A stretch of 64,000 nt of DNA, taken from positions 28,417,037 through 28,481,036 of the forward strand of contig CM026426.1 in assembly GCA_014871385.1 (NCBI GenBank), in the 5' to 3' direction. The stretch comes from Ceratodon purpureus. Taxonomy: Eukaryota > Streptophyta > Bryopsida > Pseudoditrichales > Ditrichaceae. This document shows, piece by piece, positions 1 through 64,000 of this stretch (position 1 is its first letter; every line of letters starts with the position of its first letter). A program made the translations under genes and the position numbers. The notes beneath the pieces are model-generated. The model was not told where the DNA came from. It worked only from the letters and a program-made list of their open reading frames with translations, and ran no database searches.

Positions 1-2
1 GT

Positions 3-263
3 GCGGCCGGTGTTGCCAGGGGCAATTTCGCCCCGGCTGGCCTGGCCGGGCGTATCCTCTCATTCTTAGACGCGGCACCTCTAGCTCCAGCGCCTGACGA
101 CCACACTGCCGCTGCTCCGTTCTCTCTAAAAGGAATCCGAGCAGCTGCCCGGCAAGTTGTGACACCAGCCAGCTCCCGTCCCCCGACCTACGATGTATGG
201 GGCTTCAGAACACTACCTCAGAAGAGCGGCGGGGACGCCAGTATCCCCATGAGAGACGAATGA
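3..263 (+). CDS. C-terminal end of LINE ORF1 (partial)
   Basis: This frame is open from the left edge to TGA at 261-263. The roughly 86 visible residues are rich in Ala, Pro and Arg with no recognisable domain, which suits the tail of an L1 ORF1 RNA-binding protein; the diagnostic part (RRM or CCHC) would lie outside the window. The identity rests on position: its stop overlaps the ATG of ORF2 at 260 in an ATGA arrangement, the layout seen in LINEs that couple ORF2 translation to ORF1 termination. An accidental open frame in GC-rich DNA is the alternative. Confidence 0.5.
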   Translation, partial: AAGVARGNFAPAGLAGRILSFLDAAPLAPAPDDHTAAAPFSLKGIRAAARQVVTPASSRPPTYDVWGFRTLPQKSGGDASIPMRDE

Positions 264-3200
264 AACTCCACCTCCTGTCCTTTAACGTGCGGAGGCTCAA
301 CGAAGCCACCGCAGTGGCCCATACGCGGGCTTACATTGCCCACTGCGTTCCCCAACCAGACATAGTGGCCATTCAGGAACACAAGCTGCGGGGCGTCGCG
401 GCACAACAAATTGGCCGTCGCCTCTGGAAATCGGCGAGCTCATTTAGTCAGGAAGCCTCAGTGGGCTATGGCCATCAGCCTACCGACTTGGGCGCTGGCT
501 GTGGAAAAATCCTTACTCTCATCAATCTACGCTGGTCCCAGCAGATCGGAGCCTCGAGCTCTCTGATGGCGAACCGTGTCCAATGGGTTATCATACAAGG
601 CTTGCCTGGGGGAGACATCGGGTTTGCCAACATTTATGCGCCCAACGACTCTCCTAATCGGTGCATCCCCTGGGAAATTATGGCCCGTGATCTACCCCGC
701 ACCTGCAGATGGCTCCTTATGGGCGACTTTAACATGGTCGAATATCGGGCCGACAAAACCCGTCAGTGTACTAACATGATCCCCAGTCGCGAGCGCATTC
801 TTTTCGACCCTATGAAATCTTCCCTCCAGGTTGAGGACAATCCCCGATCGGCCCATAGCCTACGCTATTCGTGGGACAACAATCGGCCTCAGACTGGGAG
901 AATCCTGGCCCGGCTTGATAGACTATATCTTTTCCTCCCTCCCCATGGTAGCTCTGAACGGGCTCTTCTGGACTATGCCATCCGGGGCAATGCCACTCGG
1001 TCTGATCACCAGCCGATGACAACGACTGTCCAACTGGCCCTCCAAGCCCGCCGGCCTTCTACTTGGAAGATGAGCACCGTGTGGTTTGACGAGGCCGCTC
1101 TCGGAAGTCATCGTCTCTGGCACATCGCTACTCCTGGTAGTTCCTTTTTCCAGAAAATGCGTCGGATTCTGCGTTTCTACCGCGGGTTCTGCCATCGCAA
1201 GGCTCAAGCCTACCGCACTAATGAAGAAGCGCTAGTGGCGCTGTTTGAAGCCCACATTCGCAGAGCCCAAGACGACCCTATGGACGCCGAAGCTCTCCGC
1301 GAAAGGGGTGAGGCCCGACTACGCCTCGAGGCTTTTAAAGACCGTCAACTCGAAGGTCGCCGAATTCGTACTCGCACCCTGTGGAAGCTGAAAGGAGATG
1401 CGGTATCCAAGGAGTTTTTTCGTGTCGTTCGAGCCCTGCGAGGCACCGCTCAGATACCTGCCCTCCGTGATCAAACTGGCCGCAGGGTCACAGACCGTCA
1501 GGAACTCGAACAGCTGGTCCTACAGTACTACAGCCAGCTTTATGAGGACCCCCCCATGGATGCCCAAGCCTCTCGGGTAGAGGCGGACCTCCTCGCTCTC
1601 ATCCCCAATTCTTTCCGTCCTGCTTTCCTCCGTCGATCCTTCACCAATTGGGCCTACCGCCTGAGGCTGAGGAAATTCACGGGGCGCTGAAGCAGATGGC
1701 AATTGGCAAAAGCCCCGGCCCGGACGGGGTGGTCACCGAGTTCTACATCCGCTTCTGGCCCCTAATCCGCCCAGATTACACCACAATGCTCAGGCATTTG
1801 ATTCTGGAGGGCGCGTTCCCCCTGGGTGTAAATCAGGGCCTTGTCATTCTCCTACCTAAAGGAGGGGATCTCGAGCTCCTCACTAACTGGCACTTGATCA
1901 CTCTCTTGAACACGTCCTACAAGATTTTGCCAAGGTCTTGCAGATTCGTCTGCAACGCCTTCTCCTCGATGTGATTCACACAGGCCAATCAGCCTTCCTA
2001 CCCTCTCGGCATATTTTAGATGCCATTATTGTTCAACACGAGACAATCTCCTGGGCTAAGGAGACGGCTCAACCCCTAATTATGATCAAGCTGGATTTTC
2101 GTAAAGCCTACGATTCTGTGCGATGGAGCTTTCTTTTTCAAGTTATGGCTCGTATGGGACTCCCAGCGCCCTTCATTGTTATGATTCGTATGCTCCTGTC
2201 TGACGCATCCGCGGCGGTGGCGTTGAATGGCGTTAATACTGGGGCCCTCCCCATACGACGAGGGGTGCGTCAGGGATGTCCTATTGCCCCTTACCTCTTC
2301 TTGCTGGTAGCTGAGGCACTTGCTACCGCAACTCGTCACGCCATGGCTGTCGGCTGCCTTAAAGGGATTGCCCTCTTTGATGGTTGCACTCAGCAAATCC
2401 TGACTCAATTTGCAGACGATGCAACATACTCACTCTTGGGAGCAAAGCGATACTTGGCCTCTACCTCCGTTCTGTTGCACAAGTTTGGGCTGGCCACGGG
2501 CCTCGTAATCAACCGGAAAAAATGCGAGATCTACTGGTATGATCGACAGCCCCCGCCAGTGTGGCTCCAGACATCCCGGCCGGCAACCTGGCAAGCTGCT
2601 AGGTACACCTTTCGGTGTCTCTTTGGCTACTGCTGACGTTGATCTGTTCCTAGCTCATAAGATTAAAATCAAGCCCGCCTACTAGAGCTCGGTTCATCTT
2701 TCCCTAGCTGCTCGCTCGGTGGTCGTTAATTCTGTTCTCATGTCGATCCTCTGGTACTTTATCAGTATCTGGGGAGGGTCGACAAAAGTGCTTAGCACTA
2801 TCCGGGCGTCCCTGAGGAATTACCTGTGGGCGGGCACAGAGGAACATGCCCGAGCCCGGGTAAGATGGGATGACTGTTGTGCCGGGAAGATGGTGGGCGG
2901 TCTCGGTATCATTGATCCCACTGAGTCTCTCACTGCCCTCATGGGGAAGTGGGTGATCAAGGCGCTGACTCCGGATACATCCCCGCTCCACATTCTACTC
3001 CGACACCGTCTCGCTCGCATCAGGCCCCCTGGCCCTGGCTCTTGGCCCAGGAGTCTTCAGGGGCTCCTGCGAGCCAAGTTTTCAGCTCCACAAGGGTCCA
3101 CTCTGTGGAATCGCCTGATACAGGCATGGCGAGCGCTCAGCCCCCTCGATGATGCCGCACCGCCGTGTACTTTTGAGGAAGTACAGAACACTCAGTTGTG

Positions 3201-4542
3201 GTGGACCACTCACTTTGTGGGTAATAATTTTGGTTTCACGCAGCAGCGAGCGCGGCAACTGGCGCATAAAGGCCTCCAGTGCTTCCGGGACATATGGGTC
3301 CCCGGGACCATGTCCCTTCGGCCTTGGCCGGACCTCAAGGAGCAGTTTGATTTCCTTGAAGAGGAAAGACGATCCATAGTTTTGTTCCACTCGCGCGTAC
3401 CGGCCGAGTGGCAGGCCACTGGCAGACTCACTCAGAATCACTCCATAGAAAGGGAATGGCTGGATTATTTTTCCCCGACGGTGCAGGGCGACCCCCTCCT
3501 CATATTCCAGACTACGCAGGCTTTTTGCCCACCTGTAGGCCAGCAACCTGGCCCGTTGGCTCTCCCTGACAATTTGGTTACTTTCATCGTGGGAGGTCAG
3601 TCTCGCTCTCTAATCGCTGTATTAGACTTGGCCGAGCATCCCTCCCTCCTCGCGGCCAACTGGTGCGTGTGCGGATTATTACGATCCCCCGCCCCACTCA
3701 GCCAAAGGCCGGCCCCATCCACAAATATCTAGCCCCGCTCATGACCCTTACGTTTGACCCAGGTCGTTGGACGTGGAGGCCTGGTGATCTGCTTCATGCG
3801 TATACGGCGAACAAGGGTCGCCAGTGGCGTAATCCCCGTCGTCACCTTTCACTTCCCATTTGCGAGAAGTGGCACAGGATGGTACCGGCCAATTTTGTTC
3901 CAGATTGGAAGGAGGTCTCGACGATGACTCGGCCTCGTAAGGAAGCGGCATTCTTATGGAGTTTTTACCATAAGGCCATTGCGGTTAATCAATGGCGGCA
4001 TGTAGCCTACGCCCACATTTCAAACCTCTGTAGCTGTTGTGACGCAGGTGTCCCGGAGACTCTACATCATGCATTTTATGCATGCCCTGCAGCTCAAGAA
4101 GCGTGGTCTTCTGCAACGACGGTCCTTTACCGTCTCCTCCGTTTTTCCCCAGCCACAATGCCCTGGACTCCTTTGTCCTGGCAACTGTGCCTTCTTGGCT
4201 ACGAGCTGCCAGGCCCGATTGGCCACGGTGTTCGTCTCTGGTCGCTCATACGGGGCTTTGTCCTCTGGACAATATGCCTTCGCCGTAAGGCTTGCATTTT
4301 CCAAGGTGAACAGTGGCCCCTTCCCGTCTTTGAGCAACCCTTATGGGATGGCATCGTCGACTTAAGCTATGGCTTGGATCCAAGTTAAGCACGCTCAGCG
4401 TCAGTCCCCAGTGGTAGCCGCTCGTAGTCGTCTCGCGTTCTTTCAACGCTGGGCATTCTCCGACGTTCTTTGTTCTCTCCGGCGGACTGGCATCTCCTGG
4501 GTGCACGCTCCTCCTGCTAAAGGAACGTTCCGTCACGTTTAG
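260..4542 (+). pseudogene. LINE ORF2: AP endonuclease, reverse transcriptase, zf-RVT (broken)
   Basis: Counting from ATG 260, residues 1-260 are an exonuclease-endonuclease-phosphatase domain with Asn9, QE(E40)HKL, NIYAPN, GDFN (D156, N158), RLDRLY and SDHQP (248-250), so the nicking active site looks complete. The RT follows: SPGPDG near 1715, FADD near 2409 with both aspartates, and a C-terminal C-x2-C-x7-H-x4-C knuckle near 4030-4090. The gene is disrupted by frame changes near 1640-1660, 1925 (one base apparently lost), 2600-2635, 3660-3730 and 4370-4385, and by TAG at 2683-2685. The last frame ends with TAG at 4540-4542. The element would nick target DNA and prime reverse transcription there; this copy cannot make the full protein. 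A longer in-frame start at 197 (GTG) is possible but ATG 260 precedes the first endonuclease strand directly. Confidence 0.85.
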
Positions 4543-4650
4543 GGCCTTTTGATGCTTTCTCATTAGGTAGTTTTCCAGGTTTTGCTCGCAGGTAGTTTTC
4601 CAGGTAGCTCTCGAGGTCTTTATTAGGAGGTAAAAAGTAAAAACATTTTG

Positions 4651-7411
4651 CCAACTAAGTTCTCTTGCCTTGGTTTGCTGCGGTGTAAGTTCTTTTCTTT
4701 GCAATGGATTTTCACCATTTGACTCAAAAAAACCTGACGAACTCCTTTGAGAGACTACGTCTGGTGTAAAAGACGAAATGTACAATGATATTGCTTTCAC
4801 ACTCCTCATGCCAGGTCTGAAAATTAGAGTCAGCAATAATTTTCGAATCTTCTAGGCAGAGCTGTCGAAAATCCCAGACAATTTCCACTTGTTTGGAGCT
4901 ACATGGGATATTCCCGCACAAAAGTAGTATGTGATTTCTTAATTAGAACATGTCCTCGTAAAATTGGGAGAGTTTTTAGTGCCATGGACGTCACTTTGAT
5001 GATAGACAAGTAGACAGGAATGTGGTAAGAGATAGATCCACGTATGTTTTGAAGGATGTTAGGAAGATGCTTTGGAGCAGGGATTTGTCATATGATTTTG
5101 ACCCATCGTTCCTCCCCGAGGTTGTTCCAGATCAGTTGAACACTCTTCTCGTGGATCCTCATCGGCAGTTCTGCGTGATGTATCTTGACCACGCATTGTA
5201 TCCTACTTTTTAAAATCAACCTACTAATCATCATTCTTGTTGGAAGAGGAATGTCCTCCCATTTATTACATAATTAGGAGAGTCAGGGAGGAACGTTTCA
5301 GATTTGTATAGGCTAATAGAGGTTTAGTTTTCATCATGTGTCGACTCTCGCTAGAGGCTTATGTCAATAAGTTGCTTTGGGAGAGGCGGAAAAGTAGGAA
5401 ACTACACCGCTAGGGCTACTCTTTTACTTTAATTGCATGCTCAATTTGAAAGCCATCTCTTAACTCTTTAACCCTTTTTCATATTGGAAAGAAATTTTTG
5501 AGCAAGTTTTTTCATGTATGTCTAGTAAGTGATTAATCACCGATTTTCTCTGAATTGAATGTTTCACATGCATGCCGCATCACATGAAGCCCTAATCTTG
5601 TGTTGACAACATTGTCTTTCCATGTTTTTTGCAAGAGATGCGTTAATTGCTGTTTTAGAGATTCTAAGTGCATTAGATTGTAATTGGATATACAATTTTG
5701 GAAGGTCTCCTAGATTATATAAGGTCATGTTTGTTTAATTTTCATAGCGTTTGTTGTTTAGAGTGCAATGTTGAATAGAACCGCAAACTTCACGTTTATA
5801 TGCACCAATGAACCTTGTGCATGCAATGAGGATGATGATGTAAACTGTGCAATACTTGCTAACGAGTACCGTACTCGCTCTACATTGCGGGCGGAGAGAG
5901 ATGAGCTTGATGATGTGTTAATCAAAAGTTGTGCGTGGATCTGCCAGTTTGAGGCCTTAAAAATTTGGATCTTATGTCAAGGTTGATTGTTGAGGTATAT
6001 TTTACATATTTTGTTGTTATTATCTTAGAATTGCTGGATCATTTTGCATAAATATATTTTGTTCAAGAAGGTATCAAGCAAAGAGAATAACATTGAAGAT
6101 AGTGAGGACTTATTGATGAGGACCTTGTATTCATCTGAAACAAAATTTACTCATATTTGTTGTATTTTCTATCTCATACATTGTACTTTTTGTTTGTCAT
6201 GAGGTGACGTCATCATTTTCTACGGATGGCGTCATGGTGTACAACTTACATATATTGAATACTAGTTTGAGCGTGATGAATGCCTCATTTCCACCCTTGG
6301 CAATTGCTCATTATTGTGCAAAATGACTAAGTACTTGTTACTTTGTACCTCACATTTTGGCCAAGACTTTTGTTAAAGTACAACATTCCTCATTACAAAA
6401 GTCCCAGATTTGACAACTTGTCCCCAATATACAAATATAGTGTTTATATTATGAAATGTTTTTTGTCTGTTTAGAGGGTCTCTTGGATCTAAGGCTCCAC
6501 CACCTTCATGGATTTTTTAGATACTATTTCTTTTAAAGTGAGAAGCCTCAGGTCCAAGATCGTGACAGCTTGATATTTGATGAACTATGCTTGGGTGTTT
6601 CTCGGATCTGACGAAATTGTTCTCTAATCCCAAAAGAGGTAGGAATGATTGTAGAAAAACTTCTTGTATCCGGGAGTCCCTGACTTTGGTTATTGTTTTT
6701 GCTAAACTATCTAGTCCTGTGTAAAGTTGGAAGAGGAGGTGGGCATACATTACACAAAAATTCTTGAAGACGACAATCTTATCATTCCAAAACAAAACCC
6801 AGGTTGAACAATTCAAGACATTAAGACCTTTGTAATTGAATAGAGACTTATCGATTTGGAAAAGAGGTTTTTTCTGAGATCATTGGCAAGCACAAAATAT
6901 TTTCTAAGACAAAGGCTTTCACCAATCAGGCTGAAATAAAGAAAGTTGTGTCAAAGGCACTTGTGAGGTACTTCAAACGGAAATTGCTTAAGAACGGAGC
7001 AATCACTGTCGACAATCTTTTTCTTTGGTTTGCTATAAAGTTGGATACTTCTAATAATGAGTGCATCTTCAGTGATTGTCAGCAATGATTGTTCTAATAA
7101 AGTAGTGATCTTCACATCCTTCACTTATCTTCACTTGCTTCAATGTCCATGGTACATTGACTTTGTTCGGAAGAACAATGTCCAGACAATTAGAAGGAGG
7201 TGAAGGTATAGTGTGAACGCAAGACAAAGGATATGGATGCCTAGGGTTTGAAAAGAGCAAATGCCTCCAAAGATGTTGCCATGACATACCTAGAATGGCG
7301 CAAGGCCGCAAACAAAAGGAAGCAGGAACATAATTGGATTGCAAAGAAGGCAGAGAAGATCGGGCTACATCTACCTTTGCCAACCAATTTGTTTGTGATG
7401 ATGAGGTTGTA
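4651..7411. other. AT-rich spacer with short coding-like fragments
   Basis: No complete gene is visible. Three short open frames might be exon relics: 5022-5213 (63 codons from GTG/ATG, ending at TAA), 5768-5986 (72 codons, acidic, with a CACNEDDDVNC stretch) and 6843-7088 (81 codons, no start). None has a recognisable domain or convincing splice sites. The rest is AT-rich and featureless to my eye. Confidence 0.4.
6843..7088 (+). pseudogene. Unidentified open-frame fragment without start codon
   Basis: An 81-codon frame opens just after a TAG and ends at TGA 7086-7088. Its Lys/Phe-rich composition (for example KALVRYFKRKLLKNG) looks more protein-like than the surrounding AT-rich DNA and could be an exon relic of a mobile element. 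I do not recognise a family and see no clear acceptor or donor. Confidence 0.2.
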
Positions 7412-7719
7412 CTAAGGTAGTGGACCCAGTTCCGGACCAAATTTCAGGTTCAGCAAGTTCTGTTTCTGGAGTGTCTATCAAAATGATTCAAAAATATGTG
7501 CAAAGTTTGTAGAAGTCCAATCCAACTTGAATCATATTTTTCAAACTATTATTGAATTACTTATGAATTTTTGAAGTTAGAGATGTAGAGGTGCCACAAA
7601 CCGACCACCCCTAAAAAGTTTATACTGGCTACATGATAATTTCGAAGCCCGACCTAAAATGTATGCCCTGGCGCTGGTCGTGAATTGGACCCGGTCGGAA
7701 ATCAGGTCCTCTACCTTAG
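7412..7719. repeat. Candidate MITE with imperfect terminal inverted repeats
   Basis: The segment opens with CTAAGGTAG (7412-7420) and closes with its exact reverse complement CTACCTTAG (7711-7719); weaker inverted matching continues inward for about 15 more bases. About 308 bp long, it has no ORF, which suits a non-autonomous DNA transposon. I could not identify a target duplication, so the superfamily stays open and chance pairing is not excluded. Confidence 0.4.
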
Positions 7720-8520
7720 TTTTTTATCTCGATGGAAAATTTGTTTTGGAAAAAGTATGTCATTGGGCAAAGTGAGTAGATTTTTGAGAAGCGATGAAGT
7801 GGGTAGTTATGAATGGTCTTCCATCGACCAAGCAAGACTTTGATGCACACCAAGTGAAGTACTTCATGGCTAAGTAGTTTGTTAGATTTGATTCTGAATG
7901 TTGTTTGCTAATTCTTCTTGCCTTGTTGCCCTTTGGATCCAAAGACCTCTCACACTGCTCTCCCTTTTTTTAATTTGTTCTTCTCTTTCTCTACCATTTT
8001 CTCCCATTGATATATATGCAGGTGGTTCTTCTCCAAAACCTTTTACTCTTGCTTTTCTATACCGCTTTACTACTTCTTGTTTAATTTTTTATTTAAAGAA
8101 TAAAATAAAATTCTACAAATCTTCAACTTATTACTATTAGTTACTTTTACAAATACAATTAGTTTTCCAACATAGTCGTGACCTTCATTTTTGTATTTTT
8201 TATCATTTTTAACTTTCATTTTCCTTATTTTACCATCGTCGGTCTTTGTTGATCTCTGGTTTGTTTACTTTTACTTCTGGAATGTCATTAAACTTTGTTG
8301 AATATATCATTATCGTCTTTATTTCTAGGCATTCACTTCAAACTTAATCATTCCTAACTATCCACCAAATTTGGAGATTTATTATAACTCTCTTAATTTA
8401 CATCATCCGTGCATTCAAAAATATCCTAAAGGTTCTACAATAATACATACCGTCCTTCGTTTCTCTCTTTTAGTGGGAAAAAGGCATAATGTTTTCATTG
8501 AAATAACCTTTATGCTTGCT
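7720..8520. other. AT/T-rich spacer, insertion target of the MULE
   Basis: No gene seen. The plus strand is pyrimidine-rich between about 7940 and 8360. It ends at the 9-bp sequence duplicated by the MULE insertion, so it was once contiguous with the DNA after 23752. Confidence 0.5.
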
Positions 8521-8529
8521 GTTCGCTAC
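8521..8529. repeat. Left 9-bp target-site duplication
   Basis: GTTCGCTAC stands immediately before the left TIR and recurs exactly at 23744-23752 after the right TIR. Nine bases is the hallmark duplication length of Mutator-like transposition. Confidence 0.95.
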
Positions 8530-8831
8530 GGAGAACGCTATTTCGCATGTAGGAAAGGTGGGCCCCGTCGCGCCGTCCGACGTGGCATGCCGCGCTGGCC
8601 CCCGCGTTTTCCCACGATCCGACGGTTCCGGTAAGTCGCGAGTGGAGTAAAATCGCGATGTCACGTAACACTGGACTACCGAGACACCCCGTCCACCGAG
8701 ACGCCGTGACACTGAACACTGCCCACTTCCGAGACACTGGAATCGGAAACCTGACCGCGAACTCAAAAAAACATGACGTCATAATTACGTCACAGTCCCC
8801 ATCGTCTTCTCCATTCCGATTAGGGCTTCCA
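8530..8831 (+). repeat. Left MULE terminal inverted repeat, 302 bp
   Basis: It starts GGAGAACGCTATTTCGC and pairs with 23442-23743. It contains one GTGACACTG site (8706-8713) and a CRE-like TGACGTCA (8773-8780) followed by TGACG-type matches. The first exon of the Ulp1 gene begins about 370 bp further in, so this repeat probably contains or abuts its promoter. Confidence 0.95.
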
Positions 8832-9201
8832 GTGTCTCGTTAGAGCTTTGTCGTTGTGGGTAGAGGGGGAGTATGTGTGCATTCAGGTCTCTCAAAGCAC
8901 TAGGGAGATTAGGGTTTAGTAGTGATTGCGTTAGGAATTATGACATGTTCTTTCATTGAATTGCATTGTACTCTCCGTGTTGAAGCTGTCGCGTCTCGCC
9001 GTTTTGGATTCGACTACATCATTCAACAATTAATGTGCAAATCGCTCTGGAATTGACCCCTTTCGAAACGCGCAGGCGCAGAGCTTTGAAGGTGTTAGGG
9101 GTTTCACTTACGAGCATTTCGCGGCATGGAGGTAATTGGTCTTGGGTTTTGTTGTCGTCTCTTCGTTGTTTCTTCGTTTTCAAGGCGGTTGCGCTCGCGG
9201 G

Positions 9202-12200
9202 ATGGACTCGTACTGTACTCACCTCTCTAACATTCGCATTGTCAGCAGGGGCTCCCTGGAAACACCCATCCACGAGCGCTCTATATTCTGGAGCATTCCA
9301 AGGTAATATTTTTTCGCATTGAATCTCTGTTTATGTCATTTTAGAGCTTCGTTAGGGTTTACTGAAATTTCTAGTCTGATTGGGAATGCAATGTTGTTTT
9401 CCTCGTACAATGTGTTTAGGGTTTAGAGCTACAAATCCAGGAGCTCCTTACGGCTTAGGATTAGGATCTTAATGTTATTTTACATTAGCCACATTTCTAC
9501 CACTGCAATCTTGCTCGCACTCTTCTAACTACTAAGCCCGACAGGGACGACGTCGAAAGCACCGAGCAGGATTGGTACTACCATCCCGTGCTATGCCCAC
9601 ATAGCTGCGGCGCTTGTATTGGGGTCGTCAATAAGTTTCGTTTCCTTTGTTTCTTCCCGGCTGGTTGTCCGAAGTGTGGGTCATCTACGCAGGTCTACAA
9701 GGCTGAAGACATGGAGGAGGAACCGGTGACACTGAGAAGCAAGATTTATGGGATCTGTTACGAAGTCCAGTACCCAAGTAGAAGGCGTGCTGAAGAGCTC
9801 CAGGCCGAGTTTGCAACCGCGGCGAAGGGGAAGGTAAAACCAGGCGGGACGAGAAAGTATTTTGTTTGCATCCATTGTGGTCGCGACTCTTTCAGTAACA
9901 AGATGATGTTCAACCGCCATAGATACGTAGAAGGCTGTGACGGGGCAAAGCATCCGGATGGTTCCCGTGCGTTACTCTTACCCTACCCTGATTTCAAACG
10001 TGGGGAGGGTAAGAGGGTTGAGGTGTTGGGGAAGGTTACTGTAGAGGCGCAGAAGAAGACTGCATTGGCTGCTGCGAAGTCCGGGAAGGGAGTAGATGCG
10101 ACACTGAAGAAGAGTTCGATGGAGCAACCGGCTATGGGGGAAGGGTCTCTCAATGCTGTTGGGGACGGAGTTCGTGGACCAAGGGTGGAAGGGAACAGCG
10201 CCACCGGGTACAAGATTACTCCTGCACCTGATATTATCTGCGGGAAGGTCTGTGAATCGGATGTAGGGGGAGATGGAGGGGGTGATGGGCATAAGAAGCG
10301 GAAGACTACACCAACGGGGGCTGCCCCTCCGTTCCGTAGTTGCCGTAAATCTGTGTCGAAGGGGTCCCCGGAGCATAGAGTCACGGGGTCAGAGGAAGTT
10401 CGGGAGCAGTGTCACGAGGACGTTGATGATACGCGAGACACTCCGGAGGAAGGAGACCAGGATGTCGTCGACGGAGGTAAGAGGAAAAGGTCTGTGGCTT
10501 TTCAGTTAGAGGCTGTACAGAATCTAGTGCCAGCCCAGAATGCACCCAAACAGGACATACGGGTGACCGGGAAGGTTATTCACAGAGGAGTTGATGCCCG
10601 GGTGAAGGGCCTACCAGTTGGGAATTGTGATACTAATGCTCAACGTCAACTCTCTCCGAGTGAGGACGAGGCGGTGCTGTCACCTACATTACGGGAGGTT
10701 TTGACGGGGAATGGCAACTCCAAGAAGGCTGACCAGAGTTTTCATGTCGCCTATCGAGAGCCAGGTGGACAGCGCGGGAAGAAGCAGAAGAAGAGTTCGT
10801 ACGACGCCGACGCTGAGGTAAGCGATAAGCAACGGGCAATAGATACTTTAAGAGATAGATTTACTAAAGTTGTTCAAAGTGTTCTTCGAGGGCCGCATAG
10901 TGTGTACTACTCTAGAAAATGTAGTGGTTTAGGTTGTAGTAGTGACTGCAGCGCCTGTGATTTGCATCACCCCTTTTGTGACACTGGGGACGGCGTAATA
11001 GATAGTGTTACATTGCAGGATCACTGTATAGGGGGGTCAGATACCATACAGTGTCACAGTGACGGTGTACCGGAGGAGGAGAATGTTGTACCTGATACGC
11101 CATTTCAGAATGTTCCTGTACGGGATACGGAATGTACTCTAGAAAGAATCAGCGCGGAACATGTCTGGGTTGGTGATATACAGAGTGTGACGGACATTCA
11201 ACAGTACTGGGCAAACGGGAAGGGGTCTAGGGATCCATTTGCCTTTTTCCCGGAAGCGTTTCAGAGGTTCACGCTACGTGCTAAACTTATGAACGACCTA
11301 GAGGAGAAGACCGTGACAAAGATATGTAAGGAAGCCGAGTCTGCACAGCGGATTAGGCCCCCTCCAGTGTGTCCACCGGAACCCCGACGACCTGGTCTAT
11401 ACTACCTACGGGACATAGGGGGGGATGTGACACTGCCCTGGGTTTGGGAGTGTCACAGTGGTGACGACTTTTTGGAGAAGTGGGAAAAAGCAGTAAGAGA
11501 GAAAGAGTTCAGGGAGAAGCTGCCTCACTGTACGTATTGGTGGAGTCGCAAGAAGGTAAGTTGCACGTATCAGTGACATTGATCTTGTTGTTTTTTTAAT
11601 ATGCTTCGGAATAAGACTCCACAGATATTGATGCACTCTAATATATAGATAAATGGTACAGGGAGACAAGAAGAGTCCACTGGCGAAAGACGTCGTCGAG
11701 GAAGTCACGAAAGCCATAGACGCGCTTGTTGAAAGCGTGGAAGATGGGACACCATATGCAGATCTGGACGCACTGAAATTCTACATACAGTGGACGATTG
11801 ATTATGGCAAATACGAGGAAGCGTTGACGAAGTATAAGGAAGACTTGCGTGCAGCTGAGGCGAATCGAGAGGCAGCGGCGGTAACGGAATTCAGATCGAC
11901 GAACGGGAGGCTGTTTGAAGAAGTCCGGTGGGATTGGTCCCCGATATGGCAGGTATTAGCAGTGGAGGAAGGAATTCTGTCGACTCTCCCGACCCTACCG
12001 TGGCGTCACGATGGTGAGAGTCTTCCCCTATACTACATGTCTATCACTACACTAAACATTCGTAGAATACCAGAGTATTTTTTGGCGTTACTCTTTGACT
12101 GAAAATAATATTGTGTGGCCGGAACAGGAGAGGAAGCCGCTCATGTGCGCCGAATACTATGCGGTGATAGATTAGAGGCGTTGACACCCCCTCCGCTAAT

Positions 12201-14871
12201 TTATATTTTCCGTGTACTCTTTAAATGCCATTACGGGGAATTCAGAGTACTCTCTTGTCCGAGATACGGACTGACGAGGGAGGTAATATCCGAGGAGTGC
12301 CATAGGGGTATAAATATCCACCGAGCGTTATCTACATTCATAGCGGAAGGTCCTTATCAGTACTCACGGATAGGGTTTGTTCTGGGAGAGACATACCGCT
12401 TACAGATTCTACAGGATGTGGATAAGATAAATGGTGGTGACGGCGAGGAGATTATTCAGGAGGTACTGCTGTGGGTGCGGAGAGTGCGGGTCAGGGCATT
12501 GCAGGACCTAGCGTTGTCTCATGCTACGGTATTTACGGGAGCGTGGACAGCAGTGACTCATGAGTTGTGGCCAGAGATCGCTCATACGTGGGATCAGGTC
12601 TTGCGAAGGAGGGAAGAACGTGATGTCCGTTACGCGATAGGCGCAGATAATCCTACGCAGGATTCCCGTGTTATTACTTTGCGTAAGGAGATTCAGGAGA
12701 GAATTACAGAAGTAGGAGACACCATCATTCACGAGGATAAATCACTCTGGGAGCTGTGCAGTAGAGAGTTCGCGCCTCCGGAGTCCCAATGTCCTAGTGT
12801 CACGAACTCTGTTGCAGGATTGTTTCAGGACCTCCAGAGTGAGGAAGATAAACCAGTACCTGCGGAAGTTAAACGAGATTTATCGAATGGAGAGAACGTG
12901 AAGGAGGACAGTCGTGACACTGGGGAGGAAGTCCAGGCTGTCGTTTCCGTACTTCCGCAAGCGCTAGCAGTGTCACACTGTGACACTGCTGTTCACATGG
13001 ATGACATTGCAGCAGATCATGGTCCCACGGACCTATTCTCCAATTCATTCCCTGCTGCGGAGAGTACTAAAGGCGCGCGTCCTGAAAGTGGATCCGTTTC
13101 TCCCATTTCTGGAGACAGTGAAGATAAATGCGAAGTGGAAGGGGCCGAGGATAATATGAAGACTGACGTCACAATGGAGCCGGAGACCGTGGAGGCGGAT
13201 ACTGGCTCCAGCGTTGTCAAAGGTGTCAGCAGCGGACTTCCACATGACTGTAAGGAATCTTATGCTCCAGTGTTAGCGGTAACAAAATCAGAATCCATCG
13301 TCGTCATCCACCGGGATTGTGAGGCGGTTCCAAATGTGTTTCCAGAGATTACGCGCATAATGGAGGACCCAGTGACGTCTCCTCGAGGAGCCCCTTTAAT
13401 CACACTCAGCCAGTTTCATAATACAGCACACGGCGGTGAGGACATGGTTGAGGAACACTCATTGGGTTTTTCACAGGATCCAAGTTTCGTGCAGTGGATG
13501 AAGGCGCCTACAGACGTGGCGGTTCAGACTCCTTATAAAGGAGTATCCATTGTGACTGGTCAAGTTGGTGCGGAAGTCGATGTCTCTGACCGTCTGGGGA
13601 TTCAGGAGGATGGGCCTCCAAAGGACTCAGCGTGCAGGAATCTACATGCTACATTCGAAGAAGAGAAACAGTTGGAAGCAACGGCGGAGCAGTTAGTGGA
13701 TCTCTCTCAGCGTCACGACATGCAATGTAAGCAGCATACTGTTAGAGTACTTTCGAGTAAAAAAGACCTCGACTATGCAATGGCAGCTGCGCCGTGGCCA
13801 GGTGGTGGCATTGTTAGAGTGGAGGATGTGAGTATTATGTCTCTGCCCCAAGCCTATAACTACTTACACATAGATGACTTCTTGCAGAGTCTCCCAGGAC
13901 GGAAAGGACGTAGGGATGGTGCAGAGGAGGTGGTGTTCTACAACGAGAAACAGAAGGAATTGGAGGTTCGGTTTGCAGCTATCAGATCACTAAAGCGCGC
14001 GCGAGATAGACTTGGGAACGACATGGTTGATTTTGTGATGTCGAGGCTCTATTTTCAGTACCCAGCTAGAGATAGACATGAAGTACTGGTGGTTTTATCC
14101 CGCATCAGTTCCGTTTCCAGGCCTTCTGTGTTTACTGACGACGCCTTACAGAAGTGGGCTTCCATTTTTTTAGCACCCCCTCCACCAGTGAAGGTGCACC
14201 AGGTGAAGGAAGTCCTTGTCCCGTGGGTGACTAGAGACCACTGGTCTCTCTTGGTGTTTTTGATTGACCGTGTGTACCACTTGGACTCCCGTATCGGTAA
14301 CCACAATCCAAAGGGTAAGGACTCTATGTTTATAAAGTGGATATGTCATGCGTGGCAGCACATGAGAGGGGTAGAACCGTATGACGTGCCTGTCGTGACA
14401 CTGGATGTCATTCGGCAGAAAGGGAAATACGAATGCGGCCACCATACCCTGCATAATGCAATACTGTATTTGAAGGTAAATTTCACTTTCCTTACCATGC
14501 TATACACTGGTTTTGTTTTTGTGACAATACGTTTTAATTTTTGAATAATTGTGCATTATTCAGGTACACCTAGGTTTATGGTGGTGACATCGATTACATG
14601 GCTGATGGTATGTTCATTGTTGGCGTGCTTGGTTGGATTTGGATTGCAGTTCCGGGCTAGGCGGTCCGGTAGCAGGGAGGAGTTGCTGAAAATGGCTCTG
14701 ATGAAGGAGTATAAACCGAAGGATATGAACACAGAAGTGCTTTGCCTCTTATCCAGAGAACTGGACTTTGGACGGCGTGACACTAGATATCGGGCCCCTT
14801 TCTCTGTTCCCAAGGACAAGAAGATGGTGCACAGTGATGGAGAAGTGGACGACACACAGTTACTCTTGTAG
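9202..14871 (+). CDS. Zinc-finger / Ulp1 (C48) cysteine protease protein of the MULE, five exons
   Basis: Proposed exons are 9202-9302, 9545-11555, 11662-12013, 12128-14475 and 14650-14871; all junctions are GT-AG, phases match and the sum is 5034 nt (1677 aa). The N-terminus has Cys pairs (CPHSCGAC, CPKCG) and, near residues 142-165, a C-x2-C-x13-H-x5-C finger. The middle is charged and low-complexity. The C-terminus is a Ulp1/SENP peptidase: His1526 (RDHW), Asp1541 (YHLDS), Gln1585 and Cys1591 (ECGHH) with the usual Gln-x5-Cys spacing, so the triad is complete. Such enzymes cleave SUMO or related modifiers; the true substrate is unknown. Twelve GTGACACT sites lie in its exons. The last junction is the least sure: acceptors at 14563 and 14573 lead to early stops, while 14649 keeps the 74-codon tail open. 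A separate hydrophobic reading of 14551-14650 may be intronic. Confidence 0.8.
12969..12987. promoter_or_regulatory. Face-to-face pair of GTGACACT motifs inside a coding exon
   Basis: AGTGTCAC and GTGACACT are separated by three bases, giving a 19-bp interrupted palindrome suited to a dimeric binding protein. It lies within exon 4 of the Ulp1 gene, so the bases are also codons. Confidence 0.45.
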
Positions 14872-15153
14872 GGACTGGTCTGTTTTAGAGATAGAGGTCT
14901 CCTATATTAACCTTCGTATGTATCTTTATGTCCTTTTTGACTTCTTCCCTGTACCGCAGTCTGAAATCGGAAACTGAATGGCAGATATTTCTTTAAGTTA
15001 CTGTCACTATGACTATGTAAACATATGTCCCTCTAAATCTGTTCCGTTCCCATACATATTCCTTTATTTGTGAATGCATGAGTTGCATTTATAATGAACC
15101 TAAAACTCTCAAGTGAGACTTCTCCTATACTGGCTACACAGAATGTGAAGATA

Positions 15154-15302
15154 GTGACACTAATCATAAGAACTCAAAAGAAAGCCAGATTTGCGGTATA
15201 TTGCAGACACTGACGGGGAGTTTATGACACTGATGGTGACAACCATATACATAACCAGGAATGCGTAACACTGGTGACACTAACCGAAAAATTCGTGACA
15301 CT
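15154..15302. promoter_or_regulatory. GTGACACT motif cluster downstream of the Ulp1 gene
   Basis: Exact sites stand at 15154, 15274 and 15295, all on the plus strand, with near-matches (ATGACACTG at 15225, GTAACACTGG at 15265) between them. The surrounding 14872-16011 holds no gene; it becomes AT-rich after 15480 and leads to the TATA box at 16012. The cluster probably lies in the 3' region of the Ulp1 gene or the upstream region of the small gene. Confidence 0.5.
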
Positions 15303-16011
15303 GACGGTGATAAAGGAACAGTAAGCCGAGACTAAGGAATACTAGAGACACTCACTAGGAAGATAGTGACATTGACGATAACAAGCATATAAAGAGTCGA
15401 GACTGTGGGAAATTGATGCGACTCACTGGATAATCTGTCGGGATACACGTGTGGCACTGATTATGCTTAATTCGAATTTAAGCATCTATATATAAGAAAA
15501 ATTTGTTAAAGACCATCTGGACATGTATGTCCCAGAGTTCACAAAAGATAAATTTTATATTGTTACATTTCTGGAGATGTCTTTACTTATATATATTACC
15601 GTTATTTAATATTTATATCACTGTTGAAAACATTTACGATACAAATCCAAATTATAAATTTATATGGTTCAATATCGCTAACTTATATGTTTAATAAATA
15701 ATAAATTATAATTACATTTGAAGAATAAAAAAAATTATATAACCACGAGGGGACACGTTCAATTATATATCCTAATATACCCGAGTGTTTATTTAAGACT
15801 TGTTTGTGTAATTTCATATACAAAACACGTAGTGTTGAAGGACTACATGTTGCTCTAGTCAATGAACATTTTCTCCCAATAATAATATTAAAATCGTACA
15901 GTTCTTATTGCGTGAGCATTATATGATTTAGGGTTCAAAGTTTTAAAAGACACGAAGTTCCCGCAGGAGAGGAACGTGGACCGTTCTCATATAATGGTTC
16001 CCCAAAGTCTG

Positions 16012-16018
16012 TATATAA
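16012..16018 (+). promoter_or_regulatory. TATA box of the small MULE gene
   Basis: TATATAA followed by GG sits 112 bp before the ATG at 16130, in a locally GC-richer stretch after several hundred AT-rich bases. Spacing suits a plant TATA box with a leader of about 80 nt. Confidence 0.5.
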
Positions 16019-16129
16019 GGGAGAACTTCTTTGCTTGAACCCTCTCTTGCAGTCAGTCCTTGGGACTCTCATTTCTTATGCCGTGGTCCAAGTGAGGACT
16101 ATTATACTTTCTCTTAGTCGATCTTCGGT

Positions 16130-16519
16130 ATGGAAGGGCTAGAATCAGAAGTGTTGGAGTTTCTAGCAAACATGGCCGACTTTGTGGATATAGCTGTCCC
16201 GGGAGTGCGTCCATCCAGTCCGTCTTCCAGTGTCGCAGTTGTTCATGCGCATAATGATCGAGTATATCCTCTGCCTGTGACTTTACGACCTGCCCAGCTG
16301 AAGCGTAAGAGGACCCTTCCTCTGGGAGTTCAATCCAGGGAACTGGATAGGAAGCAGGTCGTTCTCTTCCCCGGCAGAGAACATTTCAAGGGAGTACAGT
16401 GTAACAATACATACGTGTCACTATTGCAAGGGCAGTCGAAGTGGAAGAAATCGGCATCTGACACAAAGGGCATGAAATGTGGTTGTAGCTCTGTGGTATC
16501 TTGTACTCACAGTAGTTGA
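16130..16519 (+). CDS. Orphan 129-aa protein encoded inside the MULE
   Basis: A single-exon frame runs from ATG 16130 to TGA. The protein starts acidic (MEGLESEVLEFLANMADF), has a Ser/Pro stretch around residues 25-35 and a basic patch (LKRKRTL, near residue 60) that could be a nuclear signal, and ends in a Cys-containing tail (MKCGCSSVVSC). No domain is recognised. The TATA-like box upstream and the sharp rise in GC over the ORF support a real gene. It contains one near-motif (CGTGTCACT near 16414). VANB/VANC-type accessory proteins of VANDAL elements are a functional analogy only; no sequence similarity is claimed. A chance ORF remains possible. Confidence 0.5.
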   Translation: MEGLESEVLEFLANMADFVDIAVPGVRPSSPSSSVAVVHAHNDRVYPLPVTLRPAQLKRKRTLPLGVQSRELDRKQVVLFPGREHFKGVQCNNTYVSLLQGQSKWKKSASDTKGMKCGCSSVVSCTHSS

Positions 16520-16701
16520 TAAGTTTGAATTTTATGAAATTACATATATGTTACATAGAAGGACATTCGTGTATGTTCTTCAAATAACTAATATTGGGAT
16601 GACAATAGCAGCAATATAGTATCAACCTTGATATGATCCTGTTTATTGCAACGCACTTATATGTCTTAACATCATAGGCGGATACATGTGCCTCTAATTT
16701 A

Positions 16702-17004
16702 GTGACACTAGTCCAGGTGTGTTACACTGTGACTTTGTGACATTCAAAACCATGGATTTTACCAGCATAGTTATCAATGAAACATTGGTTTCTAGTATTG
16801 GTATACTCTAAATATTGGTCTTTCAATATGAATTTCATATATGAACAAAACGGAGGTCGAGTGGTGCTAAATCAGTGTCACCGACTGTTCTATTCAAGAA
16901 GAGATAGTTATTGACACTGAGCTGACAAGTATAAAAAAAGTGTTCAGTGTCACATATGTTACAGACCACTCTTCTAGTGTTACTAATTATTCGACTAGTG
17001 TCAC
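16702..17004. promoter_or_regulatory. GTGACACT motif cluster in the MULE central spacer
   Basis: Exact sites at 16702 (plus) and 16874, 16946 and 16997 (minus) fall within 300 bp, with near-matches such as TTGACACTG (16911). No gene overlaps. This is one of the densest groups in the element and the clearest non-coding one. Confidence 0.5.
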
Positions 17005-18348
17005 CTACTTTTGTACGTTCACAGGGCATCAGTTTTTATGCATACGTCGACCGTTTCTGTTGATTATACAGGACCCTCATTATTATTTTATAAAATTCAT
17101 TAACCATGTTGTTGTGTCCTTTCTATATCCCTTAAATTATAGTGGATTAATAATTATACTTTTTCACATTTTTAATTGTTACTCTTTCATAATATATGTG
17201 ATTGAATATTCATTAACCACGTTGTCGTAACCTTTTGATTTCTCTTAAATTATTTTATGTAATTATCATGTTTACATTTTTTGTTCAGTGGTTAATCATT
17301 ATCTTCATTTTACTAAGTTACACCCGATCACTTCCCATTTTATTTTTATTTTATTTTATTTTATTTTTTTCATTCATATCTATTTTCATATTCATCTCTT
17401 TAATCTTATTTGTTGTTTATTCATTATTTCTTTTTTTAATTTTCTCAATACGCATGTACTCTCTCATTGTTTTTTCTTATTCTATAAATTTAAAATTTAC
17501 GACACACATTTTCTTTCAAGTCTGTATATGTATGTCTTATATATATATATATATATTTTTTAACAACCACATTGTTTGCCCTTGTTTTCTGGTACTCCGA
17601 ATATTTGTGCCCTCTTGTTGAGGGTTTTAAGTTTCATTTTTAGATAGTAGACGTAGTCTTCTATGGTGGCACACATTTAGATAGTATGTGAAGATGGCAT
17701 TATAATTATCCACTTGCTAATAGTACTGTTTAGTCCACATTAGGTTGCGCGTATTGTGTACTCTCTATGATGTGGATTATATAATTTAAGCTTGAATTTT
17801 GAAGGTGCTAGTGGAAACTCAGTAAGGAAACTACGTCATCACTATGTGCTCATTAACATATAGATTACCAGAAAGATAAAAGTCTGTCAAAACGTAATAA
17901 TGAATTACCCCAGCGGTAGTATAGTACTCTTGTTGTGCGAACATGGTCGTGACACTGGATGCTCAAAATTGACCATTATAAATATGTATGTATACCGCCA
18001 GATTACGGTAAGCAGAAAATAAATTCCGAACGTAGCGCACCAACTTTCAAACAAGCTCGCAGTGCAACCACAGAGAAGCTCAGATTGACAAACATGAAGG
18101 CATACACAAATTAACAGAAATGGCGATCCGGGAAAGGACTATCTACTGATGGTGTACATGATATAGCGTAAGTACTTGAAAATGAAATATAAGTTTGTAT
18201 TCTTCAAAGTTTTCAGTGTCACAAAAAAATAACGGATAATAGTGTCACGCTGTCGCTACAGGAACAGAGCACATTCCGTTAAATACTATGCTACGGCTTT
18301 ATCTCGGAAGGAGAAGCAGTCGGACATCAAGATCTACCGATTCACACC
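17005..18348. other. T-rich MULE spacer
   Basis: Between about 17040 and 17640 the plus strand is strongly T-rich with a short (TA)n run near 17541; its long open frames are composition artefacts. Further motif sites occur at 17949, 18215 and 18241. No gene is visible. Confidence 0.6.
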
Positions 18349-18819
18349 CTACTTCGCACTGTAGTTGCTTACATTGTCCTCTCCCTCATCGCCTATACCA
18401 CTATAATACTGTTCCATAACCCATGCCGAATCGCCAAAGTCCTCTGCGGACGAACTCCGACGCGACTCCATCTCCGCCTCCCTCTTGTGAAATTCTTCCC
18501 CGTCGCGGAAATGATGCCCGACGATCTCGGCAAGACATGCTCCATCCCGATAGCGCACACCGTGCTGGTCACCTTCTCGCGGAACACAAACAGTATGAGG
18601 TGGCTGGAGAAAGTCGCCGAGTGACATCGGGGCAAATGCAGCACGGCCTCCGCAGTCATTGCGGACACACCTCCAGAATACTAAAGCAAACAGCAATGTA
18701 CATCCCAGAATCACACATTCCAGAGAACCCATCTCCACAATCAGACCGAAACGAAACATTTTCTGGACACTCTCCACTTGAATCGCTAAAAACACGAGTT
18801 CTCGAAAGACATTGAACAA
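18349..18819 (-). CDS. Orphan 156-aa protein with a membrane-like segment, inside the MULE
   Basis: The frame reads on the minus strand just downstream of the transposase gene. Residues about 31-50 (GSLECVILGCTLLFALVFWR) form a plausible transmembrane helix; the rest is hydrophilic, with Arg/Glu-rich patches and an acidic, Ser-rich end. No family is recognised. It could be a separate small gene or extra 3' exon sequence of the transposase transcript: a donor-like GTACGA lies just after the transposase stop, and an acceptor with a CTAAC branch-like sequence lies between the two frames. The overlapping plus-strand frame is judged a shadow. Confidence 0.4.
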   Translation of the reverse strand: MFNVFRELVFLAIQVESVQKMFRFGLIVEMGSLECVILGCTLLFALVFWRCVRNDCGGRAAFAPMSLGDFLQPPHTVCVPREGDQHGVRYRDGACLAEIVGHHFRDGEEFHKREAEMESRRSSSAEDFGDSAWVMEQYYSGIGDEGEDNVSNYSAK

Positions 18820-18944
18820 AGAAGACCCGGCATTAAGTACCTTCAGATACTCGTGATAACAGAATATTCTACGAAGACTGCGTATGAAGATTTAGGGTTA
18901 GTAGAAAAGATCCGCCACCATAGTGAAGTTATAGTCGTACCTGG

Positions 18945-21900
18945 TCAAAGTCGACGGGCACAGGAGGGACCAGAACGCTCGAGGAAATCCTTCCTTCGGG
19001 CTAGCTTAAATCCCATGCCATCATCTACTGGGAAAAAAACAGGTTCTCCTTGCATAGGATGTAATGTTCCATCCCGCCTCTCTGCCTTAATTCTTCGTAA
19101 GCGCCCCAGAGTCAAATTGAACTCAGCCACCAAATGCTCCATCATTACGGAATCTCCGTTAACCTCCTCCGACAGTAGTAAAATTTGCTGTGACAACATG
19201 TCCGGCAGGTCCTCTACCGTCCGCCATCTTGGTGTAATATTTGGTGTCACAGGTACGCCTGCAGAGTCACCACACGGTGTGAATGCTCCCACTGGTTCAG
19301 CATTGTTTTGACGACGAGGTGTCAGTAGCTGCTTCAGTCCACCATTGATGTTTCCAGCCATCCTGCCACAGTACCTCGCAATTGTTCCTTCTGCGAGGTC
19401 CGGATTCATCATGGTCAAAACCTTCACGTGGTGCTTGCACATGTTACCCTTCTGTGCCCAGACACAGTTACAAACCGCCCACTCTGAATCAGGGTTGTGA
19501 ACTGTGTAACGCATATGACGATGCGTTGTCGAGGTGACCAAAGCAAATCCGCCGGTTTCCTCTGGTAGAGTGACATCACTGTCTGGAATTTTACGTGCCT
19601 TCAAAATCGACTCTACGGTGATGTCTTGCAACTTTTTGTTGTCAATGAATCCACTCTCCTTTCTGAGATCCTTGTACCAGTAATGGTCAAGAACGTCCTC
19701 TGTCAGGGCAGTGATGCACCAATCCACTCGCCTGCCAGTCATTCTACTACGCTCAGACCTTAGTATGGACTTGTCGAATCCATGGTAACCCTCAATAGCA
19801 GCATTAGTATCCTGTCCGCAGTATTTTAAATTTCGGAAGCCTACAACCCACATATGTGCCTTTTCGATCCAATACTCCTTCATGTAGTCCCAGAACTCCA
19901 CCTCCTGAGGGTATTTCTTCTCTAATTCTTCAATACGCGATTTTGCCCAGTGTTGCCCCTCTTCTCCCGGGCGTGAACTTCTGTCGTACATCATTAGCCC
20001 CAGTTCCTTCATAATAGCTGCTCGTCTACCTAAGTCTGATATCTTATAGCACCCATTCTTCTGCCAAGCTCTTCGCACATGCCATAGGCAAAGGAAAATC
20101 GCGGTATCCGGCCACGTGTCACTGCAGACAGTGTCACAGTAGGTTGTCGAAGATCAGTAATCATCCAATACCTGGGAAAATGGGATAAAAGTAGAGTGCA
20201 CTGAAGAGAGAACGTATTCGCATATTTGTGATAGAGACTCTAGTGTCACAGAATCGTAGTTGACGTCCGTGACACTAAAGTGTGTACCGTGACCTTCGTA
20301 TACATATTGTGACACTGTAATTATAGATCAGAGTACATAGCATCGGTTGTAACATTCCATTTCACGTAGAAACAGTAAGTGGAACGTACTTTATCGCATT
20401 GATTTCACCTTGTGCACAGTCTACTATAAAAGCAGCCGGTTTCCAATCTGGTTTCTCCTCAATCATCCTTGCGTTCAGTGCCTTCATCCAGGGACTTAGG
20501 TTAACTTCTGCACATTTAGAGGTGAGAATGAAAGCCACGGGAACCCCATTGTGCCACTCGTCAAACACCATGAGTGTATAGAGTGGAAACTGCCACACAG
20601 AAAGAAGAAAACCACTTGGGCGATTAAGCGTAGTCTTTTCGCAGTAATATCTGTGTATGAATGAAATAGATTTAACTGATTCCTACGATGATTGTTGCGC
20701 ATGGTAGGCACGATAATAACAGAATTAGAGTCAAGCTTAACCACAACAAGGAAAGCTAGTTAAGTAAATACATACCTTCTTCTCATTAGTTCCAAACGTT
20801 GCATCCACTGAGATCCCCCCTCGGTGGCCATGTTCTAACATCATTTTACGTTGCCATTCGGTCTGGATTCCGATTGTGAAAGGCATGTTGGACCCTGTCA
20901 ATTCCCCTGGAACAGGTACAGGTTTCTCTTTGTTCGATTCTGTGTAGTAAAATACCTTCTCGGGGTTTCGTTCTACCCACATCCGGACACTCTGTGCATC
21001 GTTTTTATGCAGCATATATGTTTCCTGCGCCAATTTACCAGAAATATTGCGAATGTCCTTGGTAGTGAGGAATAAGTCTCTAGTGATGTCTTTCCCCTCA
21101 GCCTTGTACTTCTTAAGTAGCTCAAGATGCTTCTTCATTATCTGATTTGATGAATCCCCGCAGCGTAGACAGGCTTCAACGAATGATCTGATCTCGGGAG
21201 AGAGATGAGCTGAGAAGGCGCTTCGATCCCCGTATTTCATTCCACCGTGAACAACTAAACCGTCACGGTTAATATGTTTCTCCTGTATAATGCAAATTTC
21301 AGAAATGTGGGGTAAATACAGAAGCTTCTTTACAGTGAACTGTGCCTGGCAGCCCCGTTTAATGGAATTCCCCCATTTCTTTTTCGAGTCTCTCTTGATC
21401 TTAGGCCGGGGCAGGGGTTTAGGCACATGTGGAGGGGGATTGTCTTGTACCTCGTCCCGTGTATTGTTGCTGGGGTCGTCGACTTCTCCTAAATCCTCAT
21501 TGATAGCCTCCCGTCCATAACGTACCAAGGAGTCCGTCATCTCTTCGCGTAGGGCGTCTGCAGTGTCACAAAGAACAGACAATATAGGGGGGAGTCCGTA
21601 ATTGAGAGTACCTTGTGTCTCAGCGAAACCGTCCTTTGAGTGGGTCGTACACCCTTCGGAATCCTCTGGAAGTATTGGTGTGTGCACCGTACCTACCGGA
21701 TTCATCGTCGTAACAGGTCCTCCCTCGACGTGACACTGGGTGTTAACAGCGTGTGTCACAGGAGACGGCTTCTTCTTCCTTGCACTGGGTTTCCGTGCCG
21801 CCTTTCGAGAGGTTGGTGCGGCGTTCTTCAAAGAACTAGCCAGTGGATCACCGCTTCCATGATTAAGGCAGGGATGGGGAGGGGGATGATCTTCAACCAT

Positions 21901-23136
21901 GCCCGCAATGTCACATAACCCGGAAATGGATGGATGTTGCACTGCGCCTTCATGATGACATGTGGTCTGCAGAACTTGAACATCAGTTCCCTGCAGAAGC
22001 TCTAGAAAGCCCTTTTTCTTCCTAGGAGCTCTCTTCTTAGGTGGTGCGACGTCCGTTATGCAACCTGTATCAGACAGAAGTGCACCGTGAACATCCACTT
22101 CTGAAGCCATCGGCGGATCTTGCGTGACGACAGCGACAGCCTTCGCCCTTGATACTCGTCTTCTAGGTTTTGAGGTAGTTGTTCCCGGAGCAGTGACACT
22201 GGACACTTCGGAACCGGCACCTGCTGCCTTCTTACGGTTTGATCTCTTCTTCGCGACTGCAGGAGGGGGATCGGAGACATGTACCTCGCGTGGGAGCTCA
22301 TTGAGGTCCGGAATCCCAGTTGCACACGCACCGGTGGAGGTGGCGTCACATGGCACTGCAACAGTACTCTGTCCTTTCCCCTTTCTACCACGTCGCTTCT
22401 TCGGTGAGGGAATGGGATCCTGAACCATCCAATCCATGGCATCGGTGACAGTGGCAGCTGTTTTCGCCTTGAATTTCCGAGGAGGTTTTCTTCCTCCATC
22501 AGCCTTTGTCCGTTTCGCTCTAGCTTTCCGAGTCGGGGCCAAAATGTTGCCTTGTGGAACGTTGTCAGGAACCCTAGGTTTTTTCTTAGACTTCGGAAGT
22601 AAATCCTCCGATATAGGCTTAACAATATGTGAGAAATCCTTCGGGCCGTACTCACATCTGAACCTGCGCATGCAACAGTACTCACTAAACACCTTATGTC
22701 TACAGACGTGAGAAATGGAAGTTCTGGACAATACACTGTGACAGTAAGATACAAACCTCGTGAATTCCATGGCAGTCTTGTGCCCATCTCGCCTTTGATT
22801 GGGCTTACGATTCTCTTTGTTTGCGCGGAATTTGCATTGTGCACCTTCTCGCCCGCACTGCATTCCGTCTATGAAGTCCTCAACCCTATCAGATGGAATA
22901 AAACATTGCTGTACTACATGAGATTTCTTGTGCTCACCACGTGGAGGACGGTATTCCAGCTCCCAACTCAGATTGCGTGGTCCGAAGATACCATCGGGAG
23001 GATTCTGCACGCGATCCAGGATTGCCTGTAGTTGTAGTTTATGCCCCTCCATAGCATCGAGATCTACATCCGACCGAGTACCGTCGAACTCCATGGACAC
23101 TGGGAACTCCGCACTGGCGCCCTCCATGCCGCCCAT
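18945..23136 (-). CDS. MULE transposase (MuDR/FAR1-type DDE with SWIM zinc finger), three exons
   Basis: Proposed exons, minus strand: 23136-20776, 20589-20390 and 20121-18945, totalling 3738 nt (1245 aa); donors are GTATGT and GTACGT, acceptors GGCAG and TGCAG, phases agree. The MULE DDE triad is split over the exons: D778 (SVDATFG), D844 (FIVDCAQGE) and E964 (TNAAIEGYH), with LCLWHVRRAW between the last two. A SWIM finger CxCx8CxH lies near 1071-1084. N-terminal Cys161 (FRCEYG), Cys596 (RGCQAQF) and His621 resemble a FAR1/WRKY-GCM1 zinc site opened by a ~430-residue linker holding five Lys/Arg patches such as KKRRGRKGKG. The enzyme should bind the TIRs and perform cut-and-paste transposition in the nucleus. 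ATG 23136 was chosen because upstream codons lack ATG; ATG 23127 is an alternative. Confidence 0.88.
20130..20316. promoter_or_regulatory. GTGACACT cluster within transposase intron 2 and its upstream edge
   Basis: Exact sites at 20130, 20242, 20269 and 20309 lie inside the second transposase intron (20389-20122), in both orientations. A further GTGTCACT overlaps the start of exon 3 at 20116. Four sites in under 190 bp is far above chance. Confidence 0.5.
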
Positions 23137-23441
23137 TGGCCATTGCTTACAGGCCAAACAACCAGTACAGAAACCTATCTAAGTAGACAGCCCCATAAGG
23201 TGAAATGTCGTGTGACCTAGAAGTGAAACCCTACAGCGATGTCTATGAAATCTCAACGGCATTGCAACTTCCGAAACCCATGCACGACATCGACAACAAT
23301 GCACGTCCAAAGGAAAACGCATTCAGAACCCATTACAACGATTAGCAAATAGTACGATGTCTACATTGAAGATCGCGAAACCCCTCAAACGGTGATCCGC
23401 CAGGAGAAGGCAGAATACGAGAACACTGGAACCCTAATCCG

Positions 23442-23743
23442 TGGAAGCCCTAATCGGAATGGAGAAGACGATGGGGACTGTGACGTAATTATGACGTCAT
23501 GTTTTTTTGAGTTCGCGGTCAGGTTTCCGATTCCAGTGTCTCGGAAGTGGGCAGTGTTCAGTGTCACGGCGTCTCGGTGGACGGGGTGTCTCGGTAGTCC
23601 AGTGTTACGTGACATCGCGATTTTACTCCACTCGCGACTTACCGGAACCGTCGGATCGTGGGAAAACGCGGGGGCCAGCGCGGCATGCCACGTCGGACGG
23701 CGCGACGGGGCCCACCTTTCCTACATGCGAAATAGCGTTCTCC
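23442..23743 (-). repeat. Right MULE terminal inverted repeat, 302 bp
   Basis: The inverse complement of 8530-8831, with its GTGACACT site at the mirrored position (23560-23567). It lies about 300 bp upstream of the transposase start and probably supplies that promoter. Confidence 0.95.
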
Positions 23744-23752
23744 GTTCGCTAC
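23744..23752. repeat. Right 9-bp target-site duplication
   Basis: GTTCGCTAC, identical to 8521-8529. It proves the right element boundary at 23743. Confidence 0.95.
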
Positions 23753-24300
23753 ATGCGGCTTACAGAATTGCATTTCTGGGTGAGAATTAGGAATTAAAGC
23801 TGCCAAAAGAATCAATATTTGTGTCATAAATTTCTAGTCGAAAATTAATGGATTAAAGACATTCATATGGATTAAAGGCAATGGTTTTGATGTCAAAATT
23901 TAAAAACAAATAATAGTTTATCACTTTATGCTCGATATGTACTTCGGGCCAAATGATCTATTATAGCATCATTTAATATATAGAGAATTTTGGTAGCTTA
24001 TGTCTCATGTTATGAATATTGAACAATATGTTTGTTAAAAATATGAATTTCATGGGTGCACTTATGTTAGATGCATATTATGTGCTCTACCAATGCATCA
24101 AAATTAGGTTTTCCCAAGGCATGATAAAGAATTACAAGATAAAGCAAGGGTGAGTTAATTTCGAAATTTGTGTAGAAGAATGGTCAGGGAGAGATGAGGA
24201 CTGAATAAAAGCTCCAAATTTCTAGGTTAAGGCTAAAGATAGAAGCGCCTCTAGGACATTGGTCACACAACACTAGACTTGTCGGATCCTGGACCACCTC
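23753..24300. other. AT-rich spacer right of the MULE
   Basis: No gene, repeat or structured motif recognised. It is AT-rich like the DNA left of 8521, with which it was contiguous before insertion. Confidence 0.5.
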
Positions 24301-26700
24301 TCTTCGAACATAGATTCCACCTCTCAGTCGAAGCCTTGCTGGCTTCTAATCCTTCATTTCTTCATCTTAGCTAGTGTCTTTCTACCCACTAGAACTCTCT
24401 CTCGGATCAAAGTCACTTCGACCAACACCAAGGTGTCGTATCAGACTATCTCCCCATGCTCAAGATTCTATCTTCCCAAGTCTCACCGTCTGTCAAGACT
24501 GCACTCGCACAAGCACCACCAGCACCTTGATTTTAGCACAAGCACACACAACAGACGCCCAACACCGTCACGAACAGCTCCAACATCGAGATCCGCATTT
24601 CTCGAATCTTCAGGCAACGGTCTCACCACTAGGAGCAACTTGCGACAAAGTCTCCAAGAACATCACTCCGTCACTCCTGCTCATCACCAAGCTTGCTTGT
24701 GCCGCACCGGCCAGCTGTTTGCATCGCCGCTGCGTGCCTTGCAGGTGCAGTCGCTGCTCTGTCTCCATGCTCCCAGCCCCTGGCAGCTGCCATCATCAGC
24801 TCACTTGGGAAGACGCACCAAGAGGAGTGAAGAACAGTGCACCGGTAGAGGCAGATCTCACCTCCGACAAGACGCCAAGCCAAATCCAAGACTTGCTTCC
24901 AAGAAGATTGGCCGCTTGCTGCTGTCAGAGCCATCTGCCCACGTAGCGCTGCACACCTCGTCGCCTGTAGAAGGCGTAGTGCCCCGTAAGGTAAGTGAAT
25001 TCAACTTTACACTCCCTCTAAACATCAAAAATTTAATCCAATATTGCTCTTCTGGTGCAGGCAGGCGGCTGTCACCTGCCGTAACGCTTGCCACGGAGAG
25101 CACTTACCTCAAGCTCCGGTGCCATTGCTCCCACACGCACGGCTGTGTCAACACTCCGAGGAACGGAGGCCTGCCATCGGTGGAGCCCCTGCAGGGTGTC
25201 CTGCCGCATCGTCCCCTGCTGTAGTGAAGTTGGAAGAAGCTGAGTCAGCGAAAGCTGGAGACGTTGCGCGCCTCGTCGTTGCCCTTCTACAACCACCGGC
25301 GTCTCGGCATACTCAGGTAAGTCTCTACAACTTCAGTTTAATAATTCCCGCACATGTCCTGTAAATCCAAATTTGCCTCTCACGAACTCTTACTGTCTCT
25401 CTCGCTTCACGTATACACATAAGCAGCTTCTCAAACTGATTGAAAACGAAATTAAACATTCCACAGCAGGCAACTGCACATTGCTAATTCATACCACTAG
25501 CTTGCAGACAACATTAATATTTAAGAAAATTTGTGCACACACCCGTTCTGCGCACACTTGGCAGCAGTCTGTCCGCTGCAAACTCTCCGTTGCTGCACCA
25601 AGACTCGGTGTGCTTCGAAACTTTGTTGCAACGAGAGTCGGTGTGCACATTAGTACAACACAACATATAAATTCTAGCATTGAAGTTCATGTCCCGCACA
25701 TTAAACAATATCAGCAATATTTAATTTGCAAATTAAAGGTGCATCACCAATCTGTTTTAAGTTGCGCCTCAAAGATGCCCCTTAGCAAATCTGTTCGTTG
25801 CGTGCTCTCCTCTGTTGCTTCAAAAGTCGAAGTGCCTCAAAAGGTGAAGTCGAGCAACACTCAAGCGCCGCCGAAGTCGCTTGCATGCCCAGGTAAGTCA
25901 CCTAAAATTCCACACCCTAATCGTTTCTTATTTTCAATTCAACTCATCAAAAAATCTAACACAGCATATACGACTATCTTCTATTCGTCACTTCCTAGTA
26001 ACAACGAACCTAAATCAAAACATTCAACCACAGATCACATAAAATTAAGTAACCGAAACCCTACTAACCCTAATAAAAAGAACACTGTTGTTTTGTGCAC
26101 GAGAAAGGGCTGTTGGGGTGGATGCATAACTCACAGATCTGCGGAGAGGAGTGCCATAGCCCGCAATAGAGGAGTGACTGCCTACCAAGGGGCTGCACCT
26201 GCCGAAACCAAGTGCCAAAAGTTAGGGTTGGATCAAGCAAGCAGCACACATCGCAGTCATCAATCGGAGCAAGCAAGTAGAAGACAACGCAACTTCTCCT
26301 CAACAGGCGCACCTGGGCTAACGTTAAGCTTTGCCGAAGCTCCCCACCTCCTCAAAAATTCCAGTAGCAGCAGCCTTCTCTTTCGGGGCAACCTCTTCAG
26401 CTGCAACCTGCTCAGCGGCGCTCCTCACTGCGGCGATCACTCCGGCAGTACCAATCTCCGGCAGCGGCGACAGCGATCTCGCCCGCCGGCTGCTGTCCTA
26501 GAGACCTCACCAACAACGGCACTAGCAGTCTCACGACGAAGCAATCTCACCAAGCAGCGATAGCGATCCCACCAACAGCTAACTCCGAACATCGCTAGAT
26601 AAGTCGTCCCCGCCATCAATCACCGCATCTTCGACAGCACATAACCCTAGTCAGCGTTTTGGTCATAGACCTGCTTCGAGAGCATACCTCCCTCGCAGGT
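24301..26700 (+). other. Spliced-looking, pyrimidine-rich leader or retroelement 5' region
   Basis: The plus strand is C/T-rich from about 24290 and carries several strong donors (GTAAGT at 24992, 25316 and 25896) and a good acceptor (TCTGGTGCAG ending at 25061). Long frames at 24374-24946, 24433-25224 and 25373-26563 encode only Ser/His/Arg-rich low-complexity protein and overlap each other, so I do not call them genes. It may be the transcribed leader of the ORF at 26719, or a host gene whose exons I cannot assemble. Confidence 0.3.
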
Positions 26701-26718
26701 GTCTCTCGACACTCCCCC

Positions 26719-27110
26719 ATGCGTGTAGATTCAAAAAAGCCGAAGGTGCTCTCCCTTGCGGCCCCTGCTGTGCACAAGCAGTCGGGAGGAACCCAAAGCA
26801 AAACAGTTAGCAATGCCCCGAAGCGGCAAGTGACTGCCCGGACAACTCTGACGGCCACCTCCCGAGCCCTCTTCAACAACTTTGCGCCCCCGACAGCCCC
26901 TGCCATGGACGTAGAAGACACGTACAAGGCCTGCTTTGGGGTTGAGGATGTCGTACTGCAGGAGACTCCTACAAAGAGCCTGAAATGACTCCTTGCCGAG
27001 AAGGCGGCCAAGAACAGCACCGCCGCTTCAAGCCAAGGCGCAGGCCCAAGCAAGCAAAGCAGAATAGAAGCCTCCCCCCCCAAGGATATTACATCGACCC
27101 CAAAGCCCCC
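26719..27110 (+). pseudogene. Basic Ala/Lys-rich ORF, perhaps retroelement ORF1, with one TGA
   Basis: From ATG 26719 the frame runs 89 codons to TGA 26986-26988, then continues open through the GC-rich repeat that follows. The protein is basic and low-complexity (for example NAPKRQVTARTTLTATSRAL), then acidic around MDVEDTYKACFGVEDV. No domain is recognised; a retrotransposon ORF1 N-terminus is a guess from composition and setting. The residues on either side of the TGA read smoothly (SLK, LLAEKAAKN), which suggests a substitution rather than a natural end. The frame then runs into repeat DNA at about 27110. Confidence 0.3.
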
Positions 27111-27118
27111 CCCCTCCT

Positions 27119-27241
27119 CGCCACTAAGGGCGGGGCAGAAACGGGGGAGCGCGGATGCTGCCCCCGCCCTCGCCCTGCCTCGTCACTAAGGGCGGGGCAG
27201 AAATGGGGGAGCGCGGAGGCTGCCCCGCCCTCGCCCTGCCC
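27119..27241. repeat. Two tandem copies of a ~61-bp GC-rich unit
   Basis: Copies at 27119-27180 and 27181-27241 share 'actaagggcggggcagaaa' and 'ctcgccctgcc' with few differences. A third partial copy stands at 29826-29857. GC content is far above the flanks. Confidence 0.75.
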
Positions 27242-27390
27242 GCAGCCTCCCCGTTCCACCCCGGCCCAGGCAGCTCCCCGATCGGGCTCCCTCGCCGTTG
27301 CCTGACCCGCCACGCGCTCCTCCCCCGTCCCGCTCCCCGTCATCGCCTCGGTCCCCGCAGCTAGGCTCGGGCGGCAGCTCAACTCACCCC

Positions 27391-27593
27391 GTCCCCCTTT
27401 GTTCACCCTCTCCGTTCCCGACGGTTCCCCACGTTCCTAAGCACCTAAAAAAATAAAAAAATAAACTGAATTCAATTGTATCATCCTGTCCCTGCGGCAT
27501 AGCCGCAATAGTTCCCTACGCCGGAACGGCGTCTTAGGATTGATGACTCCTTTGTCGAATATTCTTCATCCTCTTTGGGTTTATAACATGTTT
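27391..27593 (+). repeat. Interspersed repeat, copy A
   Basis: A GC-rich head, an A-rich tract (AAAAAAATAAAAAAATAAA) and a ~125-bp unique part containing 'gccggaacggcgtc' recur as copy B (29122-29327, same strand) and, without the head, as copy C (29394-29535, inverted). The A tract suggests a SINE-like origin, but no Pol III box is evident. Confidence 0.75.
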
Positions 27594-29121
27594 TCACCTT
27601 CCCAAGAGCACGGAAGCACTTCCGGGAAAATGGACATTGAGGTTGGAGGAGAGAGTGACACCTCATCATACTTCCATGAAGTGGGAGAATGGTAACTCAA
27701 GGTAACTTCTACTTGGATGAAGTAACATTCCGGGAGAATGGACATTCCCTAAGATTTGTCTACTGTGACTCCCACTTGTGTGGACCCCCATGCCAAGAAA
27801 ACTTGAAGCAGAAGTTTATAATGTGAACGCAAACGGGGTTTTTTTGACACAAGTGTGTTAACGTGAAGGTACCCCTTTTTATGCACCACCAAGTGTAAAG
27901 GGGGCAAAGTATGCTTTGATGAAGCTACGCTCCAATTCCTTTGCAAAGTATGTGTAATTTGTGATTGTGGAATCCGACGCTAAATAAGCATAGATTTGGT
28001 AGAGGCGCAGACTCGGTTCAGAACTAGTTTAGGTATCTCTAATGTCGTGATTATCTTAAGTTAAGCTCTGAGCCATGGCGTCGTATACGGAAGTATTGCA
28101 GCGGGATGTACTTGGTCCGACCGCACCCCAGAAGCAGGGAACTGTCTTTTGCATGTCCTATTTTGTGCTATCGGATCGGTGACTTGAGCAAGTTCAACCC
28201 ATATCAGGCGGTGGCTGGTGAACACCTCCTGTCCAGATATGGCCATGATACTGGCACATGTGGCTGAGAGCACACCCTGACGCAGTCCCAACAGCCTGCA
28301 GACATGAGTCAGGTCTACATTTGCTGAATTAAAAATTTGGGGTGTACCCCGCCTTGCTGGCACATGGGGTCTGCTCACCCTTGCTGAATGAGTCCCAGAC
28401 TCCAGGCTTCTAGTTTTTTGGGGAATGCTAGAACATGAGCGGCGAGCATTGTGCGGTGGGCCATGAGCATGATTCCATGAGCGATGAGCGGATGAATTAC
28501 TATATTAAGTAAACATAATTCATAGAGATAGTTCGATGAAACATCCATAAAATTGATGAATTTCTTTCCAATTCCTTAGATTTTGGCAATGTCCACGATC
28601 ATTACATGAATATGATCCATAGTCTTCACAAAAAAAAGGGTATACACAAGCGTGAATACAAACATTAAGAGCAGTTGTAATGCGACATAACTTTAAAATG
28701 ATGGTATTATTGTAAAATCAATAACGGCTATAAAATGAGGTGACGTTTATGATATTGCTGAAATGGTTATTAATTGTTACTACTTAGCCATGGCCAAGTG
28801 AAAGTGTGTATGAAGGGCTCAATTCAGTTGAAGAAGTGCATCGAGCTAGTGTAGGAGTTTGAGGGTTTAATCATAGAATTGGAATGCAGTTAGAAAAAAG
28901 AACAAAGCAACACAAAAGTAGACCACTGTGAGCAATGGCAAGGGAGAAGCTTGAGAGAGGACTCGAACCATGGTTTGCATATGAGATAGAATTGCCAAAT
29001 GGTGGGACTCGATCCGCTCCACCCCGACCCTCGCCCTTCCACGGCCCGCCCTGGGCCCTTCCCTCCCCGCCCCTCGCTGTCGGGCTGAGGAGATCCCCCG
29101 ACGCCCATTTGAGCTGGCTCT
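27594..29121. other. Spacer between repeat copies A and B
   Basis: No gene seen. A phrase around 'ccgggagaatggacatt' occurs in two diverged forms (about 27625 and 27730). The last 110 bases become GC-rich and belong to the head of copy B. Confidence 0.4.
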
Positions 29122-29327
29122 CGCCCCCTTTGTTAGCCCTTGCCGTTTTCGAATGTTCTCCACGTTCCCAAGCACCTAAAAAAATAAAAAAAATAAACCG
29201 AATTCAATTGTACTATCCAGTCTCTGCGGCGTAGCCGCAATAGTTCCCTACGTCGGAACGGCGTCTTAGGATTGATGACTCTTTTGTCGAATATTCTCCA
29301 TCCTCTTTGGGTTTTTGACATGTTTTG
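29122..29327 (+). repeat. Interspersed repeat, copy B
   Basis: About 90 percent like copy A by eye, including the A-rich tract at 29177-29196. It forms the left arm of an inverted repeat with copy C across a telomere-like spacer. Confidence 0.75.
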
Positions 29328-29343
29328 GTTAGTATTTTGGGAA

Positions 29344-29393
29344 CTAAACCCTAAACCCTAAAACCCTAAACCCTAAATCCTAAACCTTAAACC
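29344..29393. repeat. Interstitial telomere-type (CCCTAAA)n tract
   Basis: Roughly seven units of CCCTAAA, some with one-base changes (CCCTAAAA, TCCTAAA, CCTTAAA). The motif is the plant telomere repeat, read on the C-rich strand. It lies exactly between inverted copies B and C. Confidence 0.8.
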
Positions 29394-29535
29394 CAAAACA
29401 TGTTATAAACCCAAAGAGGATGAAGAATATTCGACAAAGGAGTCATCAACCCTAAGACGCCGTTCCGGCGTAGAGAACTACTGCGGCTACGCCGTAGAGA
29501 CAGGATAGTACAATTAAATTTTTTATTTTTTTAGG
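29394..29535 (-). repeat. Interspersed repeat, copy C (inverted)
   Basis: Reverse complement of the unique part and A tract of copies A and B, at about 90 percent identity by eye. With copy B it makes an approximately 140-bp-arm inverted repeat. Confidence 0.75.
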
Positions 29536-29708
29536 TACATGATACTTCCATTACATGGAAGACGAAGACATGATGATAATGTTATATCCCTTTTTAATTA
29601 TGACTCAACTCAGACGACTGATTTTCAAACAATAGAGAACCTCTTTGCAGTAATTCTAATACGATTACGTGTCTTCAAAAAAATAAAAAAAATAAAAAAT
29701 AATAGAGA

Positions 29709-29860
29709 GGGAGTCGGGCTGTGGAGCGGCGTCGGGCGAGGGCGAGCCCATGCGAGCGGGGAGCGAGCCGGGCTGGCTACAGGGACAGGCCCGCGGGGCA
29801 GGGCTGATGAGGGCAGGGCGAGCCTCGCCACTAAGGGCGGGGCAGAAACGGGGGAGCTCT
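29709..29860. repeat. GC-rich repeat fragment preceded by an A-rich tract
   Basis: It follows AAAAAAATAAAAAAAATAAA (about 29679-29698) and ends with the partial GC-rich unit shared with 27119-27241. It is probably a rearranged member of the same family; orientation is uncertain. Confidence 0.5.
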
Positions 29861-29979
29861 CTGTACTAATGATTGTGTGCGAAATAGGTGGCTGTAAATT
29901 TTGCTGTAACCGCAGCAGGTTTCATTGATCTTTTTTTCTTACGGTGTGTCTTCTCCCTAAGTCCTTGTAGGTCTCAATC

Positions 29980-32244
29980 ATGGCGAAACGGCAGAAATCG
30001 TTGAGAGATCACTACTTTGCCAAGTCACATGAAGTTGAGATCGTGGATGTCCTCTCTTCGGGCGACTCCTGTCCCGAAACTCTAGCTTCAGCAGTGGATG
30101 GAGGCAATGTGGATGCAGGTCCTTTAGGGGCAGAGATTATTTCCAGCCAATGGAAGGACTAGTGGTGCGTCCAATTTGACTGGCTTCACTATGATCCATC
30201 GATTGGGAGGGTTTTTTGCAGGATCTGCAAAGATAAGGGTGGGCGGTCTTCATATGCTAAAGATGGCGCCCGAAACCTTAAAGTCAGTGCATTCCAGGAT
30301 CATGCGCGCTCCAACGAACACAGACGGCTGGCGTGGGCGTTGCAGAGTGGCGGAAAGGTCATGCAGAAAGCTATTGTAAGCAGCCACAAAGCCTGTGACG
30401 AAGTTGTGGCGTCTCTGGTTCGAGCTGCGTACTTCTTGGGGAAGAATTCCTTGCCTTATTCCAAATTCCCTGCTTTGTGTAAATTGCTTCTCACTGTAAA
30501 AGCTCCAATGACTTTGTCTCTCTATCAGGATGAAAAATCATGTGCTACTTTGATGCTGTGTATTTCAGTGGTGATTCAAAAGCAAATTCTTAGTCGTATT
30601 AGGAACTCACCTTTCTTTGGTGTCATGATAGACGAGTCAACTGATATCAGCGTTACAGGACACTTAGTGGCATTTGCGACCATTATCGAGGAGAGATTGA
30701 CGGTCAGTGTATTCCTGGGCCTATTGCCGATTGATGGGGGGAAGAAAGATGCAGGTACTATCTACGACACCTTGATCACGGCTCTGCGGCACTGGGGCCT
30801 GAACCTCCGAAAGTTCCTCGGATTCGGGTCTGATGGTGCCAGCACCATAACCGGCTCCCTCACCGGAGTGGCTGCCCGGCTAAAGAAACAAGTTAACCCT
30901 TACCTTCTTGCTGTCCACTGTGTTGCACATCGCACCAATTTAGCAGCGCTGGATGCTGCGAAGTCCTCGGCTTTCAAACTCCTTTCTGGTGAGATTGACT
31001 CCCTTGTAAATTCTATTGCTACTTTTTTCCACAAGTCATCAAAACGTAAGCATGCTTTGACTGCGTTACAGGAGGAGCTTTTTGATGCCAAAAAATGCAT
31101 GAAACGGTATCACAAGATCCGTTGGTTGTCCCGTTGGCAGGCTGTGAGTACTTTGTGCGATTTTCTAGAGTCGGTTTTGTCTTACTTCCGGGATGTGAAA
31201 GATAGGGATGCTTCTAAGGCTGCGAGTATCTTGGAGAAACTGTCACAGTTTAAGATCATCTACACTCTGTTCTTTCTTGCTCATATCTTGAAGTGTTTGG
31301 CTGTGCTCTCCAAAGTGTTTCAGTGCAAATTTGTTGATGTTACCTTTGGGGGCAGCATAGTGCGTACAGAGATAGCTCAAATTAGGATGTTATTCATTAT
31401 TGAAAGTACTGATTTGAATGTGGATACTTTCAATGATAGCACAGGGTTTCACGTACTTCCTGAATATGGTCCTTCCGGGGGCCATCTCAGAAACTTGCCT
31501 AGCCAAATACGGGGGAACATGATTCATGATTTTGCAATGTCTCGGTCCAGATTAGGAACTGATTTGGAGGAAGCTCTCCAATTTCAGCGTTCTTTTGCTG
31601 AAGCAGTGTGTGAGGGTCTGGAAGCACGGTTTCAAGACAACGATTTGATATCATGTTTTAAAGTCCTAAACCCTTCTAACATGCCATCCAAGCAAGTTGG
31701 ATTGCAAAACTGGGGTGTTCTCGAGTTGGACAGATTGCTGTAGCAGTATGGAGAAGACAGATCCCACTCAGGTTTGTCTTTTCCTCCCCTCCTTGACGTG
31801 CAAGCTTGCAGGAGAGAATTTCTGGCTTTTAAATTGCAATGCACAACTGAATGAGGGGACAAAACGTTTAGGGATTTGTGTGGCATGATCACTTGGAATC
31901 ATGCCCTACAAATCCGATTTCCAAACTTGCTTATACTAGCTGATATTGCTAGAATTCAGTGTGTTTCCACAGCTACTTGTGAGAGAGCATTCAGCATTCA
32001 GAATTTAATAAAAACCCGTGTTCGAAACTTTTTGGGAAGTAAGACTTTTGAAGCTTTGCTTAGGGTTGCTTTAGAAGGACCAGAAGAAGACTATGATAGT
32101 ATAGTTCAGGATGCCATTCCCTTATGGAAACACGAAACAAAATATAAGTTTCTCTATGCAAATCCTTCTACTTATTTGCATACTTCAGCCACGGGTCCAA
32201 GTGCAAGCAATGCATCTTCTTCACTTGAAGATGTGCATCAGTAG
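29980..32244 (+). pseudogene. hAT-family transposase, one frame with three in-frame stops
   Basis: A single frame from ATG 29980 to TAG 32242-32244 encodes about 755 codons with no frameshift. An N-terminal finger (FCRIC then H-x4-H, about 30215-30325) resembles TTF/ZNF862-type domains. The RNase H-like core shows MIDESTDIS, GFGSDGAS and HCVAHRTN, as in hAT enzymes, and the C-terminus has the hATC dimerisation motif (STATCERAFS). Stops are TAG 30160-30162, TAG 31741-31743 and TGA 31852-31854. Each can arise from a Gln or Trp codon by one transition, so the copy seems recently silenced. I could not locate TIRs or an 8-bp duplication. Confidence 0.9.
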
Positions 32245-32341
32245 GGGACCCTGTTCACTTCATAGTTCTTTGTTGATTTGTATGCATTTGTTGTTTTCTT
32301 TGTAGCTCATATTCTTTTCAAGTCTTTTTAATGGCATTCTT

Positions 32342-32463
32342 TAATTGTTGGCTTGATCTCATTCTGACCCCATTCTTTTTGTGTGATGTTGTTTGATATT
32401 TGTAATTGTTGGCTTGATCTCATTCTCTCCCCAGTTTTTTGGCTGCTATTGTTTGATATTTGT
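32342..32463. repeat. 61-bp tandem duplication downstream of the hAT gene
   Basis: Units 32342-32402 and 32403-32463 both start TAATTGTTGGCTTGATCTCA and end GTTTGATATTTG, differing mainly in the middle. It may lie in the 3' untranslated part of the hAT element. Confidence 0.75.
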
Positions 32464-32499
32464 AAATGTCAATGTTGTGGGCATGTCGTACTAACCAGC

Positions 32500-32547
32500 C
32501 TTTTGAAAATGCATAGACCCTCTTTTGGATCTGTGCATTTTCAAGAG
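32500..32547. other. Imperfect 20-bp-stem hairpin
   Basis: Arms 32500-32519 and 32527-32547 pair with two or three mismatches around GAAAATGCA/TGCATTTTC, leaving a 7-base loop. It could be a terminator-like structure or a small inverted-repeat relic; nothing decides. A T-arm-like GGTTCAAATCC lies 40 bp further on without the rest of a tRNA. Confidence 0.4.
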
Positions 32548-32559
32548 GTTGAATCCATG

Positions 32560-33242
32560 GCCCTAATTTGGTAGGTGCAATGCAGGTTCAAATCCTGCCA
32601 GGGATAATGGTACAAAAAAAACTTGAAGAAGAACAAAGTTGCTTCAGTAATGAAGAAAAAAACTTATACGAAATTACAACCGGCCAAATTTGCACCTTCA
32701 AGGAAAATTACCGATTGGAATTGGACAATGGCGGCAATGCCATCGGGAGAAAAAAATAACTTTAGGAAATTGGCCGGTACAATTTGCAAACTCACGGCAC
32801 ACTTCCGGCCACTTTCCCAAAAAACCGGGATGGATGAAAAGTTCACGGAAATTAACCGTTTTCCCCACAGAACTCCTCGGACTGTGGTTGGGAGAACTCT
32901 TCGACTGCCAGTCTATAGCTGACAGGGTCACCAGAGGAGTACTCAAGAAGGAGGCAGAAGAAATGGAGAATGTTGCAGTGGCCATCCCAAGAGTACCGCA
33001 ATTCTTCTATCCAAGTAAGAGAAGTGATGGCCTCCAGGCCAACACTTCAATCTCACCCAAATCCCCTTAGACATTCCTATAGACCCTTCTAGTTGTTTTT
33101 CTCTACATTTTCATATTGCTATGCATTTTTAATTGCCCTCTACTCCTCTTTTCCACAACCATGTTAGAGATCTTGTTAGAAAAAGATTGGATTCCATAGG
33201 TATTGCACTTGGTACTAGTCTCATAGAACTCATTTCTATCTT
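32560..33242. other. Spacer with overlapping weak open frames
   Basis: Frames at 32623-32922 and 32690-33070 overlap and encode Lys-rich, non-conserved-looking protein. From about 33160 a second frame reads plausibly (RDLVRKRLDSIGIALG) and may be the upstream part of the gene at 33243, shifted by one base. No firm gene. Confidence 0.3.
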
Positions 33243-33761
33243 ATGTATGAGTGTCAAGAGGGATGGGAGAAGGGTGTTAGGAGTGGAATTATAAAGCTCT
33301 ACCTTCTTCACCCACAAATTGATGGAGTTGCTCTCCTCAAAGGCCTTAGAGCCTTCATTCTCCTATTGGAGTCCCTCCTCAACAAAACTTCACTTGGCAA
33401 GGTATGTAAAACATACCTCTCTATTGCTAGGAACCACAACTTGTCAATTAAAGTGAGTAGTGATTCTTTGGTTAATGTTCCTTCACATGCTCTTTTCCTT
33501 CATGTCTTGGAAACTAATTTTAAAAAAGGTCATTGTTTTGAGATTGTGGATGTTCAAAAATCCATTCACCAAAGTCATGCCTATTTAGTTGCCCCCACTC
33601 CATCCCAAGCAAAGAAGATACAAGACAACCAAGTGTTTACTTACCATGAGGTTTTGGAGGGGCTGAACAAGAAGGGGCCCTTCTCTCTCCTTGGAGCAAA
33701 AGGCAAGGAAAGAGGCCTTGACTCTAACCTTCTACAACCTTCCTATTCTTTTGAGTGTTGA
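33243..33761 (+). CDS. Unidentified 172-aa protein, first ORF of an overlapping pair
   Basis: The frame runs from ATG 33243 to TGA 33759-33761. The protein is mixed alpha/beta-like (IIKLYLLHPQIDGVALLKG, AYLVAPTPSQAKKIQDN) and does not look low-complexity, so it is probably real coding sequence or its relic. Its stop shares bases with the next ORF's ATG as TGATG, the arrangement used for termination-reinitiation in LINEs and some viruses. The likely class is a retroelement gag-like or ORF1 protein, but no hallmark motif is present. Coding potential upstream in another frame suggests the true N-terminus was lost to a frameshift. Confidence 0.4.
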   Translation: MYECQEGWEKGVRSGIIKLYLLHPQIDGVALLKGLRAFILLLESLLNKTSLGKVCKTYLSIARNHNLSIKVSSDSLVNVPSHALFLHVLETNFKKGHCFEIVDVQKSIHQSHAYLVAPTPSQAKKIQDNQVFTYHEVLEGLNKKGPFSLLGAKGKERGLDSNLLQPSYSFEC

Positions 33762-34255
33762 TGACACCTCCATTTGAGATTTGTAGAATTCTTGGCATCA
33801 AGAATGTAGTGTCTATTTGGTACCATAAACAAGATGGAGTTAGACATAATGGAAGTGCAAATGTTGAGTGTCTCAACCCTTTTGTCTATAGGAATTTTGT
33901 AGGCAAAGTTGAGAGAATTGGTGTTTACTATGTTGATATTTCTCCACATCGTAGGAGTCTTGAAGATACTAACATATGTTTGGTCAATACTATGGAGGCA
34001 ATTCAAAACCAAACCCAAGGTGAGGTAAGTATGAAAGGTAATGTTCTTAGCATGATGAAGGAAGCCATTGAAGAAGGCAACAAGAAGCTTAAGGTGGAGT
34101 TGCACAAGGATATGAAGACTTTGAAGGGTGATATAGTTAACGAGGCTTACAACTATGCGGATGACATCAATGAAAAACTCAAGAAGCAAATGCTTGACAT
34201 CCAAGGTACATTGGCTTTGGCTTTTTTGGAATGCAACAAATTACCGGCTTGGTAA
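33761..34255 (+). CDS. Unidentified 164-aa coiled-coil protein, second ORF of the pair
   Basis: ATG 33761 overlaps the previous stop (TGATG). Residues about 80-150 are Lys/Glu-rich with heptad-like spacing (MMKEAIEEGNKKLKVELHKDMK), suggesting a coiled coil; the first half is more globular (IVSIWYHKQDG-like). The frame ends at TAA near 34255. No enzyme motif is visible. Together with the preceding ORF it resembles a two-cistron retroelement fragment; alternatively the pair is one gene split by an old frameshift, and the overlap is coincidental. Confidence 0.4.
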   Translation: MTPPFEICRILGIKNVVSIWYHKQDGVRHNGSANVECLNPFVYRNFVGKVERIGVYYVDISPHRRSLEDTNICLVNTMEAIQNQTQGEVSMKGNVLSMMKEAIEEGNKKLKVELHKDMKTLKGDIVNEAYNYADDINEKLKKQMLDIQGTLALAFLECNKLPAW

Positions 34256-34497
34256 GTCCCAATCTTTTATTCAAGGACAAGTCAAACGGGGATTGACGAC
34301 AAAGTACCGAGGTAAAAAGTATACTTAAATTCTATTTTGTATACGTATTTTTACTTAGAAATTATACTAGACATTTAGAATATAATAGTGTAAATATGGA
34401 ATATTACCGTACTATACAATGTTTTGAATACATTTTGAAATAGAAATACATTTACAAAACTTTATAATTGTACAAATACAACATCCAAACAAACTAT

Positions 34498-34700
34498 CAT
34501 TTACATCCAAAAACCTACTTTCATCCAAAATTTATATTTCATCCAAAACTTCATCCAAAATTAAATTTTCATCCAAAATTAAATTTTCATACAAAATTGA
34601 ATTTTCATCTAAAATTTAGATTTCAACCAAAGTCTAGATTTCATCTAAAATTTAGATTTCATTCAAAATTCAGACTTCATCCAAAATTCAAACTCCACTC
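34498..34700. repeat. ~18-bp minisatellite built on TTTCATCCAAAATT
   Basis: About ten to eleven diverged units (cores such as CATCCAAAATT, CATACAAAATT, CATCTAAAATT) stand in tandem, giving a spurious Phe/His/Lys-rich open frame. The array ends about 250 bp before the 2A-LINE ORF1 and may be that element's 5' untranslated repeat. The DNA from 34701 to 34947 is AT-rich without other features. Confidence 0.75.
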
Positions 34701-34947
34701 TAAAACCGAACTTAACCCAAAATGAAAAGTTCATGCACAATATAGACACAACCTTAATACAAAACATAACATCCAACTATTATATACCAAAATCAACCGA
34801 AAAACGGCCTTGGCCTACCGGCCTCGCCAAAATACAAAACACAAATACCAAACTATAAATGATTTTATACCCAACTCTATAACAAATTATACACGAATAA
34901 ATGCTAATAAATATACTTACTTTTCAACTTAACATCTTGAAAATAAA

Positions 34948-35736
34948 ATGCCCGCATTACCTAACCTTTTCACTTCAACAACTTATACCTTAACAAAATA
35001 CGAAAAATTAAATAAGAAAAAAACTAAAAGCCTCAAATACTATGGCTATCTTTTCATTAACACACTAGCTCTACTACAATGTGGAGACATAGAAATAAAC
35101 CCGGGACCAATGCCTAACATTCTACGTACACACCCTCCCATACACAAGAAAAGAGCCAAAACATACTTTATCCCCAATACAATAAAATTTCAACCCGAAT
35201 ACCAACACATTGCTAAAACATTCTCCCCCATACTCAAACAAAACCATCCACTACACCTTCAAACAATTAATGCACACTCGCACTTATACCAATACATACA
35301 AAGACAAAATCAATCCCCACCTTCTCACATAATTTATGCCTTAATTGTTACCACCAATGCCTCAATAAACATTTGTAGCGATACATTTGCACAACCTCAA
35401 ATCCATGACTTTAATGACATATGGACCAACACATTACTAATAAGACTAGTCAACCTATGCAACCCCCCCAAGCGCCACATTGTAACAAAACATCCATATA
35501 CCAAATTTCTTGAAAACCACCAAAATATTATACACCCCAAAAAAACAATATACAACGAAATCTATAACTTCATCCATAACCAAGATATACCACTAGCTTT
35601 AATACAACTCCAAAGAAAATTTTCATTTCTCCCACATAAACTTCTTTCCGAATCCCTTAGATGCCTTGAAAGCCTAAACGAATACTTACATCCCCCCACT
35701 TTGAAACATCCCCGCCCCACTACCAAGAGTAAATAA
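34948..35736 (+). CDS. LINE ORF1 protein with N-terminal 2A ribosome-skipping motif, 262 aa
   Basis: An uninterrupted frame runs from ATG 34948 to TAA 35734-35736. Residues 46-54 are GDIEINPGP, matching the 2A consensus D-(V/I)-E-x-N-P-G-P, preceded by a hydrophobic stretch (LFINTLALLQC) as in functional 2A peptides. Ribosomes would skip the Gly53-Pro54 bond and release a basic 53-residue leader from the 209-residue remainder. That remainder is rich in His, Asn, Pro and Ile and shows no RRM, PHD or zinc motif that I recognise. In animal LINEs, N-terminal 2A peptides can also affect targeting or translation balance. ORF2 follows in another frame within 25 bp. Confidence 0.75.
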   Translation: MPALPNLFTSTTYTLTKYEKLNKKKTKSLKYYGYLFINTLALLQCGDIEINPGPMPNILRTHPPIHKKRAKTYFIPNTIKFQPEYQHIAKTFSPILKQNHPLHLQTINAHSHLYQYIQRQNQSPPSHIIYALIVTTNASINICSDTFAQPQIHDFNDIWTNTLLIRLVNLCNPPKRHIVTKHPYTKFLENHQNIIHPKKTIYNEIYNFIHNQDIPLALIQLQRKFSFLPHKLLSESLRCLESLNEYLHPPTLKHPRPTTKSK

Positions 35737-35758
35737 CAATAATTACCATGAAAAAAAC

Positions 35759-36560
35759 ATAATTACATGGAATGCATCATCTCTAAATACGGCATTACCA
35801 AACCTACAAAGCCTCATAGCCAATTCATCTCAAAATACAGCAATCATTCACATTCAAGAAACCAAACTCACGGCAACAAAATCTACAAAATACATACAAA
35901 ACCTCTTTCCCGACTATAAACTTATTTTCAATAATATCCACGCACTTACAAGATGTATCCAACAAAGAATGCCTTACACACCCGGCAGAGGCGGATTACT
36001 CACTCTAATACACCACAAATACGCTTTCCCGGGAAATATCACCAAAATCTCTACCCCGGCCAACATTCACCATACCTCCAAATAATACGGATAAATAACC
36101 AACCGTTACAATCATGGCTTGTTATACATATGTACATGCCTACACATATAGAAGACATCCGTCTCATTCTCCACATAAAATCCACCATCACCAATCAAAT
36201 TCTAGCACATCCAAATCACACATACACACTATGTGGAGACTTTAACCGAGACATAGCATTGCATGGTATACAAAACAACTACACGAATACGCCACCACAA
36301 GACAAAGACATCCAATGGAATAACTTTACCGTATCTCTAAATCTTGAATACATTCCAACAAACACCACATTCTCTAGACAAGGCGGATAAAACTATACAT
36401 CAACTAGCTTAATAGATGGCTTTTACATCAACTCCCCAGATAACAACAAATACTCCTCTACAACAAATATAAATATGAACTTAAATTCAGACCATTATCC
36501 AGTAATTCTCGACATCCTCCACAATACACTTCTTGCAACAACTACACCCCCTATTACAAC
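35759..36560 (+). pseudogene. LINE ORF2, AP endonuclease block
   Basis: Frame 2 from about 35759 shows TWNASSL, QETKL and GGLLTLI; near 36065-36090 the reading shifts to frame 1, which carries LCGDFNRD, SLIDGFY and SDHYPV. Together these are the Asn, Glu, Asp-x-Asn and Ser-Asp-His motifs of an AP-type LINE endonuclease. One frameshift and TAA 36388-36390 break it. No ATG begins the block, so the ORF2 start is lost or depends on ORF1 translation. Confidence 0.8.
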
Positions 36561-39491
36561 TCCACAAATTAGAATTTTAAATCCAATACCAGCAGAAAAC
36601 TCAGAAAAATTTAACATAGAATTCTTTGAAGGAAATTCTATTAGAATAAATGAACTAACTCAATTATTAGAAAACCACGACCATCTTTCCCCTGAACAAT
36701 GGGAAATAGCTTGTATAGCACTTGACAAAATTGTAGAAAAAATATTGGAAACGATAGAAAAAACATGTAAAGCACCTCCATTACCAAATCTCTCAAATAG
36801 AACAACACATCAAGGTGGTTTTCTACCCCGAAAATTAGCTAAAGTATGGATAAAAGACCTTTCCACATACCATCTCATCAGAAAAACTATATACATTGCA
36901 AAGAATGATCCCCAATGGCAAACACATCCTATACTAAACGAAATACGCAATCATCAGTTTGTGCAAATTCTCCACCCACCAATAACAGACAACGTCCCAA
37001 ATAAATGGATCGATACAATAGCAATCATTGCCAAAACTGCTAACAAAGAAGCTCGAAAAGTCATGACAAAATACACTAAAGATTGTATTCATAAAGCAAT
37101 CTCAAAATACTGACAATCATATGAAAAAAGCCCCAAGAAAGTCAATAGAAAAGTATTCAAAAACTCCGAGACCTCACATCTAGACTCCATCATTGACAAA
37201 CACAATAATATACTAACCAGCCCAGATGATATTGCCCAAGAAATACACATTCAACAATCCATCAGTAATCGTCCAACAGTTCCTACATGTCACCATCAAA
37301 ATAAACACCCACCACACTGTACATGAAGCGTCAGACAATACCCATGACATGATCTAGAGAGATTTACAATCGACAAACGCAGAGAACCACAAATCCCCTT
37401 ACACACATACTTCGACCAAGAAACTTATGATTTCTGCCTTAAAAATGTAGGAAACAACAAAGCCCCATGCCCAGATAAAATCCCCAACTCAATTCTAAAA
37501 ATAATGCCACCAGGATTCCACAAACTACTTTTTCTATTCTTTAAACACTATTACAAATAAAAACAAATTCCTGCTTCGTCGAAAACTACCCTGACGGCTC
37601 TACTCTACAAAAAAGGCGACCCATCACAACTAACAAACCATAAACCAATTGCATTAGCTAATACCATATACAAACTCTATACAAGTACGCTAACCTCAAT
37701 CCTCTCAGCTTACGAGCAGAAAGAGGAACATACAGACAATTACAATTCCTCATAGCTGCACTCGAAGACGCCCGATTTACAAATCAAGGTATATATTTTC
37801 TATACATTGACTTCAAAAATGCCTTTGGCTCAATTGACCACCCTAGACTACTAGCCATAATGAAAGATCTCGGATATCCTACAGATGCCATAAATCTTAT
37901 CGGCAATATCTACTCACAATCTATTACCATTTTCTCTGGAGAACAGTTTGGAAAAACTCAACCAATCCCGATACAAAGAGGCACAATTCAAGGAGATACT
38001 CTTAGCCCGTATTTATTCATCATATTCCTTGAACCTCTCCTTAGATGGCTTCAACAAGGTGACAATGGCTACACCTTTGGTACATCCAAAGTTACAATAT
38101 CTTTCGCAGCTGACGCAAACGATTTAGTGGCAATTGCCAACAAACTAGCATCGCTACAAATCCAACTAAATAAATTAGATAAATTTTGTGAATGGGCCGG
38201 AATCGACCTCGGCATTCCCAAATGTGCAGAAACTCGCTCCCCAAACAAGTCCAAAATGAATCCTATAGCATTTAAAGCGCAAATACTAGCTACTAATATG
38301 AACTATAGAAATCAACCAATCCCCGCACTAGACCAACATGAGCCATACACATACCTTGGAATAAACCTCGCACCATCACTTAAATGGAAAACACAAATAA
38401 CTACCACCATGGCCAAAGTCATCAAACAATGTCAAGCCCATGTAACTTGTCCAGCCACTATGAAACAAAAAATTAATATGGTAGATATTGTTATCCGTGC
38501 AGGCATTGCTTACGGTTTTTATGATGTACCTTATTCTATACCGGCTATTAAGAAACTAGACAAAAAGATTATAGCTCTACATAAAACAATATACAGAATA
38601 CCAAAATGTACATCCAATAATGCTACACAACTTCCTCATGAACTATTTGGTATTGAAGCATTTTCACTACAAAATGGCTACCTGAGATGTATTGGGGAAC
38701 AATTACAAAACGCTTTCAACAATAAAGGCAGACTTGGAAAAATTTACTATGGCTTCGTACAGTATATACTTGCAAAATTTGGTGGATCAGAAGAAATACC
38801 TCGCATCAAATACCACCACTGTGTACGATCACCTATCACAAGAACATTGTATTTACTCAAACATCATGTTGGAGTTCACCTAAAAAGCACAATCAATACC
38901 TTTCTACTTAATACGTCTCCACTCAAAACCGCATGGATGACAGAATCACAAAACTTACATGGCTTAAATCCCAACACATCACTTAAACTACTACAAAAAC
39001 TACTAACTTACAACATTACAACAGTAGAACAATTAACTTTACCCAATGGCACCACCCTTATGACCCCAAATGATTTTAAAAGATACTATTCAATACCCTC
39101 TAAACTCATCACTAGCGCATTAAACATTGCCAAACATGTGTTTTGCCATCCACCTTGCTGTCCAAGATGTTGTTTTCTTTGCCGCTACCATTGCCCTCCG
39201 CAAACCCTCAAAGACGATTACATAATTATAAACCATAACATATCACCTCCACATCCAATTCCTCCCATACACCCTCCAAACCCATCTATCCGACTCCAAC
39301 CACTTCCCTCCACCAATATACTTAAAAATCTCAGACAATTCCCTATCTATACAATACTTGATCACAAACATAGACAATTCAACAAACCAAATGAAATTAA
39401 GAAAAAAGATACGACATACTTATGGGAATGGATCACACAAGATAACAGTACTTACAACAAATGGCTTCCACAAAGAGACGTATTTCTCTGA
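36561..39491 (+). pseudogene. LINE ORF2, linker and reverse transcriptase block
   Basis: Frame 1 continues to the RT N-terminus (KAPCPDKIPN near 37460, TALLYKKGD near 37590) but contains TGA at 37111, 37324 and 37345 and TAA at 37558. After a frameshift near 37700-37760, frame 3 gives motif A (YIDFKNAFGSID), RGTIQGDTLSP and the thumb and C-terminal region to 39491. Motif C reads F-A-A-D at 38103-38114 where LINEs have F-A-D-D, so one catalytic aspartate is missing in addition to the stops. A Cys cluster (CCPRCCFLCRYHC) lies near 39155-39195. Confidence 0.85.
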
Positions 39492-40027
39492 AGCGATGAC
39501 ACCATTTGCAACCATAACAGAGAAATACTCACCCAATATTACACCAATAACCAACACAAATACTTCTCTAATTTAATACAAGCCTACTTCTCTACCGAAC
39601 AACCAAAAGACACTAGATACGTTATTCCTGCCACAACAATACCACTTGCATATATTTCTATTAATGAATGCAATCCTGAAAACGATATTGAAACAAACAA
39701 CAATACTACTCAGACACAATTTGATGTTGCACATATATACAAAGATAATGATAAATACCTCATCACAATCCCACAAAATAGACTAAGATGGCTTTGGAAG
39801 CAATACCAACATGCCAGAAACACTCCACATGGCCTTAAACCACCAACACAATCATTTGAAACTGAAATTGTTTGGTTACACCAAAGGTATAAATACCGTA
39901 TCCCAAAAACAACCCACTTAAATGTGCACAATACACGATACCAACTCCAATACTAGACTCTCTAATAACAACATTCAACATAACCAAGTCTTACTTCTTA
40001 TCTCCAGTTTCATGCTGTACACAAATC

Positions 40028-40340
40028 ACTCAATTCTATTCCCCATTTTCTAGAGACAAAATATTTGGCTCCCTTGGGACAGCCTTTGACCATAAATAGA
40101 ACGGAATTGGATACGCCCATCCGTACAATGCTACAGATTTACAACAAACAATCCACTAGGCCCGACTAGCGACCAAACATGACTCTAATACAATAACCAT
40201 AATCATCTTTACCAATAATAATTGGTATCAAAACTTTAATCCATATACTGGCCCATTTTCAGACACACACATCGTCACTCACTTCGCCGCGGACACCATT
40301 ACTTACGAAGAGCCCACTTTACCCCTAGAACTCAACCTTG
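40028..40340 (+). pseudogene. LINE ORF2, methyltransferase-like segment (tentative)
   Basis: Frame 2 reads SRDKIFGSLGTAFDHK, stop TAG 40097-40099, NGIGYAHPYNATDLQQTIH, stop TAG 40157-40159, ARLATKHDSNTITIIIF, then WYQNF. Large aromatic and 'HPY' positions followed by an (I/L)-helix and a TITIIIF strand recall the Dam-like N6-adenine methyltransferase folds found in some retroelements, where the motif is (N/D)PP(Y/F). Both stops fall where Trp would fit. The call rests on pattern only. Confidence 0.3.
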
Positions 40341-40472
40341 AAAAGAAAGAACTCTCTACGCTCCAAATACTTTGCATCCATCACCAAAATAATAGCATTG
40401 GCTTCCACAAACAATCGAACCAACTCAACCATATAGCAAACAACCTCTGAATCCCACAAATCTACACAAAAA

Positions 40473-41210
40473 TTGCCCCTCCAACCCCCCCTAAATACCC
40501 CTGTTAAACCTAGCAAAACATGGCCTAAACTATATTATTCAAACACCTCCACCAATGACCATATATCCATTCCACAAATTCCAAATTACCAAACAAATTT
40601 ACCATTAAAATTCCACCCACAATTCAGCTACTACACCGATGGCTCCTTTGTACCCCCAAGAGAAATTGGCCCACGCAAATGGCTGAGAGAAAAAAGTGGA
40701 TTTGGTATTTACAGCCCCAAAGGCCTCAATATCCCCAAAAGATTACATGGTCACCAAAATATATTACGCGCTGAAATGATGGCAATTCACAAAACACTAA
40801 GAATTCTCATTACACTATTCTTTAACGAGCCAGCATATATATTTACCGATTGCCTAAATGTATTATACTTACTTAACACACAAATAAAACACCCCACATT
40901 ACACAACAGTCATCTAGATCAAGTCACACTTGCCTCCATGGTAGAACTACTACAACAAAGAACACAACCAACTACAATATATAAAGTCAGAGCACACGTA
41001 AATATTGATGGCAACGAAGAAGCAGACAAACTAGCAAAACTAGGGACACGCAAAGCTCATAGAAAGGCTGAATACGCACACGAATTTGCCCATGCAACTC
41101 CCTACTACTTCCAAAAAGACGACTGGCCATCTATGATTTTTGTTCCAGACAAAGGCCCCGTTCGAACCCTAGAAAAACAATCAAGAAATATGATAGAGAA
41201 AACAACTTAG
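40473..41210 (+). pseudogene. LINE ORF2, RNase H domain block
   Basis: A 245-codon open frame holds a complete-looking RNase HI active site: D56 (YTDGS), E101 (RAEMMAI), D126 (FTDCLN), H175 (RAHVN) and D185 (NEEADKLAK). Its role would be removing the RNA strand after reverse transcription. It continues the ORF2 reading after a frame change from the upstream block; the ATG at 40473 is only the first in-frame Met and lies before the domain by chance. TAG at 41208-41210 ends the frame. Confidence 0.85.
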
Positions 41211-41218
41211 AAATAATG

Positions 41219-42087
41219 GCCATGCAAACCCCTAACATTTGCAAATGGACAAAAAATGAAGATATAGACAATGAACTCTCCAATGAATTTTGAAATAACG
41301 CAGTTATTACAGACAAACAAAAATCATGCCTCATCAAATTCCGTACCGGAACTTACATGGGCCAAGCTAGAAAACAGATGTTCTTTGGCAAGGATAGATT
41401 CCCGTCTATCTCATGCCCAATTTGTAACTCTCCTGAACCAGACACATGGTTACACGTTCTACTCACATGCCAACAACAACACATTCACTCACTTCGAGTC
41501 AAAAGACATAACAAAGCAATCTAAGAAATTACAAACTACTTGTCTCATCTAAAAAATCTCAAAGCTTTATCCTTATGAATGCTGGCACCTTCAACAATAA
41601 ACCCCCAGAAAGTACCGTCCCTAATTGGCTACTACCTTGCACGTGTGGCACACAAAGATGCCATTGCAACTCTCAATTTAGACCAGATATCCTCTGCGTC
41701 AAAGGCTTACCATACCAAAGCGACCCCCCTACAAAAATTGACCCCAATCTCACCATACAATTCATTGAATTTACATACTGCAATGACCGATTCTCCCCAA
41801 AAACACTAAAAATAAAAACCAACAAATACAATTCATTAATTGTTAGCATCATTGCTAAAGGTTGGAAAGTTGACCCCCTCATAGTTATCACCGCTGGCGC
41901 CAAAGCCACCACACACATCCCATCAATGAAACTACTAGAAGATCGATGCAAAATTCCCATGCCTACCATCAAAAACACCTTTAAAAATATGAATACAATT
42001 GCCATACAATATGCCATGTCTATCCTTCTTCACAAAAGAAGAATAGAAAACCACCAACCATTACCCGAGACATTGGATCCGCCCTAG
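41219..42087 (+). pseudogene. LINE ORF2, CCHC knuckle and PD-(D/E)XK-like nuclease block
   Basis: One frame gives SCPICNSPEPDTWLH...LLTC, a C-x2-C-x9-H-x4-C knuckle near 41420-41475, with TGA 41291-41293 upstream where Trp fits. After a frame change, 41575-42087 is open for 170 codons: Cys-rich CTCGTQRCHC, then RPDILCVKG, IEFTYCNDR, a K-x-x-K-Y motif and DPLIVITAG, ending with a helical LLHKRRIENHQPL. PD...E...K with the preceding CCHC fits the restriction-like endonuclease of R2/Dualen-type LINEs, although the PD-to-E spacing (about 26) is longer than the 12-14 usual in R2. The frame ends at TAG, followed by A-rich DNA. Confidence 0.55.
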
Positions 42088-42109
42088 CCCAAATTATAAA
42101 ACAAAAAAT

Positions 42110-42345
42110 TTTAGTAGCTAGAGCCACTTTATTTATATGTTAGCACACGGGTGCCAAGTCTCTTGTCACTGGGTGGGCTGTTGGTTGGCACAACACATTT
42201 CCTGCCTGCGATTTCTCACTTAGCAGTACCAAGCCACTTCATCCCCCACATCTGCTCAAACGAGTCCATGAGGATTCGAACTCGAACTAGCTATATGAGA
42301 CTAACGCTCACTTCCAACCAACAATGAGCTCGTGGCTTGGCATTC
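42110..42345 (-). repeat. tRNA-derived SINE, Met-like head
   Basis: On the minus strand a tRNA-like head shows an A-box-like region (about 42321-42307), an anticodon loop CTCATAT with CAT (42299-42293) and a B box GAGTTCGAATCCT (42283-42271). The surrounding bases resemble plant initiator/elongator tRNA-Met but arms are mispaired, so it is not a functional tRNA. The body runs down to the A-rich junction with the LINE 3' end near 42110. Confidence 0.5.
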
Positions 42346-42769
42346 AAACCACCACTACAAACTTCCTTATACGCCCGTTTTACTGGTTTTTTGTTATTGG
42401 TTACTTGTGACTAAAGTGTCTACTCTCAAAAGGGGGGAGTAGATCTTTACTTCCATACCTTTGTCATGAGGACATTGGATTGGGGGTAGATCGAACAGAC
42501 ACTTAATTCACATCGGTCTCCACCGGAGACCAACGTTTTTCTCTCTCTCTAAGTTAATTTCATGTTATAACTCCAACATCTTTTGTCCCATACCTCAAAT
42601 ACTTCATTTGACTCAAATTTTTGTATGTGCATACTATCTTTCTTCTATATAATTAGAAAATGAAGACATTTTTAAATTTGTCAAAACAAAAATAAGAAGA
42701 AGAATTCAGGCCCGGAAGGGGTCGACATGAATATAGTGTTTGTTGATTCTATTCACTAATCTAATGGCC

Positions 42770-43020
42770 ACTAGACAAAGGATAATGAATCTAGAGCTAC
42801 TCTTCCTTTTGAAGGTAAGTACTTTTCTACATAAAGTTCCTTGTAGACAACCGACATGTCATCCCTCCCAAGGTCTTTCTGGGTACCTATACAACGGGGT
42901 CTCAAGTCCCTTATCATAGTTGGATAGACTATGGAAGTAGACACCACATCAGCATGAGGACTTGAACTCACAACCACCTCACCGGTGTGCCATGACCCAA
43001 ACCACTACACCAAGGATCTG
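42770..43020 (-). repeat. tRNA-derived SINE with canonical A and B boxes
   Basis: On the minus strand, A box TGGTGTAGTGGT (43012-43001) and B box GAGTTCAAGTCCT (42969-42957) are spaced as in tRNA genes, followed by a unique body toward 42770. Cloverleaf pairing is incomplete, as expected of a SINE. Body and end coordinates are approximate. Confidence 0.55.
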
Positions 43021-43639
43021 GTGTCTTTTAATACAAAATCACATGGTGAGCTTAGTCATAGATAGTTTTAATTTCAATTTTCTATAATTAATGTTCTACA
43101 TACAAAAACTTCAAAAGTGAACTCCTGTTTAAAAGTTGAAAGATAATACATATTATCTGTGATATTTTTTAGATAAAATGAATGGTATTGTTGATAAATC
43201 ATACGTGAAAACACATACCTGAAATATAAGCGAGTGAAAATGTGGCCATTTTTATAGCATGCATCCAAACAACCTGATTTGTTTTGGCAGAGTCAAATTA
43301 TTTGGAGAGTATACCAATACAGAAAAATCATGACTTTGCATTTGATAAGCTAATATGCATTCTGTGTGTATGCTGTCAACAACTCCATGATTGTGCCAGA
43401 AATTCTTTTCATTCAACGTTTAGCTTATCTTCAGATGAACTTAATAGTCATGTAAAGTTTAATCAAAGTCCATCATATGATTTCTCTTAGCTTCTAGATT
43501 TAATATAGACACAAAGATTTTGTGTAACAATTAGTTGGAGCATTGAAATTGTTAAGACGAAAACTGAAGTGCAAAAAGTCTAATTTCATCTAAAAGACTG
43601 TAGATGCTAGAACAACCTACAAAATTCTCAAATATATAA

Positions 43640-43649
<10 letters not shown>

Positions 43650-43692
<43 letters not shown>
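43650..43692. repeat. (TA)n microsatellite within an AT palindrome
   Basis: About 20 TA units, flanked left by AAATATAAATATAAATA and right by its mirror TATTTATATTTATATTT, so the whole 43630-43720 can form a long cruciform. Confidence 0.85.
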
Positions 43693-43697
<5 letters not shown>

Positions 43698-43819
43698 TAT
43701 ATTTATATTTATATATTTATTATATGTCACAAAAAATTAGCAAAAACAGTCTCTTAAAAATGATATACATTATATTATAAAGACGCTCAAATATTTTTAA
43801 TGCACATATATATTCTACA

Positions 43820-43859
43820 TACATACATACATAAATACATACATACACACACACACATA

Positions 43860-43948
<89 letters not shown>
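43820..43948. repeat. Compound (CATA)n-(CA)n-(TA)n microsatellite
   Basis: CATA units (43820-43846), a short CA run and then about 45 TA units to 43948. Length in assemblies of such tracts is unreliable. Confidence 0.85.
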
Positions 43949-43954
<6 letters not shown>

Positions 43955-45818
43955 ATTGCACATGCAAAAAATAATGTGATTCATCAATTCTACATCCAAA
44001 ATAAAAGAATAAATTATAATAAACCATTATAAAACTTGTTTATTTCTAGATGAATCAACTCATGTTTACCAATATTATTGAATTACAATTTGAATGCATT
44101 GTCACAATAACACTCTTCATGCCTGTTTCAATCAAAAGCTCATTTACGATTCCTTTATGGTTTTGATTGAGCAAAATTTGAATTTATTTTCAAAAAATTG
44201 ATAAATTATCCAAAAGTTACAATAAGTAGATCCATAATAATTTTGATATTTATCATGATATAACATCAAACAAATATCAAGCTATTACTATTTCATCATC
44301 TATATAAGAGAATATAATCACAAAACAAAATAAAATTATCTATGAAAAAATATCTTGTAATCTAAGAATAATATGGATTTCATAGATATAACATTGTATT
44401 TATGTATGGATGTGGTTGGTAAATAAGCTTTGTGATACATCTTTGATTATTTCTTTGTTTATTTGATTCAACATATATTTTTGAGAATTTTGATATAAAA
44501 ATATTCTTTAAAAATCTTAATATAGAATTATAAAACTATGCAAATTCTCTAAATCACCTATTATAGTGATGCAACTTCAAATCACAATGATGCATTTTCC
44601 TTAGATTTTCTATACATTTATGTAAGTTGGATAATTCACATAGAAGAATGCATTTCAATTTTATGTTAGAAAGTTTCACTCAATGATACAAAAATAATTG
44701 AAGATTCAAAACCTACAGCCTTCAATTATCTATGAGGCCCAATATTATTCCTATTGGAATTATAATTTCACATATCTTGTGAATATGATTTTTTGACATT
44801 AAGAGGGCAAATTTCTTATCATAATGAACATTTCTGTGGCTTATTGAATTATCAAGATTTATTGTTTCTAGATACTTGATAGTCTTATAAATTATAAGGA
44901 CGTTTTTGCACTGGTGTATATATATTGTGGTGGTTAGGTCCTACACATAACTTAGTAATTAAAAACAAATTCCAGTCAACTTCTTTAAAGTCTGTCTTGA
45001 ACATATTCACTCAACACTTGATTTCTACTTTTTAGTGATGTAGTTTTTCATAAAGAAGATGTCATTTACTTGTATTGACATCTTCTTTATAAATGGGTGT
45101 ATAAATGACAGAATTTTTTCACAGATTTGTCCAAGGTGACAGATGCACCATTTTGACCACTGATTTTGTCAAGTCAGATGTTGATTTACTCTGTGGCAAT
45201 GTTCATGTAGACTTTAGATTGATGGTCACAGTGTGGACTCAAAAATTTAAATGCAGACTAAATGAATCATACTTGTGGAGTTCACTTGATTATGTGTTAT
45301 TCATTATCTACGTCATATTTGCAACTGTTTGTATTGACTAATAAGTATTTCAAAAAAAAATGAGTGTTAGTATTACAAGGTTCAGGTCTGCTGTACTGAT
45401 AATATCAGTTAAAATGATGCAGAGTTTTAGGACTTAGGTCATGCAGATGTAAGGCGCAAATTCATGTAGCATCCTATGGTCTAGGACAATACAGTTATGA
45501 TGGGGGATGGTGAGTAACATATGGTTCAATGCCTATTTGTAGTTGATCCAATTTGTGAACAGTTTACCATGTATGTGGCACACATGTAATTTTTGTACTA
45601 GCTTTCCATGGTCACTACATACGTACTGTGCACTTTAATAAGGAACTCTAACAGCATTTCATGTAACAGGAATGTTGTGTAAGCATATGCTTCAAAAAAG
45701 GAAAAAAAATAGAAAAGAAGAATGTTGTGTAATGGCATAAAAGATTAATAAAGTAACTATGTTATAACAGCAAATTCATCATTTCATAAGAAGTGGTTTA
45801 GGGTACATGAATGTGCCC

Positions 45819-45839
45819 TTAACCCTTTAGCGCCCAGGG
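45819..45839. repeat. Candidate left piggyBac end: TTAA then CCCTTTAGCGCCC
   Basis: piggyBac elements insert at TTAA and their inverted repeats often start CCC, commonly CCCTTT. This site lies 5.5 kb upstream of the piggyBac transposase. I searched by eye for the inverted partner followed by TTAA downstream of 54005 and did not find it, so the element boundary is unproven. Confidence 0.3.
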
Positions 45840-47073
45840 AACCATAATGTGGTTGCGAAACTCAGTTGCAGATGAATAACTCAAAATCCAAAATGAATTT
45901 GATCTCAATTATACCTGTTCAGATTTACATTCTTCTGAGGGGCTCACAATGCAACAATCAGATCTCAATTCGGAGTAGTGTAGAGGCTTCAAATCGACAA
46001 GAATACGTCACTGTAGCAATACACGGAGACAATCTGTGAGCAAAAGATAAGCAGAATAGAAGAGAATACAGAGAAAAGCGTACAAAAGAGAGTGGCCTCG
46101 GTGGGATGAACTTCTGTCACGCAGCAAATTTCCGGGATCTGGGAAGCCCGTTCCCCTCGTGATTCGAACTTGTTCCCCGTTCGTTCCCAGAAAAGTTCTC
46201 GATAACGGTCACTAATGATGATCATCGTGCTCGTGAAGCTGCTCTTCAAAGAGAGGTCGATGTTCGTGCGAGCAGCATCTAGTGTTGTCTCTGCCTTGGT
46301 TTCCCTCGCCCACAGATATTCCTGTATGAGCCTGTGCATGTGGATCCAAGGATTTTTCTTGTGCTACCAACTGTTTCTGAGGTGCTGTAGGTGGCTCCAG
46401 GGGATTAGTCACGGATCACGATGGAGGGTTTGGAGGTTTGATGTCGTCGTGGAGGTTGGAATCTGAGCTCTGCATTGAGTTCTCTCTCTCGTTTGACGGC
46501 TATGGTTTATGAGGGAGCGCCAGGTTTAGAGAGCTTGTGTTGGGTATGTGGGGGATTGAGGGGGTTTCAGAATCTTGATTACCATGTTGATGTTGGTGAA
46601 TGAAGCATGTGTGTGCATTGTTTAGGGTTCTAATCTACGAGTTTTTGCATGGTTAGGGTAATCGATTATGAGTCTGTGCATTGTTTATGTTTTAGATCTA
46701 TGATTCTACGGTGTCAATGAGCATGTGTCGATCCTGCATTGCATAAGAGTTTACAGGGATGGCATTTAGAAATTCATCTGCTAATTTGGGGGGATAATGT
46801 TGTCATGTGTAGCTGGATTTCTTGCCTCGGGACGCAGATAACGAGGCCATGACAGGGCCAAGGAGTTGCCCCTGCTCTTACCTCCAACACGCAATGACAT
46901 GGCTCGGGGGATGGAGAGGCTCAGAAGTGGAGACGATGCTCAACACATTCAGAGACACAGGGGTAGGATAGCGAAGATCGTAGGAGTTGATAGGGTTTTA
47001 GGGCTTTTTGGTGAGGGATTTTGTTGATCCACATGCGAGGGAGTGACTGACTTCCGTTCAAGCTTGGAATTTG
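45840..47073. other. Region upstream of the repeat-rich gene
   Basis: GC content rises after 45900. Frames exist on both strands (minus 45989-46339, plus 46215-46466), none with recognisable domains. From about 46820 a plus-strand frame (MARGMERLRSGDD) may be an extra 5' exon of the gene that follows, but I cannot assign its donor. Confidence 0.3.
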
Positions 47074-50000
47074 ATGGAGCCAGTTGAAGGTGTTGCGAAT
47101 GCAGACATGTCGCAAACGTTTGATGGGGATCCAGGCGAAGGGCAGGTCACACAGGCCGAGAATCATGTCGAAAGATCAAGCAACATCGAAAGGTAAGCAC
47201 TAGTCCTTATGCAGGTCTTTCGTTTTTATGTCAATCTGGTTTCATGTCAATCTAGTTTTCGTTTAGGTCATACGGTCGAGATGGTGGTCATGCACTTAGG
47301 GTATCAGTTGTCCTCGTTGGTTTTGTCCTCGTTGTGAGGATGTGGAAGAAATTGGTTAAACATTGTTTCGTTATACCCAGTGAAGAACCTGTTCCATCCT
47401 GTGCTGATGAGGGCCACTTCAGCTTGAATCATTAGAGGACCCATGGGTTTCGGACAGATGAGGAATTTTGAATACAAGTCAGGTGAATCAGTGTGCTCTT
47501 GAATGATGGTCTTAATTCTCTAGGTGGTATGGGGCTGCTTGACGTGGATGTTGAGTCGTGCAACATGTTGCCAGTCAATCTAGAGAGATGTGATAATTAG
47601 AGAGAGAAAACATTAGAATAGCCGATGCAAATCATCAAGTTTCTTCTCTGAAATATACAACGAAACTAGGCGAGGGTTGAACTGTCACCCTGTCTTCAAG
47701 AGGATACTACTGACTCTATTTTCTATGATAGCAGCATGTTACCTATGTTTTGTATGTTTATTAAGATTCTTGTGACTCAGAATGTGCGGTTCTGAATTTA
47801 TATTCTGCTTATACTCAGGGTTTTTTTATTTCATAGATCATTCCAGTCGTTGCAGAGGTCTTTCGGGATGTCATATGTTCTGGCTAACTCCATCGCACAT
47901 TTGATTTTGCACAGAGACAAAGAACTCTTGCCATGTGATCCCGTGAAGGAGGGTGGCCATGGGCGTGCTATGACGGATGGAGGACTTCGTGAGCATGCGG
48001 AATCTATGCCATCGAATGCTGCACAAACAGATGATTTAAACGTCAGTGCATCTTGCAGAAGAGGTCAGCATATACTAAGCGTGAAGATCGAGAAAGAGGA
48101 AGTAGGTGCAGGAGGTGGCTCAGTTCGAATGAGTGCCATCACCAACAAGCCTGTTAGGAAGTATACTCGGAAGAGTAGTTGCGCAGCAGAGAAGAAAGAT
48201 GCGGTGTCCGGACGAGGCACTGAGAACAAGGTTGGGCAGGGGAAGGCCATGTTGAGGAAGACAGGTGTTGTTCTCGGACGGGGTAAGGCAGACCTGGTTG
48301 TGCAGGGGAAGACTTCTGCGGGGCTTGGTCATGGCATGGGAAACGTGGTCACTCAAAGCTTGGCCATGTCGGAGAAGACGAGTGCGGTGCTGGGTCGGGG
48401 CATGGGGAATACAGCTATTCACAATTTGGCCATGTCGGAATCTACACAAGGGATTCCAGTGTCGACGTCCTTGGTGGATTATGTCACAGGTAACGAGTTG
48501 ATTCTGCTTTCAAGTTGTTGCTACTCATCACTCTGTGCAGTTTTGTGAAATGATTCAATGTGAGTTAAAGGCTTGGTGGTTGGTTTGTGTCACAGGTTTG
48601 ATCGATAGACTTGTGCAGCTGGTGGTGCATGTCAATTCTGATGTGGGGGAGAACACCGGCCCTCGCTTCCTAGCAGTGACTAACCCTAACCAACAGCATG
48701 GGAATGGAGACATCGACAAGGAGAAAGGAGATGTCGGCAAGGGGGAAAGGGCATCTGTTGGTCAAAATAGTGCACCTAACTTCCCACCTGTGTGCAAACG
48801 TGACAATCATCTGGAGAAAGGAGAGGTCGACAAGGGAAAAGGAGCAGCTGTGGGTGAGGACATGTCCCACTGGTATGCAAAAGTAATCAGTCATGACGAT
48901 GAACAAGGGAAAGGAGATGTCAAGAAGGAGAAACGAGCAGTCGATAAGGGGAAAGGAATAGTCGAGGAAGCATTGCCTCCTGTGCAAATCAACCCCATCA
49001 GCACTTGCAAGGGAGTGTGGTTCATTGCTCCCGATAAGATCAAACGTTGGGTTCATAGTTCTGGATGTGAGTATGCTTTGAGGGTGATGATGCAGTTGTT
49101 AATCTATATGCACTGTGCGGGTTCTTTCATTCGACTCTCATCTGCTGTTGCTTGCACCAGTGAATTCAAGGGGAGATTCAGAGATTGTGAACCCTTCATA
49201 GGATTTGTAGTGATTAAAAAAATGTGCATTGCTTCAGTGTACTCACTATGCATGTGTTCTCTCTTGGCAGGTTGTCCTTATGCATGGCTGTCAACTCTGG
49301 AACAATTTGACCTCGGTTTGCTTACAGGTACATCATCATCCCATGTACTGTATATGTTTGGATCGATTTGTTTTAAGGAAGTTGTTTGCATTCATCTAAT
49401 CTGACTCTCCAATTTACCAATTTGCAGATTACGCGTTGTCTTCAAATAGAGAAAATGTACCCCATGATTACCGAGACGATGATGAAGTGTACCCTCCATG
49501 TGCCATCAGCACCAACATGAAGGACATTCAATCTGCAGGTAAATCTGTGAAGTGATCCGGGAGTTAGTTCTATGTGAATATGCTATAATTCTTTTGAACC
49601 TGTTGGTATGCTCTATGCATGTGAGGCCGTCGCTAATCTTTGAGCATTGTGTGTGGCACATGCCGACCCTGATGTACCTGCTGCATCGGCCGCTGCGAGA
49701 CCAAATGCTACGCTGAAAAAACCAACTGAGAAAAGGGCGAGGACTAGTGCAGGTAAGCGTGTGCACATTCCACTGTCCTCTTAAGTTCTGTTCGCTATTT
49801 TGCATGTTCCTTACCTTTGTTGCTATTTGGAATGTCACATATCACTTGCTTCCTTCTTTACAGAGACAAGGACAAAGACACCAGCTAAGCCGAGAGCTTC
49901 GAAGAACTCGAAGAAGTCACCGGAGTTGAAGGAGGTAGGAGAATGCTCCAAGGGTCAGGCATCAAAGCCAGGTACTTTTACTGTCAACAACTTCCTAAAG

Positions 50001-50608
50001 CAACCATGTACTGGCTGTCCAAAATGAGTACAATGTGGCCTTGATCCGTTCAGAATGAAGTATGGTGGTTTTGCAATTTTTTGGAGGGACTGTTGCTTGG
50101 GGGGAAGTCATGGTCTGTAGCATGTAATTGCTTAGAGTTGTAATGATCTGCCGTTGTATTTTGTGCAGTAAAAAAAAAAACAATGGCACCTAAGAAGACA
50201 AGGGCCCCCCGGATGCCTCGGCAGAGAGCTGCTCGAGGCGTTGCTGTTGGCTATGATGGCCAGTCCATTCTTGAAGACCCTGCCATAAGAGTCGCAGCAG
50301 CGAAAAAACGAGCTCTGGTTTCTGCCTCGGGGCACATGAGGAAACGGGCGACACGTAAGAAGATGCCCGTCGTCGTCGAGGAGGAGGTCTGCTCCGACGT
50401 TGAACTCCGAGATCCAAAGGACTTCACACCACCGCAGCGGAGGTCCTATGTGTTGTGCATGAGGGCCCCTGGTAAACGGCTGAGACGCAGTCTGTTCTCG
50501 CTGGGGTCTCAGTCGAAGGAGGACAACAGCTGGGTGGGTGTATCAATCCAAGACGAGCAGATTCTGCCTGATACGCCCCTTCTCCACGAATCCATGGCCT
50601 TCTCATAA
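47074..50608 (+). CDS. Repeat-rich basic protein gene, eight exons, one apparent frameshift
   Basis: Exons: 47074-47192, 47837-48489, 48596-49066, 49271-49327, 49428-49538, 49645-49753, 49864-49971 and 50169-50608. Nearly all junctions are strong GT-AG and every internal phase matches except exon 6, which is 109 nt where 108 is needed and reads into TAG near its donor; skipping it restores the frame. The protein (about 680 aa) has internal repeats: three ~25-residue units around GRGMGN/LAMSEKTSA (48245-48445) and Lys/Gly/Glu units such as KGEVDKGKG in exon 3. Exons 7-8 are Lys/Arg-rich (TRTKTPAKPRASKNSKK), suggesting nucleic-acid binding. No known domain. It stands upstream of the piggyBac transposase, same strand, and may be cargo of that element or an independent gene. 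The 5' end is uncertain. Confidence 0.5.
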
Positions 50609-51359
50609 CAGTTTGACTTATTGCATCAGGTGGTTGGTAGTTTGATTTCCTGTTTGTGAATTTAATGAACAAACAATTAGGTGGAACCAATGTTTTTTGA
50701 GGGCCCAGGTAAGAGAACTATGATATGACTTCCACATATTCAGATTCGCTTGTAAGAAATGTAGGCCCATTGTTTCTCAATTGTAGAATTGCTGTACATC
50801 AAATAGAGTGCAACCTGTTAAATGCTGGAGTCAAAGAAGTAAGGCGTGCAATGGCCACAACATTTGCTTGAACATGATCAGTTATGGGCTGAGCCACTGC
50901 AAGTGACCCCATCAGATCTGTTCGGCCTCTCTCAAAAGAATTTTAGATTCAATTCTGAATGCATAGTGCTAGACTGCACTGATATAAAAGAAACCAAGTA
51001 TCTTCTACTCTAACATGGTCCATATGATGTTTGTTCATTTGTGGAAACTGATTGTGCGTCATTGTTTGTGTATATACAGCTTTTGTTTGGGATTATGAAA
51101 CATGGGTTTCGAGATGTGGTTTCCATGATTTGGTCTTCGTGTTTGGTTTCGTTTTGACTGACTCATTGTTCTGTGGTTGTCCCTGCACATTTCTGGCCGA
51201 ACTTCAGCCCGCAACGTATGGCACCTGTAATTCAGAGTGTCGAAGCTGATGGCACGGATTTGCTTGTGTCGGAGAGGGAGTTGTACGACAGGGCGGAGGA
51301 GTTTGGAGCAATGAATTTCGACAACATTTCAGGGGTTGGTGTTACAGAGGGTCAAAGCG
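50609..51359. other. Spacer between the repeat-rich gene and the transposase
   Basis: No gene to about 51170. From ATG 51211 an acidic frame runs to a GTAGGA donor-like site at 51546, overlapping the transposase frame; it may be an alternative 5' exon. An acceptor-like CAG ends at 51331, so the transposase reading may begin there by splicing. Confidence 0.35.
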
Positions 51360-54005
51360 ATGGGCGAACTCAGGTGTGTCTACCGCAAGTTCTGGAGCCT
51401 GTCGGTGTCTGGCCCTGCGAAGACAAAGGAATGTCCCCCTCGCAAGAAGATGGATCAGTTGGAGGGTGGGCAGATTGTAACGCAGACATGCCCAACATCT
51501 ACGAAGGGGATTCCACAGACAGTCTTAGCGACCTCGGCCAAGAAGGTAGGAACCACATACGCCGCATTAGAGTGGGGCGGGGAGTACATTTCAAATCCAA
51601 GTCAGTTTGTGTTTGGTATTGTTAGGGAGATGGTTCTAGATGGTCCGGATGGTAGGGTATGCTTTGAGGTTGAGTTCGGGAGACATCTTGGAGTACAGCT
51701 CGTTCCTGTCAACCTCTGCATTCCGTGGGTGCCTCCACTGTCAACGGAGTTGGAGCTGATTGCAATTGAGAACGTCCTCGTGGATGCCTTTGCTGACCCG
51801 TTCTGTCTTGGAGATTTGCTGGGGTTACGGACTTTCACCATGGATTGCTCTACTCCAAGCCTCGGTGTGCAAGCTGGGACCTCACAGGTGCAAGTTACTC
51901 TTCTCCAACCAAGTATGACGGGGGCAAGTGCGCCGGGGGCTGATGTTGTAGAAGGTGAGGGGTCGCTCCTGGAGAGTCCACGAGAGGAGTCTGATCCTGA
52001 GTGGTTTCCAGACCCGACCAGCCATGTCGAGGCCGCAGGTGGATGCGCGTGTCTGGGAATGTCGACAGGGGAGTCTGATCCTGACCCTGATGAGTCCATC
52101 TACACCATACTTGGAGAGCTTGGCGATTACAGGATGCATGGACCCCGGACATTGGAGGAATCGACATTTGACGCCCACTACGCCGATTGCAACTGGCATG
52201 CTCGAACATGGAGTATGCTGTTCAGGGATGGCTTCATAGGCCATACACCTGGTTGCACATGGTGGAGTGGAGAAGATGTGCCGTCGCCAGTCAACTGTTT
52301 CTTGCAGCTCTGGAACGACAAGATTCAGCAGAAGCTTGCAAGGGAGTCAAACAACTATGCCACCTTCAAGGCCACTGCACCGAGCTCCTCCGCAGGCAAT
52401 CAGAGGGAGAAGCCCATCACCCGAAGAGAGTTTTGGCAGTTCACAGGTATCTGTGCATTCATGGCCGTGAGAGACGAGCCGACTTTGCGAGATTACTAGA
52501 GCGTTAAGGCTAAAGCACTCCATTGCAGTGAGGTTGCGAACACCATGACAAGGAATCGATTTCTTCACATACTGCGTCATGTACATGTGGTGCGGAAGTC
52601 AACCCTGGTGCATAACAGACAGGATCCCCAGTACTACCCTATCCGACAGGTGCGGTGGCTCATTGAGAATCTCATTGTCAACTATCAGAAGAGTTGGAAT
52701 GCATCCGAGTATCTCTGTGTGGACGAGTGCATGGTGGGATACAATGGTCGGTACTGTAGCTTCAAACAGTTCATGCCTGCGAAGCCCGTGACACATGGTA
52801 TAAAACTTTGGTGCATGGCTTGTTCTGTTACCAAGTACGTTTTAAACCTTGAGGTGTATGTCGGTGTTTCAAACGAAGCCATCCTCGGGTTGCCTGTGCA
52901 TGCATGTGGGAGCGGTGCAGGGGTCGTCACTCGACTAACTTCTGGATGGGAGAATTGTCATCACACTGTGGTGATGGATAATTTTTTTTCAAGTCCCATG
53001 TTGTTTGATGACCTCCTGTCCCGTGGTTTCTATGCTGTTGGAATAATCCGTGAGGGGCGGGTGGGGTACCCCTCTAGCCTCCACATGATTGGCTCGAAAG
53101 GAGTGAGGGGGTCGCTACAGATCCGAATGCACAAGGACTTGAAGATGTCTGCCATCCACTGGCACGATACCAAGGGGGTTCACTTCCTATCAACTGCAGC
53201 TGATCCTGTGAAGAGGTACGGGATGTTTGTGACAAGGAATTCCGGTGGTGCTGAGAGAAGAATACCAACTTCACCGATCCAGCTGATGTATTCGAAATAC
53301 ATGCGGGGAGTCGACACTCAGGATCAGTTGCGGGGGAGTTTCTCTACCCAAATCTACACCAAGAAGTGGTGGCACCGGGTTTACTTCTTCTGCCTGGATA
53401 CCACACTCACGAATGCTTTCATCATGCATAAGCATTTGTGCCTAGCACGCGGCTTGAGGCCCATGGTACATCGGGATTTCCAGCTTGAAGTTGCCCATGC
53501 TTTAATGGACATACCACTCCCAGCTGATTTTGGCAAGAAGGGGTTCGTTTCTCCAAGTGACGGCCATGCTCCATCCATGTCTTCCCCTTCAGGGCGTGTG
53601 TCCACTGGAGATTTGCCGCAATCTGCACTCACTACAGATTTTATTCTATCGCAAGAATCAGTTGCATCCATGGCGCCTGGATGTGAAATCCCCACCCCAC
53701 CTGCTGAGACATTTGTCACCCCTGATGACATGCATCCTCCCCCTGTCAACCAGAACGCACCTCCCGATGACCCTCTCTCCACACCACCACTCCAAAGACG
53801 CCGTCCAAATCATTTACCTACAGCTATTACACCGGGAGTTGCAGCTCTTCACACCTGGAACGCTCACTACAGTTCCCGCAGTGGCAAACGGAGGCTCTGT
53901 ATCATCTGCAGGCGTAGAACGGTGTGGGCGTGTAAACGGTGCAGGGGAAAAGTAGTTTGTCCAGATGTTTGTTTTCTGGCTGCCCATGAGGGCCTCCGAA
54001 TTTGA
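51360..54005 (+). pseudogene. piggyBac-family transposase with one in-frame TAG
   Basis: One frame runs from ATG 51360 to TGA 54003-54005, broken only by TAG 52497-52499 at the position of the conserved Trp in the family's YWS motif. The first ~270 residues are variable and acidic. The DDE_Tnp_1_7 region starts near 52270 (PSPVNCFLQLWND). Catalytic aspartates stand at 52722 (CVDECM), 52977 (VMDNFF) and 53313 with its partner at 53322 (GVDTQDQ), all present. A C-terminal Cys-rich finger (CIICRRR..CKRCRG..CPDVCF) follows near 53895-53970, as in piggyBac enzymes that bind their TIRs. With the stop the product is split before the catalytic core. The family is rare or absent in flowering plants. 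Confidence 0.92.
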
Positions 54006-55676
54006 CACCACTGCGGTTTTGCAGAGTGGGACAAACTGTGGATGCTGAAGTTCTTCCTGAAAATGCTTAAAAGGTGGAGGTGAGCCATGTTGATTCGTCA
54101 CTTCAAACATGTTTAGTTGATCCCTAACCCAATTGTGAATCCACTTTCATGTTCTGACATGTGTTTGTATATGTTGCTATCTCAGATTGAAACTGAGAGC
54201 GGTGACTCGGTGAAGGGAGCCCGAGACTTCCCCGACATCAATGCGATCAGCTCGCACTGGTGCTTGTAAACTCGGATACTGTAATCTCTGTATAGTGTAA
54301 TGTCGTATGGTTTAGATGTATGTGACAATTTCTTTTTTCCTTGCATGGCAGTGATAGTGCTCATCTACTTGAGTTCCGGAAAAATACGTGATTTCTTGCA
54401 GCAATGGGGAGCTCATTTTGCTTTGTACAAACCCCTTGTTCTCCCCCATAAAATCAATGATGCGTGGTTTTTGTTCTACTGATGACAAGTGTATCCACAA
54501 GTCAGTGTGTTCTTTCGTTTTGCAATGATCCATTCTCTACTCTGATGGCATCACAATTTCAGTGTTTGGTAAGTACACGCATGGTTAGGAAGATCTATGT
54601 TTTCTGTCGATGTAGGTGTTGTTTCAAAGTAGAGGTTGACATATGATGTGGATTTATGCTAACCATGTTTCTGTGCATCGACCCTTGGTATGTTTTCATA
54701 TGTTGATTTTGTTTAGTATGAAATAGCTTGAGGAGGCCATGTAAGAGCAATCTATCCGCGCTGCTGAGGTACATTTCAGTATCTTCATGTTTGTCTTTAG
54801 ATTACCATCTTTTCCATACTTTCCCTCTTCCGGATTCCAAGGGGTATTTAAGTAATTATGGACAAAACGCTCAATTATGGACTACTTTGCATCATCAGTA
54901 GACGTCCAATTCATGTGTTATCCCTCAAATTTAAAGACAAAGATGTCAAATATTTATGAAAAAATGCATTCCGCTTACAAGGGATAAAATCATTTGAGTG
55001 AATTTATTATAATGTTGAATAGAAGACATCCCAGTCCCACTGTCATGGCCAAATCTCTCGGCGAGTGGCTGACTGAGAACCCTAAACCCTAGAAACCCTA
55101 AACCCTAGAAACCCTATCCTTAGAAATCTATCTGTTCTAATAAAAGGAAATACTTGCTCTGCAAAATGTGGATCTGTGAAGTGAAGCGGGTGAAGGGAAG
55201 ATCGTCGGCGACCCGCTGAGTGGACACGACTGCCAGGCATCTCACATTGGGGTGTCCGTCTGTGAGGACTCCGGAGTCGTCGTTTAGAATGAACAGTATT
55301 CACGGTCACAACGAATGCAAGTCCTTTCTAGTCGGCTGGCCGTCGACTAGGAGAGCCAACCTCTTCCTCACTGAACCGACCTCTGGAATTTGAAATACAT
55401 ATAAAAATGATGAGGAAATAAGTCCTAGTCCTAGTGATAAAAACAATGAGTAAGCTAGTCCTAGTCGGCTACCAGCCAAGTAGGAGAGTAGGGGCTACTA
55501 GACTAGGTCGACGTTGGCAATTAGTCGTCCAGAAAACCCTAGAGAAGTGGATTACTAGAACGTTTACCAGTTTACTAGACGAACTCCAACTGGATATTGC
55601 AGAAGAAGGTCGCATACTGTAGAAGCAGGTCGCATACTATAGAAGTTAGTCGCATATTGTCCAATATTTTGTCGTT
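54006..55676. other. Downstream spacer of the piggyBac gene
   Basis: Possible short 3' exons (acceptor CAG at 54021-54023, donor GTGAGC at 54080, acceptor CTCAG at 54185) suggest a spliced 3' untranslated region or a small extra gene. After 54700 the DNA is AT-rich; telomere-like repeats stand at 55077-55120 and two CTAGTCGGCT motifs at 55329 and 55461. Confidence 0.3.
55077..55120. repeat. Short telomere-like tract (CCCTAAACCCTAGAAA)n
   Basis: Two to three units of CCCTAAACCCTAGAAA, a variant of the CCCTAAA motif common in plant promoters (telo box) and at old break sites. Confidence 0.6.
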
Positions 55677-56198
55677 ATGGGGAGGCGGGGTAGCAATGTG
55701 GGGTATCCATTTGGTCGGGAGACACGGGCTAACCTCGAGGAGCTCCGGCCATGGTATAGGGCGGTGGTCGCCCGTTCTCGCAACACCGCCATTCTAGCTT
55801 TCAAATACATCCCACGCCTTCTGCAGCCAGGTGCGCAGTGGTTTTGGAGTATTGCTCACAGCATTGAGTTGTTGGAGATCGCTGACGCTTCCGGCATCGC
55901 CTTCCCACTGACATTCGAGGAGCCCGAGGAGTCTGAGGAGTCCGAGAGTGTTGGCAGCGTTCACTTCAGCCACACAGGGGAGGTGTCAACGCAAACCATG
56001 TCCACTGCAGGGTGGCTCGGCATTGTTGGCGAAGCATACGACAACTTGGAGGGTGCTGGAAGTCGGTGCTCTGGCCTAGATCAGTGGTGCGGAGGGAACG
56101 CAAGCCCGCAGTCCACGTATTCGTCGTTTGGATCCGTGCATCCATCCGTCGATACTGGGTGTAGTGCTGTCCGAGCCATGTCGACTGCGAAGGACTGA
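55677..56198 (+). CDS. Unidentified 173-aa protein
   Basis: A single frame from ATG 55677 to TGA near 56198. The N-terminus is basic (MGRRGSNVGYPFGRETRANLEE begins it), followed by an Arg/Ala/Trp-containing helical-looking part (to about residue 75), an acidic Glu/Ser cluster (EEPEESEESES) and a Gly/Ser-rich tail. No domain is recognised. It lies between palindromic GTCGGC motif copies and could belong to an unclassified mobile element. No introns are required; a longer upstream start is not obvious. Confidence 0.4.
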   Translation: MGRRGSNVGYPFGRETRANLEELRPWYRAVVARSRNTAILAFKYIPRLLQPGAQWFWSIAHSIELLEIADASGIAFPLTFEEPEESEESESVGSVHFSHTGEVSTQTMSTAGWLGIVGEAYDNLEGAGSRCSGLDQWCGGNASPQSTYSSFGSVHPSVDTGCSAVRAMSTAKD

Positions 56199-56510
56199 TC
56201 GCTTCATGGCGTTGGCGACCATATGCAGCTTTTGGGTTTTTTGGCTTTAGGATGAATTACTGTGTGTTAGAACTGTCCAGCTCGTTTTCAATAGAGCTGC
56301 TTCACACACTCGGATAGTTGTTGAATTCATGGTTAGTATTTGTTACTGAGGCTTTAGGAGTAGTGGCATCTCTGATGTATACACAATACAAAGTAACATG
56401 TAAAGGGCGGAACACTACCATTGTACTCCGATAAGAATATAATGAAATGGATAAATATTTTTTCCCAGTTTCTCAAAGCGCATAGTGGTTCTACCAATGT
56501 TGTGGAAAGC

Positions 56511-56849
56511 GTCGGCGGGCAGCCGACTAGAGTAACAGTGTCCACCGTAAAAATCAAAGGCCATACAATATAGACCAGCCTCACAAAGTCACCGTTCATG
56601 ATGCTTATCTAACATGGTTAGAGGCATCGGCGGACAGCCGACGACCACCGAAGAAGGAAAAGTAAGGCATCAGAACAACAAATAGAAGACAAAGCGTAAT
56701 ACATGACTAGTATTGGGTCTACGGTAAAATACAATTCTTATTCGAAGGAATCACAGTGTTTACAATATTCAACTATAACGTTTACAGAGGAAACCATCAC
56801 TAGCTACATCTTCTACAGCTAAGATCACAATCGTCGGCGGGCAGCCGAC
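56511..56849. repeat. Three GTCGGC-n5-GCCGAC palindromes
   Basis: GTCGGCGGGCAGCCGAC occurs exactly at 56511-56527 and 56833-56849, with a one-base variant at 56626-56642 (ATCGGCGGACAGCCGAC). Related CTAGTCGGCT palindromes stand at 55329-55350 and 55461-55481. The last copy overlaps the stop codon of the minus-strand gene. Confidence 0.6.
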
Positions 56850-57990
56850 TAGTCTTCCTCCTCGTCATTCCAGTTCATCGAGATTCCATGCGATTCGAAG
56901 TTTGCCATGGCAGCAATCACAACATCTTCGGGTATTAGATGGGACTTTGGGGGCCCCTCATGCGTAGTTTTCTTGGTCCTATGAGTGTATACAACGGATT
57001 TACACTCCACCCACTCCGCAAGAGTCAACTCCCTTTCCCACCGTCTTGTCCAGCACTCTCTCGCAACCTTCTTCTTACCTTCCTTCTTGCCCTTCATCGG
57101 AGTCCACCATTCAACCTTGAACTTACCGTAATTAGGACCAGACTCTGTTATAACAGGCTCTATCGCCCTACCCATCCAAATGGGTAGGTGGTCTTCCTTA
57201 CACGGACGACAGAACACCTAATCGCCACGTAAAACGTCACGATATGGGTTAAACACAGACTTCGGCCTAGAGTTTTTCGGACCACAGAAAGGATAGGGCT
57301 CCACCTCATCCTCGTCACCGGGACGAATATCCGGATCCGGTATATATTCGTCCTGTGCATCGAATGTGGTGACGTGGTCCCGCTTCCTGTCTGAGATAGG
57401 GGGGCAAGCATCCTTGAGGTGGCCCACTAGGAACCAAGGAACCAAGGAAATTGGGGGTACTGGTGATAAAAACGTAACAATAAAATGCAATTTTTCTATT
57501 GGTCCAGGACCTAGGAAACCAGGAAGTCTCAACTTTATCCTTGGGAAACGGTTCAGGCATGTCTAGGGTTTCAAGGTGTGCTTCATTGTTTGGCTTGCTC
57601 CCCTTTGCCGTAGGTGTCGCATCGGCTCTTTCCTTCTCTATCACAGTTCTCTGGCTTTTTGTTACGGCTCTCAATGTTTGTAGCAACGACTCTAAGCACC
57701 TTCGATATTAGAGCCCCAACGAAGAGGTAATGTTTCACTATCTTTTCAATTCACAAAGTTGCATATCCAAGCTTTGTGCGTTGTTTCATGTGCAATGGAT
57801 TCAGTAATCTTTTGCTTCTGTTGTTTGTGCTTTTCAGTACCTGACTTGAGAATTTTCCTTACGATATCTTGTTGGGTTCTAAGATCAGAACTCGAATCAC
57901 AAAACGTAGGGGAAGCAGTGGGTCTTTTCTTTGTCTTCTTGTCGATGCCTGCTGCTTTCACCCTTTTCGACCCAGTGGGTTCTCGAATTT
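56849..57990 (-). pseudogene. Broken minus-strand gene with a Trp-rich reader-like domain
   Basis: Reading right to left: a Lys-rich exon-like frame (about 57990-57746), a second (57686-57528), then after a plausible CCTAG acceptor a frame from 57426 to 56849. The last is split by TAG 57220-57218 between RGD and VFCRPCKEDHLPIW. Around it the sequence (VLRGD, VFCRP, LPIWMGRAIEPV, FKVEWWTP, ECKSVVY) resembles the small beta-barrel, BAH/Tudor-like modules seen in chromatin readers and some transposon proteins; this is inference from pattern. Internal donors are weak, so the exon model is loose. Confidence 0.35.
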
Positions 57991-58734
57991 TTTCGTTTGC
58001 TTAGACCTCCCATTTTCTCTCATACTGCTGATAGGTTAAGAATCAAAGGAAAATGGTTAGGTCCAGAATTCAGTGTGGATACATGTTACACGTCAATTTC
58101 ATAAATGTGAACTCCTTTTTGAGAGCCTGGAATGACTCAATTCCGCATTTTAAAGATCCCCTTGTAGTACAAAGTGATTTAGCATTGGGTTGTATCAGAA
58201 GCTGTCGTTGTTTTCTTTTTCGGTTTAGGTTGTCCCAGAATGTAGATGAATTGAGCAGTATTGTCGTCCCTCGTTATCTTGTATACCTGCACTTGATAGC
58301 CTTTGTAGCGATTTAGTAATGATTTAACAATGCACGTTGTATGAATAACAGCAGGTAAAGGAGAAAGTGGAATTTTTTTTTGGTGCCAAGTACTGGGTAC
58401 TGATTCGAATTTGTGTTTTTCATGGTCTATATAGTGGGTTGCAAACCTGTTATAGAGAGTAGCCTTTTTTTACAACTCGTGGTCACGTAGAAAGGCTCAG
58501 AGTAGTCTTTAGAATTCTGAGTCACTGAAATTAATGTCATCTCGAAGGAAGGAATCTGGGTATAATTTAAATATTCTCTGTTGTCGATGTGTTTCTGAAA
58601 ATGACGTGTAACACTCATGCATTTTCTCTGATATGTTTTTTTATTTGACTTAGTCAGCTTCGTTACTATGTTCACAGATTTGTTTTCATTACATACTTCT
58701 TGCTAACTGCTTGGCTTAATGTGCCTTTTTGTAG
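57991..58734. other. Spacer before the RING gene
   Basis: No supported gene. The first exon(s) of the RING gene should lie here or further left, because the recognised exon begins at an acceptor (TTTTTGTAG ending 58734) in phase 0, but I cannot pick a donor. Confidence 0.3.
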
Positions 58735-61700
58735 GTTGTTTACGACCTAGAGTACTTCACTAAACGGCAGGGTCTCCGTGGGGATGGACTTATCGTGAAG
58801 ACATTGGATATTGTTGTAACTATAGAAGAAATCACACAGTTTCTTGGCACACGGTTTGATAAGAATGGGTGGAAGATCTTACCTCCTCGTGTGACTACCG
58901 AGTCCCAGCGGTGGATTGGTGACCTTTACCGCCGAGTGTTTCGAAAGGACATTCGTTCTATGAATGACACCATCTCTCTAGAATTCGCAAGGGGTGTCGT
59001 TGCTGAGTCAAAGAAAATCAAAGTTAACTGGGCAGCCTATGCCGTTGCAGCAAGTTCCAAGCGACGGAATTTGATATTAACAAGAAAGGCCAGGTCCCAA
59101 CAACTCGGTGTTCCCCAGAAGAGAGTGAACGGTAGAGTTGGTCCGGATTTTACTGTGGTCTCTCAAGTCCCCAGTGTAGGAGTCCCAGGAAATGGATTAG
59201 GAACACTTCCTGTAAATTCCGAGCCCAACTCTGCCGTGACTATTGACGTTGGTATAGGAAGCCATTCGGGCTTTAGAGAACCTCCACCTATTCGTGTTTC
59301 TCCCTGTCCATCGGTTCCATTGCCATCCCGTGTTGGTCGTCCTCTAGGTTTGAAGGGGAGGATGGAGTCTGCGTCTTCTAGCAGACGTCGTGTCAGAGTT
59401 TCTCCTAGCGGTTTACTCACTGCTTCAGAGCAAACTGCCATCACTGATGCAGTGGAGAAGACTATCACAAGGGTACACCACTTGTTAGTAGACAAACAAA
59501 ATTACTACTTGTCAAGGAAAGAAAGGTTGAAGGTTTTAGAACGAGAGAGGGACGATAAGGAGTTAGAGCTTAGGCGTGCTAAATTAATGCGGGATGATAG
59601 GCAGAGTCTGTCTGACGAGGCATTGGCGGAGGTTCAGCGAGTCAAGTTGGCATTAGAGGAGTCTTCTAAGTACGTCGACCAGTGGACAAATTGCTTAGGG
59701 AGTGAAGGTTTAGACCTATCATCTACTTCTGGTTTAGAGGAAAGTGAGGAGGATTTGCAAACTAGAGTTGCAGATTTGCAGCAACAACTTCTATGTGAGG
59801 AAAGGAACAGTAGACAGACACGTTTGAAATTAGAAGCTACTGTAGCAGACTATGAGAGGTGTAACGAGGGAATGCAAGTTTTTCAAAAGCGATATGATTC
59901 TTTACTTGAGAGCCAGCTTTGTACGAAGAAGTTTCTTGTCTCTGTATCCGAGTATCTTACTAGACTCAAGGCAGGTATTTTGGATAGTTTCAGGCCGACA
60001 CCAATAGAGAGGCTCAAAGATCATGAGAAAACCAACATAGTGTACGTGGAAAACTGTCCTGCTTGTGGGGAACATTTTCACTGCAATGACATCGTTGTTG
60101 CCTCCTGTGGACACTGCTACCATCCTTTCTGCATTAGTTCACTTTGTTCGAAGTCTAGAACCTGTATAGCTAAGTTTTGCAACGAGGAATTTGATTCGCA
60201 GTGGCGACTATCGTTTGGCTTTACGGAACCAGAGAGGGCTCCACCTTCTTCTACCGATGCAGCAGTTGGAAGCCCAAACGATGCTGCAATGTCTGGTAAG
60301 ACTCCTCTACTGCAACCAAGGGCCTCTTCTTTGCATCAAAAAATTTTCCTAAAGATTTTTTTTTTTTTATTCCGCTGTCATTCATTACTGTTAGTTCTTT
60401 GACTGTACCGAGGCATGGGACGTTTAGAACGGACACTTACTATATGTACAGTAAGGAATGGAATTCCTAGTGATTCCTATGCCATGTTCCTTGAATTCTT
60501 TTCAAGTACTTGCATCACGATGTATTTCCAAGGATAATAACAGGTATCCTGTCCAGTAGTATCGGTAACTCCCTGAACCCACTCTGAAATTTGTTAGAAA
60601 CTTTAGATGTTCCTTTCTTTCCTTACTGGATTACTTTCACTAGTACTCGGTCATGATTTTTTCCTTCCTTTCCTGGGAACTGTGGTACTGGCGAATGCAT
60701 CATTCCATGCTCTTGTTCCCATTTCTTCCTTTCCTATTTCATGTTTCACAGACTTTCCTTTGTAAATGAGTACCTTCGGGATCAGTTCCTTTTACGGAAG
60801 GAGTGTCTCCTTGGGTACTACAGTATTCACAGGAGCATAATTTCCGTATCTGCTATTTTTCCTGTGTGCTTGGAAGTATTTTTTGGAACACGAGATTAAT
60901 AGTACTATGTTTTTTATTTTCCTTGTCTTCCTGCGAGAGTTTTGGTTCCTATGTCCTGTATGGTTTAGGATTCCTAGAACTCTTTCTTTCCAGGAGTAAA
61001 ATCTCCTAGTCGAAAAGGATAAGTACTTGTAGTAGGAACTTGTTTACTTGATTTATAGTGATTTATATTAGATTCCTATTCCAGGAATTAAATCATGGAA
61101 ATACGTATTCCTTTCACTGACAGTGGTTGATGTGGCATTGCTTTGCACTGATTTGTATAGATGTCCAATCAGCGGATTCTGACTACCCAATAGGACATGC
61201 TCACGATATACAATCTGCTTCGCCAGCTCTACAACAACCTAATACTGATGGAGATTGGGGGGACGCTCGACAGAAGAACAGTTCGCTTGTTTCACCAATT
61301 AATTCGCAAGATTCTGAAGACAAGATTGCATGCTCCATATGCCACCAAGCTGACCCTGTCATGTTTGCTCTAGAGGTAATATCATGGACTTTACAAAGCT
61401 TACAATATTGTTAGTTGTGGTATTATTTTGTTGTTTACATGGAAGTTTAAATACTAATAATTTGTGGTCCTTTGACAAAAAATTGTTGTTCTTGAACCAG
61501 CCTTGTGGGCACGATGGAATCTGCAAGACATGTGCAAATGAAATTCTGGTCTGTCCTGAGTGCTCAACCACCGTGGAGGGATCTAAAGATGCGCAAATGA
61601 GATGTCAGCTGAAACCTTTGGCTTTAGGTTCCGCTTTTAATTCTAGTGTCGATCCTGACGTCGAGGCTACACCTAGTAGGTCTAATGGTACTAGGCTAAA

Positions 61701-62268
61701 AAGTAATGCAAGCATGGAGATCTTTGGAGGTACAGAACCGGATTTGGAGTCAGGTTCTGATGAATCATCCTCCGATGATGAGGAGGCTCTACTGAGCACG
61801 CCATCAACGTTTGTTTTAAACAAACCAAGACGCTTATCTGCTGGTGTAGAAAGACAAGGAATTGTTGGTGAACAGGGCCCTAGTACTGAAGACACATGTG
61901 GCGGTGACATTCCTGTGGAGGACAATGTACAGTTTGTGGAGGGTAACGCTCAAGAAATTTTTGAAACTGAACAAGTGTTGGATTTAGAAAGTTCTGCGAG
62001 GGCTGACGATAGATTAGAATTCGAGTCAACACCTACTCTAGTCAGTCCAGCGGAGCTAGTGGTCCAGGAAGTTCCAGAGTATGTAGAGAATGAAGAAGGT
62101 GATTGTCCAACACTCACTAAAAAGGTAGACAATAGCAATGTGGAGGATCGACCGAGAATCATCTCAAAACGACGTAACCCGACTGAGCCTAGTAACTGTC
62201 CCAAGAGAAATTTGCGAAAGGATGGAAAGACTGATGTCTTGGTGACATCCCAGAAGAAAGAGGTTTAG
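58735..62268 (+). CDS. Coiled-coil protein with two RING-like fingers, three visible exons
   Basis: Exons 58735-60295, 61161-61375 and 61501-62268 join in phase (1, then 0). The protein has a globular start (VVYDLEYFTKRQG), a Pro/Ser-rich linker, a long charged coiled coil (about 59510-59900) and a Cys/His finger near 60055-60180 (CPACGEHF, CGHCYHPFC, then C...C). A C3HC4 RING is assembled across intron 2: CSICHQ from exon 2 with PCGHDGICKTC and CPEC from exon 3, which strongly supports that splice. A long acidic, Ser/Thr/Glu-rich tail follows. RING proteins usually act as ubiquitin ligases. The frame continues beyond TAG 62266-62268 for about 30 codons (RLLADQQAQ), so the stop may be secondary. 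Upstream exons are missing. Host gene or mobile-element gene cannot be decided. Confidence 0.6.
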
Positions 62269-63824
62269 CGACTTCTGGCTGACCAGCAAGCCCAGTCGAT
62301 CACGAAAGAATCTAGGGCTGGTAGAAGCAAAAGGAGTAGTTATCGAAAGTGAGTAGAAGAACCTTTCTTCAGGTTCATTGTTCGATTTTAGCTACTTCTG
62401 GTGTAATCAAAGTTTGTTTTTTATTCACGTTAACTTGGTTCAGAAATAACGTCCAAGTTTGAAAGACTTGTTTGATGTTTTGAAAATGAATAGGCCATGT
62501 ACAGACCACATTTTTAATAAGAGGCAGTTTCTTTTATTGGAGTGTACACTTATTAATGTATAGTTAGTTAAGCCCAGCCACAGCTGAGAGTGATTTGGGT
62601 GTGTTCCTCAAAATGTAAAGAATTTCTTGCATATCTGTTTGTGCAAATTGTACAACACACTGCCAATGACAACACAATTTTCTCTGCTAATTCATTTGAC
62701 AATATTAGTGACTTGTCGTACCACTTCGAAGCAAACCATCCCTGCTCCTTGGTAAGTCAGAACCGTTGACTTTTTGTTGATATGTCTACGCCCAAGACTG
62801 ACAGTGCTATTGTTTTCTGAATTCGTTGGTAGAAGCGCTTGATGTTTTCAATGGTTTTTTATACAAGTCAGCCTCTATGTTCTGTTTGTCACTAAGCATT
62901 TCTATTTAGCGAAATTAAACTTCAAAAACAAGGAGCATGATACAAATGCAAAGAAGTTTGTATTGCACAAGACTGCAATGTCACAATTTAATGAAAATCA
63001 GGTAAGGATCTAAAATCTTCGACTTCAAGTCCATAACATGAGAGCAAGACTTACAACTAAACAATTTCTAATAGCATCAGACTGTTCTGTATTTGTTTAA
63101 TCAGATCATCAACGAAATGAATGTCCAATGCTACTTTCCTTGTCACTCAGCATAAGTACAATAGGGCACTGTAAGTCTACGATCAACCCACACCCAACTG
63201 TAAAAAAAAAACACACGTTCCCTACAAGCACAATGAGACATCAGGGCAGCTACACATGAATAGAATTGTAAGCTCTACTTGCACAGAATCAGTAAACGCA
63301 TACTAATCTAAGAGAAGATTCTCCATGACTGTCCAGAGTATTAGATATCCAAACATTTATGCTTTCATAATAAGCATCCACTGTAAATTGAAATGTGTTT
63401 ATACTGTTTACTTTTTCTAGGATAAAAGTTGAACACACAGTATCTGTCACTGACTAGCCTATTATATCCTATGTACTACACCAACCGAGTCTATGTAAGC
63501 AAAACAAAAAGGAACTAGATACTCATGTCATGCTGAGTTCAAAATTTACAAACCGTAAGGAGAAACAAAGGGTCCCTCTGTCTGTAGATCAAAAATGAGT
63601 TACAAATCACATCCTTCACGACAAACGAACTTGTAACAAGTACTGAAATCCTTGGCCCAGGCATGTGCCTATGTCGGTGACTGATGTTGATCTTCAACTT
63701 CAACGAAGAACTGCGAAACCAAACGTATGTCAAGAATTTCTACTGAATTGTAAGTAGATGGGCAGAATTATACAAGGCAACATACGACACTAAATAATTC
63801 AGAACCAGTTCAAAATATACGTAC
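62269..63824. other. Spacer between two convergent genes
   Basis: No gene recognised except a probable short terminal exon of the minus-strand gene (acceptor TTTCGCAG near 63719). The rest is AT-rich intergenic DNA. Confidence 0.4.
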
Positions 63825-64000
63825 CTGGTCCTGTACAGGATTGGAAGTGTTCCTGTAGTATCCCGTTAGCTTTGCGCTTCTCTTCAATTTTTTTACACAA
63901 AGCTGTCAATGTGTCTGATGTTTCCTTCTCCTTCTCCGTAGCGACTGTCAGCTTGCTCTCTGCACATCTGAGAGCTGACTGTAGATACCGGACTTCACCT
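63825..64000 (-). CDS. Exon of a coiled-coil protein gene running off the right edge
   Basis: On the minus strand the only open frame gives 58 codons of Lys/Glu/Ala-rich, heptad-like protein (for example TVATEKEKETSDTLTALCKK), ending at a good donor CCAG-GTACGT (63824). The following acceptor (TTTCGCAG, about 63719) would add only a few codons before a stop, so this is probably the penultimate exon. Composition resembles the coiled coil of the RING gene, which it faces convergently. Confidence 0.45.

Follow-up and report, generated by a model that had tools for sequence, protein, structure and literature searches.

A short DNA word dispersed through the whole body of a moss MULE is a probable recognition sequence

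How can a transposon protein distinguish the long element that encodes it from all other DNA in the genome? The question has been raised for the VANDAL elements of Arabidopsis (PMC5735166), and it arises again in the moss Ceratodon purpureus. The window analysed here is a 64-kb stretch of contig C6 that contains one complete 15.2-kb MULE, and all 31 copies of the word GTGACACT in the window lie within that element (8706–23567), with the extended consensus YYGTGACACTR. The original prediction listed 31 positions, a purine after nearly every copy, none in the remaining sequence and one at the mirrored place in each terminal repeat (TIR), and it proposed that a protein of the element recognises the whole body. 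The counts are exact: all 31 positions are correct, the following base is a purine in 30/31, both TIR copies lie at position 177 from their ends, and the word is not equally frequent in unrelated sequence of the window, with 0 copies in the remaining ~49 kb against 31 in the element. The genome comprises 362 Mb in 151 contigs, of which C6 accounts for 110.5 Mb; the U and V chromosomes of this species are each given as more than 100 Mb in a 360-Mb genome (PMC8000587), and C6 would accordingly be a sex chromosome.

The element extends from 8530 to 23743 and is bounded by 302-bp TIRs that are 100% identical (8530–8831 on the plus strand, 23442–23743 on the minus strand) and by a 9-bp target-site duplication (TSD), GTTCGCTAC, present in identical copies at 8521–8529 and 23744–23752; a TSD of 8–11 bp together with terminal repeats is what characterises a MULE. 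The exon-joined peptide of the minus-strand transposase gene (18945–23136) matches the PF10551 MULE transposase domain at 28.6 bits, above the cut-off of 27.6, and combines a conserved N-terminal domain with the MULE core; its exons are placed at about 23136–22757, 22663–20776, 20634–20390 and 20121–18945, with splice sites picked among candidates. Gene 1 (9489–14475, plus strand) consists of ORF pieces at 9489–11555, 11662–12013 and 12128–14475 that in-frame GT-AG splicing could link, the splice sites again being picked among several candidates and the start being ORF-based. Its N-terminal portion carries a Cys/His (zinc-type) domain (about 9552–10016, plus strand), which matches no Pfam family, and its C-terminal portion, on the same strand, carries a putative Ulp1/C48-like protease whose C48 match of 12 bits lies under the Pfam cut-off of 20.7. 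Gene 1 is conserved in relatives, and the catalytic-looking H, D and C, identified by eye, are conserved in the element at C8:3.41. The remaining ORFs are a small one with one hydrophobic segment that is conserved after the Ulp1 exon (14578–14871, plus strand), a 129-aa ORF (16130–16519, plus strand), and a small fast-evolving one with a hydrophobic segment and a conserved position (18349–18759, minus strand).

Copies of GTGACACT occur at ~2 per kb throughout the element, in exons, introns and spacers. By the chosen splice sites 15 of the 31 are exonic (16 by ORF limits), on both strands, and the transposase intron defined by that splice choice (20122–20389) holds four copies in 268 bp. Dinucleotide shuffles give an expectation of 2.37 ± 1.37 copies per 64 kb, and none of 100 reached 31; 15-kb stretches taken from element-free parts of the window had no word as prominent. 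Gaps of 45 bp or less between motifs are slightly over-represented in five elements or element parts (P 0.01–0.33).

The word recurs in the family. Genome-wide, GTGACACTR occurs 4392 + 4441 times against 2973 + 3016 for the reversed control, and single copies are therefore common elsewhere; pairs 4–34 bp apart number 477 against 69 for the control. Among the places listed genome-wide, it behaves as a private short motif, dense in its own element and sparse outside, and some regularly spaced copies among the matches listed elsewhere resemble tandem repeats. The long transposase ORF has at least 97 genome matches at 43–100% identity (best 55 of 1191 candidates scored). At least 150 matches were obtained for the gene-1 Cys/His domain (best 150 of 375 scored) and at least 40 for the opening 200 bp of the element (best 40 of 81 scored); among those listed for the 200 bp, at least 8 pairs lie ~15 kb apart. 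When words of at least 3 different letters are ranked, no 8-mer outnumbers GTGACACT in 28 of 30 transposase-ORF loci, the window’s own included, with 4–11 copies in ~5 kb against 0–3 for the reversed word; other words are commoner at L014 and L030. Six complete elements totalling 85,802 bp (the window’s and those at C2:5.83, C8:3.41, C1:1.32, C3:12.88 and C1:13.05), whose identity falls to 34% in the first gene-1 ORF, contain 173 copies where an order-3 model predicts 6.8; because the copies are related, these counts are not independent.

Is the word itself maintained? Where the amino acid is the same, the third base is also the same in 185/193 comparisons inside the motif (96%) and in 4999/10154 outside it (49%), these pairs not being independent. 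Three exon-1 motif 8-mers are identical in the window and seven other copies (3/3, against 0.39% of 2335 other 8-mers), the eight aligned copies including two close pairs. Of 27 aligned copies, 26, 24 and 24, respectively, have the exonic sites at 21562, 21730 and 22193 (21562–22200, minus strand). This alignment drops 8 of its 35 rows (the window plus 34 loci), namely the duplicates L009 and L026, the split copy L025/L031, and L015, L041, L043 and L044; alignment A1 leaves out L016, L021 and L024, which have stops in the chosen stretch, as well as L037 and L044. The 12 stop-free copies have lost none of these three exonic sites (0/36), and the 15 copies with stops have lost 7/45, where stops were read through an apparent 93-bp intron and some may be intronic. 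At four sites picked for their conservation, motif columns are 99% identical and flanks 58%. In introns, one window site is kept in 86% of aligned copies and others in 17–29%. Several deeply shared sites do fall in conserved peptides (EEPVTL, CDTADA), yet codon or protein constraint alone is ruled out by the third-base conservation within motifs. Within these alignments, purifying selection is shown to act on the DNA word itself.

Individual sites nonetheless turn over. The C2 element, 68% identical to the window’s, retains 15 of the 31 sites (all 8-mers: 10.3%) and adds 13 new ones. Gene 1 of the window is 54–56% identical in nucleotides to those of C8:3.41 and C1:1.32; of its 12 sites, 3 (9726, 11427 and 14777) are common to all three elements, 4 are shared by two and 5 are private, and the other two genes hold private sites as well. 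The window’s coding sites are kept at 10/16 in C2, 9/16 in C8:3.41, 6/13 in C1:1.32, 0/13 in C3:12.88 and 4/11 in C1:13.05, as compared with 15.5, 5.0, 4.9, 2.8 and 3.4%, respectively, of coding 8-mers generally. Despite sharing none of the 13 comparable coding sites, C3:12.88 has 20 copies of GTGACACT, and C1:13.05 has 33. The decayed copy L014 keeps 4/8 sites and 61% of its other 8-mers. Comparison of the elements shows that sites are gained and lost at individual places while density stays roughly constant.

Around the 173 copies the sequence is near flat outside YYGTGACACTR, that is, beyond two pyrimidines before the word and a purine after it, with a weak departure left at positions 13–14. 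Such near-flat flanks mean that the copies do not stem from duplication. Several single-mismatch variants are over-represented in the six elements (GTGACATT 29, GTGTCACT 29, GAGACACT 24 and GTGACACA 22, where 5–7 are expected), mismatches at motif positions 1 and 5 are not, and the pattern looks like what a binding profile would give. Conservation against synonymous change, turnover at constant density and unrelated flanks strongly support whole-body recognition, so that this part of the original prediction stands; its further proposal, that the reader is a protein of the element, is likely. With ~2 copies per kb even inside genes, and relatives that keep the word although much of their other sequence differs, something must read GTGACACT, and this reader is very probably a protein.

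The sites are also concentrated near the ends. Clusters of exact or one-mismatch sites, mostly pointing inward, lie about 128–260 bp inside both ends in 6/6 elements, at 9–18 per kb in the last 330 bp and 3–5 per kb in the body. In the window’s left TIR, GTAACACT, GTGACACT and GAGACACT point inward at 136, 177 and 202 from the end, and the right TIR has the mirrored motif at 23560; the right end of the C2 element has one-mismatch sites only. A 1.8-kb non-autonomous copy carries four sites.

Is such a private word a general feature of MULEs in this genome? A distant MULE at C11:4.65 Mb matches the window’s transposase pieces at 34 and 30% identity; within the 7.5 kb fetched, only these pieces were matched, a search with gene 1 giving no match, and GTGACACT is absent. 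It has instead 19 copies of GATGGGTA in two inward-pointing, partly tandem arrays, which lie to either side of its two long ORFs and closely resemble the noncoding tandem arrays described for VANDAL21. A second control, L055 at C6:6.95 Mb, contains neither GTGACACT nor a private word, its commonest word being a simple hexamer repeat, and is uninformative on private words. The octamer is thus not equally frequent in these two MULE loci, with 0 copies in 15 kb. By word counts, then, private words occur in at least one related MULE as well, and the special feature of the window’s element is that its word fills exons and introns too.

Could the pattern have arisen without a DNA-binding reader? It would then be an artefact, produced by an expanding simple repeat, by constraint on codons or by chance, and the widely shared sites in the two conserved peptides and the tandem look of some of the matches listed elsewhere would fit; however, the flanks are random, conservation is synonymous, and sites occur in several reading frames, on both strands, in introns and in spacers, so that such an artefact is hardly credible. 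A tandem or simple-repeat origin is ruled out by the flat flanks, which also excludes the shared simple-repeat ancestry that the original prediction had named among its own refutations. Judged from sequence comparison, GTGACACT is a selected DNA signal and not a repeat. A signal in RNA, for processing, export or packaging of element transcripts, would account for a mild sense (inward) bias: 100/156 body sites lie on that strand, given a two-gene boundary set by the analyst, and 16/16 in C3:12.88. None of the other five elements shows significant bias individually, sites occur in both TIRs and in introns, and two widely conserved sites, at 22193 and 21730, run antisense to the transposase. These conserved antisense sites rule out an RNA-level signal as the main role, and any such reading is very improbable.

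Whose protein, then, binds the word? A host transcription or chromatin factor, exploited by the element as a dispersed enhancer or boundary, would account for a motif that stays constant where the proteins of the element have in part drifted to 34–49% identity, and its core TGTCA/TGACA presumably resembles known plant homeodomain sites. This reading is set against the other word in a related MULE, the absence of GTGACACT from the other 49 kb of the window and the end clusters, which point to transposition machinery, and we consider it unlikely. A closer competitor is a transposase that reads the motif purely for transposition, using the ends for cleavage and the body sites for its loading, for holding the ends together or for target immunity, with no anti-silencing. 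Site clusters in both ends of 6/6 elements, the four sites of the 1.8-kb copy, the conserved transposase N-terminal domain and the C11:4.65 element, with its transposase-only match in 7.5 kb and its inward arrays of another word flanking the ORFs, all speak for it. It leaves the conserved Ulp1-like gene unused, and exonic sites deep in the body are not known to be required for MULE excision; we regard it as possible but on balance doubtful.

The favoured reading is that the reader is encoded by the element itself, which we consider likely. Transposase and gene 1 are matched in 6/6 complete elements, and, catalytic parts aside, the N-terminal domain of the former and the Cys/His domain of the latter rank with the best conserved stretches. 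Sequence searches of Pfam, NCBIfam and the PDB gave no DNA-binding domain above cut-off in the element proteins, the zinc-ribbon matches all being sub-threshold (best E 0.1), and the two conserved domains matched no known family above cut-off and no known structure. One of them would be the most likely reader. The 129-aa protein, also put forward originally, has matches in C2, C1:1.32 and C6:57 and none at E 1e-3 in C8:3.41, C3:12.88 and C1:13.05; since these three complete elements all keep the motif, it is not needed and was rejected as a necessary reader.

We hypothesize that this MULE lineage encodes a DNA-binding protein that recognises GTGACACT, whose full form is YYGTGACACTR. Such a protein would bind the site clusters some 130–260 bp in from each end, in the manner of transposases and their partners, as well as the body sites at ~2 per kb, so that it would coat the whole element and mark it as self. 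Binding in the body might counteract silencing, and the Ulp1-like protease could then remove the SUMO carried by silencing factors at the element. That body sites have anti-silencing as their purpose is a finely balanced proposition, and the same even odds apply to the combined model in which one element-encoded protein reads the word at the ends and in the body, for transposition and probably for anti-silencing.

Precedents exist for parts of this model. En/Spm TnpA reads the subterminal word CCGACACTCTTA, which we take to have GACACT in common with GTGACACT, and a demethylating role is reported for it; the known TnpA sites are confined to the ends, and En/Spm is a CACTA element and not a MULE. 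Binding of a transposase inside MULE TIRs is exemplified by MURA, which binds within maize MuDR/Mu TIRs, and we know of no body-wide sites for MURA or MuDR. Literature searches for the word GTGACACT returned nothing related, and searches combining Mutator-like elements and Ceratodon returned none.

A close parallel lies in the VANDAL21/VANC21 and VANDAL6/VANC6 pairs of Arabidopsis, which, as presented in Hosaka 2017 (PMC5735166), likewise involve a MULE with a dense private 8–9-bp motif. According to PMC5735166 and PMC10398659, VANC21 binds YAGTATTAY in noncoding tandem repeats of the same orientation, and VANC6-affected sequences hold AGTTGTCC/AGTTGTAC, also in noncoding tandem repeats. The motifs here are dispersed, on both strands and about half exonic, whereas the VANC motifs described in PMC5735166 are mainly noncoding, tandem and same-oriented, and GTGACACT does not share that arrangement. 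VANDAL relatives have other, fast-evolving motifs in that source, whereas here one motif is kept across the lineage; VANDAL TIRs are degenerate and those of the window’s element long and perfect. No VANC-type domain appeared among the Pfam matches of the ORFs. Compared post hoc, YAGTGTCAC and the VANC21 motif YAGTATTAY agree at 7/9 positions, which 1.1% of random motifs equal, and this resemblance and the Ulp1-like gene are only suggestive. In form the system would work like VANC, with the noncoding, tandem and same-strand features typical of VANC lacking. A 2026 review (PMC13317346) states that an Ulp1 domain has been captured by some VANC genes and that KIU genes are linked to VANC and motif-specific hypomethylation. 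The KAONASHI (KIU) MULEs it describes combine a transposase gene with a further Ulp1-type gene, to which gene 1 may correspond; they are angiosperm elements, and the present one is from a moss, with long TIRs and a weak Ulp1 match joined to a Cys/His domain that has no Pfam family.

Tentatively, a bryophyte MULE lineage may have written a self-recognition word through its coding sequence, to be read by a Cys/His SUMO-protease protein by which the whole element stays unsilenced. This would be a sequence-addressed de-SUMOylation, independent of or far older than VANC, in which reader specificity shifts between MULE lineages. As the alignments place them, many sites are old, exonic and non-tandem, unlike VANC targets. 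Part of the answer to how an element is told from its genome is visible in the sequence, as a dispersed word under synonymous-site selection whose gains and losses can be traced over many copies, and the family supplies positive, negative and decayed sites ready for use in tests. These features suggest that whole-element self-tagging also exists beyond the flowering plants.

In the complete element on C3 (L050/L051; G000:C3:12876900-12889500), 20 of 20 motifs point inward and so read in the sense direction of the two genes, which converge; this all-inward orientation is not seen in the other five complete elements. Beside the two genes of the main MULE are small ORFs with a hydrophobic segment, one directly after the Ulp1 exon (window 14578-14871) and one directly after the transposase (window 18349-18759), both of which are matched in all five other complete elements. 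Elsewhere in the window, the long ORFs at 51158-54005 resemble, as judged by eye, a piggyBac-type transposase gene, and other parts hold LINE-like and hAT-like ORFs. An exact-word count over the 64 kb places no copy of GTGACACT at the piggyBac-, LINE- or hAT-like ORFs.

The distant MULE L054 (G000:C11:4652500-4660000) carries a repeated word of its own, GATGGGTA, whose core is TGATGGGTATT and whose 19 copies (at 1843-6028) form two inverted arrays, often with a spacing of ~46 bp, both outside the long ORFs. Genome-wide, GATGGGTATT occurs 1774 times versus 272 for the control word, and several of the 100 places listed are pairs spaced ~320 bp apart that look like MITEs.

Near the end of C1 (G000:C1:2402-3933), five copies of GTGACACTG recur ~381 bp apart; this series is apparently a subtelomeric tandem repeat with no relation to the MULE. 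The window's own contig, C6, carries 27 of the 40 TIR matches listed and makes up 30% of the assembly, and it may be a moss sex chromosome.
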